NCBI GenBank assembly: GCA_026545225.1
Contig: CM048849.1
Span: 52,708,836 to 52,772,835 of the forward strand
Direction: 5' to 3'
Source: Cornus controversa
Lineage: Eukaryota; Streptophyta; Magnoliopsida; Cornales; Cornaceae
Length of the DNA stretch: 64,000 nucleotides
Positions 1 through 64,000 of the stretch are shown in pieces. A model generated the notes under the pieces. It was not told where the DNA came from, did not search any database, and saw nothing but the letters and a program-made list of their open reading frames with translations. Position numbers and translations under genes: made by a program. Numbering within the stretch: the first letter of the stretch is position 1; each line of letters opens with the position of its first letter.

Positions 1-263
1 CTTAGTTAGGCTTAGAACCTAGTAGAGCCACTCTTCAGCCATGGTTTGCCTTCTCTACTACCATTTCTCTATATTCATCTCCTTGTTCTTTGTTTCTACT
101 AGTATTATAAATTCATATCAATCTCTTGAATTTAAGTGTCACGTCGTCCATTAGGGTTATAGTGTAATTTATAGATCTAGGGTTTTGGAACATCATTCAT
201 TATTTCTTATGAAATCATGTGCTGAATTATCCTTTTATGTTTTGAAGGGTTGTCAACTAGGGC

Positions 264-266
<3 letters not shown>

Positions 267-303
<37 letters not shown>
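267..303. repeat. (AT)n microsatellite
   Basis: About 18 uninterrupted AT dinucleotides. Confidence 0.95.
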
Positions 304-306
<3 letters not shown>

Positions 307-613
307 TTTGTCATGGATTTTAGAGGTTAGGGCATGAGCTATCGATCTTTTCATGTCATAGTTCTCCAATATAATGATCAATCAATCCTATATATTTCAC
401 ATTGCTGAACCATACAAACTATCTTAATATGATTACTCTGTGCTCTACACTTCCTTCTTATATTGTATGTACTATATGCTATTCTCTAGGCTCCATTTTG
501 ATAGATTGAATCTATCATTTTCAGTAACAAAAATGGTGTCAATGGATAGCGAAGTAATTTCCATGAACTTTTGAGTCCTTTACATGGACAATCAATTGGT
601 GGACTTCAACATG

Positions 614-614
<1 letters not shown>

Positions 615-669
<55 letters not shown>
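615..669. repeat. Compound (TA)n(TG)n microsatellite
   Basis: A TA run passes directly into a TG run. The same compound design recurs at 1782-1847 and 20091-20134. The periodic open frame across it is an artefact of the repeat. Confidence 0.95.
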
Positions 670-672
<3 letters not shown>

Positions 673-1052
673 GATTTTGCATTATCATTGCTCAAGTTGC
701 TTCATCAATGTTTTTTATTTAAGGATTTATAAATGTGCTTTATGTGTAATCTCTTCAATAAATTTTTATTTCTTGTTTCAATTGAGAACAATTAACACCA
801 CTTTTTTTAAATAAATAAAAAAATGTTGCAGGATCACGTAAGCAGTCAACTGGATGGGAAGGTTTAAAGGAAGGCCACAATTTCCGCTTCAGTACTATAT
901 GGTTCTTCTTCACATATATATAATTTAAGCTAGAGTTACTTTTAAATAATAGTAAATCATGGCAAGATAGTCTGGACGGTCCACATTTTTATTGCCTGTA
1001 CCACCTTAGTATAATTTTTATTATTCCTACACTTCTTTCTGAAAAACAGGAA

Positions 1053-1055
<3 letters not shown>

Positions 1056-1096
<41 letters not shown>
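1056..1096. repeat. (AT)n microsatellite
   Basis: About 20 AT dinucleotides. Confidence 0.95.
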
Positions 1097-1100
<4 letters not shown>

Positions 1101-1413
1101 CTAGATCTATTACTTAATTTAGTGCAGAAAGAAGAGCTTTTCTCTTCTACAATGTAAATTGCATTAAAGCTATTATGTAGTTAATGCCACTTTTAAGATC
1201 GAAATGAGTTCTAGTTTACTTTCATTATCTAATTTAAACTTCTTGAACTTGCAATTAATCTATCCATTTGTACGAGCTTAATTAAACTGATGACAGACGA
1301 TATATCTAATAATCTAAAAGAATGCGTGAACTGAAAACAATGTTTATTATTTCATCTCCTCTTCTAATTGCAATGATTAAAATAGGGTAAAATTAACAAC
1401 GAATCAATATTAT

Positions 1414-1573
1414 TGGTCTAAGCCTTGGTGCGATGACAAGTGCTCTCGTCCAAAACGGTATGTTTCGGATTCGAGACTTGAGAGTATCTTCTCCAAAAAT
1501 AGGATAAGACTTTCCAACATTTATCTCTTCTAGATCTCGTTCAAACGAAAGCTTTGTCTATTAGGTATGACCT
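1414..1573 (+). mobile_element. Old tRNA-derived SINE
   Basis: A 160-bp stretch has the order of a tRNA-derived plant SINE. There is an A-box-like TGGTGCGATGACAAG at about 1426-1440, then a B-box-like GGATTCGAGACT at 1468-1479. The tail contains GAAAGCTTTGTCTATTAG and GTATGACCT, which recalls the GGGAGCTTTGTGCACTGGGTATGACC tail of known plant SINEs after many transitions. No clear target-site duplication was found, so the copy is old. The assignment rests on remembered consensus motifs. Confidence 0.6.
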
Positions 1574-1775
1574 GTATTTGGTGTATCATTAGCCATTCCA
1601 ATGAAGTGCTCTAATTATATATGTTCCCAGCTTCATTATAAATGATATAGAACCTTTGGAACATCATTCAATCATTCATGCAATAATTGAATCAATATTA
1701 TTTTTGAGTCCATACATGTAATAATTTTTTGAAAAAAATAGTATTGTGAAATGACAATGACTATTATGTAAGAGC

Positions 1776-1781
<6 letters not shown>

Positions 1782-1847
<66 letters not shown>
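1782..1847. repeat. Compound (TA)n(TG)n microsatellite
   Basis: A long TA run switches to TG at about 1825. The open frames read through it on the minus strand are repeat artefacts. Confidence 0.95.
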
Positions 1848-2546
1848 AGAAGGTGATCATTTTTGTGACAGATTGTTTTTGTGTTGGACAACAAGGGCCC
1901 TGAGCTGATAGCCTATTTCAAGCTTTAGTTGTTTTGAATCGTTTTTATTTTATCTTTTTTTTTTTCTGGATTCTTTTATTTCCTAAAATATTTTAATTTC
2001 ATGTTTCCAGTGCTTACAAGAGTTTCTTCCTTAAATCATCGACAGGGCCATTAGATCCCAATATTTAAAGATAGGATAGTCAGTTAATTGTCAGTTAGTC
2101 CCGTAAACAGCGGAAATGTGAAGCATTTTGGACCATTGGTAGGCTAGCACGGAATTTGAGGGAAAAAAAAAATTAATTTAAAATTTGAACTAGTATTACA
2201 AGTGCTGATACATATTCCATGTCGCCCAACACATGTAAGAACCAAAATAAAAAGAAAACGTGTAAGAAAATTTCCAGGTACAAAGTAGTCACTATCTAGT
2301 ATGCAATAAAAGAAATATTCAAATATAATTATGAAGGATGCAGTAAGCTATATCTAGTGGAGGAGGAGAAGTAGAGTAATTAAATAAACTTTTGGTGAGG
2401 GCAAGAATGTTAAAAGAAACTTTTGGCGACGGGAGGAATGTTCGTTCTTGAGAGTGCCTTGTTTACTATGTGTGTTCCAAGTTCCCATCTTACTATGCCC
2501 TTTAATGTGTGCAAGGTGCACCTATTTATAGTGCTCGGATATTACT

Positions 2547-4041
2547 TGTTGGATTTGTGGCTCAAATTCAGTTATGACAATTTTCTTTCTTGTTTTAAAA
2601 GTCTTTACTTATAGAATAAGGCTGAAGACTTTGGGAGAAAGTTATATACATCTATTTTGGAATTGTGATTGAATTGGTAATTTCTCATTAGACAAGGTAT
2701 GAGAATCATTGTTCAATAATGAATTGATTTTGGAGACTCTACAAATAGATGTAGGGTTAAAGGGAATGAGAGAGAGAGGAAAAATATAAGGGGTTGGTGA
2801 GTGATGTGAGGAAAGAAGAAAGTATTCGTAATTCCGGGGGAAAGATGTCAAGAGAGAGTGTGTGTGGTAGGCATATTTTTCGCATGTTACATATTCTCTT
2901 TTCAATATAGTAAATTCATGGACATAGCTAGCCCTAGAGTTGGGTGAACCATGTAAAATATTATCTTGTGCGTAGATGTGTTTGATTGTTATTTCCATAT
3001 TTGCTTGTGTGATTATTGATGTGTTGATATGCTTTTGATGTACCGAACGAAAAAGAGATTAAATTCCCAACAACTTGTATCATAGCCAATGGTGGGTCAG
3101 AGTCTGTGATTGGTCCTGAAGATCAGAGCCGAAGATTGGCGGTGTGTCAGAGCAGAAGGTTGATCGTGAAGAGTTATGAACATATAATCAGAGCTGATGA
3201 CAACACAAAGATGATGATAGTTTGAAACCCATGAGGAACAAGTCTTGGAACAAGCCAGAGGATGCTCGTTTTTAAGATGGGGCAAGATGATGGTACGAAG
3301 AAGGGAGGTTTGTTATTTTCAGCCCAGAAAAGCAATGACTGAGAAAAGAAAAGGGTGTGGGGGTAGAGATGATGATTGATTGGTGGATTGCCATGCGTGA
3401 GCAATTGAACACCAATGGGGATGATGTGATGGAGTTCAATTCGAGGTGGAGGAATCTTCAGTTGAGGGGAGCTATGGAGGAACACGTTGATGGAATTTGA
3501 GCCAGGTGGAGATTGTTAGGTTTGTGGCTCAAATTCAATTGCGACAATTTTCTTTTCCGTTTTGGAAGCCTAAAGACTTGTGGAAGAAGATTGAAGACTT
3601 TGAAAGAAAGTTGTATATATCTATTTTAGAATTGTGATTGAATTGGTAACTTCTTGTTAGACAAGGTATAAGAATCCTTGTTCAATAAGGAATTTATTTT
3701 GGAGACTATATAAATTGATGTAGGGTTAAAAGGGAAAGAGAGAGAAAAAATGTAAGGGGTTGGTAAGTGCTGTGAAGAGAGGAGAGAATATATGTAATTC
3801 CAGAGAAAAGATATCAAGAGAGAGTGAAAGAGTGTGTGTGGTAGGCATATTTTTCGCGTATTGTATATTCTCTTCTCAATATAGTGAAATCTCTCTCCAT
3901 GGACGTAACCCTAGAGTTGGGTGAACCATATAAAATATTATCTTGTGCGTAGATGTGTTGATTGTTATTTCCATATATGCTTGGGTGATTGTTGATATGT
4001 TTCTGATATGCCGAACGAAAAAGGAGATTAAATTCTCAACA
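2547..4041 (+). mobile_element. Small non-autonomous Copia LTR element (fossil)
   Basis: Two direct repeats of about 527 bp (2547-3072 and 3514-4041), both beginning TGTT and ending CAACA, enclose only about 440 bp. Just after the first repeat lies ACTTGTATCATAGCC, close to the Copia initiator-methionine primer-binding site TTGGTATCAGAGCC. Just before the second lies the purine-rich GCCAGGTGGAGAT, a Copia polypurine tract. The flanking 5-mers TTACT and TTACC differ at one base and fit a target duplication. The interior holds no gag or pol, so this is a coding-free derivative, larger than a typical TRIM. By eye the LTRs are about 85% alike, so the insertion is old (millions of years). Confidence 0.85.
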
Positions 4042-5367
4042 TTACCCACGAGATATCCGACTTTCTTTGGTTTTTACTTTGGATCTAGGATGGTAGATAA
4101 TGATTTTCTATTCATCTAAGGAGTGAAATCTCTCACCTTATCATATTTTCAGGTAGCGTGACGTGCTAGCCCTTAGTGTGTTCATTAAATGGAGCGCATT
4201 CGACTGTATTACAACAACGGTAGTTGAAATATTAATAGCTTTAAGCAGAGCATTAATAGTAATTGTAAAGGTCTTTGTCAAAATATGTGTTCATCATTCC
4301 CTTAACTAAGCCTATGAACAATGTCAGACATCTTCTAGCTTCTGATCCACTAATCCAAAATCCCTTATAAGTATCCCAAACAAAAGTAATTATAATCGCG
4401 TGTGGAGACCTTGCCGTATCTCACTCTACACTTAGCATCTTGACATCCAAATGATAACCTAGTACGACACCAAGGTTGTTTCATTAATGTTCGAGAGGGT
4501 TGCTCTCGAGACTTTGGTGACCTAGCATGACGTTAGAGCTGATGGTGCTAGAGAGGGCTGCTCTCAAGGCTTTGATAGTGACCTAGGATGACGTCAGGGC
4601 CATGGCTGCCGCATTGGTTAACTCTGATTGGCTTTTCAACGTCTTATGTGACATATACAATACCTTCAACCTTCACCGAGTAGCGTATAAACTATTACCA
4701 ACACTATTGCTGTTTCAAATGAATGTGTTCTTTTGTGTGGAGCTAGAGCTGGAGCTGGATGGAAAAAAAAAAGAAGGAAAAACATTAGCGGTTAAAAGCA
4801 TAAATAGTGTTCTAATAATGCAATATTAAAAATATTATTTTCCACAAATACCAAAAATAAATTTTGAGCAAAAGAAATATTGGGTCAAATTCTTTGCAAG
4901 AAAAAGTAATTATTTGATCACGGAACACAATAAATATATAAGAAGTACTAGATAAATTGAAATTATTTTGGGATTGGGCTAGGCTCTGAGGACATAATTA
5001 GGTGAGGAAAAAGGGTAGCAGTTGGGAGTCTGCGAATATTTATTATGACCCGTAGTGGCTGCACCTAGCATCTCTTTTTGGTGAGTGGGTATAGCAACCG
5101 GACTCAGATTCTCTCCAATTGTTGTTGGGTCCAACACCCCAGTCAAAAACACAGTCAGTTTGGCCATTCAGTTGTCTGGTTGGTTTAAACATCAAAATCT
5201 CTGATCATTTACTGTACATTCCATGAATCAGATGGTTCAAAAAAGACAATCTGCAAGAGAGACATAGCTTAAGTAGTTTTTTTTTTGTTAAAGGTTGCAA
5301 TTTGGTTCAGTTATCTGGTGCGAAAATTCCTTTGATAGGCAGATTCTGAAAATTAATTAATTAATTA

Positions 5368-5398
<31 letters not shown>

Positions 5399-5500
5399 TT
5401 CAGAGTTCTTAAAAACTAAACTGAACTAAACAAGCTTACAACTGTAAACAATAAGAAGACGAACCAGCCATGAAGTCCCAATATATCTTACAAAATACAG
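4042..5500. other. Non-coding, with a local duplication
   Basis: No gene is seen. Around 4485-4600 a sequence of about 70 bp containing GTGACCTAG and ATGACGT is repeated once in degenerate form. An (AT)n tract lies at about 5371-5398. The rest is ordinary AT-rich intergenic sequence. Confidence 0.4.
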
Positions 5501-5521
5501 AAAGGACTTAGCGTCGGTCAG

Positions 5522-5653
5522 TCACAGAATTATCAAGATCGATCTAGGAACAGCCAGGAGGCCCAGGATGGTACCATTCCAGAGTCCAAACCAGACTTGG
5601 TTGACAGTATGATTTGTAAAAAAAACTCTTCCCCACGTGGGAAAAGTAAAATT
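5522..5653 (-). other. Possible cryptic terminal exon
   Basis: A stop-free minus-strand stretch of 43 codons ends in TGA at 5522. It encodes a compact, tryptophan-rich, membrane-like tail (VNQVWFGLWNGTILGLLAV) and stands out from the low-complexity translations nearby. A T-rich run and AG dinucleotides upstream could serve as a splice acceptor. I do not recognise the protein. It could be a distal exon of a minus-strand transcript, a gene fragment, or chance. Confidence 0.2.
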
Positions 5654-8148
5654 TTAAAGAGGTTGACAGGGTGGGTTGGTCGTCCATCTAATAGCAACCA
5701 TCATTTTGCTTGCACCAAAGAAAAACCAAAAAGCTTGAAAGTGAAGATTGAATGACGTTGATAAAAACAAGTACGTACCAGTCTCATTCAGCCCTTTATA
5801 TACACAAGCTGGGTAGTGTCTGTATTTGCAACAATTCTTGAATATAATACTACTCTGTTTACCACTAACATTCAAATAGCAGCAGCAGCAGCAATAAATT
5901 TTAGAATAGGTTGCAAAAATAAATAACACTTTCACTGTCTTGAAAAATATAGCATTCTAATTTAAATATAAGTAACACTTTCAAATGCATTAATGAGGAT
6001 TTCAAATATTAATGAGCATTGTATTAGAGGAATACGAAAAACAGCTTAAACTGAAGTAGCTGAATCACCAAAGATCATATTATGTGTGCGTGCAGGTTAC
6101 AAAGCTAACTAGCCTTCATGCCATGTTTGACTTGACTCATGATCTACCCAACTCATTGTATTTGGACAAGACAGGCACAATTTCTCACAAGGAATTAAGA
6201 CCCTTTAACAGAAAGTAAATTGTCACATGAAATTCTCTCAAACTACTATCTGGATGATACTAGAAGACCGTCTAATGTAAAAATAGATGACATGCATAAA
6301 AACAATGGCCAAAATTAGACATCAAGATAATACGATACTGCACAATCTAATAACCTCCTAAAATTAGAATTCAATGGCGTTGAACATGCTTCTTCTGAAC
6401 ATTTCAAACTTTGTATTCCTTCAAAAATCTAACTACAAACCAATCTGTCCACATCATAAGGGAAATGGAAGTGAAATAGAGAACATTGGGCTAAACTTAG
6501 GCCTCCAGTGATGTTAATTAGTGGAACTACCCATTTAAATAAAAACAAGAAATCAAAGGAGAAGTTAAGACAACAGAAAAATATATAATTCACCAAAACA
6601 TTGACACCCACTGCTGATGATAATTTGTTGATACTGGGTACTCTTATGGTTGCCAACTTCATCTTCTCGCATAATCTACAGGAACTATATGGACCCTTGC
6701 AGGAATAAATATGAAAATCCAAAAGCGATGTGTATTCTATGTAGCAACGTGATCAAGTTCTCTCCCACGTGGTTAGCCATAAATGTCTGTAAAATAGAAC
6801 AACAAAGTTGCTTTAAGTATAAGTTCTGTAGCTCAATATGTTTCGGCAATGCAAAATGAATATTGAAGACAACAAACAAGCGATTCCACACAACCACATT
6901 CAGGAGCTGTATGTATCAGTTCTAAAAAATTCATATAATCACATAAATTTTTAAGCCTTCCATATACATTCTAGAGTTGAACCTATCAACTTGAATATCA
7001 ACAACTTTGGACGCTAATAAAGATAATTGGATATCTCTTTTCAAAAAGGAAAAAAGTAAGAAAAAAAGAAAGGCCTCCAATTTATTAAGGATGATAACCT
7101 AACACTGAAAAAATCATTTAATTTAATCAAACAATCAATTTTCCATTAAAGAAGTTGAAGCCCAATCCAAGTTTGTGAATTTTACCAGAATATAGCATAA
7201 AATGACGCCCCTGGAGAGAAGGATAAAATTGGCAAGCAGCTCAAAGCCAGAGCTGTTACAGAAACAATAAGTTATAAAAAATTCAATTATTTGTCATCTA
7301 TTTGAACCAAAGCTCTTCCGTAGCAATGAACGGTCACTGGCATATACAAGTCATTGAGCAGGAAAATGAGGAGGCCATATAGCCTATTATCAAATAACAA
7401 CAAAAACAAAAATAATAAATAAAATAAAAAGGCTATCCGATGACAGATTATATCTATGGTTTCTATCAGATCCAAAAGCGTTTTCTAGTATATTTGTACT
7501 GCTTCAAATTCACTGCATATAATTGTTTGAACCAAGAAGTCCATGCCATTATTGTGTTCAAATCTGATCTATCTGAGCAATTCAGAAAAACAATTGCTAA
7601 TTTGAACACCAAAGCTCAAGCCTTGTAATAAGAATTTATACATTAGTCTAATCAGAATCCATATCTCATTGATCCCCCTAAGTTCACACAATGAGATTGT
7701 TTGTCATACTAATGGGAAATACACATTTACTGGATCAACGAAAGATCAGCATTTACGAGCATTCAATCTCTTTCATCTGGCCGATTAGATCCAAATATCC
7801 AATGTCTGCTTGAACATGACTCCAGAGATTCATTACTACTCATGTAATTACTTTCATCAAGAAAAGGCAAATGGTTATCATCCATGTTGACAATATCTTT
7901 TGCTAATAAAATGATAATAATTTAATAAAAAAATTATACAAAGGTAAGAAGGGCAATCAATGTCAATCCAAACAGAATATATTATTACAAGAAAGGGGAC
8001 AGATGCGGCCACACATTATATATATGCCAATTGGAAGACATATTTTGTTCACACTTTATCACAGGTCCTACAATGGGAAAGAACATTTATTCTGTCCCAC
8101 CTGCTTTTTGTAGAACGCAAAACTTTGGGTACATTCTTCCATATGACA
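5654..8148. other. Non-coding, possible downstream part of the trihelix gene
   Basis: The sequence is less repetitive than most of the window and could contain introns or 3' untranslated sequence of the minus-strand gene upstream at 9805-10618. I could not place an exon with confidence. Confidence 0.3.
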
Positions 8149-8257
8149 AAAAAAAAAAAAAAGGGCTAGTCCAGTGCACAACGCTCCCGCCATTGCAGGG
8201 TCTAGCGAGGGTCAGATGTACGCAGCACTACCTCTGCATGGAGAGATTGTTTCCAGT
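8149..8257 (-). mobile_element. 5'-truncated Au-like SINE
   Basis: Read on the minus strand, the sequence matches the 3' half of plant Au SINEs in order: a GCAGAGGTAGTGCTGCGTACAT block, a GACCC motif, then GGCGGGAGCGTTGTGCACTGG and a terminal run of Ts. It is flanked by a perfect 12-bp direct repeat, TTCCATATGACA, at 8137-8148 and 8258-8269. That is a target-site duplication of LINE-driven insertion. The tRNA-like 5' half with the A and B boxes is missing, so the copy was truncated at insertion. Perfect duplications imply a fairly young event. Confidence 0.88.
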
Positions 8258-8521
8258 TTCCATATGACATATGATTACAGGGAAAATTCTGTCTGATCCA
8301 TCAAAAGGAATGGTATTCCATTTTACTATGTGGTGTCTTCACAGCAGCAAAAAAAAAAAAAACATAATGTGTTCATAATAACTGAAAAGAGTAATCTAAC
8401 CAAAATATCACCTGCACTCTCAGGTCTTTCGATTACTTATTATTAAGTAAAGTGTGTGTATATATGTATCTAGTAATGTCATTTCCCATCAACCAAATGA
8501 AATTTCTGTTTTCTTAACTTA

Positions 8522-8718
8522 GGTCTGCTTGTTTCAGTTTTCTGAGATCAGTTTTATTTTTTCTGAAAACTGAAAATCAAAAAACTGTAAAAAAAACTTG
8601 CTTAGTTGATAGTTTCTGATAATTGTTTAATGAAAACTCGATTAAAAAAATGCCTCTGAAAACAGTTTTTGTTTTTAGAGTTCTTGAGAACTGCTTTTTG
8701 AGTAACAAACCAAACAGG
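8522..8718. mobile_element. MITE-like inverted-repeat element
   Basis: The left end GGTCTGCTTGTTTCAG is matched in inverted form by the right end AACAAACCAAACAGGC. The interior holds further inverted TTTTCTGAAAAC-type segments. The GGYCTGTTTGGTT terminus is common in plant MITEs. About 200 bp long, without coding capacity. I could not define a clean target duplication, so the superfamily is open. Confidence 0.55.
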
Positions 8719-9804
8719 CAAGTTGCCACAATGTTATTATCTCCTATTCATTAGTTATGAAGATGTAGAAGCAGCATGAGCATTCCTACATATATAACAC
8801 ACAATAGTCTCACACTGCCATAAAATGAGTTAGATTTTAATTCACTTTGTGATAAGGTCAATCCTTTGATAAGATTTAAAACAACAGTTTAATCCTCTAT
8901 GCATAGATCCCAGCTCAAGGGTAACAAAAGTTTAGCCCGAAGAGCGAATGGCCACACTATGGATGCCATTTATGAAGAAAACTGCCTAGCTTTAGAAATC
9001 ACATGAAAAAGGAGCCCATTAGGAATGCAAACAGTAGAAAGAAGGCTAAATATTTCACACATCACACAAGCATATATCTTGCGCTACATCATGCAATCAA
9101 CCAATGCTTTACAGGAACCAATTGTGTGGTCAGGGATATGTACCAAGTGCCCGTGCTTATTTTACACACTTAAATGTATGGTAAATTGGTGATGCTTCGA
9201 CCTTAAACTCTTCATCGATGATGAGATAGATAATCAGACCAATGTGTGCATTGAAACTTAAGCTCTTTCGCTTAATTGCTATCTGATGCTGAGAAAAGGG
9301 CAACTGATGTAAGCTTAAACTTCAGGCAAAGCAGCTTAAAAATTTAAGATCCGACAATATCTCATCAACTATGAAGAGATTTAACTTCATAAATAAATAC
9401 ATAATAGAGAGAGATTAGAATCTACTAGATGATGCAAAAGATGATTGGACTCTGGTCAGTACCATGAATATTTGAAAAACCTCAGTTCTTGGGCAACCAA
9501 TGAAAGACCAACTTGACAACTCCCATGCCCCAAAGGGTTCAAATTGCCAAATTATGTAATATATAATACTACAGGAATATAAAACATAATGATTACTCAA
9601 AAGAAGGCAAATACAGCACCAAAATAAAGTTCCCATATAAATTTAATAAAATCAAGTGGATCAATCTTTTAGTAAATAATTGTGAATATGATTCAAGGAA
9701 TAAATTTCCCTTACTAAATCTATGCAATATGTTCATCGAAATCAATAATTAAACTCTGAATGAATCATGAAAAAACAGTGATTCATGAAACAGATATCTC
9801 TTAC

Positions 9805-10618
9805 CATTCGAGCCCGACCTCTTTGCTTGCTTGATCTTCTCAAGCTGAACCTGAGTGTCCATAAACAGCTGCATTCTCTGAACCTCCAAATCTTTCGCAA
9901 ATTGCATTCTCTGCTTTTCCAATTCAATCATCTGCCTTTGTTTCTCCCCCTCAACCCTCTCGTATATCTCTCCGAACCTCTCGATCACCCTCGCGAGCCT
10001 TCTCATCCCGTTCGCCTGTTCGCCGCTCTCCTCGCTCGACCTCAGATCCTCCGATTCATCCTCATCCTCTGACTCCTCTTCCTCTGCCGCCGCAGCGGCA
10101 GCAACTGCCGAATAATTCCTCCTAAAGTAAGAGTCATCGACCGCCGGAGCCGGACGCTTCTGAGGAAGAACCACAGGTTGCACTGCCACGGACGGCGGTT
10201 TCCGATAAGGCAAAGGAACCGCCAAAGGCGGTGAAGACGGCAGCTTTTTAGCCGTGACGCTGGATCCGATCAACACATCGAGTCGGGCATAGAATGGCCA
10301 AGAGCTGGTTTGGGTTCCGTTAGATTCAGAAACCCTAACCTTCTCGATCTTGTACTTCTTCTTCAGAGTATCGATCCGGTTCTTGCACTGAACGTCCGTA
10401 CGGAAGGCCTTCTTGTTGTGGCCGTGACGGGCGTTGACGGCGTCGGCCACCTCCTGCCAATCCTTCTGACGGAGGTTACCCCGATTCAGCTCGAGATAAC
10501 GGCGTCCCCAAGCGTCGACTAGGGTCGATGTGGCATCCTCGCTCCAGCAGTCTTCACGCAACGGTAAAGGACGTGGCGTCGCCGTTTGGGGAGTGGAGGA
10601 TTCCGTTAATTCACCCAT
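9805..10618 (-). CDS. Trihelix transcription factor, SIP1 clade (exon 1)
   Basis: This is a nuclear DNA-binding protein of the plant trihelix (GT) family, closest in my memory to the SIP1-clade ASIL/VFP/ENAP proteins, which act mainly as repressors or chromatin-linked regulators. Residues 22-90 form the trihelix: conserved W25, W37 and W54 and a third helix DVQCKNRIDTLKKKYK at 75-90. A proline-rich linker (about 125-160), an Ala run and an acidic stretch (about 178-192) follow. A Glu/Gln/Met-rich coiled coil (about 205-265) is the usual dimerisation region. The ATG at 10618 precedes the typical MGEL-to-PLPLREDCW start. After TCGAATG a GTAAG donor begins at 9804; reading on gives a 289-residue form with an unconserved tail ending at 9749. 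I infer that the true C-terminus lies in a further exon that I could not place. A CT-rich 5' leader lies at 10680-10730. Confidence 0.9.
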
Positions 10619-10679
10619 AGTGGTGGTGGTGGTGATGGTGTGTTCAATGGTGTATGGTTTTTGGCGGTGATGATGTATG

Positions 10680-10730
10680 GAGAGTTAGAGAGAGAAAGGA
10701 AAGAGAAAGAGAGAGGAGAGGTGGTTGCGT
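10680..10730 (-). promoter_or_regulatory. Pyrimidine-rich 5' leader of trihelix gene
   Basis: The plus strand is GA-rich here, so the minus-strand leader just upstream of the trihelix ATG is CT-rich. Such pyrimidine patches are common in plant 5' untranslated regions and core promoters. Confidence 0.5.
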
Positions 10731-10969
10731 CGCAAAAGGGGTCATGTCGTTGTTGATGTTGATGAGCGGCGATGATACGCCGGTTGTCGACAGACGCGTG
10801 AGGCGCATGTGTAGGTAGGAAAAGTACGGTCAGAGTCAGAGACTAGGTGAGGGGTCTTCGCCGGGACCGAGAGCGCGTGAAGCGACGATTTCGGCTGGGC
10901 TTGGCTAGGACGGGTGGATTGGGTTGGGTTGGGTTACGTTTCGTCCATTATTTTGTCCTTGGGTTTCAA

Positions 10970-11343
10970 ACTAGTTCCGTATGAACTGGGACGGAACGGA
11001 AACGGATGAACGTTTAAGGTCTCCGATCAGACTGGCCCTTTTCTGCATAGCTTTTGGGCTTCAGTAACGTCGTCTCTTTTTTTTTTTCCCTTTTTCTTTT
11101 TCTTTTTCTTTTTTCTGCTTACCCGAAGTAATTCTCAAAATTCAAACCCAGGAAAAAAAAAATAGGAAATTATTTTTTGTTAGCATTAAGAATTTAGTGC
11201 AATTAATGTTCTTTTTTACAAGACAAAAATGTTGTAGAATGATTTAACAAAACTTTAAGTTCGCTGCAAGTGCTGCAGGTTAAATAAGGTCAATTCGGTC
11301 TGAACTCGGACAAAAAAAGAAAATTTAAATTCATTAAATTTGG
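10970..11343. other. Non-coding, trihelix upstream region
   Basis: No gene is seen. The stretch has poly-T/CTTTT runs and ordinary AT-rich DNA, beyond a more GC-rich proximal promoter at about 10740-10970. Confidence 0.4.
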
Positions 11344-11850
11344 ACTCGACTTTATGTATTGGGTAACCCCAATATCATATGAAGAATTCAATTTTTTAAC
11401 CAGCTTATATTATATATATTTGTATTGCTTTCACAGTGATAACTAGTTTCTACTCATATATATTGATGTACCATATTGCACTTGTCATTTCTTTTCAAAA
11501 TCACAACTGAAATTTAAAATTTTAAGTATGAATTAGACTTCCAATAAAAATTAAGTTCAGAGTTGGGTTCGAGTCGATCCCAAGTAATATTTTCAACTCG
11601 ACTTTATGTGTTGGGTAACCTCAATATCATATGAAGAATTCAATTTTTTAACCTGCTTATATTATATATATTTGTATTACTTTCATAGTGATAACTAGTT
11701 TCTACTCATATATATTGATATACCATATTGCACTTGTCATTTCTTTTCAAAATCTCAACCGAAATTTAAAATTTTAAGTATGAATTGGAGTCCCAATGAA
11801 AATCAAGTTCAGAGTTGGGTTCGAGTCAATCCCAAGTAATATTTTCAACT
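11344..11850. repeat. 252-bp tandem duplication
   Basis: Two head-to-tail copies (about 11344-11595 and 11596-11850) share ACTCGACTTTATGT near their start and AAGTAATATTTTCAACTC at their end. They differ at only a few positions by eye, so the duplication is recent relative to the LTR fossils next to it. Confidence 0.9.
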
Positions 11851-11889
11851 CTTTTGAGTTGCAGTTCTAACTTTAAGTTGAGCGGCATG

Positions 11890-12605
11890 TTCATTCAAGA
11901 AGTCTATAAATAGAGACAATGGAGTGAAGGAAAAAACACAAAAAAAAAAACTATCAAAGAATGCTGAAGCTCTGCTAAATTATTCACCCAACATCCAAAG
12001 CATCCCAAACTTCAAAGCATTTAAAGCTTTAAAGTAGCAAAACAACAAGCACATCAACCACGTGCTATTTTTCATCAAAATTTCAATCTAATTCAATATT
12101 AAGCTCCAAAAGTCCTTGAATTCGGATCATCAAAGAGATTGAATCAAAGAAATTTGTATTTCTTTTGTAAAGATCTAGAGAGATTTATAAATCATATTTC
12201 TTGAAATTAATAAAGCTTATTTATTTGTCCATGTGTTTTGATATTGTTTTGAGACTTGAAATTTGTGTGTACAAATCTTGGCATACCCAGTATGACCATC
12301 TCTGCCAAATTATTTACCCAACATCCAAAGCATTCCAAACTTCAAAACATCTAAAATTTTAAAGGAGAAGAACAACAAGCACATCAATCAGCCACGTGTT
12401 GTTTTTTATCAAAGTTCCAATCCAATTCAAGATTAAACTTTAGTAGCCCTTGAATTCGGATTACCAAGGAGATCGAATTAGAAGAATTTATTTTTCTTTT
12501 GTAAAGATGTACAGATATTTGTAACCTATATTTATTGAAATCATTAAAGTTGATTTATTTGCCCACGTGTTTTAATCTTAAGACTCGAAATTTGTGTATA
12601 TAGGA
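11890..12605 (+). mobile_element. Gypsy-type LTR fragments in tandem (fossil)
   Basis: The 3' part of an LTR runs from about 11890 to 12283. It has a CTATAAATAGAGA promoter motif and ends in TTGTGTGTACA, followed by TTGGCATACCCAG. That resembles the post-LTR primer-binding segment of Ty3/Gypsy elements, perhaps of the Tat lineage. A second, shorter piece of the same family lies at about 12303-12605. Another copy is at 45720-46095. No coding region remains. Confidence 0.65.
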
Positions 12606-12609
12606 ATGT

Positions 12610-12905
12610 CAATGAAAAGAAAATTTAATTTTCTTATCCTACACACAAATTTCGAGTCTGAGAATAAAATCAAAACACGTGGACAAATATATCAAATATA
12701 TTAATTTCAAGAAATATATATTACAAATCTCTATAAATCTTTACAAAAGAAAGAGAAAATTTATCTGATTCGATTTATTTGATGATCTGGATTCAAGGGT
12801 TATTGGAGTTTGATCTTGAATTGGATTAAAACTTTGGTGAAGAATGGTACGTGGATGATGTGCTTGTTATTCTTCTCCTTCAAGGTTTAAATGCTTTTGA
12901 AAAAA
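12610..12905 (-). mobile_element. Inverted copy of the same Gypsy LTR piece (fossil)
   Basis: This is the inverted counterpart of the 12303-12605 fragment: it reads TACACACAAATTTCG at its left edge and the TTTACAAAAGAAAG block further on. The two pieces form inverted arms of about 290 bp around a centre near 12605-12630. This reflects nested insertion or rearrangement. Confidence 0.65.
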
Positions 12906-13109
12906 ACAGATTTCAAATGAATTCGATGCAGGCGAACCCACGAACTTGCAATTATATTTTTAAAATGGTTCCATTGCAATTTTAAGATATATTATTAGCT
13001 AATAAAAATAATATAAAGTTTTAAATAATAAAGCAACACTTATCATGTCCTAAGTCCCAAATTAATTTTTACATCTATGATATTATAGATAAAACGAGTA
13101 AAATCAATT

Positions 13110-13147
<38 letters not shown>

Positions 13148-14524
13148 TTATTATTTTATTGTTATATATCTCCCGTATTTATCTAATCTTTTGAGAATTT
13201 TCGTCTCCCTATATATCCACGTTGTGCTATATATTTTTAATCATTTCCTTTAGGTAAGGCTACGGATACTTGTCTAACAAAAAAAGTATTTTGTTTCGTC
13301 TTTTACGTAGAAAAAAAAAAAGAAAAGCTAAATAAGAAATTTGCTATTCACCAACTTCCTTTAAATATTTTTTTTAAACTGTGAAACTCTCTAACTTTAT
13401 GAATCTAAACATTCTTCAAAATAATTTTTAAATTGAAAAAAAAAAAGAAACGCAAGTCTCTGCTCAAAACTCTTTCTTCCTTTCTCTTCCTATAACACGC
13501 GCACACGTATATTTTTTACCGCAATGTCTCGTCAACCAAGCAAAGCATTTATCCTTTCCTCTCTTTAAAGTGTGTTAACTATTTAGATAAAAATTCATTT
13601 GATTAAGAATTTATTTTTTTAAAATTAATTTTAAAATAGCATAAGGTCTGTTTGGTTTGTTCTTTTTTCTTTATGGAGTAATCCTTTTGGACAGAGTGAA
13701 ATTAACATGTCCGTTAAAGAAGACGTGTCATTCCTTATCTTCTTTTCATGCGATTGTAACATTGTGTGATGTTTGAGGAATTAAAGCCTAGACTGCTAGT
13801 TTATCAAATATATCACCTAGCTGCTTTTAAATTAAGAGTCCCACCTACCTAATTATTTCAAAATTTTAGCACTGAATTTAACCATTTTAAAGGCCACAAA
13901 TCTTCAATTTTAGTACGGAATACCTTGTGATGCGAATTCAACACTGTATAAAAGTGTCGAAACACTTGTTAAAATAAATAAAAAAATTAGTTGATCTCGG
14001 TGTACCAGAAGAATTAGTCTTAAAAGACTAACCACTACAAATTTTTTCCATCTTAGCGTTTTAATTAGTAAAATTTTATTATGTTTTGTAAAATTTTAAA
14101 ATAAAGGTGGTGAAGCAATGTACCGCAAAATACGGCAAAGAAAAGTGTAATGGATAAGATTTTGATTCGTGCTAATCATCACTCTGGACAAAAGAAAATT
14201 CAAGTAAAAATTAGCATCATTCAACCATGAAATTAAAAAAAGTCGTCAACCAACATAGTTTCAGAATGCATATGATCAACATGTGCATGTACATGTACAT
14301 GTACATCTACATGAATCAAATTCAATGCAATTAGCCAAATACCATAATACATATCATCACTGTAGAAAGTCATGCATTTGGTAGAAGTCATGAATCGGTT
14401 GAAGGTTCACCATCGCTCTCCTTTAGTCTCAATCTTTCTGTCTGCTGGTCCACATTTTTTTAAAGCGGGGCTATTCAACACGTACAGTTTGTCACTTTTC
14501 GTTAAAGAAAAAAAAAATGAATAT

Positions 14525-14555
<31 letters not shown>

Positions 14556-14757
14556 TTAAAAACACGGTTGAAATTATTTTTTATTCTATTTTTTCTATTC
14601 TTTTTTCTCGCCACCTTTGCTAATCAAATAAAATCTAAATTATAAGTATTAAATACAAACCATAGAAAGGGGAACAAAAAGCCCAAACTCACTAACACAT
14701 CAATCCTGAATTACATTATACCTTCCTTTATCCCAAAAGTAAAAGTAGATTAGAGCA

Positions 14758-14803
<46 letters not shown>

Positions 14804-15142
14804 GGACTAATGTGCAAACCTTAGTGATGTCCAAATGGTCACTCTATGTGGTCCATCTAAAAAGAATATGGAGATTGTTAAAAGAACAAAAGCTATTCCG
14901 TATACTAGGGTTACTTGGTGTCTTCTCTACTCTCAAAAGTCTTCTCTGTAAATGTACTTTTGAGAGAATTGGAAAACAAAACTAGTGGTGTGGTGTGAAC
15001 ACATTGGGTTTGAGAGAGCGTTAGGTTTCGATAGTGACATCAAGATGATCCTAGTCTACCTCTGAATTGGGCCCCCTGTTCTGCCCGGCCCGGCCCAGAT
15101 TAAAGTAAAATTGTATTTGATGGTTTTTAATATTTAATTCAA
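12906..15142. other. Non-coding, microsatellite-rich
   Basis: No gene is seen. It contains an (AT)n tract at about 13112-13143, an imperfect (ACATGT)n run near 14280-14312, a (TTA)n tract at about 14530-14555 and an (AT)n tract at about 14766-14798. A lone GGTCTGTTTGGTTTGTTC at about 13646 resembles the end of the MITE at 8522. Confidence 0.5.
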
Positions 15143-15398
15143 TGTTTTATATTGCCACTAGATATGAAAAATGATGTTACACTACGAAAATAATGTTAGA
15201 AATTTAAAGATAAAAGATAATGTTAAATGCTAAAGTAATCTTGTTGGGGACATGTTTAAAATTTTACATATGTTTTATATTGCCACTAGATATGAAAAAT
15301 GATGTTACACTACGAAAATAATGTTAGAAATTTAAAGATAAAAGATAATGTTAAATGCTAAAGTAGTCTTGTTGGGGACATGTTTAAAATTTTACATA
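15143..15398. repeat. 128-bp tandem duplication, nearly identical
   Basis: Two head-to-tail copies, 15143-15270 and 15271-15398, both begin TGTTTTATATTGCCACTAG. By eye they differ at a single site (AAAGTAATC against AAAGTAGTC), so the event is very recent. No coding content. Confidence 0.95.
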
Positions 15399-15616
15399 TT
15401 TCATATTAAAGATGATGATATGCTACTTGGGTTAAAAAATAAAGTCTTTGTGATCTATATTTAATTATGCCAACTTGATCTTTTGTTGTCACATAAAAAT
15501 GTCTCTTAGCTACCATAAAATAATAGTTTGAGTGATATTTTCTTGTTACAAATACCATAAAAGGAAAACCAATAAAAAAAATAATCATAAACTGGTATTA
15601 GTGGCATGTACTTTAT

Positions 15617-15662
<46 letters not shown>

Positions 15663-17515
15663 AAATTCTCATATTCCACAAGTGATGAAGATCATATTCA
15701 CTGTGGAGGTGTATGATTGAATTAGAATATCGGTATTTAAATTTTTGACAGAGTTAGATCAAAATTTCAAACTCATGACTGTGTTTAGATTCAAAAAAAA
15801 TCCAAAATGACAAGCAGAAGAGTTAAATTAAGTGACCCCATTAACTAAAATCCGGCACTTAAAAAGATGGTTCATGACAAGGTCGACCAAACACGTTTTC
15901 TCCAAGATGTCTTCCGTTTCATTTTTTAATTATTTTTTAAAAGGATAATATAACTCTTGGATTTGATTAAAAAACAATCTATAAATAAATTAAACAATGC
16001 TAAAGGTGGAGAGAGTGGTTCTCTCACTGGATGCAAAGTGAGAGGCGCCGTTCCATTTATTGCATTCTGTATACCTCCTCTCCCCTCTCTCTCACACATG
16101 CACAAGCGCACACACACACATTTATATATATATATATATTAGTGTATGCCCGTGCAGCACTGTCATGCACATGACCGTTATATAGGATTTATTTTGTTAA
16201 GAGAGATAGATAAATACATTTTAACTTACAAAATTAATTTTTTAACCATTTCTGACTATTAAGTTGACTTTTTTTTTATCTTATTCAGGGTTGTTGATTT
16301 TTGACTTTCTAGTAGATAAATAACACCCCCCTTAATTCATCCCAGAGGAAGGAAAAATAAAATAAAAATATAAGCAAAATCAAAGTTATTTAAATTTTCA
16401 TTTCATTTCGTATTTTGGGATAGAATTTCTATTATGAAGCTGCTTCTTAATTTTTATATTGTACTGTGATGATTAAACTTGTTAATATAAGAAAAATGAC
16501 ACCATAGCGTACACTGGGATGCACAATTGCACATGCGATTTAGCCAATAAATTCCTGTGTGTGAAAACATTATACATAACAACAGTATCAAAATCTTTTT
16601 CTTATACATTAATTGAGCTTTTTTATTTATATCTATATCTATATATTCTTTTTATATGTTGTAATCACCCATTATGGTTTAACACTTTTAACATGATTTA
16701 TAATATTGTAAACACTAGTAGTACTTTTGATTTTTTTTCACATATATTATATCATGGCATGATCTATATATATGAGTTTTTTTCATTTACTTTTAACCTT
16801 TCATGATTTATTGGATAAGATTCCAATGATTGTGCCACCATTTCACTGGGCGGCCCACAAATGGTGGGTCTGGAAAAGGAAACTCCATTGGAACAGAATC
16901 TGAGCTCATCAACCATTCCCATCCATCCTGATCCAACCAATGAATAATGAAAAGGTCTAACCCAACTGTAATCACTGTTATAGCTACAATGCTATTGGAA
17001 TCATCTAATCATCTATCGATCTCTAAGAGAACACAATGCTTAAAGACATGCCCACTTGTTCTTTCAAGCTAGAAGTGCATTATTCTGTGGCTAAAAGCAA
17101 TGTGGGGACAATTATTTTATCAACCTCAAAGTGACTTTGATCATTAATTAAAATGAATTATTCAAAAAAACAGTTCTGATTCTTGGGAAATTAATAATGT
17201 GCCTGTGGTCCATCAACTTCACTGGTCTTCCTTGATTCTTAGTAAAATTGGATTAAAAACTTCAGAAGCATATATGCGCGCGCACGCATATATATATATA
17301 TATATATACACGTATGTGACTCTAGTTACATCCTATAATAATAGTATTACTTTGGTTCAATAATCCATTGCCTATAGCCGCACTATTGTTTTTCGCTTTT
17401 TTGATATTAGCACAGTGTAAAGCAGAAAATGCGGGTTCATTTTGTTGACATAAGCAATACATCAATGCCGACACATGAAGGGAACAACTCACAAAGCTGA
17501 AACATATATATAACC

Positions 17516-17555
<40 letters not shown>

Positions 17556-17880
17556 AATGAAACCATGGGCAATATGGTCAGGCAGATTATTTGAATGGTG
17601 GTGTGTGTATATATATACACACACACACACTATATATATACATGATCACATCACAATCACCTTCAATCATATTAAAAAAAAAAAAAAATTAATAATGCAT
17701 TTGCTAAAACACTGAACAGTACAAGTGGGATCTTTCTCAGAATCTCAATACCAATCTCTCCCCCTCAGATAACTCTCTTGATGTCAAAGAAAAACAAACC
17801 CTCACAAATTCTCTCTCTCTCTCTCTAGACATCCACGTACTTAGCCACATTACAAAACTAAAGTTTCAATGAAGCTTAAA
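15399..17880. other. Non-coding
   Basis: No gene is seen. (AT)n tracts lie at about 15621-15650, 17288-17308 and 17519-17553. A short CT run lies near 17812-17826. Short open frames here are low complexity. Confidence 0.45.
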
Positions 17881-18131
17881 ACATGACAACATGATCGAAC
17901 TGATCAACCAACTGTGGCCTGTTTATTGGCGGTGTTTGGAGGCCGATCGAGATCCTACCAGAACTGTTCAGAGTAATCAACCAGATTTTCAAAAGCGTTC
18001 ACACAACTTTTGGCATATTATTTTTTGCCCTCTATGTTTATATACAATCAGTTTTGTAATCCTAATGGATAATCATATTTGATGGAAAATGAATGAAAGG
18101 AAGAAGAAGAAGAAGAATAACTAAAACCCGT

Positions 18132-18620
18132 TTATGCATCGGATGGTGTCTCGGAGATGCTTTCTAAATGAGGCCGCCACACACCGACGCGTCCTCGCCT
18201 TCGATCTCTCTGCGTGGACAGCTTCTCTGATAAGATTTCACTCAAATACCTATCTGAAATGAGAAGGTTTGTCACAGAAAGGTTGTTGTTTTCAGTTGAT
18301 GATTCTCTTTTCTTCCTTCTGGTTGATGACTTGGAACTACGAGTCTTTTCGGGCGTGGAAGGCACCGGCATGAGGAAATAAATCTTCCCACGTTGAAGTT
18401 CTGCGTCCGGCGGCACAATCACGATCTTCGGACAAACACCTTCATCGGACGGCGATGAAGGCTTCTTCAAGACATGCTTTGGATGGGCTTTCATGATTTC
18501 TGCAGCTCGGATTGTTCTACTGATCTCTTCCACACGGCCATTTGCGTGAACTATCCGAATCACATCAAGTGCTCCACATGGAAGAATGCAAGATATGCAA
18601 CACTTGATGGTGTTCTTCAT
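18132..18620 (-). CDS. PADRE (DUF4228) domain protein
   Basis: A 162-residue, single-exon plant protein of the PADRE/DUF4228 family. These are small proteins often induced by pathogens and abiotic stress; their biochemical role is unknown. The family pattern is clear: a Cys-rich N-terminus with C7, C8, C11 and C15, then PCGALDVIRIVHANGRVEEI (about 14-33). The AAEIMKAHPKHVLKKP segment (about 39-54) and IVIVPPDAELQRGKIYFLMP (about 66-85) follow. A basic linker and a C-terminal part with SVTNLLISDRYLSEILSEK come next. Many relatives start MGN, a myristoylation signal; here residue 2 is Lys, so N-myristoylation is not expected, though the cysteines could still be acylated. The ATG sits in a good GCCATG context after a CT-rich leader. 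I am confident of the family, not of the role. Confidence 0.92.
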   Translation of the reverse strand: MKNTIKCCISCILPCGALDVIRIVHANGRVEEISRTIRAAEIMKAHPKHVLKKPSSPSDEGVCPKIVIVPPDAELQRGKIYFLMPVPSTPEKTRSSKSSTRRKKRESSTENNNLSVTNLLISDRYLSEILSEKLSTQRDRRRGRVGVWRPHLESISETPSDA

Positions 18621-18639
18621 GGCTAGCTCCTTCTCTCTC

Positions 18640-18800
18640 TATAACATTAATAGAGAGAAGAAGAAGAAGAAGAAGAGCTGGAGGAGGAGAGAAGGAAGGG
18701 AGAGAGAGGAGAAATATAAAAGAGGAAAATGAAAAGAGTACGAGAAAGAGAAGTCATTTTTTTTCTTTTGCCTATGTATATGAGAGAGAGAGAGAGAGAA
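18640..18800 (-). promoter_or_regulatory. CT-rich leader of the PADRE gene
   Basis: GAA and GAGA runs on the plus strand (18657-18675 and 18782-18800) make the minus-strand leader pyrimidine-rich, as in many plant 5' untranslated regions. Confidence 0.5.
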
Positions 18801-18843
18801 GTGTCAATCACATTCAGCACCTACAAGTTTTTGTAACAAATGA

Positions 18844-18853
18844 TATTTTTATA
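18844..18853 (-). promoter_or_regulatory. Candidate TATA box of the PADRE gene
   Basis: The minus strand reads TATAAAAATA about 225 bp upstream of the ATG. The distance fits a leader of roughly 190 bases. In such AT-rich DNA this could be chance. Confidence 0.3.
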
Positions 18854-18859
18854 ATTACG

Positions 18860-20101
18860 GGTTTGTGGAATTACTTTTATTGTGCTTTTGAATATATGTG
18901 AAGTTTCTGATCACTTGCTTAGGATGAAATCTATGGGATGAATAATTATTGCACCTGCTCTGTACTTTGCCTTTTGGATCCATCATTCAGGGACCCCCAT
19001 CCCCTTACCCTTCACCAAGTTCAATAATTTGGGTTGGCCATCAAAGGTTGGGGTCTCATGAGTGATACATATGAGTCCCTGATTGGGATTGCCACATAGG
19101 CTACAATTAATGCAATACTATTGAGAGGAGGTGCTCTAGGACAAGTGTTTCAATTAGAATGCAACACTTGTCAAATGCCTCTGAATTGGCTCTGTTAGAG
19201 TAGGTAAGGGAGCAATCACTCTATTGAGTATTTGAGTGTGAGAAAGAGAGATAGGGAGAGAGAATTTTTTTTTTCTTTTTTTTTTTTGGGAAAAAATGAG
19301 TGTGGGGTGGGGAAATATATGGAGCATATACAGAGAGATCTACTTTTTTGAGAGGGGTGTGTGATCTTTCAATATCCCCAAGCAAGATCATGTGGGTTGT
19401 GATTTCATTGGAAAGTGAGGTGGGTTAGACTAGTTTTACTTTATCTTCAGTGGATTTAGGTTTGTGAAGCGATTTGACTTGGGCAAAGGTTGGTTGTCCT
19501 ATATGTGTTTGTATATATTATATATATTTATAGTATATTTTACAAAATACATTCTATATATATATATATATATAAGCCAAACGTGTATTAAGAAAAAGTG
19601 GCAAGTACAATTCGGAAATTACAAAAAAGAGTTAAAGAGACATATTCCTAACTGTTTAAAATGTTACATTGAATTTGACCAGTTAATCAGAAAAATTGCA
19701 GTGTGAGTTGTGTTCAAAACAAAGGGAATGTTAAGTCTCGCATTTACAGGAAGAAAATTCAAAAGAAAGATGATGACACCAGGAAAATGGCTAACTGAGA
19801 TCTACCTAAAGAATTTGTTATGTGACTGATTTGATGCCTGATGCTTTGTCGTTTGGACAGTTGGTTTTTGTGGGGCATGACTTAATTTGGTAAAAGAAAA
19901 TAACTCAATTAGATGAAACTGTAGAACTTGTTTGATTTTGCCTCTTATTGCTAATGTCCTATCTAATATGTGGCCCACACTTTAATGGTTCAGATATAGA
20001 TGTTAGTGGGCAACATGTGAAGTGTGGAAGGGAGGGGTCCATGCATGTAGGCTGGGAGGACATCAAATCTATAGGATTAATTAGATAGATGTATATATAT
20101 G

Positions 20102-20134
<33 letters not shown>

Positions 20135-20860
20135 TTACCATTTAACTTTTGGTTGATTAAGAGGTTAAACTGAGATTGGGCTCTCTGGACCTTCTGATTG
20201 CCTTCAATTATTGAGCATTTGGGTTGTTTGAATGTGGGGTCTGTGCTGCATTTTGTAATCATCTCCAAGAAGAAGTAACAAAAAGAAAGGGTAAGAGTTA
20301 CCTGATGACCATATATATATATATATATATATCAGAATATATATTCTCTTTTTTGTAAGAACTATATATTCTGTAACTATAGTTACTTAACCAGAACATT
20401 CTCATGTCTTTACCCGTTTGCACTCTCTGCACATATATACATAATAAATATGCGCTCACATACAGACTGAGACGTAAGGTCAATTTATAAGCAATTAATT
20501 TTTTGTTTTTTTATAACAGAGGGTGTCTCCACTTGATCACTTCGGATATATTCAGAGGCTGTAATATATCAATCACTCTTTAACTGTTTCTAACACTTCC
20601 AAAAATTGATCCAACACGAGATGTGATGCCCCAGAGGTGTACTACCAATTCTCAACTAACCAGTGAGATGTTTATTATAAGCATTTACTAGTATTCATTA
20701 TATAGTATGACGTAGGTGCCCCATATCTCCCTTAAATGGCATATAGATCGCCTAAAAAGTGATCCTTTTTGGTACCATTAAAGTAACACCAAATTGATGT
20801 TACATGACACTGCATTTCAAACGGAACGAGGCACATACGTTTCATATATAGGTGTTCATC
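18860..20860. other. Non-coding upstream DNA of the PADRE gene
   Basis: No gene is seen. It has (AT)n tracts at about 19555-19574 and 20309-20332 and a compound (TA)n(TG)n tract at about 20091-20134. Confidence 0.45.
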
Positions 20861-21574
20861 GTATAGCTAGGATATATAACCTTTTTAATATGTAATTGAC
20901 GTCGGATAGAATAGTAATTATTCTGTAGGCTAAGGGTAACAGAAAATAAACAGAAAGAAAGCACGAGAATTGCCCAAAAACTCAGAAAAAAGTCTCTGGT
21001 ATTCAATATTATTATTCAATATTATTATTCAAAATCAAAAAGTCCCTTCGAATCAACCCACAAGCCGGATTATATAGCTGAAATTCGTCAACATTACCAA
21101 AAATAGTAAAAACTTAATATTCTTGCCAAAATAAAATACGAAATAAAAGAAGGAAGTTGCCAGAATTCTGGCCCAAATCAAGCCCAGAATCTCTTCCTAA
21201 TCAACAAAATAAATATTACCAAAAAAAGAAAGAAATAACTAAAATTAGGGATTCGGAGGGGAAAACAGTGGATTTTGGCCTCGAAAAAATACTCACCCAG
21301 CTTTAGCTGGGTGCCCACGACGTGCGCGCCGAACCAAGCTTTCCGAATTGTGGTCATAAAGGCGATTCTGACACCCGTAGCCAAAGTTATGGCCAAAATA
21401 CTGAAGCGCATCCAAAAGTACCCTAATTAGTGACAAGGTCACGATTTCCTGCCATCTTTACGCTGATCTGCCAACTCAAGATATTTCAGTGTCATCAACG
21501 TGTCGTCTGACAGCTCAGTATCATCTGACTCGGATGCTCCTGCATCAGTCACCTCGGGCATGTATATATATCTA
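20860..21574. other. Repeat-like island before the Helitron
   Basis: A stretch of higher GC and more complex sequence runs directly into the Helitron end at 21575. It has the feel of an LTR-retrotransposon remnant (structured text such as CCCAGCTTTAGCTGGG), but I found no partner copy, primer site or coding domain. Left unassigned. Confidence 0.25.
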
Positions 21575-22149
21575 CTAGTTTAAAGCACACGTGGGATGTA
21601 TATTTATAAAAAATAAATTAAAATTTCATTATAACATTCAAAATATTGAAAACTATTATAACATATCCAAACACATTAATTAAAATATCCAAAATTATTT
21701 TTATTATGTAACTTTGGTAATATAAACTCACTTGTTGAAAAAAATATATAAAACTATAAGTTCACTATTATTCACACGGAATGAGTCAAGTATAAACTAT
21801 AAGAAATCAAAATGCATAATTCTAACCATTCTTAAACAATCTATTACTATTCTTTTGAAAATTCTCACCACTTTATCATTTTTATATTTCTGAATTCTTC
21901 TTCAAATAAATTATTCTCAAGTGAAACTTCTTTGATAGTTGTCACCATAAAACTATTTTTGACTACGTCATTTTTACATACTGTTGTCTATCTTGATCAT
22001 AAAAAGAAATAATTTTTCTTTACGGCTTGTCACTTCGTCGTAAAATTATTTCAACTCCTCGTCCTACAAAAACAACAAATTTATTTTAGTAATATTGATA
22101 CATTTCAAATGAATTATTTTATCCATAAATTTTATGAGTGAGGAAAAAA

Positions 22150-23440
22150 GTATTATCTAACTTTTTAACTGTATTAGCTCATCTAGTAAACAATTTATTA
22201 ATGATTGAGAATTATTAAATATTGTTAGATATGCATTATTTGTTATATCTTTGAATCGAAATTGAATCATAAATTTGAATAAATGAGTATATTTCATTGA
22301 TACATAATAATAAAGAATGACATATTTGTCATATTGTAATTTTTTTTTAAAAAAAATAGAATGTTTGAAGATATAATAATACATTTGAAAGAATTTAATA
22401 TCTTTTGTTTTGCAATTACTACAACTGAGTCCATCCTTTCATACTTCAATTTTCTTCTTACATTACTTACATGCATTATAACATGGTTCGGATGCATTTT
22501 TAATCTCTATAATTCTTGGTTCAAAAAGTAATGTGTGTTTTACAAGTTGAGTGACAAAATATGTTTTTTTAACAGAAATTAATTATAATCATGTGATATA
22601 ATAAAGAAAAATTAAATGAATATATAAAATAATAATAATAATTTAATACCTTGAATGTCATTGTAGATTTTTCAATTATGTCTTCAAGTGAAAGTTTTTC
22701 AGCCTATTCAAATAATTGATATTTTGAACTTGAAATGAGAGCATTTATGTCTTTGTCACTTATGTTTTCTTCAAACCTATCAAATCATAATAAATTATTG
22801 AAACAATATGTTGTTGATCTGTACAAATACACTTCTGTTTGATTTTTTAACTATTGATAGTGGATTAGCTTCCACCAATCATGTCCTACCAGTCATGATA
22901 TTCTTTAAGTAAAATAAATAATTAAAACCTAATATAAGTAAGAAGAAATAAATAACTAACCAATATCGTAATGCTTAGACTTTTTCAATTTTCATATTAA
23001 TTTGTAATGTAAATCCCGGTTGTGTTTGAAGACCCAAACCTGAAATATAATATTATTTTTTATTTTATGTTCATTTATATATAATAAAAAATATAAAGTG
23101 AATAATCTCAATGTTGTGTGATAAGTTACATTTGAATGTGTTGATTGACAAATGTGTAACTGTGATAATAGGTCTTTCGTTTAGCCTCATTATCAAATTT
23201 CCTTCATTCTCAGCAAGATCTTCCCACAATGTCAAAGTAATTGTTCTTGAACTGTTACAAAAAATAATTAGTTCAATAATTTATAATGGTAATTATGAGC
23301 ATTTATGTAGTGTTGTAATAATGCACCTCATATCCATTATAACAATGTCTCGTAATTTGGATGTCCTTCTATTGTTTTTCTTAGCTATGTTGAATGTAGA
23401 AGATGCTTCAATAACGATTCTCAAAACAAGTAAAAATTAA
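22150..23440 (-). pseudogene. Helitron-borne RPA70-like gene, decayed
   Basis: Successive minus-strand exon-like blocks resemble the large subunit of replication protein A, a single-strand DNA-binding protein that plant Helitrons often carry. (1) About 23310-23430: KKNNRRTSKLRDIVIMD. (2) About 23120-23262: RTITLTLWEDLAENEGN and PIITVTHLSINTFK, the DBD-B fold. (3) About 22640-22780: KDINALISSSKYQ, ending at a GTATT-type donor. (4) About 22390-22520: SEPCYNACK and KDGLSCSNCKTKD, the C4 zinc finger of DBD-C. (5) About 22157-22310: FRFKDITNNAYLTIFNNSQS. In-frame stops occur in blocks 3 and 4 (for example CK-stop-CKKK), and no continuous start-to-stop gene is present. The family assignment is strong, the function lost. 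Confidence 0.75.
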
Positions 23441-23969
23441 ACTTATAGATTTATATATAAGAGAACGTATATATAAAGAGAGTAAAGAGTTAAAAGAAAA
23501 CAAACCTATAGTTTTTTTTTCATCAATGTACTTGTTCAAGTCCTTGAAGTCCACAAAATTATATTTTATTTTTTTCAAACTTACAAGCTCTAATTAAAAC
23601 AACAAAATAAACCATGTAAATTGAAGAACAACAGATACAAAAGCTGCTGAAGATATTCTCAAAGCTCAACCAAACTTACTGAAATAAAGTTCCTAATCTT
23701 AAACTTTTAGGGAGACTAAAGAAATTGGATCACATTAATCACCTTCTAATAATAACAGATACAAAAGCTGCTAAAGATATTCTCAAAGCTCAATCAAACT
23801 TGCTGAAGAAATTGGATCACATTAACTTCAAATGCTTGATAACAATGAATTAAATGACATAGCTCTCATTAGACCAACTATACATCAACTGAACATAATT
23901 CTTGGCAAAAAACTTTCAGACCAGAAATAACATTAAGACAGTGAAGACAGTCTGAGATATAAATTTGTA

Positions 23970-25115
23970 ATTGGCATATTTCGATGATCAAAACTTGAAT
24001 GATTGAGTTGTAATTTTTGTATTATTTTATGTAACCGATCATCGACAACTTCGAGCTGACACTCAAGTGCATGGATGCAGATAAATCAGTTAGAACACCA
24101 TATAGTACAGGTAAGTATGGTGAGAACACTCTGCACTTTTATTTCTGAGCCTATTTTAAAAAACTAGGATTTTTCAAAGTAGGACCGGTCCCCAATATTA
24201 AGGACCGCTCCAACTTGTCTCGACAGTTTGGTTTATGCAAGTTTTACAAAAAAGTCCCACCGGTCCTGATTATTTGGCACCAGTCCCACTTAGCCTGTTC
24301 CAAATAGGAAACAACTTTTGACGAAAAATCTGATTCCTATTAGGTTTGAAACTTCTAGGAGTTCTATTTTGGTATTCAACTTCTTTTCCAAGTATAATTA
24401 TAACTTCCTTGTCTATATATATGTATTCATATTTTCTCTACAAAAGAAGTAAGTAATATATGCCTGAAACATATTTTTAAAGAGAGAAAGTATATACAAT
24501 ATAATTAGGGCTATATATATTTTTAAGAACACACATCTATACTTTATGAGTGATTTTTAGGATGGTGTTCTACATCTGATTAGCTGCTCAGAGACTGCAT
24601 CAAATCTATTTGCTGATCAGAACATTGGATTAATGGTTATTCGCTTGCTTGCTGACTGAGGAAGAAAGGTGACCAAATCGCACATCGAAGGGAACGAAAT
24701 ACTTGCTGAGTATTTTTGTTCTTCCAGTAACCTTTCTGTAAGGATCGTGACGTTAGTTGGAAGTCTGCAGTAGTTGGATGTGTTGTCGCAATCGTAAGCC
24801 TGAAGTGTTCCGCGTCAGATTCTTGAGAGAGTGAAGAAGGGTGTGAGACTGAGACAGAGTTTGTTGTACTTTCTTCATCATAGTGGATTGGTTTCCTGAG
24901 ACTTGTCGCCTCCCTCCATGATTTTTCCCATCTTGGGTTTCCACGTATATCCGGTGCATTCTTTTCTTTATTTGCATTTTATTTATTTAGTTGCTTTAAT
25001 TATTTGATTAATTGGATTTAAAATTGAATTATTTAAAAATTAAGCAAACAAGCAAGTGATCCTATTCACCCCCCTTTAGGTTCTAAAATATTTTTCGCAA
25101 CTGCTTTTGCACCGC
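23970..25115 (+). mobile_element. LTR-like fossil, probably Copia SIRE/Maximus type
   Basis: The segment begins near TTGGCATATTTCGATGATC and ends near GATCCTATTCACCCCCCTTTAGG, text typical of one LTR class of large plant Copia elements. No interior or second LTR is seen, so it looks like a solo LTR or a fragment inside the Helitron. It is old and without coding capacity. The lineage is tentative. Confidence 0.45.
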
Positions 25116-25689
25116 GCAACTCACATATAGAATCTTGTATACATAATTCCATGAATAACAAACAAAATCACAATTTGCCTTAACCATATATGCATAAAGT
25201 TCATAATCTTAAACTTTTAGGGAGACCAAAAAATTGAATCATATTGATCACCTTCTGATTTAATTTTATTTTTTAAGTGAAGTGTCACCACTCATTAGAA
25301 ATATAATGTTCAGATGGGTTGGTACACGTACTGCACACCAGGTGAGAAGTCTGGAGGCATAGTGTTGGATGAAGTCCAATTATCCCATACCTTTTTTCAG
25401 TGTCTCAAGATTAGGAAGAGGCAAATGTTTACTTCATCAAAATAGAGTTTTAACTATGTTTAAAGAAATGTATTGATCTTAATCCAATAAACATGAATTA
25501 TTCAATCATATTTATGTTCAACTGATCTAGCTCTTGACCTCTATATCTTACCTTACAGGATTTAGTTTTTATCGAAAGCCTTAAATTACTTCTTTAAATT
25601 AGTCTCTTGATCTATGTTTCAAATGCAAATTTAGGTGGATAGATTATTAAAAAACTAATAGCAAACAATCAGTAGAAAAAAAAAAGTCA

Positions 25690-25885
25690 AAGAAAAAAAC
25701 TCATATATAAGCCGAGATGAAATTGAATTGAATGATTGTTGATGAGAACCGAGCGAAAGTTGAGAGTCACGCTGAGAGCCTTGTTGATGACAGCCAAGAG
25801 GAAGATGAGAGCGGAGAGGAAGAATGGTGAGTCGTAGCCGAGAAGATGAGTGATTTTATAGGTGTTTAGGGCCTCATTGTACACT
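25690..25885 (-). other. Conserved Helitron leader / first-exon block
   Basis: A block with repeated GATGAGAGC/GTTGAGAG motifs is shared with 37260-37370 and 39355-39470, each time just inside the Helitron 5' side. I infer it is the leader or first exon of the RPA-like gene. Function is not established. Confidence 0.4.
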
Positions 25886-25889
25886 TTTT

Positions 25890-26597
25890 CTCGCGGGAAA
25901 GTATTTTGCTTTTTTAAATTTAGAAATTAGAAATAAAAAGAAAGGTTTAATAAAAAAGAAAAGGGTTTTGCTTGAGAAATAATTTAAATAAAAAAATAAA
26001 TTTAGAAATTAGAAATAAAAAGTAAGGGTTAATAAAAAAGGAAAGGGTTTTGCTTGGAAAATAATTTAAATAAAAATTAAATTTAAAAATTAGAAATAAA
26101 AAGAAAGGGTTAATAAAAAAGGAAAGAGTTTTGCTTAGGAAATAATTTAAATAAAAAAGTAAATTTAGAAATTAGAAATAAAAAGAAAGGGTTAATAAAA
26201 ATGGTAAGGGTTTTGCTTGGAAAATAATTTAACTAAAAAGTAAATTTAGAAATTAGAAATAAAAAGAAAGAGTTAATAAAAAAGGAAAAGGGTTTTGCTT
26301 GGGTAATTCTATTTTTTTAATTTAAAAATAAAAAAATTTAGAAATTAGAAATAAAAAGAAAGGGTTAGTAAAAAAGGAAAGGATTTTGCTTGGGTAATTC
26401 TATTTTTTTAATTTAAAAATAAAAAAATAGTATACTGAAACTAAAAAATCCCTTTTGTACTTTTAAATAATTTAAATAAAAAATGAAAGGGTAATTCTAT
26501 TTTTTTATTTTAATAATAAAAAAATAGTATACTCAAACTAAAAAACCCCTTTGTACTTTTAAATAATTTAAATAAAAAAGAAAAGGGTTTTGCTTGG
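25890..26597. repeat. Tandem repeat near the Helitron 5' side, part 1
   Basis: Roughly 80-95-bp units contain TTTTGCTTGGGAAATAATTT, AAATTTAGAAATTAGAAAT and AAAGAAAGGGTTAATAAAAA. About seven degenerate units are present, and the array resumes at 27893 after an insertion. Confidence 0.85.
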
Positions 26598-27892
26598 TGA
26601 TAAGTGTACAACTACTTGCTATTTTATATCCTAAAATAAGTTTTTAATTACTCTTTTATTTTATTTAAATGTTATTATCTTTACATTTTATGTTTTATAG
26701 TGGTTGATTTTCAAATAAGAAGAAAAGCAGCAAAAAATGGCTAAAAAGGATATATATATATATAGCCAAAGATGAATATAAGAAGAATTGTAGGAGAAAT
26801 GATATTCTGTGTAATCTATTTCACAAGAGGTCTCAAGTTCAAAACTTTGTAAAATATTTTTTACACGGCTACATCTGCAGTTCATAATTCAAATTAAAGA
26901 TATGAAGATCAAATATTAGATATTTAAATTCAAAATTTTTTATTTTGAATTTTTGTTTTTTAAATTTTATATTTTGAATTTTGTATTTAAAATTTTTCCC
27001 CACCTAAATCATTCCCTTCTAACTCTATAAATAGGGGTCTTAGGGGATGGTGAAGGGAGTTAGAAAATTGTAGAGATATTATAGAAAAAAATAGTGTAAT
27101 TGTTTTCTTGATTCAATGAAGAAAAGTAGTTTCATTTCTATTTGTTTGCTTTCTGTTGATATGTAAGCGTAAGTGTTTTTCTCAATGGAGTGATGAAGCC
27201 ACCATGGCTGAAATATAAGTAAGTTATTTTATTTTCTTGTCTAATTTTTCTTTCCAAAAGCATTCTTCTACTCTTCTATTCTGAATTTTTATTTTCTAAA
27301 ATTAGAGGGAGGATTTTTCGTATTTGTCAAATAATGATAATTCAAAGAATGCCTACCTCTATTTATCTAGCCAATGGGTATTAGATTAAGTAAAGAAATG
27401 TGTCTCTCATATATAATTTAAGTCATTTTTTTTTATTCCATATTTTCCTTCATCTTTCCAATATCTAATTGGATTTGTGAAGTGTATTGATTATTAGAGG
27501 AAAAACTAAATAAGAATATTAGAAATTTCATTTATATGGATCAATGGTGGTGAATTCTCTTTCCTTGAGATTTGTCACATCATTTGATCAAAGACATTTA
27601 GTATTAGTTTTTATTATTAAAAAAATCAGAAGTTTATTTTTAAATATTTATTTTTTCATCTCAAGAGATTTAGGTTTTGAATTTTAGACTTGTTACTGAT
27701 TCTCATTTGAGAGTGATTCGACCCTGATTACTACTGTACAATTTTTAGTAAAGTTTTTTGCAGATTTTCTTCTTATTTGAAAAACAACCCTTATAAAACA
27801 TAAAATGTAAAGATAAGAACATTTAAATAAAATAAAAGAGTAATTAAAAACTTATTTTAGGATATAAAATAGCAAGTTTTATACACTTATCC
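26598..27892 (+). mobile_element. TGATAAGTG element copy 1, with long inverted ends (fossil)
   Basis: A 1.3-kb insertion in the tandem block is flanked by the 5-mer CTTGG on both sides (26593-26597 and 27893-27897). It starts TGATAAGTGTA and ends TACACTTATCC. The outer roughly 125 bp form a near-perfect inverted repeat. Inside is a promoter-like CTCTATAAATAGGGG near 27020. There is no long open frame. Copies 2 (34568-35771) and 3 (31440-31740) share the interior. The class is unresolved: LTR-like promoter layout and TG start, but inverted termini in this copy. Confidence 0.7.
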
Positions 27893-28310
27893 CTTGGGTA
27901 ATTCTATTTTTTTTAATTTAAAAATAAAAAATGGTATACTGAAATTAAAAAATCCCTTTGTACTTTTAATAGTAGTTTTTCTCGCTGGAAAGGGTTTTGT
28001 TTTCTTAAATTTAGAAATTAGAAATAAAAAGAAAGGGTTAATAAAAAAGGAAATGGTTTTGCTTGAGCAATAATTTAAATAAAAAGTAAATTTAGAAATT
28101 AGAAATAAAAAGAAAGGATTAATAAAAAAGGAAAAGGTTTTGCTTGGGAAATAATTTAAATAAAAAAATAAATTTAGAAATTAGAAATAAAAAGAAATGA
28201 TTAATAAAAAAGGAAAGAGTTTTGCTTCGGAAATAATTAAAAAAAAAAAAAAGAGTTTTACTTGGGTAATTCTTTTTTTTTTAATTTAAAAATAAAAAAA
28301 TAGTGTACTG
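27893..28310. repeat. Tandem repeat near the Helitron 5' side, part 2
   Basis: This is the continuation of the array at 25890-26597 with the same unit, cut in two by the element at 26598-27892. Confidence 0.85.
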
Positions 28311-28403
28311 AAATTAAAAAACTCTTTTGTATTTTTAGTAGTAGTATAGATATATGGGTAAATGATTTGTATAAAAAGCATAAATGTAGCAAGGTTATGA
28401 TTT

Positions 28404-28406
<3 letters not shown>

Positions 28407-28442
<36 letters not shown>
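28407..28442. repeat. (AT)n microsatellite
   Basis: About 18 AT dinucleotides just outside the Helitron. Confidence 0.95.
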
Positions 28443-28446
<4 letters not shown>

Positions 28447-29257
28447 TTGTACATGTAATCAAATAAAATTAGAAATGTGAGAAGCTCATGGAGGTTAAAG
28501 ACGTACAACATGCATGAAAGTTAACCAAACAAATTTCTATATTAATTGACTTTGTGTTTCCGTCTAATTTCCTTTTACCTTTCTAGAGTCCCTTCAAAGT
28601 TTGTAACTCGTTTGTGGTACTCACCTTGAAGTAATAGATTGAGTTGAGGGTAGGAAACTTTAATTGATTGGCAAGTAATGATATCGAGAGAAGAAAAAGT
28701 AGCTGCTGATCCAATCAGCAAACAGACACGTACAGTTCACTCCTGAATTGATTCAAATCAAAGATTAAGGGCCTGTTTGAATGTATCCTTGAATTTTAAT
28801 AGAATTACAATGAACACGTACAAATCATTATTTTTAGAATCCCTAAAAATGATCGTCCAAGAAGCAATGCTGCTTTTTAGGCCCAAAATATTTTCAGACC
28901 AGGCTTAGGAATGTTGTTTCAAACATAGAACCGCATTACTGTTTTATTTCTAGTAGTATTACATGCACTATAATGTTCTCTCCTAATATGAAAACATCCA
29001 AGTTTTCAAAAGGAAACTATATCATATGCCTGTTACATTTACCACCAAGGGCATAGTCCAAGTGATATCACTCAAAGTTTGAGTCCTCCATGCAATAAAC
29101 AGGTGTGTGTAATAAATCAAATCAAAAATCAAATCAAATCTAATCTTTATGGCACTTAAATCCCAAACTTGCAAGTTGAGAAAGGGCCTAAATTTAGCCG
29201 GGCCGAGCTCCAACAGACATATATCAAGTTGTATTGTGTTGCAGACCCGGCTTTCGA

Positions 29258-29259
<2 letters not shown>

Positions 29260-29289
<30 letters not shown>
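29260..29289. repeat. (CT)n microsatellite
   Basis: Fifteen CT units, at the position of a shorter CT run in the duplicate at about 43604-43628. Confidence 0.95.
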
Positions 29290-29292
<3 letters not shown>

Positions 29293-30648
29293 CAAAATAT
29301 TGAAGTTTAATACAAGTATAATTGTATTATTTCTTATTATTATTATTATTAATTATGGAAAATATATACATTTATTTAAGACACAAACTAACGTGAAAAT
29401 GCGCATCTTCATCATACAAAATTTCTCAGCCTTACTTTCAGACCACAAAAGCCTTTCTCTTGTTTGGACCTCTCGGAATTGCAGATCGATCTGTAGCCCA
29501 TCAAATCAGTAAATGGGCCTTGCAATCAAAGCAGGGTGATAAGCACAGGCCATATGGCCCAATTGGCTCCTAGGGGCCCTTTGTTTTCTGTTCTACTTCT
29601 CCTTTGTATTTTATAGTATTATAAACAAGAAAACAAACATGAATGAAGACAATAGAATGAACATGCCACTCTCGTGAATTCACATGGATGAGAACATACC
29701 CACGCGCGCCGTACTGCTACAATCTGATATGGGGTTGTGGACAAACTCCTTCGTTTTCTCGTTTCAAGAATATATATATATATAATATCCACACGTAGTT
29801 TTCGAAGTAATATATGCCTTATGCAAGGGAATTATTAAAAAGCGGTGAGGTCAAATTTTAGAAAACTTTTCTCTTAACTTTCATTTATTGGTAACCCTTT
29901 TTTAAAAGTTTACAATTCTTCGAAGATTACTTATTAGATGGTCTAGTATTATGTGATCCGGGGCTAATCATTAATTATATTCAAGTAAATGTGTTAGTTT
30001 TATTTAATTTTTTTATTTACGTATCAACTAGTGATTAGTCAAGACGACATGGTACAAGACGGTGTAATAATTTTTTTAAATTCCTTTTCTCATATGTTGA
30101 GACGTGAAAAAAGATAAGGAAAAGTATAATATAATTTATGAAATCACTATAATTCTCTTTGTTGTTGTTGATTAAAATGTTGTTGGATATTGTTTCCTCT
30201 TTGATTAAAATATTCTTGGATATGGTTCATATTTTGATTTTTTTTCTCAAGAAGTAACTGTAATGATATAAATGCATTAAATTGTATAAGTCATTATACA
30301 GCTAATTTATGATCGAAAAACCCAAACTCAACACAACTTGTTGCATGTGATAATTATATTTTTTTTATATATAAAAGAAGAAAAACTAATGATTTATTAA
30401 TTCGTGAACTCAACAAATAAAACAAGCGGCGATCCAATTCAGCTAAAATGCATGTATAGAAAAGTGAGTCGGTGGTATGATAGGTGTTTTCTTGTGCGTG
30501 TTTCAAAACAAAGTTAGTTGATAGGGAAGATATATACAACATATCCCTATCTTGTTCGGATACGCTTGATTTTTTTCTTTCTAATCTAGGCGAAATCCAG
30601 TCCAAATGCATCCCAGTTTTCGTTGGATGCTATTTTCATATGGTGTAG

Positions 30649-30650
<2 letters not shown>

Positions 30651-30706
<56 letters not shown>

Positions 30707-30711
30707 GTATG
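30651..30711. repeat. (AT)n microsatellite
   Basis: About 30 AT units with two GT interruptions. Confidence 0.95.
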
Positions 30712-31439
30712 TTAGAATAAATGTAATTGTATAAATGTCTTATTGGAGTTGACGAGATACCTCAAGTTCAACATTGGTAGAATATTTTAGACGATTAAAA
30801 ACCGTATGCAACGATTGTTCTAACCTTCCAGTACTACAAGTGATGATGTTAGGGTTAGGATGTTAGTTTGGATATTGGAAGGGCTTTGCTTGGTAGGTTG
30901 GTTTTGATGGAACCGTGAATATTTATAGCACACTTTGATTCAAATGATTCTAGAGTTAACAATTTTTCATTTTTCTTACATTTTAGATATTTGTACACAT
31001 TTTTAACATATTTTTTACCTGTGATTTGTCTAAAATATATATATATATATATATATCTGGATTTTACTAATCCTAAATAATATGTCTAAGTGAAAATTAA
31101 AATATTTATATAGACGTAATGAAGTGACCGACACTGATAACCATTGTGCACAAAAATCTCCTTTTGACGGCATCCTAGATGACAAAAATTTGTGTCGTCA
31201 AACAAAGAGTTTCCGTCGTACTAAAGCTAGAGTTTGACTCAAAACTAATAAAAAGATACTCTAAAATATCCTTACCCACCCATATTTAATATCTTTTAAA
31301 GGTAAATGTAATTGTATAAACCCATATTAAATATCTTTTAAAGGTAAATGTAATTGTATAAACCCATATTTAATATCTTTTAAAGGCAAATGTAATTGTA
31401 TAAATGTATCATTCTATTGACCGAATAACCGCTGTCTCA

Positions 31440-31740
31440 ACTTGTTATATGTCATAAAGTATTTATTAATAGTTCTTATTATTAAAAAATTTAAAAGTTT
31501 AATTTTTTTAAATATTTATTTTTCATTTCAAAATATTGTAGTTTTGAATTTGAGACTTATCACTTATTACTGATTCTCATTTGAAAGTGGTTCGACCAAT
31601 CGACCCTGCTTATTACTATACAGTTTTTATTAAAGTTTTTGCAAGTTTTATTTTTGTACAAAGTATAGAGAAGCAACGACATCCATCCACTATTTTACAC
31701 TCGTTAGTACCACTTTTTCAAAATTCCAAGGAAAAGAAAA
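31440..31740 (+). mobile_element. TGATAAGTG element copy 3, fragment (fossil)
   Basis: The piece shares TTACTGATTCTCATTTGA, GGTTCGACC, TTTTTATTAAAGTTTTTGCA and CATCCACTATTTTACA with copies 1 and 2. Only the 3' portion is present. Confidence 0.6.
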
Positions 31741-31779
31741 ACACTATCACTTTTCTATTTTCGTTATAGTAGTAGTAGT

Positions 31780-32060
31780 ATCGATATATTATTCAAAGTT
31801 CCAAGCTTTCACTATTTTCACTATAGACATATATATACACACACACATATATATATGTACATACATATATATTGTAGTAATTGAAATAATATTATACTAA
31901 CATGAAACTCAAGTGTTTCATTAGTTCCGGATAGTTTATTCTCACTATTTTGTTATAGTCACTATTTTGACTATACACACATATATATATATACATATAT
32001 TGTAATAATTGAAATAATATATACTGACATGAAACTCAAGTGTTTCAAGTCTCTAAGTGA
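31780..32060. repeat. Local duplication of about 130 bp
   Basis: Two similar pieces each carry an AT/AC-rich run, then TTGAAATAATAT, then CATGAAACTCAAGTGTTTCA. Confidence 0.7.
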
Positions 32061-33944
32061 TGTGGGATAGTCCTGAATATATAATCTTTTCTCATGTCGA
32101 GATATATGACTAGAAAATGTCTAGTTTAGGTAAATACGAACTCTTTGAGAATGAAACAAAGAGCCTCAAAAATAATTAATAACCAAAGAGCTCTAACCTA
32201 AGTTTATGCCATTCTCACCGATTAATCTACAAAAAAAAATCACAAAATGAAAGTTAAGATCTTATACCAATTAAAAGAGTAACAAAAATAATTGCTGACT
32301 TGAAGCATCAAATTTCACTATTTTTTTTTTTTTTTTTTTTTTGCAATATGAAAAACAAAGTTCTTTCATTAAACACTAACTCTCTTTTTCTTTTTTCTTT
32401 TTTGTTATAGTGACAAATACTATCTTCAGCACATATTCTTGAAAGAATTAAAAAGAATTTAGTAAAAAGACTATCTAATATCAAAAGCAACTGATATCAT
32501 TGAACTTAAAAATAAAGCATAATAGAATTTTATCTTATGGTAGACCTCTTTAGTTCCTTTGTACTCCTCTTGATATAAATTCATGTTGTCCATAAATGAT
32601 TTATACATTTGATCATTATTTCGGATAATTGATAGTGTTTAAGAGTATATTAACAGTTGATAATTTTTAGGAGTGGCAAAAGAATTTTAATATAACTAAA
32701 TGATTTACTAGTACTTTATTTAATAGAAGACAATAGAATTAGTAGTAATTTTTGTTTGGTAAATTATTTATATATATATATTAAACTCTTTTTATTTTAT
32801 CTTTCTTTTACCAATCTGATTTTATTTTAATATAATTCTCATATTTCTAATAAAATGTGTTGTTACGAGTGAGAAATCCAATAAAAAAAGATTTCTAATA
32901 CAATTGGCAACTTTCTTTATATATATTATTCTCATACTTCAAATAAAATGTGTTATTAAGAGTGAGAAATCCAATAAAAAAATAATTATAATACAATTAG
33001 TAACTTTCTATATATATATATATATATTTGTTTGGTAGTTTTTTTTATTACGTTTTATATAAATATATATATATATTAAACTCTTTTTTTTTCTTTTACC
33101 AATCTGATTTTATTTTAATATAATTCTCATACTTCCAATAAAATGTGTTGTTAAGAGTGAAAAATCTAATAAAAAAAGAATTCTAATACAATTGGTAACT
33201 TTCTTTATATATATTAAAGAGGTAAAAAAAACACGTGTGCATATATAATTTATGTGTCTATTTTTTTAATTAAAAAAAGTGTACTGAAACTTAAAAACCT
33301 CTTTGTACTTTTAATAGTAGTATAAAATATATAGATATAGAATTTTTTTGCTAATTTTTTTATTACTTTTTTTTTATATATCTATTAAACTCTTTTTTTT
33401 TCTTTTACCAATCTGATTTTATTTTAATAAAATTCTAATAATTCCAATAAAATGTGTTGTTAAGAGTGAGAAATTCAATAAAAAAGAATTATAATACAAT
33501 TAGTAACTTTCTATATATATATTATACTCTTTTTCTTCTTTTACCAATCTGATTTTATTTTAATATAATTCTCATACTTCCAATAAAATGTGTTGTTAAG
33601 AGTGAAAAATCTAATAAAAAAAGAATTCTAATTCAAATGGTAACTTTCTTTATATATATTAAAGAGGTAAAAAAAAGAAGAGAAAAAAACGTGTGTTTAT
33701 ATAATTTATGTGTCTATTTTTTTAATAAAAAGTGTACTGAAACTTAAAAAACTATTTGTACTTTTAATATATAGTAATATAGAATATATAAGAATTTTTT
33801 TGGTAATTTTTTTATTATGTTTTTTTATATATCTATTAAACTCTTTTTTTTTTCTTTTACCAATGTGATATTATTTTAATAAAATTCTCATACTTCCAAT
33901 AAAATGTGTTGCTAAGAGTGAAAAATCCATATAAAAAAAGAATT

Positions 33945-34185
33945 CTAAAGGTGAGATGAATATACAACATTGAGAAGGGTAGAACACATACATGGGACGA
34001 ATAATCGAATATCCTAGGGGGAAAAACCATATGGATAGAGGTCTCGGCCTCCAAAATCGGAGTGAGAACAACTGGAAGAGAATCAATAGCGGCAATCAAC
34101 CCTATTGGGTGGCAACAACCAACATATAACCAATAGCGAAAACTCAAAAATCCATGGTTTCCCGATAGAACCCTATTTCGTGTAT
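33945..34185. other. Compositionally foreign 240-bp island
   Basis: Inside the low-complexity array lies complex sequence of about 40% GC, including CCTAGGGGGAAAAACC and GGTCTCGGCCTCC, with a minus-strand open frame of 96 codons. The text looks organellar or like a gene fragment, but I could not assign it to a plastid or mitochondrial gene from memory. Confidence 0.35.
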
Positions 34186-34567
34186 ATATATATATTTGTT
34201 TGGTAGTTTTTTTATTACGTTTTTTTATATATATCTTAAAATCTTTTTTTTCTTTTACTAATCTGATTTTATTTTAATATAATTCTCATACTTGCAATAA
34301 AATATGTTGTTGAGAGTGAGAAATCTAATAAAAAAGAATTATAATACAATTGCTAACTTTTTTTTTACCAATCTGATTTTATTTTAATATAATTCTCATA
34401 CTTACAATAAAATGAGTTGTTGAGAGTGAGAAATCCAATAAAAAAAGAATTCTAATATAATTGGTAACTTTCTTTATATATATTAAAGAGGTAAGAAAAA
34501 GAGAGAAAAATGTGTGCTTATATAATTTATGTATCTATTTTTTTAATATATAAAAAAAAAGTGTAAT

Positions 34568-35771
34568 GAATGTATAATAGTGGATGTTTGTCGTTATTTT
34601 TCTACACTTCGTACAAAAATAATAAAATTTACAAAAACTTTACTAAAAATTGTATAGTAGTAAGTAAGGTCGAACCACTCTCAAGTGAGAATCAGTAACA
34701 AGTCTAAAATTCAAAACCTAAATCTCTTAAGATGAAAAATAACCTTCTGATTTTCTTTTATAATAAAAACTAATACTAAATGTCTTAGATCAAATGATGA
34801 GACAAATCTCAAGGAAATAGAATTCACCACTATGGATCTATATAAATAATTTTTTTACTATTCTTATATAGTTTTTCCTCCAATAATCAATACATTTCAC
34901 CAATCCAATTAGAACTTGGAAAGATGAAGGAAAATATAGAATAAAAAAGAATGACTTGATTATATATGAGAGAGACATTTCTTTACTTAATCTGATACCC
35001 ATTAGCTGGGTAAACAGAGGTAGGCATTCTTCGAATTACCGTTATTTGGCAAACACGAAGAATCGTCCCTCTAATTTTAGAAAATAAAATTCAGAATAGA
35101 AGAGTAGAAGAATGCCCTTGAGAGAAAAAATTAGATAAGAAAATAAAATAACTTACTTATATTTCAGCCATGGTGGCTTCATCACTCCCTTGAGAAGGAT
35201 GCTTACGCTTGCATATCAACAAAAAATAAACAAATATAAATGAAACTACTATTCTTCATTGAATCAAGAAAACAATTACACTATTTTTTTTCTATAATTT
35301 ATCTACAATTTTCTAACTCCTTTCACCATCCCCTAAAACCTCTTATTTATAGAGTTAGAAGGGAATGGTTTAGGTGGAAAAAAAATTAAATACAAAATAC
35401 AAAATTCAAAATACAAAAAACAAAAATTCAAAATAAAAAATTTTGAATTTAAATATTTAATATTTGATCTCCATATCTTTAATTTGAATTCTGAACTGCA
35501 GATGTAGCCGTGCAAAAAGTATTTTGTAAAGTTTTGAACTTGAGATCTCTTGTGAAGTAGATTGCACAGAATACCATATCTCATACAATTTTTTTTATGT
35601 TCATATTTGGCTATATATATCCTTTATAGCCCCTTTTTGCTATTTTTCTTCTTATTTGGAAATCAGTCCCTGTAAAACATAAAATGCAAAGATAAGAACA
35701 TTTAAATAAAGTAAAATAATAATTAAAGACTTATTTTGAGATATAAAATAGCAAGTTTTGTTCACTTATCA
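34568..35771 (-). mobile_element. TGATAAGTG element copy 2 (fossil)
   Basis: This is the same family as 26598-27892 in the opposite orientation. It starts TGATAAGTGAACAAAAC at 35771 on the minus strand, and its other end reads ACATTC at 34568. The flanks (minus strand AATAC and ATTAC) fit a 5-bp target duplication with one mismatch. Unlike copy 1, its ends are not inverted repeats of each other. It disrupts a Helitron 5'-end module, so it is younger than that module. Confidence 0.65.
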
Positions 35772-36109
35772 GTATTGAAACTTAAAAAACTCTTTGTACT
35801 TTTAATATTACGTTTTTTTATATATCTATTAAACTTTTTTTTTAATTTTTTGCTAATCTAATTTTATTTTAATAAAATTTTCATACTTCTAATAAAATGT
35901 GTTGTTAAGAGTGAGAAATCCAATAAAAAAAGAATTCTAATACTATTGGTAACTTTATTTATATATATCAAAGAGGTAAAAAAAAAAGAGAGAGAGAGAG
36001 AAAATGTGTGCTTATATAATTTATGTGTCTATTTTTTTAATAAAAAAAAGTGTACTAAAACTTAAAAAATCCTTTGTACTTTTAATAGAGTATAGATAGA
36101 TATTTATTT

Positions 36110-36880
36110 ATTCATCAATTTCAATACCCAAATTTCAAATCATAAATATATAACCAAACAACCCTAATTTCAAATTAAAAACCACTAAATTACATGTATA
36201 AAAATTATGTTTTAATTAGTTTAATTTGTTTATGGCTTAAGTTTATTTATTTAAATTTTAGTGAAAATAACAGTATACTTTATTTGATTAATGAAACCAT
36301 AATTTACAACCCAAATAAACAAAAATCTTTATTTTCTGAGCTTTAGATATTAGAGGCCTTAGATGGGTTATATTTTTATATTCTAAAAACCAAGAAAATA
36401 AACTTTTGATTTGAAACTTACTAATTTTTCTTTTATTTTTTTCCACTTTTCTTGACAACTAAAATAAAAATTAGCTATGTATATTCATTAATTTCAATAC
36501 CCAAATTTAAGATCATATATATATAATCAAACAACTCTAATTAAAAAACCCTAATTCCAGTTTTGAAACCCTCTTTGAAAAACCCTAAAAACCCCTAAAT
36601 TACATGCATAAAAATTATGTTTTAAATTTCAGATCATATTTATGTTTATAAAAAAACAACCTTAATTGAAAACCCTAATTTCAAATTGAAAGCAAATCTT
36701 TAACCCTGATTGAGTGAGAAAAAATTATTACATAATTACTCATATAAATAAATTATACAATCAACTTGAATTTTTGAAAAAATATATATTAAATTTTGAT
36801 CATTTAGTTTTATAATAATTCTAATAATATTAAAATATTAAATTTTGGTTGCTTTCTACTCGCATGATTTATGCAAGTTC
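36110..36880. repeat. Degenerate direct repeats, no gene
   Basis: Two related stretches (about 36114-36215 and 36485-36620) share ATTAATTTCAATACCCAAATTT and AAATTACATG.ATAAAAATTATG. The rest is AT-rich, and the open frames are low complexity. Confidence 0.5.
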
Positions 36881-36899
36881 ATCTAACATCTCACATCTC

Positions 36900-37507
36900 T
36901 TCTTTGGACTCCTATTAAAGTGAAATCAGGTAATCGACCTACTTTGAGAAATTATTGGAATTGCATCTCTCTCAATTTTTTTTCTCTTTCAAATTACTTT
37001 TTTCTCTTTGTTTATACATCTAATCACATGAACAAATATAAAATAAAAAGCCTACTTGGGAAAAAATTAAAGAAAATAAATAATAAAAACGAAAAGAAAA
37101 AGAAAAGATTTGCAATAGTTAAATAGCATGAAAAGAGAGAAATTCATGGATAATAAATAGCATAGAACATCTAATCACATGAACAAACATACAAGAAAAA
37201 ATCCTACTTGGAGAAAAAATTAAAGAAAATAAATAATAAAAAATAAAAAAAAGAAACTTACATGAGAGTTGATGTGAGTTGAGAGGAAATCGAATTGGAA
37301 TGTCAGTTGATGAGAGTCGAGAGCAAGAATCACTTAATGATGAGAGCCGTGTTTGTGTTTGTTATTTTAGGAGTTTTAGGGTTGGGTTTATGTTATAACT
37401 CTATTTTATATTTAAAAATAAAAATAAATAAATAATATAATTACATTATAAATAAAAACAGTGTACTGTACTGAAACTTAAAAATTCCTTTGTACTTTTA
37501 ATAATAA
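36900..37507 (-). mobile_element. Helitron 5'-side remnant abutting the next Helitron
   Basis: The stretch aligns with 39090-39650: shared blocks ACATGAACAAATATA, AAGCCTACTTGGGA, GAGAGTTGATGTGAGTTGAG and the terminal GTACTGAAACTTAAAAA module. It stops at TTTTAATAATAA, directly against the CTAG end of the Helitron at 37508. Confidence 0.65.
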
Positions 37508-39073
37508 CTAGTTTAAAGCACGTGCGATGCACGTGAATAACAAATAAATTAAAATTTTATTATAACACTCAAAACATTCAAAACTATTATAACACATCCA
37601 AACAGATTAATTAAAATATCCAAAAGTATTTTCATATGTAACATTGGTAATATAAACTCAGTTGTTGAAAAAATAAAACTATAAGGTAACTATTATTCAC
37701 ATGGAAGGAATCAAGTACAAACTATAAGAAATCAAAAGTTATAATTATAACAATTCATAAACAATCTATTACTTTTCTTTTGAAAATTTTCAACACTTTA
37801 TCCTTTTTATATTTCTGAGTTTTTCTTCAAATAAATCATTCTTAAGTGAAACTTCTTTGATAGCTGCCACCACAAAATTATTTTTGACTACATCATTTTT
37901 ACTGTTGTCTATCTTGATCATAAAAGGAAATAATTTTCCTTTGCAAATTGTCACTTTGTCGCAAAAATTCATTCATCTCATCGTCCTACAAAAAGAACAA
38001 ATTTATTTTACTAATATTGATACATTTCAAATGAATTATTTCATCCATAAATTTTATGAGTGAGAAAAAAAGTATTAGCTGACTTTTTAACTGTATTAAC
38101 TCATATAGTGAACAATTTATTAATGACTGAAAATCATCAAATATTGTTAGAAATGCATTATTTGTTATATCTTTGACTCAAAATTGCATCATAAATCTGC
38201 ATAAATGAGTATATTTCATTGATACATAATAATAAAGAATGATATATTTGTCATATTGTAATTTTTTTTTATAAAAAAAAGAATGTTTAAAGATATAATA
38301 ATACCTTTGAAAGCATTTAGCGTCTTTTGTTTTGCAATTAGTACAATTGAGTCCATCCATTGTACCATGGTTCGGTTGCATTTTTAATCTCTATAATTCT
38401 TACTTCAAAACAGTAATGTGTTTTCTACAAGTTGAGTGACAAAATATATTTTTTTAATAAAAATTAATTATAATCATATGATATAATAAAGAAAAATTAA
38501 ATGAATATATAAAATAATAATAATAATAATTTAATACCTTGAATGCCATTGTGGAATTTTCAATTATGTCTTCAAGTGGAAGTTTTTCACCCTCTTTGAA
38601 TAATTGATATTTTGAACTTGTAATGAGAGCATCTATGTCCTTGCCATTTACGTTTTCTTTAAACCTGTCAAAGCATAATAAATTATTGAAAAAATATGTT
38701 GTTAATATGTACAAATACATAGACACGTAATCATTAATTAATTAGTATAGAGCATTATGTTATAATTATTAATTAAAAAAATCCCTTAGTACTTTAATTT
38801 AGAAATAAAAAGAAAAGGATTTGCTTGCATTCGAAAGGGTTTTGCTTGGGTAATTCTATTTTTTTAATTTAAAAATTAAAAAAAGGAATTTTTTTTTTAA
38901 TTTAGAAATTAGAAATAAAAAGAAATGGTTTTGCTTAGGTAATTTTATTTTTTTAATTTCAAAATAAAAAAGGAAAGGATTTTGCTTGGGTAAGTCTATT
39001 TTTTTAATTTAAAAATAAAAAAATAGTGTACTGAAACTAAAAAATCCCTTTTTACTTTTAATAGCAGTATAGA
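37508..39073 (-). mobile_element. Helitron 2 with RPA remnant
   Basis: On the minus strand it begins TCTATACTGCTATTAAAAG at 39073 and ends CTAG at 37508. Next to the 3' end is an intact hairpin: CACGTGC (37519-37525), loop GAT, GCACGTG (37529-37535). That is the 3' structure diagnostic of Helitrons. The sequence from 37508 to 38710 aligns with 21575 to about 22850 of Helitron 1. It is too short for a Rep/helicase, hence non-autonomous. Confidence 0.85.
38150..38700 (-). pseudogene. RPA-like gene remnant in Helitron 2
   Basis: Minus-strand blocks match the remnant in Helitron 1: about 38560-38672, RFKENVNGKDIDALITSSKY and GEKLPLEDIIENSTMAFK, ending at a GT donor; then about 38320-38370 with LNCTNCKTKDAKC, the second half of the C4 finger; then about 38100-38200 near the DBD-C core. 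The first block is intact here where Helitron 1 has a stop. Upstream DBD-A and DBD-B exons are missing. Confidence 0.7.
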
Positions 39074-39089
39074 TATATATAAGTATAGA

Positions 39090-39650
39090 TATAGATATAG
39101 ATAGATACTCACATGAACAAATATATAATAAAAAGCCTACTTGGGAGAAAAATTAAAGAAAATAAATGATAATAAAAAAAGAAAAAAATAAAATATTTGC
39201 AATAATTAAATTGCAAGAAAAGACAGAAATATATGGATAATAAATAGCATAGAACATCTAATTACATGAACGTGTATAAGAAAAAATTCTACTTGGAGAA
39301 AAAATTAAAGAAAATAAATAACAATAAAAAAGAGAAAAAGAAAATAAACTCACATGAGAGTTGATATGAGTTGAGAGGTAATCGAATTGAAATGTCTGTT
39401 GATGAGAGTTGATGAGAGCTGAGAGGAAGAATAAGCTGTTGATGAGAGTCGTGCTTGTGTTTATGATTTTAGGAATTTTAGGGTTTACTTTATGTTATAA
39501 CTCTATTTTCTATTTAAAATAAATAAATAATATAGGGACATTAAAAAAAGGTTTTGTATAAGTTATAACTCTATTTTTTTTAATTTAAAAATAAAAAAAT
39601 AGTGTACTGAAACTAAAAAAACTCTTTTGTACTTTTAATAGTAGTATAGA
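39090..39650 (-). mobile_element. Further Helitron 5' end
   Basis: A complete 5' end module finishes at 39650 (minus strand TCTATACTACTATTAAAAG), and the body aligns with 36900-37507. The Helitron pieces are therefore stacked in the same direction. Confidence 0.7.
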
Positions 39651-39920
39651 TATAGATACAAACATTTATGTTCTTTTCTTTCTTCCTTTTTGTTCATATT
39701 TTTTCCTTCCCACTATATGTACATGTATAGTGTATATACATAAACAACTACTTTATTTTTCTTTCTTTTTTCAATGGTTTTTCCTTTTCTTTTTCTTTCA
39801 AGAGCGATGTCGCACGACATATATATATATATATATCGCTATGGTGCAGTAATATATATATAACCAGCTAAAAAACAATTGAAGAACTAAAATGAAAGTA
39901 TTTGTTTATAATATACACTC

Positions 39921-39956
<36 letters not shown>

Positions 39957-40080
39957 TCAAATGAAAAAAGAAAAGCAGAAAAAGCCAAGTAGCATATATA
40001 TGTATAGAAGTTCAAAGTTAACTGAAGAGAGAGAAAAAGGGTTAAAAGGACAATTTTGTCCTAAAATTTTATATTTTTAG
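39650..40080. other. Non-coding between Helitrons and PYL locus
   Basis: Poly-pyrimidine runs and an (AT)n tract at about 39915-39955. No gene is seen. Confidence 0.5.
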
Positions 40081-40536
40081 TGTCCCGTTAAAAAAGGAAC
40101 ATGCAGTAGTTATGGTGTTATTCTAAGTATGTAGAACCAATTAAAAAAGCACTGTTCTCCTGATAATGTCTTGTGATTCACACATTCCAAACTAAAAATG
40201 AATGTATCCAAATTTTTTTTTTTTTTTTATAATTTTGGGTGTTCGTTTTCTTTCAACCATGATGGTGTTGGCCGTCTTAGGACACCACATATTTCACCAA
40301 AAATTAAATCGACCATTCAAACTTTTAGACAAATTCTCAATGGCTCGAAACATTTAATTGATTAAGTTCAAGACCTTAAACTCATCAGCCAGACTAATTT
40401 TAATAGTTTCACTATTTTTCAAACTGAAAAAGTATACCCTCGAGCCACAAAATTGATCACCATTTTGGAATTAACAATTTGAAAATAATTTATATGGAGT
40501 CACTTAAACGACTGTTCTTGGACGATTGCTCTACAA

Positions 40537-40879
40537 ATTGGTGGAAATTAATCAAAAAAATTAAAATGCTTTAATGTAATAAATGTCATACTTTTTTTAT
40601 CAATTAATATACTCTTCTAGTTCTAAAGTATTTACATTCGTGCCATCAACAAACAAATAAAACTATTTATATAAAGTATTAAAATATTTTTATTAATATT
40701 TGTTTATATTGATATGCTTTTAAATATTTTTAATAATCTATATACTTATTATAATCATTTCCTATATAATTTTAAAATTTTGAAATTATGGTTAATTGAA
40801 TTAAGGAACATATTTTTAAAGTAGTAAATATATACATGCTACTCTTATATCTATCTATATCTATATCTATCTATCTATC

Positions 40880-40920
<41 letters not shown>

Positions 40921-41565
40921 TCGGCTAAAAGTGTGAGGCTTTTTATCTTTTCTATACATTTTAAAATTTTTATATTTATATTATTGTTGGTATGAGTTAA
41001 TACTTTCTAAATTAAATATGATTATTAATATGTTCCTAAACATCCTTGTCATAGGATAGAAATGTTGGTCATTAATAATTGTATTGTTAAAAGTTTCTTA
41101 ATTCTTTTTTTTAAAAGTTTCTTTTTTCACAACAATGCTCAAACATTTCACATTATTATAATATTTATATATTTTTTCCTATATTTATATTATTTGTTAT
41201 ATGAGTCAATACCTTCTAAATTAAATATAGTTATAAATATATTTCTAAATCTTTCCTTTTCCTACAAAGGACACAAACTTTGCTTATTAATAATTGTATT
41301 TTTTTTTTAACAACACCCAAAAGACACAAAAGTTTAACAAAAGTTTCACATCTCATTATTATAATCATTTCTTATATAATTTTTAAAATTTTGTAATTAT
41401 GGTTAATTGAATTAAAGAACATATTTTTCTTTTATAAATAGTTTTATTTGTTTATTGATGGCACCAATGTAAATACTTTAGAACTAAAAGAATATATTAA
41501 TTGATGAAAAAGTAAGACATTTATTACGAAAAAAACATTTAATTTTTGTGATTAATTTTTATCAA
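40537..41565. mobile_element. Long-TIR DNA element (Mutator- or hAT-like MITE)
   Basis: The left end from about 40537 (TTGGTGGAAATTAATCA) is the inverted counterpart of the right end to about 41565 (TGATTAATTTTTATCAA). The inverted match continues inward for more than 100 bp through AATAAATGTC, TCAATTAATAT and GTGCCATCAACAAACAAATA. Internal direct repeats of about 70 bp recur at 40750 and 41360. There is no transposase. It is absent from the duplicate at 49930-50638, so it arrived after that duplication or was lost there. Confidence 0.75.
40848..40920. repeat. (CTAT)n(TTA)n microsatellite
   Basis: A tetranucleotide run passes into a trinucleotide run inside the long-TIR element. Confidence 0.9.
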
Positions 41566-42130
41566 TCAGTGAAGTAATTGAACACTTAAACAATTGTCAC
41601 TGACACTCCTCATTTATATGTGCTCTTCGGCACATTGACGTAGCAATCTTTAAATACGAGATTAATGTGAATTTTTTACTAATTAAAAACTATGCTAATA
41701 ATGTGTACAATTAATGGTGAGACAGTAGTGGACCAGGCATTCAGAGAATTAATCAATGCGACTAAATAACCTTAGGTGAATTACATAAATCAACGAGTAA
41801 TAATGATAAAGATGAATGACTTTGGGGGCAAAGGACTCAAAACCCATAAACCACTAACCGACAGAGCACAAGAAGCCAAAATTAGAGCAAAATACTGATC
41901 TGTGACGTATTAAGTCTCTTTGGTTTTAAGTCCCGATGTCTCCAATTTTAGCCGTGCACATGACTCAGTGGGACCTTCTCATATATCAGACCACAAGAAA
42001 TCAGACAATACAGTAGTTATTAAATTTAATGACCTTTACATCACACCCAGGGACGCCAAAGAGTAATTTACCATTTACCCCCCAAAAAATAAAAAGACGG
42101 CAAAGCTAGCTTCACCATCCTCAAGTTGTC

Positions 42131-42138
42131 TATATAAA
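42131..42138 (+). promoter_or_regulatory. TATA box of the PYL gene
   Basis: TATATAAA lies 124 bp upstream of the ATG. Between them is a short duplicated leader motif (ACAAGAACCC.AACACAGTAC twice, about 42156-42198). No clear ABRE (ACGTGGC) was seen nearby. Confidence 0.6.
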
Positions 42139-42261
42139 GCATCTAGTCCATGTTCACAAGAACCCAACACAGTACTTACAAGAACCCCAACACAGTACGT
42201 AGATACACCACACCCAATCGCAAAAAAAACCAACCTTACAAAAACCCTAGCCATATTAGCA

Positions 42262-42774
42262 ATGGCGATGAACCAATACCACACATACGACGACCAGCTC
42301 TCACCAAATCAGTGTAGCTCAACCATGGTGCGGACTATAGACGCACCATTGCCTCTGGTGTGGTCCATGGTCCGTAATTTCAACGACCCACAAGCGTATA
42401 AGGGATTCGTAAGGGACTGCACCATGGTTAAAGGTGATGGTGGTGTCGGAAGTGTGCGTGAGCTAAAGATGAAGACGGGCATACCAGCAAGATCAAGCAC
42501 AGAGCGGCTCGACAAACTTGACGACCACTTGCATGTTACGGGGTTTAGTATTATCGGTGGTGAGCACCGCCTTCAAAATTATCAATCTACCTCTACTCTT
42601 CATCATCAGGATGAAGAAGAGAATGGTGGTAAGACGGTGCTGATCGAGTCCTACGTGGTGGATATTCCGTCGGGAAATACTGAGGAAGAAACACGCCGCT
42701 TTGCTAATACCATAATAGGGATTAACCATAAATATTTGGCTGAAATAACAGAGATGATGGCTATGGAGGCTTAA
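42262..42774 (+). CDS. PYR/PYL/RCAR abscisic-acid receptor
   Basis: An intronless 170-residue START-like ABA receptor. In the family, ABA binding closes a gate and latch, and the complex inhibits group-A PP2C phosphatases to release SnRK2 signalling. In PYR1 numbering the pocket is kept: K59 (in AYKGF), E94, F108, I110, H115 and R116 (latch GGEHRL), Y120, S122, E141, F159 and N167. Departures: the gate SGLPA is TGIPA (S85T, L87I), preceded by M83 and K84; H60 is Gly and N90 is Arg, both at the PYR1 dimer contact. The SIIGGEHRL block and CSS near the start recall PYR1/PYL1, but the N-terminal helix before HTY is short. The C-terminal tail is short, and an acidic HHQDEEENGG loop replaces the usual one. 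I infer a working ABA pocket, with altered dimerisation and perhaps altered PP2C choice. Confidence 0.95.
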   Translation: MAMNQYHTYDDQLSPNQCSSTMVRTIDAPLPLVWSMVRNFNDPQAYKGFVRDCTMVKGDGGVGSVRELKMKTGIPARSSTERLDKLDDHLHVTGFSIIGGEHRLQNYQSTSTLHHQDEEENGGKTVLIESYVVDIPSGNTEEETRRFANTIIGINHKYLAEITEMMAMEA

Positions 42775-43185
42775 CTTTTTCTTTTAATTATATGAGTACC
42801 TACCCATGCATGTCTCTTTATATATGTACGTACAGAGAGGTGTATTTTTTCTTTTTCTTTTTCTTTTGGAAATTAAGAAGTTCAGATTTATTTTTGTTAA
42901 AAAGTTAATATTAATTTTAAGACACTCTTTGTGAAGTCTTGGAATTAGAAAAGATATGTATTTGGGTGATAGAGTTGAAGCCCGGCATCTTGCATGGGAA
43001 GTGAGGTCTTTAACAACTGAACCACTAAAGTTCTTTGATTAATAATGCACCATATGTGGTCACTAGAAATGGAAACATAATAAGACTGGGTCACATATGT
43101 GGTCACTAGAAAGATCATCTCGTAAGTATTGTCCAAGAAAATTATAACAGAAATTACAACTTTTTCCACACATCTATGTTATTCA

Positions 43186-43250
<65 letters not shown>
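42775..43250. other. PYL 3' flank, non-coding
   Basis: Poly-pyrimidine and AT-rich DNA, ending in the microsatellite at 43188. A direct repeat CACATATGTGGTCACTAGAAA / CCATATGTGGTCACTAGAAA occurs at about 43050-43110. Confidence 0.5.
43188..43246. repeat. (TA)n microsatellite
   Basis: About 29 TA units, at the left edge of the duplicated PYL downstream flank. Confidence 0.95.
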
Positions 43251-43254
43251 ATTA

Positions 43255-44880
43255 ATAAAGAAATGACTCAGAAGTGAGTAGTGAGAGAAGGAGCTCAATC
43301 AGCAAACAGACACTCTTGACTGCTGAAATCAAAGATTAAGGGTCTGTATGAATGTGTCCTTGAATTTGAATCGAATTTCAATGAACACAAATCATTATTT
43401 AAATGGGGCCGTTTAGAAAGCTAGAGGTAGGCATCTCAAAAATTGATATTTAAAAAATCTTCAATTTTGTTAATTTAAGAATCCCTGAAAATGATGGTGC
43501 AAGAAGCAATGCTGCTCTTTAGGTCCAAAGTAATTTCAAACAAGGGTTAGGAATGCTGTTTGAAACATGATATCTTAAGTGGTATTGTGTTGCAGGCCCG
43601 CCCGGCTCTCTCTCTCTCTCTTTCTCTTAAACAAAATATTGAAGTTTAATACAAGTATAATTGTATTATTTATTATTATTATTAATTATGGAAAAGATAT
43701 AAATTTATTCAATTTAACCTATAGGAATTAAGCTTGTCACTAGGGTTTGGTTTCACAAACCAACGTTGAAAATGCGCATCTTCATCATTCAAATTTTATC
43801 AGGCTTGCTCCCAGACCACAAAAGCCTTTCCCTTGTTTGGACACTTGGGAATTGCAACTCTGTAGCCCATCAAATGAGTAAAGTAAATGGGCCTTGCAAT
43901 CCAAGCTTCGATTGGCTCCTTCGGGCCCTCGTGGCTGATGCCTCACCCTTTGTTTTCTGCTTTCCATCGTTCTCGTATTTGTATATTATAAAGAAGAAAA
44001 CAAAATTGAGTGGAGACAATAATGAGCATGTCACTGCTCTTAATTTCACATGCTAACTAAAATGGCATTGTCTGGGTGGCTCAAAACTAACTTATTAGTT
44101 TTCTGGTTCCAAGAATAAAAAAACAGGATATATCCGGACATTACTTTTCGGAGTAATATGCCTTAATCCTTATGTAAAAGGTAATTATAGATTTTTTTTA
44201 TTTATTGGCAAGTAACTCCTTTAATATCTTAATCCAGTAACAAAGTTACGTAGACTTTTTACGTAGAATAATAACTTGAAAGTTCTTCGGATTAGTTCAA
44301 TTTTATTTTTATTTGAGTAGAGGTGGTAAATTCCTATCACATAATGTCATGGTGATATCACATGATGGGACCTACTACTTCACGCACATAAAACTATTAT
44401 GTGTCTCCTCTGATTCGAATTCTCAATCATTACTCTCTCACGTGAGGTCAAATTATTATATCTTTTTAAAATTTGCAATTCCTCCTAATTACTGTAATTC
44501 TCTTCTTTATTGATTAAAATGTTCTTTGTATACTGTTTGCATACTTAATCAAATCATATAAGATATTTTTCTTTTAAAGTAAATGTAATTGTATAAATGT
44601 ATAAAAAACAATGCTAAGCCATTACACAACTAACAATAGCACGCAATCATTTTTCTTTCGCAATCATTTTTCTTGCAAATTAATTAGGAAGACAGGGATT
44701 AATAACACAAGCGGTAGACCTCTTTCATCTAAATTCAATCAGTGTAAACGAATGCGCACAAATAGCAGCATAAGTTGCAGTTGGCGGGGTGGTCCAACAA
44801 AGAATATATGTTATATTCCCCATACGTGTCTCCACATTTCTCTGCTTCTTCATTCAAATTACTCCGTTTTTTAACTGTGG
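43255..44880 (+). repeat. Segmental duplicate B: PYL downstream flank
   Basis: Partner of 28690-30620; see that entry for shared landmarks. Short open frames in both copies (for example around 29396 and 43766) come from the same ancestral non-coding sequence and are not conserved as proteins. Confidence 0.88.
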
Positions 44881-44975
44881 TTGACAACACTTGAACGAGA
44901 AGTGTAACCCTTGTTAGAAAATATCTTTTTACCAACAACACTTGACAAGTACAAGTCTGTTGGAAAGCGTAATTT

Positions 44976-45310
44976 ACTAGTTTGGTTTCAATGTAACTCT
45001 AGAAAGCTTAATTTACTAGCTTGGTTTTCATATAACTCTAGATTATTTATACTCCACTCTCATCTTTTCTAGATTATTTTAGAGTTAGAATTTATGATAT
45101 TTTTCTTCTTTTTAGCCTATGGTAACTGTATTTCAAAAAATGGAAATTCAATAACTAGTTTGGTTTCAATGCAACTCTGGAAAGCTTAATTTACTAGCTT
45201 GGTTTTCATATAACTCTAGATTATTTATAGTCCACTCTCATCTTTTCTATTATTTTAGAGTTACAATTTATAATATTTTTTAATTGAAATTCAATAAGAA
45301 GTATTGGAGA
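44976..45310. repeat. 177-bp tandem duplication
   Basis: Two copies start ACTAGTTTGGTTTCAATG at 44976 and 45153. Both continue through AGCTTGGTTTTCATATAACT and CCACTCTCATCTTTTCTA. Confidence 0.9.
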
Positions 45311-47260
45311 ATAAAATAATTCGAAACTAGTGTTAGACTCAAAACAGAGGTAGTTGATAAAGAAAATGTACCATAGATGCGTCTATGATAGGACCAAAAT
45401 TAGTGTTCGACCCAAAACTGAGGTAAAATCAAATAGATGCGTTGTGTAGACATCAAAAAATTATATGATGGACTCAAAATATAATTTGAGCTTACCTTCA
45501 ATTTGGCCCACTTCGAAATATAGCCCAATGAGTCAGATAATTCAAAGTCCAGATCCACCACAAATAAATGGGTCATGGGCTTATCCAAATTGTCTAAGAA
45601 GTTCAAACTCACTAGAAAATGGGTCAAAAGATAATTGATATATATGTATAAATATTTATCATCAAAGATATATATATATATATCTATTAATTGGACAATT
45701 ATCAAGAGTAAAGAAGTTACTAGTTTGTCCTTCCAAGAAGTCTATAAATAGAGGTAAATGATGAAGGAAGAGGGGGGAGGAAGAAGACTCTCGGAGAATA
45801 CTGAAACTCTACAAGACTTTTCACTTAAAATCTAAAGTTCTAAAGCATCTAAAACCCAGCCTGGAGGAGAAGAACAACAAGCATATCATCCACATGTCGT
45901 TCTTCATCAAAGTTTAAATCCAATTCAAGATCAAGCTCCAGCAGTCCTTGAATTCGAATCACTAAGGAGATCGAATCAGAGAAATTTGTCTTTCTTTTGT
46001 AAAGATCTACAGAGATTTGTAATCCATATATCTTGAAATTAATATATTTGATATATTTGTCCATGTGTTTAGACTTGAAATTTGTGTGTACAAATGCATT
46101 TATGATAGGACCGAAACTAGTGTTGGACTCAAAATAGACGTAGGTGATACAGAAAATCTACCATAAATGCGTCTATGATAGGACCGAAACTAGTGTTGGA
46201 CCCAAAATAGAGGTAGCTGATAGAGAAAATCTACCATAGATGCGTCTATGATAGGACCGAAATTAGCGTTCGACTCAAAACTAAGGTAAACTCAAATAAA
46301 TGCATCTAGGATTCGACTCAAAATAGAAGTAGCTAATAGAGAAAATCTACCCTAGATGTAGTTATTCATTCCATTTAGCAACAAGACATAGCATATATAG
46401 CATGTGATAACTGTATTTCATAAAAATGAAATTCAATCAAGAGTACTAGGCAGAGGACTAATAAAACAAAAGTTGAGACTCTCATTCAAAGAAAGGTGAG
46501 TCCTTTCATGTGTAGGATAAGATCAAAGCTAGTGTTAAACTCAAAATAATTAAGAGTACTAGGCGGAGGATGAATAAAACAACAGTTAAGAGATCTCATT
46601 CAGTTAAGCACACTTAGAGAGCACAGTAGAACAACGAGTTGTATGTTGCGTTTGGGATCTTATTCATTCTTATTGAGAAGCTTTCTTGCAATAAATTCCT
46701 TATTTGAGAAAGCGCTAGTTTAGTTTCGTTCAAGCTCGTGTAGAAAACTTCTTTTTCGTAGTCACCCCACCAAGGTAGCTTCCTCCAGAAAAAGGTGAGT
46801 CCTTTCGTGTGTAGATTAGGACCGAAACTAGTGTTCGACTCAAAATAATCAGGAGTACTGGGTAGAGGACAAATAAAACAGAAGTTGAGAGATCTCATTC
46901 AATGTCTAGAGAATACAAGTCCTTCAATATGTAGGACAAGATCAAAATTAGTGTTTGACTCAAAATAATCAGGAGTACTAGGCAGAGGACGAATAAAACA
47001 AAAGTTGAGATATCTCATTCAGTGTCCAGAGAAAGGCGAGTCCTTCCGTGTGTTAGAACTGCCGAAACTAGTGTTCTACTCAAAACTGAGGTAGTTGATA
47101 TAAAAAATCTAAGCTTGAGAGATCTCATTCAATTTCCAAAGAAAGGCGACTCCTTCAGTGTGCAAGATAGAACCATGTTCGACTCGAAACAAAGGTAGTT
47201 GATTGAAAAAATCTACAAGAGATATGTCTATTTCGTTCCATCTGACGTAACTTTGCAATT
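45311..47260. repeat. Tandem-repeat domain, likely of a Gypsy fossil
   Basis: Units of about 73 bp containing AGGACCGAAACTAGTGTT, GACTCAAAATAGA and ATAGATGCGTCTATGAT lie at about 45311-45440 and 46100-46370. A second set with GAGTACTAGGCAGAGGA, AAAAGTTGAGAGATCTCATT and GGTGAGTCCTTTC.TGTGTAGGA recurs at about 46480-47200. They surround the LTR fragment at 45720-46095. I infer they belong to the non-coding region of the same Gypsy-type element. No gene. Confidence 0.6.
45720..46095 (+). mobile_element. Gypsy-type LTR fragment (fossil)
   Basis: The same family as 11890-12605: AAGTCTATAAATAGAGG, then GAACAACAAGCATATCATCCA, then TTTGTAAAGATCTACAGAGA, ending TTGTGTGTACA. It is better preserved than the other copies. 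No coding part is attached. Confidence 0.65.
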
Positions 47261-47289
47261 AAAACTCTGGTCACTTTTGCTTATAAATA

Positions 47290-49650
47290 AATGATAATCA
47301 TATTGTTACCCAATAATTGTCCTTAGAAGGGGAGGGGGGTGAATATGGACTATAAGCAAATAATGGAACGTTTTCGATTTAACATATTTTAACAAAAGTA
47401 AGCTTGATTGAACTTTTGTTAAACACTTGGTGTATAGATTGATTTAGCAAGAGATCATCTTATTGCACAAAATAAGTCATATAGGTATGTTAAATAATTA
47501 AGCATGCATTTATGATTAAGATATATTCATACGTTTAATGCATGTTTATTGTGAATTAACAATATATTCAATTCAACCAATCAATCCACTTATCTTATCC
47601 TCATTTGAATGTATATAATTATATAATCAATAATTCTCATAACATTCATAAACATGCTTCTAGTATGTGAATATGTTTATTGCGCATTTTATCAAACACG
47701 TGGTATGTAACTTGATTGACAAATGGATAATCAAATAAATTCTCAATCAATCAACATACTCCAAGCATTCATCCCATCCTCCTCATATGAATTAAAACAT
47801 ACAAACTCATAGTATTCATATATAAAACATATAGAATTTAAACAAATGAAATACTATAAATTAAAGGAGTTTAAGAATAGAGAAATGCAAACTAAAAGAT
47901 ACCACATTTTTTATATGGTTCGACACCTTCTGCCTACGTCTATGCCTCAAGAGCACCTCTTGAGGATTCCACTATAGAGTTTCTCTTAAGGGTGAAAAGA
48001 AAATCGTACAATTACTAAGTGAACCACTTGGACTTCTTTGTTCCGTAAACACCTCACAGAGACTTCCTTGTGATTATGAAGCTCATGACTTGGGCTACCC
48101 TGCTCAATGAAAATCTCATTAAAACTTCTTTACCAAACCAACTGTTTGGTCTTCTTTGCCAAGTGCACCACTTGGTCTTCCTCTCAGAAGTAAAATAATA
48201 GTTTGAGTACAATGAAAAATATTCCTCAATGGATAGATACACAAATGATAGCTTAATATTCTAAAGTTACAAATAAAGTATTCAAATGAAAAGCTCAACT
48301 ATAGGTTTGCAAGATGAATCACAGTGAATGATATACAATGTAAGGCTCAATAATGGTTCTTACAAGAGATGTTCTACCAAGTAGAATGCAAATATTTACA
48401 TTCAAGAGTTTCTCAAGTGTATGCCTCATGGGTAGGTTTCCCACTAGCTCTCTTCCTCTCTTTTCTACTCTCCTCTCTTGCAAAATGCAACTCAAACTCA
48501 TATATATAGAGTTTTGAAAGAATATAACCGTTTGGGGGTAATTGGGTAATTTAATGCAGAAACAATCGTTTGGAAAGTAGTCATTACAACTTGTTGGCAG
48601 TATCGGACGACTGATGACAAAGTTTTGGCCAGCTGAAACTACTCTTCGATTGGTTGAAACAATGTTTCAGCTTCCCTTGTTTTGCACACTATACTAGAAT
48701 GAATTCCAATTTCTACTAGCCGGCTGATGGGTTCTATTAGGTGACCGAATGTCGTCTACTAAACGACTGATGGGATCCATTAAGCGACTGAAAGTCCTCA
48801 AGTCGAAACTGTTCTCAGACTCAACCATTTTCTCACTCAGACACAATCCTGCAGAGTGGTTCAACACGCTACACACTGATTAATTATTTACATTGAACAC
48901 ATTTAAGTAAATCTCAATTTACTTTAAGTTATTTAATGTAAATAAGCACAGTACCCCCTATTTGAATTCAATTAAAATAGCTTCAAAATTAAATTGCAAA
49001 GTAAATCAAAATCTGATTTTTCAGTTTTAGTACAAAACGGATTTTCACTCATTTGACATAAAAATTCATTGTGCAATATGAATAGCCAAATCAAATCATT
49101 TGGGGCTGAGAAAATTCATATGACTGTGATAAATTATGGGGTACAATTACCGAAACTTTTTATGTCAAAAATCATTGAAAACTCATATTTACATTTTTGT
49201 CCCTAGAATCCAACACTTAGCCAAATTTCTGCGCTAAGTTTTCAAAACAGTAAATGTGCATGACAAGGCTATATAAAGTGAGTCATTTGAATTCAAAGCC
49301 TAAGTCATTGTATCTAAGAATCATAAATGATATGATTGAAAGACATGGTCTTAGTTATGACTTAATATTTGAGTTCTTCCAAAACTTATGATAGCTCGAA
49401 CTAACTCAACCATAGTAACGGCCTCATGATGTTATAAATGAAGTTCATGGCCTATTGCTTATGATCTAGGGACTTATGGATGATAGTTTTAGGTTCCTTC
49501 ATCATGTGACTTAGATTTTCTTCAACTTCGCTATTAATCTTGATTATTGATCTTTGAGTTCTAGGATCATATGGCTTCATATATTTTCTTTTAATTCGTT
49601 GGAAATCCAACGCCTTTAAGATAGTTGAGATAATTTGATATCTTGTAAAA
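47290..49650. mobile_element. Unclassified LTR-like dispersed repeat (fossil)
   Basis: It begins with CCTTAGAAGGGGAGGGGGGTGAATATGG and continues with TATATGGTTCGACACCTTCTGCCTACGTC, text that recurs in many plant genomes in LTR-retrotransposon remnants. A later block has repeated GGCTGATGGG/ GACTGATGGG motifs (48720-48790). The G-run motif is the reverse complement of that ending the LTR-like piece at 25070. No coding domain was recognised. The boundaries are uncertain. Confidence 0.4.
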
Positions 49651-49929
49651 TGCACACTCAAGTAAACTTATTAAATATGCACTTCAATAAATTGTAATAA
49701 TTAAAATTATCCAAATAACCTTGAATTAAAACATTGAGATCAACACATATGATATTGTATATACAGAAGACATTTCTCCTCTTTTCTCTCCCACCCTAAA
49801 AATATGGGTTTCCTTGGCAAATTATCTTTTCTATCATCATATAATGGTGCACACACAAAACATCATATAAGGGTAAACATTTTAAAGTTTAGGGATTTTT
49901 TTTTTATTTACTCTTGTGTCAGAGTACCC

Positions 49930-50638
49930 GCAAATATAAAATAAAAAATTAAAAGTTCATGGGAGTTTTTTACAATTTACCCAGCACAGTATCTAATAAA
50001 ATGAAGGTATGTTTCACATTCAATGTTAGGCTACATAATTTACATTCTACAACAATTATGACATCTTCGGTCACACTTATAAAAAGTAAAAAATAAAAAA
50101 TAATAATGTATCCAAAAAAATATATCTTATGATATCTTCTTTTTTGTTTTTCGTTTTTCTGTCAACGATGATGGTGTTAGGCTTCTTATGACACCACATA
50201 GTCCACCAAAAATTATATCTACCATTCCAATTTTTAGACAAGTTTTCAAAGGATTAAACATTTAATTGATTAATTTTAAGAATTAAAACTCATCAGCCCA
50301 ACTGATTTTAATAATTTACTATTTTTCGTAGCAAATTTTTTATTTATTTTTTTACTTTTAACATGGAAGAGGGGATTTGTACACGGACACCTATTCGGAG
50401 AACTTGAGGTGACCGGATGATGTCTGGCGTAACAATCTTCAAATATGAGACTTACATGAATATTTACTAATTTACAACTATGATATTGTGTACAATTAAT
50501 GCTGAGACAGTAGTGATCAGGATTCAGAGAATTAATTAGGTGAATTACATAAATCAACGAGAAGAAGGGATAAAGACGAATGACTTTGGAGCAATGAACT
50601 CAAACCCCATAAACCGCTAATCGACAGAGCACAAGAAT
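49930..50638 (+). repeat. Segmental duplicate C: PYL upstream flank, gene lost
   Basis: The stretch aligns with 40080-41890 (see that entry). It lacks the element at 40537-41565 and stops abruptly after GACAGAGCACAAGAA. Foreign GC-richer DNA starts near 50640, where the approach to a PYL gene would be expected. Confidence 0.85.
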
Positions 50639-50639
50639 G

Positions 50640-50958
50640 ACGAAGCCCAGAAGGCCCTGCAAGTGTTGGACGGGTCCAACGTCTGGAAGGACTATCCACC
50701 AGCTAGACTAAAAATAAAGGCTACCAAGTACCAACTGAGGTCCGAACCCTCCAATAATCCATGGGCCGACCTAGATAAGTCCAAAAGAGAGCCCAAATAT
50801 TAAATTGCATTTTTTCTTGTCCTGGTAAGATTAACGTACTTGGGAGAATTAGATCTCACTTTTTCTGCTTGTTTGAGCTTGATTCTCAGTCCCATCGTCA
50901 TATCATCTGAAAATCAATCTCATTCGATTTATTGTTTAAATAAATAAATATACACATT
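50640..50958. other. Unassigned GC-richer insert
   Basis: Sequence such as GTGTTGGACGGGTCCAACGT and CCATGGGCCGACC followed by a T-rich part looks like the tail of an LTR retrotransposon, but no partner is present. It breaks duplicate C. Confidence 0.3.
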
Positions 50959-52881
50959 TAGTGTCCGCGGAGCATTAGGCAACTTAGGCGATCGTCTAAG
51001 GCCACACTCAATAAAAGGCCCCTAATTTTTATTTTCATATATGATTAGATTTTCTAAATATTGTATTTTTTTATATTATTAGGCTTCAACCAATGGATGA
51101 GATTTAATAGCAGACTTAAAGAATTTAATAAGGGAGGTGATATTGACACTCCACCAATATTCTCTAGCACTCTACTTCCATCTTTTTATAAAGTAAAATT
51201 ATAAATGTGTCCCGTCTACTATACAATCTTTGATTCTTATATTTTTCATACTCTAATTGCCCTTATTTGATAAGGTTCGAATTCTTAGCTCCAAATTACA
51301 ACTTTTCTCTCACGTTCCTTTTCTTTTTTGGCGTGAAAATACTTCTTTGTTGATTTCAAAAATATTATTTCTTCTTGTTTAATCAACTTATCAATATTTA
51401 TTTTAGAAGTAGAAAAGTTTATGGTTCTATAATGATTTAGAATGTATCAATCAAATGTATGTGATTAGGATAATAAAAGTTACCTGATTAGATAAGTTGA
51501 GAAGAAGTTGTTAATAATAGATTACGTAGAGAAATATTAAAAAAGTATTTGAGTTGAAAACAAACATTATATCAATGAATAAAATTTATTTGAAAAAAAA
51601 CTTAATTATATTTAAAATCAATAGAAAGTTTAATTTCACTTAAATAAAAATTATTATATATAGTTCTTTAAGAAAACTAAGGAAAGTTTTTTTTTATTTT
51701 AATAGAGAACTTTTATAAACTAAAAGATGAAAAGAGAAAAACATGACTTTATGAAATCTTTTTTCATTGGTAGTTGTCTTAATTTAGCTAAGGAACGTTT
51801 GCACCAAAATTTCAAAAAATAAAAAATAAAAAATTAATATGATGTTTTTCTTCTTTGCTTTTTAGATTCTTTGAGTTATATAGGATAGGGACACGAACAA
51901 TAAGTTTCAATTAAAAAATGTCTAAATTATAGTATCTGGGTGGTAATAAATGAATTATTATATTGAAACCTAAAGCAAAAATGAAATCAATCACAAATTA
52001 CTTGGGATAACAAAGATGCAGTTGATTTTTTTTTTTAAGAAAATAAAATAAAATTAGAATTGAGTCTTGATTTAGAAAGGCAATTAGGGTACTAAAAATA
52101 TAAGAATCTAAGATGGTATAATATAGGACTACTTTTGTAATTTTACTTTATAAAAAGATAGGAGTGGAGTGCCAAAGGATATTGGTAGAGTACCAATATT
52201 AGCTCCCTTTAATAAAATATAAAACTTTTCATTTCACTTTCTATTAAAACTCCTATTTTATTCCTTATCTCATCTTCTTTTTTTTCTCCTCTCATCCCAC
52301 GTTATTTTCTCATTTATCATTATATTTAATGGTGAGAATTGATAAAATTTTCTCATATTAACTTTAAAAAAAAAGTTCTATTCTTCTTTTAACTTAAATT
52401 ATTTTGTATTCTTATTTTTTTTTGGGTGTATGTTTTAAACTTATTTCTTCATATCTCCTAACTTTTTCTTTTGTGGTGCCTGTCTCTCATTTACTACACT
52501 TAACTTTTTCTCTCCCACCTATTTTCTTATTTAATCACACATTTCTCTCTTTTATCATTTTTCAGGCTTGTGTGTCCCAAGTGTTGGAACACAAGACATT
52601 GTAGGAGTGTTTATTTTATTTGCAATTTTTTTTTATCAATATACAAAAAAAAAATGTGAATTTAAATGTGAAACAATTTAAAAAGGTAAGAAAATATATA
52701 TTAACTTGTGTTAATTATAAGTACTTTCAATACAACCATTTAACTAATAATTTTGTATTTGAAGTGACAAGAAGAATTATTTATAAATCATTTGTCAATT
52801 TAATTTTATATCAATAAATTAAATAAGAGAACACATGCTATTTTTTCGCCTAGGGCCTTAAATTGTTTTGAGCCGTCCGTG
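50959..52881. mobile_element. hAT relic of the CAGGGCCGGCCC family
   Basis: The left end (AGTGTCCGCGGAGC, then TTAGGCGATCGTCTAAGGCC) and the inverted right end (CACGGACGGCTC, then AAGGCCCTAGGCG) are degenerate forms of the terminus seen intact at 63682. Flanking 8-mers TACACATT and CATACATT agree at six of eight positions, as expected for an old hAT target duplication. The interior is split by the element at 51132-52207. No transposase is recognised. Confidence 0.7.
51132..52207. mobile_element. 1.08-kb non-autonomous TIR element nested in hAT
   Basis: The ends GGGAGGTGATATTGACACTC and, inverted, GGGAGCTAATATTGGTACTC begin terminal inverted repeats of about 75 bp that include ATCTTTTTATAAAGTAAAAT. 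The perfect 8-mer TTTAATAA flanks it (51124-51131 and 52208-52215). No coding capacity. An 8-bp duplication suggests hAT; the long TIR would also fit a Mutator-type element. Confidence 0.82.
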
Positions 52882-53272
52882 CATACATTATTTGAAATGT
52901 TTCGATATGTATTATTTTGCGTTGGAATTTTATAACAAAGTTTAATTTGCATTCTTGAAGGGTTAATATACTGTGGTAGTTTATATATTTATTATTTTTG
53001 GACTGTCATCTTAGTTTGGATTATCTTGATTAACAGATTTATAGCCAATATAGCATCTTACTTTGTCAAGTACTAGGGACAAAAAGTTTGTATATTTGAA
53101 GTTTTCAAGCTGAACATTTTCCTAAATAAATAGACCAAAGTGGTTCAATTTGAAGAGAAAAATATAAGCTGATGCAGATATAATGAATCTCCAACCTACC
53201 GGTATTCTGCAATGAACGACCAGTAGCTCCGATTGTCCGAATAAGCTCGACTCTAAAACCTAATCCCAAATC

Positions 53273-53317
<45 letters not shown>

Positions 53318-54830
53318 AGGAGATCGAAATAGGAAAACTCCAGTTGGTGGGACACTGACTAAGATTAATTTTTTGACATAGAGATCGTCACATCTTAATT
53401 TTTTTATTAAGTGGATGACTTTGTAGATTGGGTTTATTTATTTTCATTCTGAGTATTCTTATTGTTTCAGAATGTTATCGTGGAAATTAATGTAATAGAT
53501 ATAAATTATAATTAAATTGTCAATGTAGGCCTTCAAAGAAACTCATCGGCTATTAAATAAGATATTTTCTTCATGGGTTTGTGGTCAACTGGCACTACTG
53601 ATAATTTGTTAGATGACAAACGTGCGCTGTTGAGCACCTGTCATTATTATATATGTATAGGAAACCATAACTAAATAACTAATCTTCTGAGCAACTCTAA
53701 TTATTAAATATATACAGGAAGCCATAATTAAGCCCAGTAAGTGTTTATTGTTTAAGTGTTTACATAAATAGTGTTTATCTTACTATTTTATTTATTCACA
53801 AACATGAGTGTTGTTTTATAACTAAAAAATATTTGACTTATTTTAAAAAATTATAAACAGAAAAATATATTTGTTAACCTTAAACTGTTTTTTTTTATGT
53901 AAAAATACCTTAAATTATTAAAAATACCTGTTTTACTAAAACTACAAAACCACTATCTGTATGTTTTAATTTTGGAATATTAATATTATACCAATTCCTT
54001 TTCTAATGTAAAAAAAGAATTGTAATTCCTTTCCTAATGTAAAAAAATAAATAAATTAATATACCAAAACAAACAATTGGATACCAATTGTTGAAACTCC
54101 AGCACTTTAAATTAAGCTTTAAAAAAAAATATTCTTTTTCAATTTTATGAAAGTATGGTACGTGAATGATAATTATGAATATTTTTTTTTATTTCAAAGT
54201 GTTCCCCAAATACAAAAATAAAAATAAAAATTACTCAAACAAATTGTAATATCTCTTCCTCCTTTCATTTACTTTAGGGGTGCGAATAATATACCTATAC
54301 GACTATGAATAATATACCTATATGGCTATACTGTATTGATCAGGTCTCGAAAATATATGAATATATCAAAAGTGATATTGATTGTTTTTTTTTGGTGTGG
54401 AAAGAATACGTACTACTCTTTTGGTATCATTCTTGTTTCTTTGACAAGGAGATGGTTGGACTTCTTTGTTTCTTTTTCTCAAATAAGGTTTTTTTTATTT
54501 ATCTTTATATTTTTTATTTCTTAGCATGGGTAACCCTAAGTAACTGTTTCTCATTATAAGTATATTAGTAATTATTCATATTGTACCCAATATTTTTTTC
54601 TCAAGGCAATTGATGATCTTTAATTCTGTCTACACTTGATAATTCTAATATTTTTATCATTGTATGAAGCAATAGCCTTTTATAATTTTTTTTCTTTCAT
54701 TTTCTCACTTTTAGTTTCAATTTTTAATTAAATAATATAATCACCATTTTAAATAAAAAAGAATAAAATTATTTTTTTAATAAACATAAACACTAAAACA
54801 TCATTTTAGTGTTTAGGATTTGAAAACTTA
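52882..54830. other. Non-coding, AT-rich
   Basis: No gene is seen. It contains a (TA)n tract at 53278-53315. It ends in TTA, the target duplication of the element that starts at 54831. Confidence 0.5.
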
Positions 54831-54959
54831 GGGCCAGTTTGGTTTGTATTTTGCGTTACATGTTTTTGTTGCAGGCCCACTACAGTAACAAAATGAGGCC
54901 AAAACATGTTTGGTGAAGGTCTGTTATGCTGGTAATATAACATTTTGATAAAAAAAGGC

Positions 54960-57900
54960 CCAAACCGAAAATAACAAATTGGTGTTTTTGGGTGTTTCAC
55001 TATTGTAGCGCTTGAACTAACCCAAAATGAATTGGCTCCTCTCTCATGGCAATTCTAAAGGCGACTCTGGTATAATCCCGTTTTGTGTTGAAGATAACTC
55101 AGTGATTGTTTCATTTTAGGGTTTTTGACGTTCGTTTTGGTCTCCTCTCTCATAAAAGAGGCCCAAACCCAAAATAACAAATTGGTGTTTTTGAATGTTT
55201 CACTATTGTAGCGCTTGAAATAACCCAAAATGAATTGGCCTAAGTCCACTGTAGCGGAGGAAGTGTTCGGCCCTAATCGCAACAAGTATATAGGTTTCAT
55301 TTTAGGGTTTTTGTTATTTCATTCTGTCTCCTATCTCGTGACAATTCTGAAAGTGACTTGATATAATCTCTAGTTTGTGTTGAAGGATGACTCCAGTGGG
55401 TGTTATTTTAGGATTTTTGTCGTTCGTTTCTGTCTCCTCTCTCATGGCAATTCTGAAGGCGTGGTATAATCCCGTTTTGTGTTGAAGGACAACTCAGTGG
55501 GTGTTTCATTTTAGAATTTTTGACATTCGTTTTGGTCTCCTTTCTCAGCCCAAACCCAAAATAACAAATTGGTATTTTTGGATATTTCACTATTGTAGCG
55601 CTTGAAATAACCCAAAATGAATTGGCCTAAGTTCACTGTAACGGAGGAAGTGTTCGGCCCTAATCGTAACAAGTATATAGGTTTCATTTTAGGGTTTTTG
55701 TCGTTTGTTCTATCTCTTCTCTCGTGGCAATTCTGAAAGTGACTTGGTACAATCCCTAGTTTGTGTTGAAGGATAACTCCAGTGGGTGTTATTTTAGGGT
55801 TTTTGTCGTTCGTTGCTGTCTCCTCTCTCATGGCGACTCTGGTATAATCCTGTTTTGTGTTGAAGGACAACTCAGTGGGTGTTTCATTTTAGGATTTTTG
55901 ACGTTCGTTTTGGTCTCCTCTCTCATAAAATAGGCCCAAACCCAAAATAACAAATTAGTGTTTTTGGGTGTTTCACTATTGTAGCGCTTGAAATAACCCA
56001 AAATAAATTGGCCCAAGTCCACTGTAGCGGAGGAAGTGTTCGGCCCTAATTGCAACAAGTATGTAGGTTTTATTTTAGGATTTTTGTCTTTCGTTCTGTC
56101 TCCTTTCTCGTGGCGATTCTGAAGGTGACTTGGTGTAATCCCTAGTTTGTGTTGAAGGATGACTCCAATGGGTGTTATTTTAGGATTTTTGTCATTTGTT
56201 TCTGTCTCATCTCTCATGGCGATTCTAAAGGCGACTCTACTATAATCCCCTTTTGTGTTGAAGGACAACTTAGTGGGTGTTTCATTTTAGGATTTTTGAC
56301 GTTCGTTTTGGTCTCCTCTCTTATAAAAGAGGCACAAACCCAAAATAACAAATTAGTGTTTTGGGGTGTTTCACTATTGTAGCGCTTGAAATAACCTAAA
56401 ATGAATTGGCCCAAGTCCACTGTAGCGAAGGAAGTGTTCGGCCCTAATCGCAACAAGTATATATGTTTTATTTAGGGTTTTGTTCATTCGTTCTGTCTCC
56501 TCTCTCGTGGCGATTCTGAAGGCGACTCTGGTATAATCCCGTTTTGTGTTAAAAGACAACTCAGTTCATTTTAGGATTTTTGATTTGACGTTCGTTTTGG
56601 TCTCCTCTCTCATAAAAGAGGCTCAAACCCAAAATAACAAATTGGTGTTTTTGGGTGTTTCATTTTAGGGTTTTTGATGTTCGTTTTGATCTCCTCTCTC
56701 ATAAAAGAGGCCCAAACCCAAAATAACAAATTGGTGTTTTTGGGTGTTTCACTATTGTAGCGCTTGAAATAACCCAAAATGAATTGACCTAAGTCCACTG
56801 TAGGGGAGGAAGTGTTCGGCCCTAATCGCAACAAGTATATTGGTTTCATTTTAGGGGTTTTGTTGTTCGTTCTGTCTCCTATCTCGTGATAATTCTGAAG
56901 GTGACTTGGTATAATCTATAATTTGTGTTGAAGGATGACTCCAATGGGTGTTATTTTAGGATTTTTGTTGTTCGTTTCTATCTCCTCTCTCATGGCAATT
57001 ATGAATGCGACTCTGGTATAATCCCATTTTGTGTTGAAGGACAACTCAGTGGGTGTTTCATTTTAGGATTTTTGACGTTCGTTTTGGTCTCCTCTCTCAT
57101 AAAATAGGCTTAAACCCAAAATAACAAATTGGTATTTTTGGGTGTTTCACTATTGTAGCGCTTGAAATAACTCAAAATGAATTGGCCCAAGTCCACTATA
57201 GCGGAGGAAGTGTTCGGCCCTAATTGCAACAAGTATATAGGTTTCATTTTAGGATTTTTGTCTTTCGTTCTGTCTCCTCTCTCGTGGCGATTCTGAAGGT
57301 GACTTGGTGTAATCCCTAGTTTGTGTTGAAGGATGACTCTAGTGGGTGTTATTTTAGGGTTTTTGTCATTCGTTTCTGTCTCATCTCTCATGGCAATTCT
57401 GAAGGCGACTCTACTATAATCCCGTTTTGTGTTGAAGGACAACTCAGTGGGTGTTTCATTTTAGGGTTTTTGATGTTTGTTTTGGTCTCCTCTCTTATAA
57501 AAGAGGCCCAATCCCAAAATAACAAATTGGTGTTTTTGGGTGTTTCACTATTGTAGCACTTGAAATAACCCAAAATGAATTGGCCCAAGTCCATTGTAGC
57601 GGAGGAAGTGTTCGGCCCTAATCGCAACAAGTATATAGGTTTTTTTTTAGGATTTTTGTCGTTCGTTCTGTCTCCTCTCTCGTGGCGATTCTGAAGGTGA
57701 CTTGGTATAATCCTTAGTTTGTGTTGAAGGATGACTCCAGTGGATATTATTTTAGGGTTTTTGTCGTTCGTTTTTGTCTCCTCTCTCATGGCGATTCTGA
57801 AGGCGACTCTGGTATAATCCCGTTTTGTGTTGAAGGACAACTTAGTGGGTGTTTCATTTTAGGATTTTTGATGTTCATTTTGGTCTCCTCTCCCATGGCG

Positions 57901-58080
57901 ATTCTGAAGGTGACTTTGGTATAGTCCTATTTTGTGTTGAAGGACGACTCAATGGGTGTTTAATTTTAGGGTTTTTGTCATTCGTTTCTGTCTCCTCTCA
58001 CATGGCAATTCTGAAGGCGACTCAGGTATAATCCTTAGTTTTGTGTTGAAGGACGACTGTGTTTGGCGTTTCAGACGCAA
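54960..58080 (+). repeat. Higher-order tandem array, period about 398 bp
   Basis: Seven units are marked by AAGTGTTCGGCCCTAAT at 55261, 55648, 56034, 56432, 56810, 57208 and 57606; three spacings are 398 and the others 378-387. Each unit contains one AGGCCCAAACCCAAAATAAC block plus about three degenerate monomers of about 100 bp with TCTCCTCTCTCATGGCGATT, CTGGTATAATCCCGTTTTGT and TTTTAGGGTTTTTG. The array ends in monomers without the GGCCC block (57880-58080). Open frames on both strands recur with the repeat and are not genes. Confidence 0.9.
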
Positions 58081-58400
58081 ATCTTAGAAATACATTCTAT
58101 TTTTGAGTGTTTATCATCTCTATTTACTTCATTTATTCCTGTTTAACTCTATTTAAGGTTATTATGAGAAAATCATAGTTTTGTGTTAAAGGACGATCGA
58201 TCGAGGCGTTTCGGACGCAAATCTCAAGCAAACAGGTTCTATTATCTCTCATTTCTCTCTGATCACTATTCGACTTTACTTCTTCATGCTTGACTCTCTG
58301 TAAATTCGTTTTGAAAATGAAATTATTTTTGTTGAAGGTGGACCGATTGAGGCATTTCAGACATAAATCTTCGAAGTAGACGAGGGTCTATTGTAAGTAT
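58040..58400 (+). repeat. Triplicated leader segment ending at a splice-like site
   Basis: Three spaced copies of GGACGAYYG..GAGGCGTTTCRGACGCAAATCT lie at about 58052, 58192 and 58340. The third is followed by GAGGGTCTATTGTAAGTATA, which looks like a 5' splice site. I infer an untranslated first exon of the transposon genes, fused to the last monomers of the array. Confidence 0.5.
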
Positions 58401-58865
58401 ACTCTTTGTTCTCTCTCCTTTTTCTTGCTCCACTATTTGTTATATACAGTATCAGGTAGACTATTGCAATAGATTTTCCTTGGACAACAGAGCTATTATA
58501 TTACTGAATAATAGAGCTCATTTTCTCTACAACATTTTATCTCCATTTTCTATATCTATAGACCATTTTGTCACTTCTGATTTTGAAGCTTGCTGTCTGT
58601 GCTGCCATTAGTATACTTCATTTAGTTGATGACATTCTTAATGAGGCTTGAAAATAGTTGGAAGATAATGCATGTCTTGGCTTATACTAGTATAATAATA
58701 TCACAATTATAGAAAACACTATAAAGTGAGTGCAAAATTCTTTAAGTACCAATATACAAAAATAGGGTATATTCGAAGTTGTACAACTTATCACAGTATT
58801 CAATATACAATTGGAACTCTAAAAGAGAATGATTGAGCAATAAATAATGAGAGTAACTTGTTGAT

Positions 58866-59045
58866 GTAGAGAAAAGAAGAAAGGTCATTGTATGGCTTTT
58901 ATAAATTTAGATAAAGCATACGATGGGATGGTGGAATTTAGAAAAAAAAATGATTTACAAACAGATGTTGACATGAAAAAGAAAATGAATGATGGAGCTG
59001 TGTTTAAATTAAGAACATTTGTAAGAGATACAATTACAATTGCTA
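58866..59045 (+). mobile_element. RTE-type LINE reverse-transcriptase fragment
   Basis: Frame translation gives EKRRKVIVW and then MAFINLDKAYDGMVEFRK and DMKKKMNDGAVFKLRTF. This mirrors the RTE-clade core: VFIDLEKAYDRVPRE, then IKDMYDGAVTSVRT and GDT. The KAYD aspartate of the polymerase site is present; the later YVDD region is absent. A short, decayed fragment lying between the repeat array and the transposon ORF1. Confidence 0.7.
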
Positions 59046-59828
59046 TAAGATTACTAATTTGGTAATAAAATCAAAGTTGTGATAGGTTTTAAATTAAAAA
59101 AGATTCAAAAAGAAACTTCAAAATTAATAAGGTTTAAGATAAGGATTAAAATATGAATATATAATATAACTTAAACAAAAACTAGAAATACAAAATTTGA
59201 AGCTTTGAATCTTTCAATTGCTTTTTTTTTTCCCTTTATTTTATTTAATTTTTGTAAGTGGTTGGGTTCATTTAATTAAGATTATTTTGGTTGAGGTCAA
59301 GACTCAAGAAGGCTGGGAAAAAAAACTAAAAACTATTATGTACATGTTATAACATAGTATATTATCAACTACAAAATTATAAATAAAAAAAAGATACACA
59401 AAAATATTTCCAAAATTCCAGTGGAGCAAGTTGGCAACAACTCTATGTTCTAAAATACAAGCATCTAACTGCCAATTATACAATGCACAATTAGAACTAC
59501 TCCATCAATCAAGCAACCTCTTATATAGCTCTCACCACATCATGACTATCCAATAAAATATTAGAAATGTCTAACAAACCAATATTGTGTTGAGCATGTG
59601 ATAACATGTTTGCAAAAGTTATATTTTAGAAAGTCTGTCTTTTAGAAGCACTTTGAACTGTTTAGATAACTTTCTATATGAAGTAGACTATAATATATTC
59701 TGATGTTATAATAAATTTTCCTTAACATGTTGTATGTAAATAGTATGATATGTTTTGATGTCATGGTTATTAAAATTAAAACTCATATAATTTTTTTTCT
59801 AAAATGAAATTTTTGTTTGGGTAATTAA

Positions 59829-60721
59829 ATGGATATCAATGCTGAGAATGTGGTTGAGTTTGATAATGATATGCTATTAGAAGAAGATGACTTAACAGAA
59901 CAAGGCGATGATGGAAAATTAATATGAGATGAGTCCCATATTGAAGTTTTCATTTTGTGTATGGAGGAAGAAGTTAGGGTTAAAAATTGAACTAATTACA
60001 CCTTTAACACTATTGGTTAAAAGAATTTAGTTGAAGGAATGAGGCAAGAAACAAGAAAAGTCTACACAAAGATCCAACTTAGAAATAAGCTCAACCAACT
60101 GAGGACAATTTACAAAAACTTTAAAAAACTATTATTAAAGACTGGTGTGGGTTTCAATTCCGAGATGGGCATGGTTATAGTAGAGGATGAACGATGGAAA
60201 AGGTTGAGCAAGGTTAGTAGTTTAAAAGTTAATGTATTATTCATTTTCATAAAACACACATTAACTTCTATATTAATTTTAGAATTTATGATACATTAAT
60301 ATAAAAGATAATAATTTGTAGGTGGTTAAGAATGCAAGAAAGTTTCGCAAGAAGGGATGTCCCCATTACAATAAGATGTCTACAATTTTTAGGGACACAT
60401 ATGCTACAAGTGCGCATGTCCACCATTCCACTAGAGCATCCACTATGTAGGCATACATGACCTTGATGAGAGTGATGACTTCGCTGAGGTTAACGGTCGT
60501 GAGATTAGTCCCTCACAACCACCTTCAAATAAGAAAGCCAAAAAAATAATAGTTTTCGTTCGACAATGTCTCAAGTCATGGTTACAATGATTGAGAATGC
60601 TAATATGAAAGTTGAGAGAATTAAAAGGGTCGTAGTTACAGCTTCATCTTCTAATATTGCTGCATCATGTGACAAATGGCTTGAAGTCACATCTCCCGTG
60701 AAAAAAGATAAGGAGAAATAA
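59829..60721 (+). pseudogene. Harbinger ORF1, Myb/SANT-like protein, decayed
   Basis: ORF1 of plant PIF/Harbinger elements is a Myb/SANT-like DNA-binding partner that helps the transposase. After an acidic start (MDINAENVVEFDNDML) the frame is stopped at 59928. Later sequence aligns with the domain: HIEVFILCMEEEV, then YTKIQLRNKLNQLRTIYKNF and VEDERWKRLSK. A GTTAGT donor lies at 60213 and an acceptor AG at 60320-60321. It continues as VVKNARKFRKKGCPHYNKM, the FRKKG block typical of the family. After HHSTRAST the frame shifts, then DLDESDDFAEVNGREISPS and PPSNKKAKK follow. Several stops and at least one frameshift make it a pseudogene. Confidence 0.75.
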
Positions 60722-61102
60722 ATGTTTAACTCATGTATTAAGATTTTGGATCAATTGCAGGGGATTGACAATTATCATTATACTAAAGCATACATCCATG
60801 ATGCTTCATGACTCATGTATTAACATGATGCTTGAGGAGAGGAAGGTTGCCTTTGATGTTAGTTCTTGGTTAACTGTATAAATAACTGCTATCTCGCTTA
60901 TGGATAACTATTTAATTACATGTTGGATGACTGTAATTACTATATTTAATTCTCTATGGCTTGCTGAATACTTTAAATTACTTTATGACCTTATATTATT
61001 CATTGATGTGTATTTTATTTGTTATTTATGTATTAATGATGCTATGTATTTTACTTTTGCTTATAGTTTGCATCTTATATTTATTTGTTCACCTAGGATA
61101 TT

Positions 61103-62382
61103 ATGAATTGGGATAAGATCAGAACAATCATTGAGTTGTATGATGAGGAAGAGGAGGATGAGAGTGTCATTATGGTGACATGTATGTTCGAGAATCATAG
61201 GAATCATTACAATAAACTACCTTGTAGGGATTCTATCTTACAAGGTGAAATATATGTGTTGGAGATTCTAAATAGCAACCCAGATAGATGTTACGAGAAC
61301 CTTAAGATGTACCCTAATGTTTTTAGGAAATTGTGTAGTCAGCTTAAATCTTTAGGGTTAAAAGATTTGGAAAGTTTGTTTTTCTACGAACAAGTTATAA
61401 TTTTCTCGCTTACTTTAGCTCACAATGAAAGGATTCGTGTCGTAACAGAAAGATTTCGGTACTCAACTGAGACAATTTCTAGATACTTTCACTGTGTGTT
61501 GCATAACGTTTGTGAGCTGGGCAGAATGATTATTGTTCCTTCAGATTTGAATATGATTCCTGATCATATAAAAGGGTCTACAAGGTTCTACTATTTCTTT
61601 AAAGATTGTGTGGGAGTTATAGATGGAACACATGTCGATGCGAATGTGCCAGCAGATATGCAAATCCCATTTTGTGGGAGGAAGGGTGATACCACCTAAA
61701 ATGTCATAACCATTTGCTCATTTGATATGATGTTCACATATGCTCTAGCTGGGTGGAAAGGATCTACGAATGATTTAAAGATTTTAAATGAATGCATTAA
61801 TGATAAGGAATTGTAATTCCTATCTCCACCACCAGATAATTTTATAAAAACTAAAACTTGTATAACTATTTATACATAATCTACCTTTATTTATAATTCA
61901 TAAACATGGCAGGAAAGTATTATTTGGTGGATTCCGGGTATGCCAACTAGATTGGATTTTTGGCCCTTTTTTGGGGTCATTGTTACCACTTCCAGGAATA
62001 CCACAGGACAAGGGCACCTTATGGTCGAGAAGAAGTGTTCAACCACAAACACTTGTATTTGAGAAATGTGATTGAGCGATGTTTTGGGATGTTGAAGATG
62101 AGATTTTCTATTTTGAAACAAATGCCTCCCTTTAAGTTTGAAACTCAAGTACTTAATAATGGCATGCTGTACACTTCACAATTTCATAAGAATCCAAAGT
62201 CAAGTCGATCTTATCTTTAATGGTCAAATCACTGAATCATATTTTTCTTCACAAGATGAACATGTTAATGTTAATGTTGATGTTGATGTTAATGCAAATG
62301 TTTCTACACCTCTGCTTCAACAAATGAATCACAATCGTGATTTTATTGCTAATAGAATCTGGCAGAGTATACAACACTCTTG
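61103..62382 (+). pseudogene. Harbinger DDE transposase (DDE_Tnp_4), decayed
   Basis: The transposase of a PIF/Harbinger element cuts and joins DNA with a DDE triad. The N-terminal helix-turn-helix region includes FRYSTETISRYFHCVLHNV. First Asp in GVIDGTHVDANVP (residue 174 of the first open frame). Second Asp in AGWKGSTNDLKIL (codon 61772-61774). The KYYLVDSGYAN block follows an intron whose acceptor is GGCAG at about 61907-61911. The Glu is in NVIERCFGMLKMRF (codon 62074-62076). The C-terminal ACCTLHNFIR motif is also present. It is broken by in-frame stops at 61697 (in the TTQN motif), 61814 and 61948 and by a +1 shift near 62155. All three catalytic residues survive, so decay is moderate. 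Confidence 0.88.
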
Positions 62383-62526
62383 ATTGATATGCCAAGAGGT
62401 AGTAAATGGATAACCGTAGCTTTTTATGATATGGATAACTGTAATAACTAATTGCTAAACAAATAGATAACTGAAATAACTTAATGAGTTCGAACTATAT
62501 TTAATATGTAATGTATTAAGTAAAAG

Positions 62527-62944
62527 GTGAACGACCTTTATGTGCATGTGGGAGAGGTCCCATAAACCTATATCAGGTTCAAACTAACAAGAATAAGGGA
62601 CGCTACTTTTATAGGTGTCCAGGTTGTGAGGTAAATATGCCAATTAAAAATAATTGGTGTGCTATATATATTATTTTATGTACCTTATCATCTTTTTAAA
62701 ATAATTGTATTTATTATTTTAGTTGCACATCAATGTTTTTATATGGTTAGATGAATTACACCAAGGTGCAGAGGTTCATGAAAATGTTCATGGTGATTTG
62801 GAGAATATCGTTGCAAATATGCAAGTTGAACAATATAAACAAAAAATTATCTTATATGGTGGTTGTGGATGCTTTGTTATTTGCATAATCTTTATGTTGA
62901 TTGTCATATTCATGATGTTTATTTTATTGGTTGAGAAGAAATGA
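62527..62944 (+). pseudogene. GRF zinc-finger protein fragment with membrane anchor
   Basis: Exon 1 (to 62630) encodes CACGRGPINLYQVQTNKNK and GRYFYRCPGC, followed by a GTAAAT donor at 62631. After an acceptor TTTTAG (62721-62722), exon 2 gives LHINVFIWLDELHQ in the same frame. Together this is the GRF-type zinc finger: CxCG, an NKGRYFYRC core, a second Cys, and F.W.DE. A coiled-coil-like stretch (about 62775-62845) and a strongly hydrophobic C-terminal segment, CFVICIIFMLIVIFMMFILL, follow. Small plant GRF-finger proteins with a C-terminal membrane helix are a known family of unclear role. No ATG is in frame upstream before a TAA at 62518, so the start is missing. It may be a passenger in the transposon. 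Confidence 0.7.
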
Positions 62945-63189
62945 TGAATTTGTAATATATTTGTAAATTAATTATGTTACTTATTTTGTTATGATTTATA
63001 TTTTGGCATGTAATATTAATGCTACTTATTTTGTTATGATATATATTTTGGCATGTAATATTTAATCTTTGATGATAATAGATATGTAGAATATCATATT
63101 GTATATCACCTGTGGTTGAGGAATGATGATTGGGGAGTAAGCAATATTGAATGCTAGGAATGAATAACATTGCGATAACTTGAAAAGTC

Positions 63190-63600
63190 TGAAAAAGGTA
63201 TATGTTTTATGTTTCTTCTTATTTCAAAAGTTTTAAAGTTAAACTGAATATTTGAATATTTTTATTTGAATTCTAATAAACTTGCTCTAATGTACTTGCT
63301 TTGCATGTCGAATAATGTATAAAAAATTATGTAGATAATAACGAAGTCTAAAAAAAGATAATTGTTTTGTGTTTCTTTGCATTGCAAAAATTTTAGAGCT
63401 AAATTAAATATTTGAATTCTAATGCACTTGCTTCGCATGTCAGAGAATGTACACAAACTGATATGGATAACAACAAATTCTAAAAAAAGTAATTGTTTTG
63501 TATTTCTTTACATTGCAAAAGTTTTAGAACTAAATTGAATATTTGAATTCTAATGCACTTGCTTTATATGTTAGAGAATGTACACAAATTGAGCTCAAAG
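63190..63600. repeat. 132-bp tandem repeat, about three copies
   Basis: Units start near 63190, 63348 and 63480 (CTRAAAAAAG), with GAATATTTGAATTCTAATG and CACTTGCTTYGCATGTCAGA. The second and third are close in sequence, the first more diverged. Confidence 0.85.
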
Positions 63601-63681
63601 TGTCAAAAATCTCAAGTTCAGAGCTAATCTATGGTATAATTTCTGTCTCTTTATACAAATTGCACAGGCGCACGTGAAATT

Positions 63682-64000
63682 CAGGGCCGGCCCTGGGCCT
63701 AGGCGGCCCAGGCGGTCGCCTAGGGCCCCAAAATTTTTTAATTTTTTGAGGGCCCCCAATTTTCACTGAGCCCACTAAATGTTATTTTAAAAAAAAATAG
63801 TAGCTAACACACTAGTTTAGGCCGAAGTTTAGTAACAAAGTGGGCCTCAATTAAAAAATAATGATAATGGTCCAATACAATGGTCCAAAGTTTAGTAACA
63901 AAGTGGGCCTCATGTAAAAAATAATGATAATGGTCCAATACAATGGTCTGGGCCTCATTTTTAGAAAAAATAAATAAATTACTACTAACTATTTGTCTTA
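63682..64000 (+). mobile_element. hAT-type element, left end, runs off window
   Basis: It starts CAGGGCCGGCCCTGGGCC, followed by GGCGGTCGCCTAGGGCCCC, a well-known plant hAT terminus. A roughly 64-bp direct repeat with GTTTAGTAACAAAGTGGGCC lies at about 63828 and 63891. Its older relative is at 50959-52881. The right end lies outside the window. Confidence 0.7.

Follow-up and report, generated by a model that had tools for sequence, protein, structure and literature searches.

Both flanks of an intact PYL gene recur nearby

We lean towards the view that an old local episode duplicated the flanks around an intronless PYL gene, mostly as partial copies. The window, i.e. the whole stretch of 64,000 nucleotides analysed (C5:52708836-52772835, in a plant genome of 771.7 Mb and 61 contigs), contains one complete locus, copy B, where the gene stands between an upstream flank (U) and a downstream flank (D). 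Copy A, to its left, is a copy of D, and copy C, to its right, a copy of U. Table 1 summarizes the coordinates.

Table 1. Features of the PYL locus and of its flank copies (positions in the window)
Feature	Start	End	Strand	Remarks
Stretch separating D of copy A from the AT-rich repeat	28356	28711	.	Shuffles show no relation to the 3′ flank of PYL in B
Copy A of D	28712	29686	+	Left edge sharp; a faint match seen by eye may start at 28688
Weaker, patchy continuation of D in A	29687	30305	+	Aligned to B
U flank of B, first part	40189	40496	+	Matches C 50097-50327 and C6:34503816-34504087
MULE-like non-autonomous element, 1,115 bp, inside U of B	40497	41611	+	9-bp target-site duplication, inverted subterminal repeats
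U flank of B, second part	41612	41874	+	Common to C; C6 additionally matches B 41962-42047
PYL gene, copy B, intact, single exon, 170 aa	42262	42774	+	Open frame
D flank of B	43286	44052	+	Matches A 28712-29686, C5:57941855-57943708 and C9:32681828-32681958
Weaker continuation of D in B	44053	44633	+	0/300 shuffles reach its score, two parts tested
Dispersed short repeat inside the weaker continuation of D in B	44264	44436		Genome search
Copy C of U	50097	50637	+	Firm blocks 50141-50327 and 50425-50637
Unassigned sequence next to C, containing a 54-aa open frame present once in the genome	50638	50960	.	No match to B 41875-42261

The predicted PYL protein scores 44.5 bits against Pfam PF10604, over the cut-off, and E 3.3e-53 against PYR1 9gnl (phmmer), and its match across the full domain places it in the PYR/PYL/RCAR family. 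The initial annotation had stated that only the middle gene survives, and among the flank copies found an intact PYL is indeed present in B alone.

The two copies of D align in +/+ orientation, B 43296-44052 with A 28712-29686 in blocks of 72-90% identity, followed by weaker pieces up to 44633 in B and 30305 in A. The best A-B score was 277 bits, against 33.7 at most in 50 first-order shuffles of A. For U, B and C align +/+ with 78-83% identity in two blocks, and a best score of 194 bits was obtained, against 35.6 at most in 50 shuffles of C. The outermost stretch of C (50097-50140) is weak, the score of the leftward extension being reached by 4 of 60 shuffles. Between its two blocks, C has 97 bp (50328-50424) that cannot be aligned to B (an equally high score is reached by 246 of 300 shuffles). 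Both recurrences had been described before, for 43255-44880 at 28690-30620 and for 40080-41890 at 49930-50638. Recurrence and common strand hold true, and the extents have to be shortened, since A ends at about 30305 instead of 30620, and C starts at about 50097 instead of 49930. All flank alignments being on the plus strand, the orientation had also been read correctly, and so had the order, with D in A, U-PYL-D in B and U in C: the flanks form head-to-tail repeats on a single strand.

The flanks are low-copy sequences with differing right edges

Genome searches were performed with the unique parts of the flanks; with whole flanks as queries, short repeats and the MULE-like element dominated the matches. 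Four D loci were found (B, A, C5:57941855-57943708 and C9:32681828-32681958; 5 of 5 candidates scored), and three U loci (B, C and C6:34503816-34504442; 3 of 3 candidates scored with each of two queries). On C5 outside the window, the only further D or U in these searches was the D copy at 57.94 Mb. A dispersed high-copy repeat family, present at many loci, was the outcome that the initial annotation had named as fatal to its reading, and it is rejected by these counts, 4 and 3 loci in 772 Mb. Under random placement, another locus would fall within 15 kb with a probability of about 1.2e-4 (D) or 7.8e-5 (U), and therefore both local matches are most likely of local origin.

The D copy at C5:57.94 Mb carries an insert of about 1.57 kb, and 2 of the 4 D copies, this one and that on C9, cover D only in part. 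The C6 copy of U extends to B 42047, with 93% identity to B in its two longer blocks and 86% in a block of 42 bp; B 41654-41961 is replaced in it by about 236 bp of other sequence.

Could D and U be low-copy mobile elements with fixed ends, which landed near PYL by chance? Copies do lie on other chromosomes, and the left edges of D in A and in the C5:57.94 Mb copy are at most about 10 bp apart. The right edges, however, differ between copies: for D, the alignment of A with the C5:57.94 Mb copy stops at A 28959 and that of A with B at about 30305, while for U, C stops at B 41874 and C6 at B 42047. No target-site duplication was noticed at the C6 copy of U when its sequence was read by eye, the copies are very few, and for each of two families to settle within 15 kb of the gene, the probability would be about 1e-4. 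We consider such elements very unlikely. The nearly coinciding left edges of D suggest a shared truncated source, or a D with an end of its own, and they fit a common truncated source better than an independent gutting of each copy.

U is long in B because an element of 1,115 bp has inserted in it. The target-site duplication, ATTTATATG, is found at 40488-40496 and 41612-41620, and at least 36 other long matches to the element exist in the genome (best 40 of 1180 candidates). From its 9-bp target-site duplication, we take it to be Mutator-like (MULE); together with the inverted subterminal repeats, this is the likeness it bears to non-autonomous elements of that kind. The C6 copy of U is continuous across the insertion point, and therefore the element entered B later (the sequence of C does not align at that point). 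This is where the comparison with MULEs ends, as an element that arrived later in B did not bring about the duplication.

No PYL sequence is detected in the outer copies

In the window outside 42262-42774, neither a gene nor a remnant of PYL was detected. The best hits had E values of 4.7 with tblastn and 1.5 with blastn, a protein HMM gave three hits only (E 1.7, 2.6 and 10), and with a nucleotide HMM nothing appeared up to an E value of 10. With PYL and its near flanks as blastn query, no significant match was obtained left of A or right of C. Remnants at about 20-28 kb or 50.6-53 kb had been named as what would support a loss; tblastn, blastn and HMMs revealed none in the window. With a divergence K of about 0.155 between flank copies (see below), a PYL remnant should be easy to recognise. 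The 1.4 kb absent from both outer copies (41875-43285) were also used for a genome search, which produced 19 matches (14 of 14 candidates scored) and nothing at A or C. Those on C5 comprised the query's own locus, AT-rich repeats, 43 bp at 54.58 Mb and an array at 59.6-59.7 Mb.

Homology ends sharply, about 520 bp past the PYL stop codon in A, and about 390 bp before the ATG in C. These edges were also examined by an anchored test. No homology was found between the sequence left of D in A and B 42775-43290 (94 of 300 shuffles score equally high), nor between the sequence right of U in C and the promoter of B (258 of 300 shuffles). The C junction sequence 50639-50803 occurs once in the genome, and the 54-aa frame at this junction has neither a Pfam match nor a second place in the genome. 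The A junction sequence 28446-28711 has no other place among the matches listed (best 40 of 49, very common words skipped). Neither junction sequence is recognisably a repeat. Left of A, where the initial annotation had placed a Helitron, an AT-rich repeat was observed. It ends near 28355, and about 350 bp of other sequence (28356-28711) follow, which means that this repeat is not at the A junction. The initial proposal that transposons had gutted the outer genes is thus not supported, given the sharp junctions without a recognisable repeat, the position of the AT-rich repeat away from the A junction and the failure to find a PYL remnant. With 25 blastn hits between them, the AT-rich repeats that precede A and B are related.

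Neither U left of A nor D right of C was found in the window by blastn. The two spacers (30306-40188 and 44634-50096) gave 0 blastn hits against each other at E 1e-3, so that homologous spacers, as for a tandem unit, are not observed; a short spacer could have given way to later insertions.

Age of the copies and choice between histories

K2P distances were taken on alignable blocks only. They amount to 0.156±0.017 for D between A and B (603 sites), and to 0.153 for U between B and C (399 sites, from the two clean blocks only, the unalignable middle being left out). Equal divergence of the two pairs suggests one epoch of local duplication. If substitution rates customary for plants are assumed, in place of a clock of this plant's own, 0.155 would correspond to roughly 6 to 12 million years. 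For the copies outside the window, the distances were 0.159±0.027 (D, B to C5:57.94 Mb), 0.172±0.034 (D, A to C5:57.94 Mb), 0.161±0.046 (D, A to C9) and 0.161±0.032 (U, C to C6). Lower values were found for U between B and C6 (0.081±0.015) and for D between B and C9 (0.121±0.036 on 108 sites), and not all copies need therefore stem from one episode. We infer nevertheless that one episode made most of the copies, and that most of them are partial.

These distances also bear on whether D is a conserved functional unit, such as a promoter or a non-coding gene, the copies of which would be kept by selection. Its high-identity blocks alternate with non-aligning stretches, in keeping with such a role, but D has diverged to the same degree as U, its copies at C5:57.94 Mb and on C9 are partial, and there is no Rfam match at gathering score in the window. 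We hold this to be extremely unlikely.

A more serious candidate is a history of two or more tandem duplications of the whole U-PYL-D unit, followed by loss of both outer PYL genes, of the U of A and of the D of C. Such losses would leave the order observed, D, U-PYL-D, U, on the same strand, and the flank pairs are of equal age; a PYL array on the same chromosome and decayed PYL sequences on C9 (next section) speak in the same direction. Against it stand the results reported above, namely no PYL remnant found in the window, no outer U and D found, unrelated A-B and B-C spacers, and sharp edges, that of A being away from the named repeat. Altogether this history is possible, and in our opinion rather doubtful. 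That the outer two copies ever held a PYL is likewise somewhat less likely than not. From the tandem duplication first proposed, we therefore retain a local, same-strand and old duplication of both flanks, and leave aside the PYL genes in the outer copies.

In the partial-copy history that we prefer, an old local duplication would have placed copies of U and D close by in the same orientation, and further pieces on C6, on C9 and at C5:57.94 Mb. They would have been cut at their making or soon after, by breaks leaving sharp edges, and AT-rich repeats would later have separated them. Such a burst of partial copies is more economical than the loss of two outer genes. Besides, no PYL was found in the 10 kb examined near the U copy on C6 (one HMM hit, E 4.7) or in the 10 kb examined near the D copy at C5:57.94 Mb, which means that flanks can be copied alone.

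Other PYL sequences of the same lineage

A PYL array is present on the minus strand at C5:59.646-59.726 Mb, with 8 long-match loci and 2 shorter ones. From this array, the lineage of the window PYL is tandem-prone. On C9, two PYL pseudogene pieces form an inverted pair with 78-81% identity to the window gene, to which they are sister in a FastTree phylogeny of 15 sequences (support 1.0); the C9 fragment of D sits 67 kb from this pair. PYL sequence of the window lineage has thus been copied and has decayed at least once, which makes a PYL loss in A and C possible without demonstrating it. In the tree, the branch of the window gene is 0.064 long, versus 0.127 and 0.130 for the C9 pieces plus 0.027 that they share. 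A branch less than half of theirs is as expected if selection keeps the window gene.

The C9 pair makes up a 1.2-kb inverted repeat (C9:32614058-32615259). As an RNA, its predicted fold reaches -598.7 kcal/mol, versus -254±13 for 15 shuffles, with 438 predicted pairs between the arms. An exact match of 21 nt is common to the inverted repeat and the window gene. A 201-bp query over the left end of the repeat was found only at C9, in both arms (2 of 2 candidates).

Comparison with known systems

A passage of PMC8759363 describes a tandem PYL pair in cucumber, and among the rows listed in PMC8957196 there are 0 tandem PYL pairs for Rosaceae. Local copies, a paralogue array on the same chromosome and decayed members are features that our locus has in common with tandem or proximal birth and death in the plant PYR/PYL/RCAR family. 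The difference is that the nearby copies here show flanks only, and no gene. Partial duplication also occurs in plants through double-strand-break repair or ectopic templated insertion. The locus resembles the outcome of those processes in its small pieces with sharp edges, both close and distant and without whole genes, but no junction here was seen to bear the signature of one repair path. Our literature search found nothing joining PYL tandem duplication, abscisic acid (ABA) receptor and pseudogene.

The finding looks like a new example of a known process, ordinary gene-family turnover, and the flank copies, without visible activity here, seem to be remains from the birth and death of family members. 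It illustrates how a lost gene can be suggested by nothing more than matching flanks, at a place where it may never have existed. The PYL lineage itself may matter more, with its inverted pseudogene of hairpin potential, and with an arginine replacing a key ABA-binding lysine.

An arginine in the ligand pocket

When aligned to PYR1, the window PYL has an arginine at the position of K59, and so does not have the pocket lysine of an ABA-dependent receptor. In PYR1 this lysine binds the ABA carboxylate, and a passage of PMC4333806 gives Arabidopsis PYL13 as a family member without it. Parts of PMC12717121 report three algal PYLs with an arginine at this position, among them MeenPYL3, for which ABA binding was absent, and name glutamine and threonine as seed-plant replacements. 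According to the same parts, the basal activity of AtPYL4 was lost in the K81R mutant, MeenPYL3 still showed no ABA response once its arginine was changed to lysine, and, in the authors' view, arginine would be fitting in ABA receptors that lack basal activity (PMC12717121). Given this view and the result of the MeenPYL3 change, arginine alone need not abolish ABA sensing. Passages of PMC9750858 and PMC10746540 list K59R in engineered PYR1 receptors.

Residues were counted in the array loci and in four other loci with long single-frame matches, split-match PYL loci being left out. The arginine is also present in 5 of the 8 long-match array loci. A speculative and improbable scenario would combine these elements: a burst would have scattered promoter, gene and downstream pieces of PYL separately, the C9 hairpin, if transcribed, could yield small RNAs acting on the window PYL, and the window PYL and these five loci might make up an arginine branch, with altered ABA dependence, that is so controlled.

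The five array loci with arginine are L010, L011, L012, L014 and L016, of which L010 has an in-frame stop. A lysine is found in the other 3 of the 8, in both shorter array loci and in the four further loci (L018-L021).

PYL relatives on C5 and C9

At the position of PYR1 K59, the pocket lysine that binds the ABA carboxylate, the window PYL (42262-42774) carries an arginine, and the same residue was found in 5 of the 8 long-match relatives in the PYL array on C5 (L010, L011, L012, L014 and L016). Part of the PYL matches in this array are broken, with one stop in L010 and two in L022.

The PYL pieces of the inverted pair on C9 belong to the lineage of the window PYL. A long hairpin is predicted for this pair, at -598.7 kcal/mol vs about -254 for shuffles (n=15), and the pair is a possible candidate source of small RNA.

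Features recorded in the window and at related loci
Feature	Location	Strand	Remarks
Inverted pair, PYL pseudogene pieces	C9:32614058-32615259		merged L023/L030, 1413-2614
PYL match array, n=10	C5:59646344-59726015	minus	
Insert, ~1.57 kb, within D copy (downstream flank of the window PYL)	L063 3396-4961 (C5:57.94 Mb)		
Myb/SANT-like (trihelix-like) protein	window 9749-10618	minus	Pfam
PADRE-domain protein	window 18132-18620	minus	Pfam
Tandem array of a 398-bp unit (7.3 copies)	window 55036-57896		
198-aa frame	window 61103-61699		

Other features

The 198-aa frame gave no match in a Pfam search; judged by eye, it resembles a Harbinger-type transposase. The segment 32001-40000 of the window is very AT-rich (23% GC) and holds related repeats, partly common to 21.5-28.4 kb and some of them inverted. 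By eye, a short direct repeat flanks both ends of the insert in L063.
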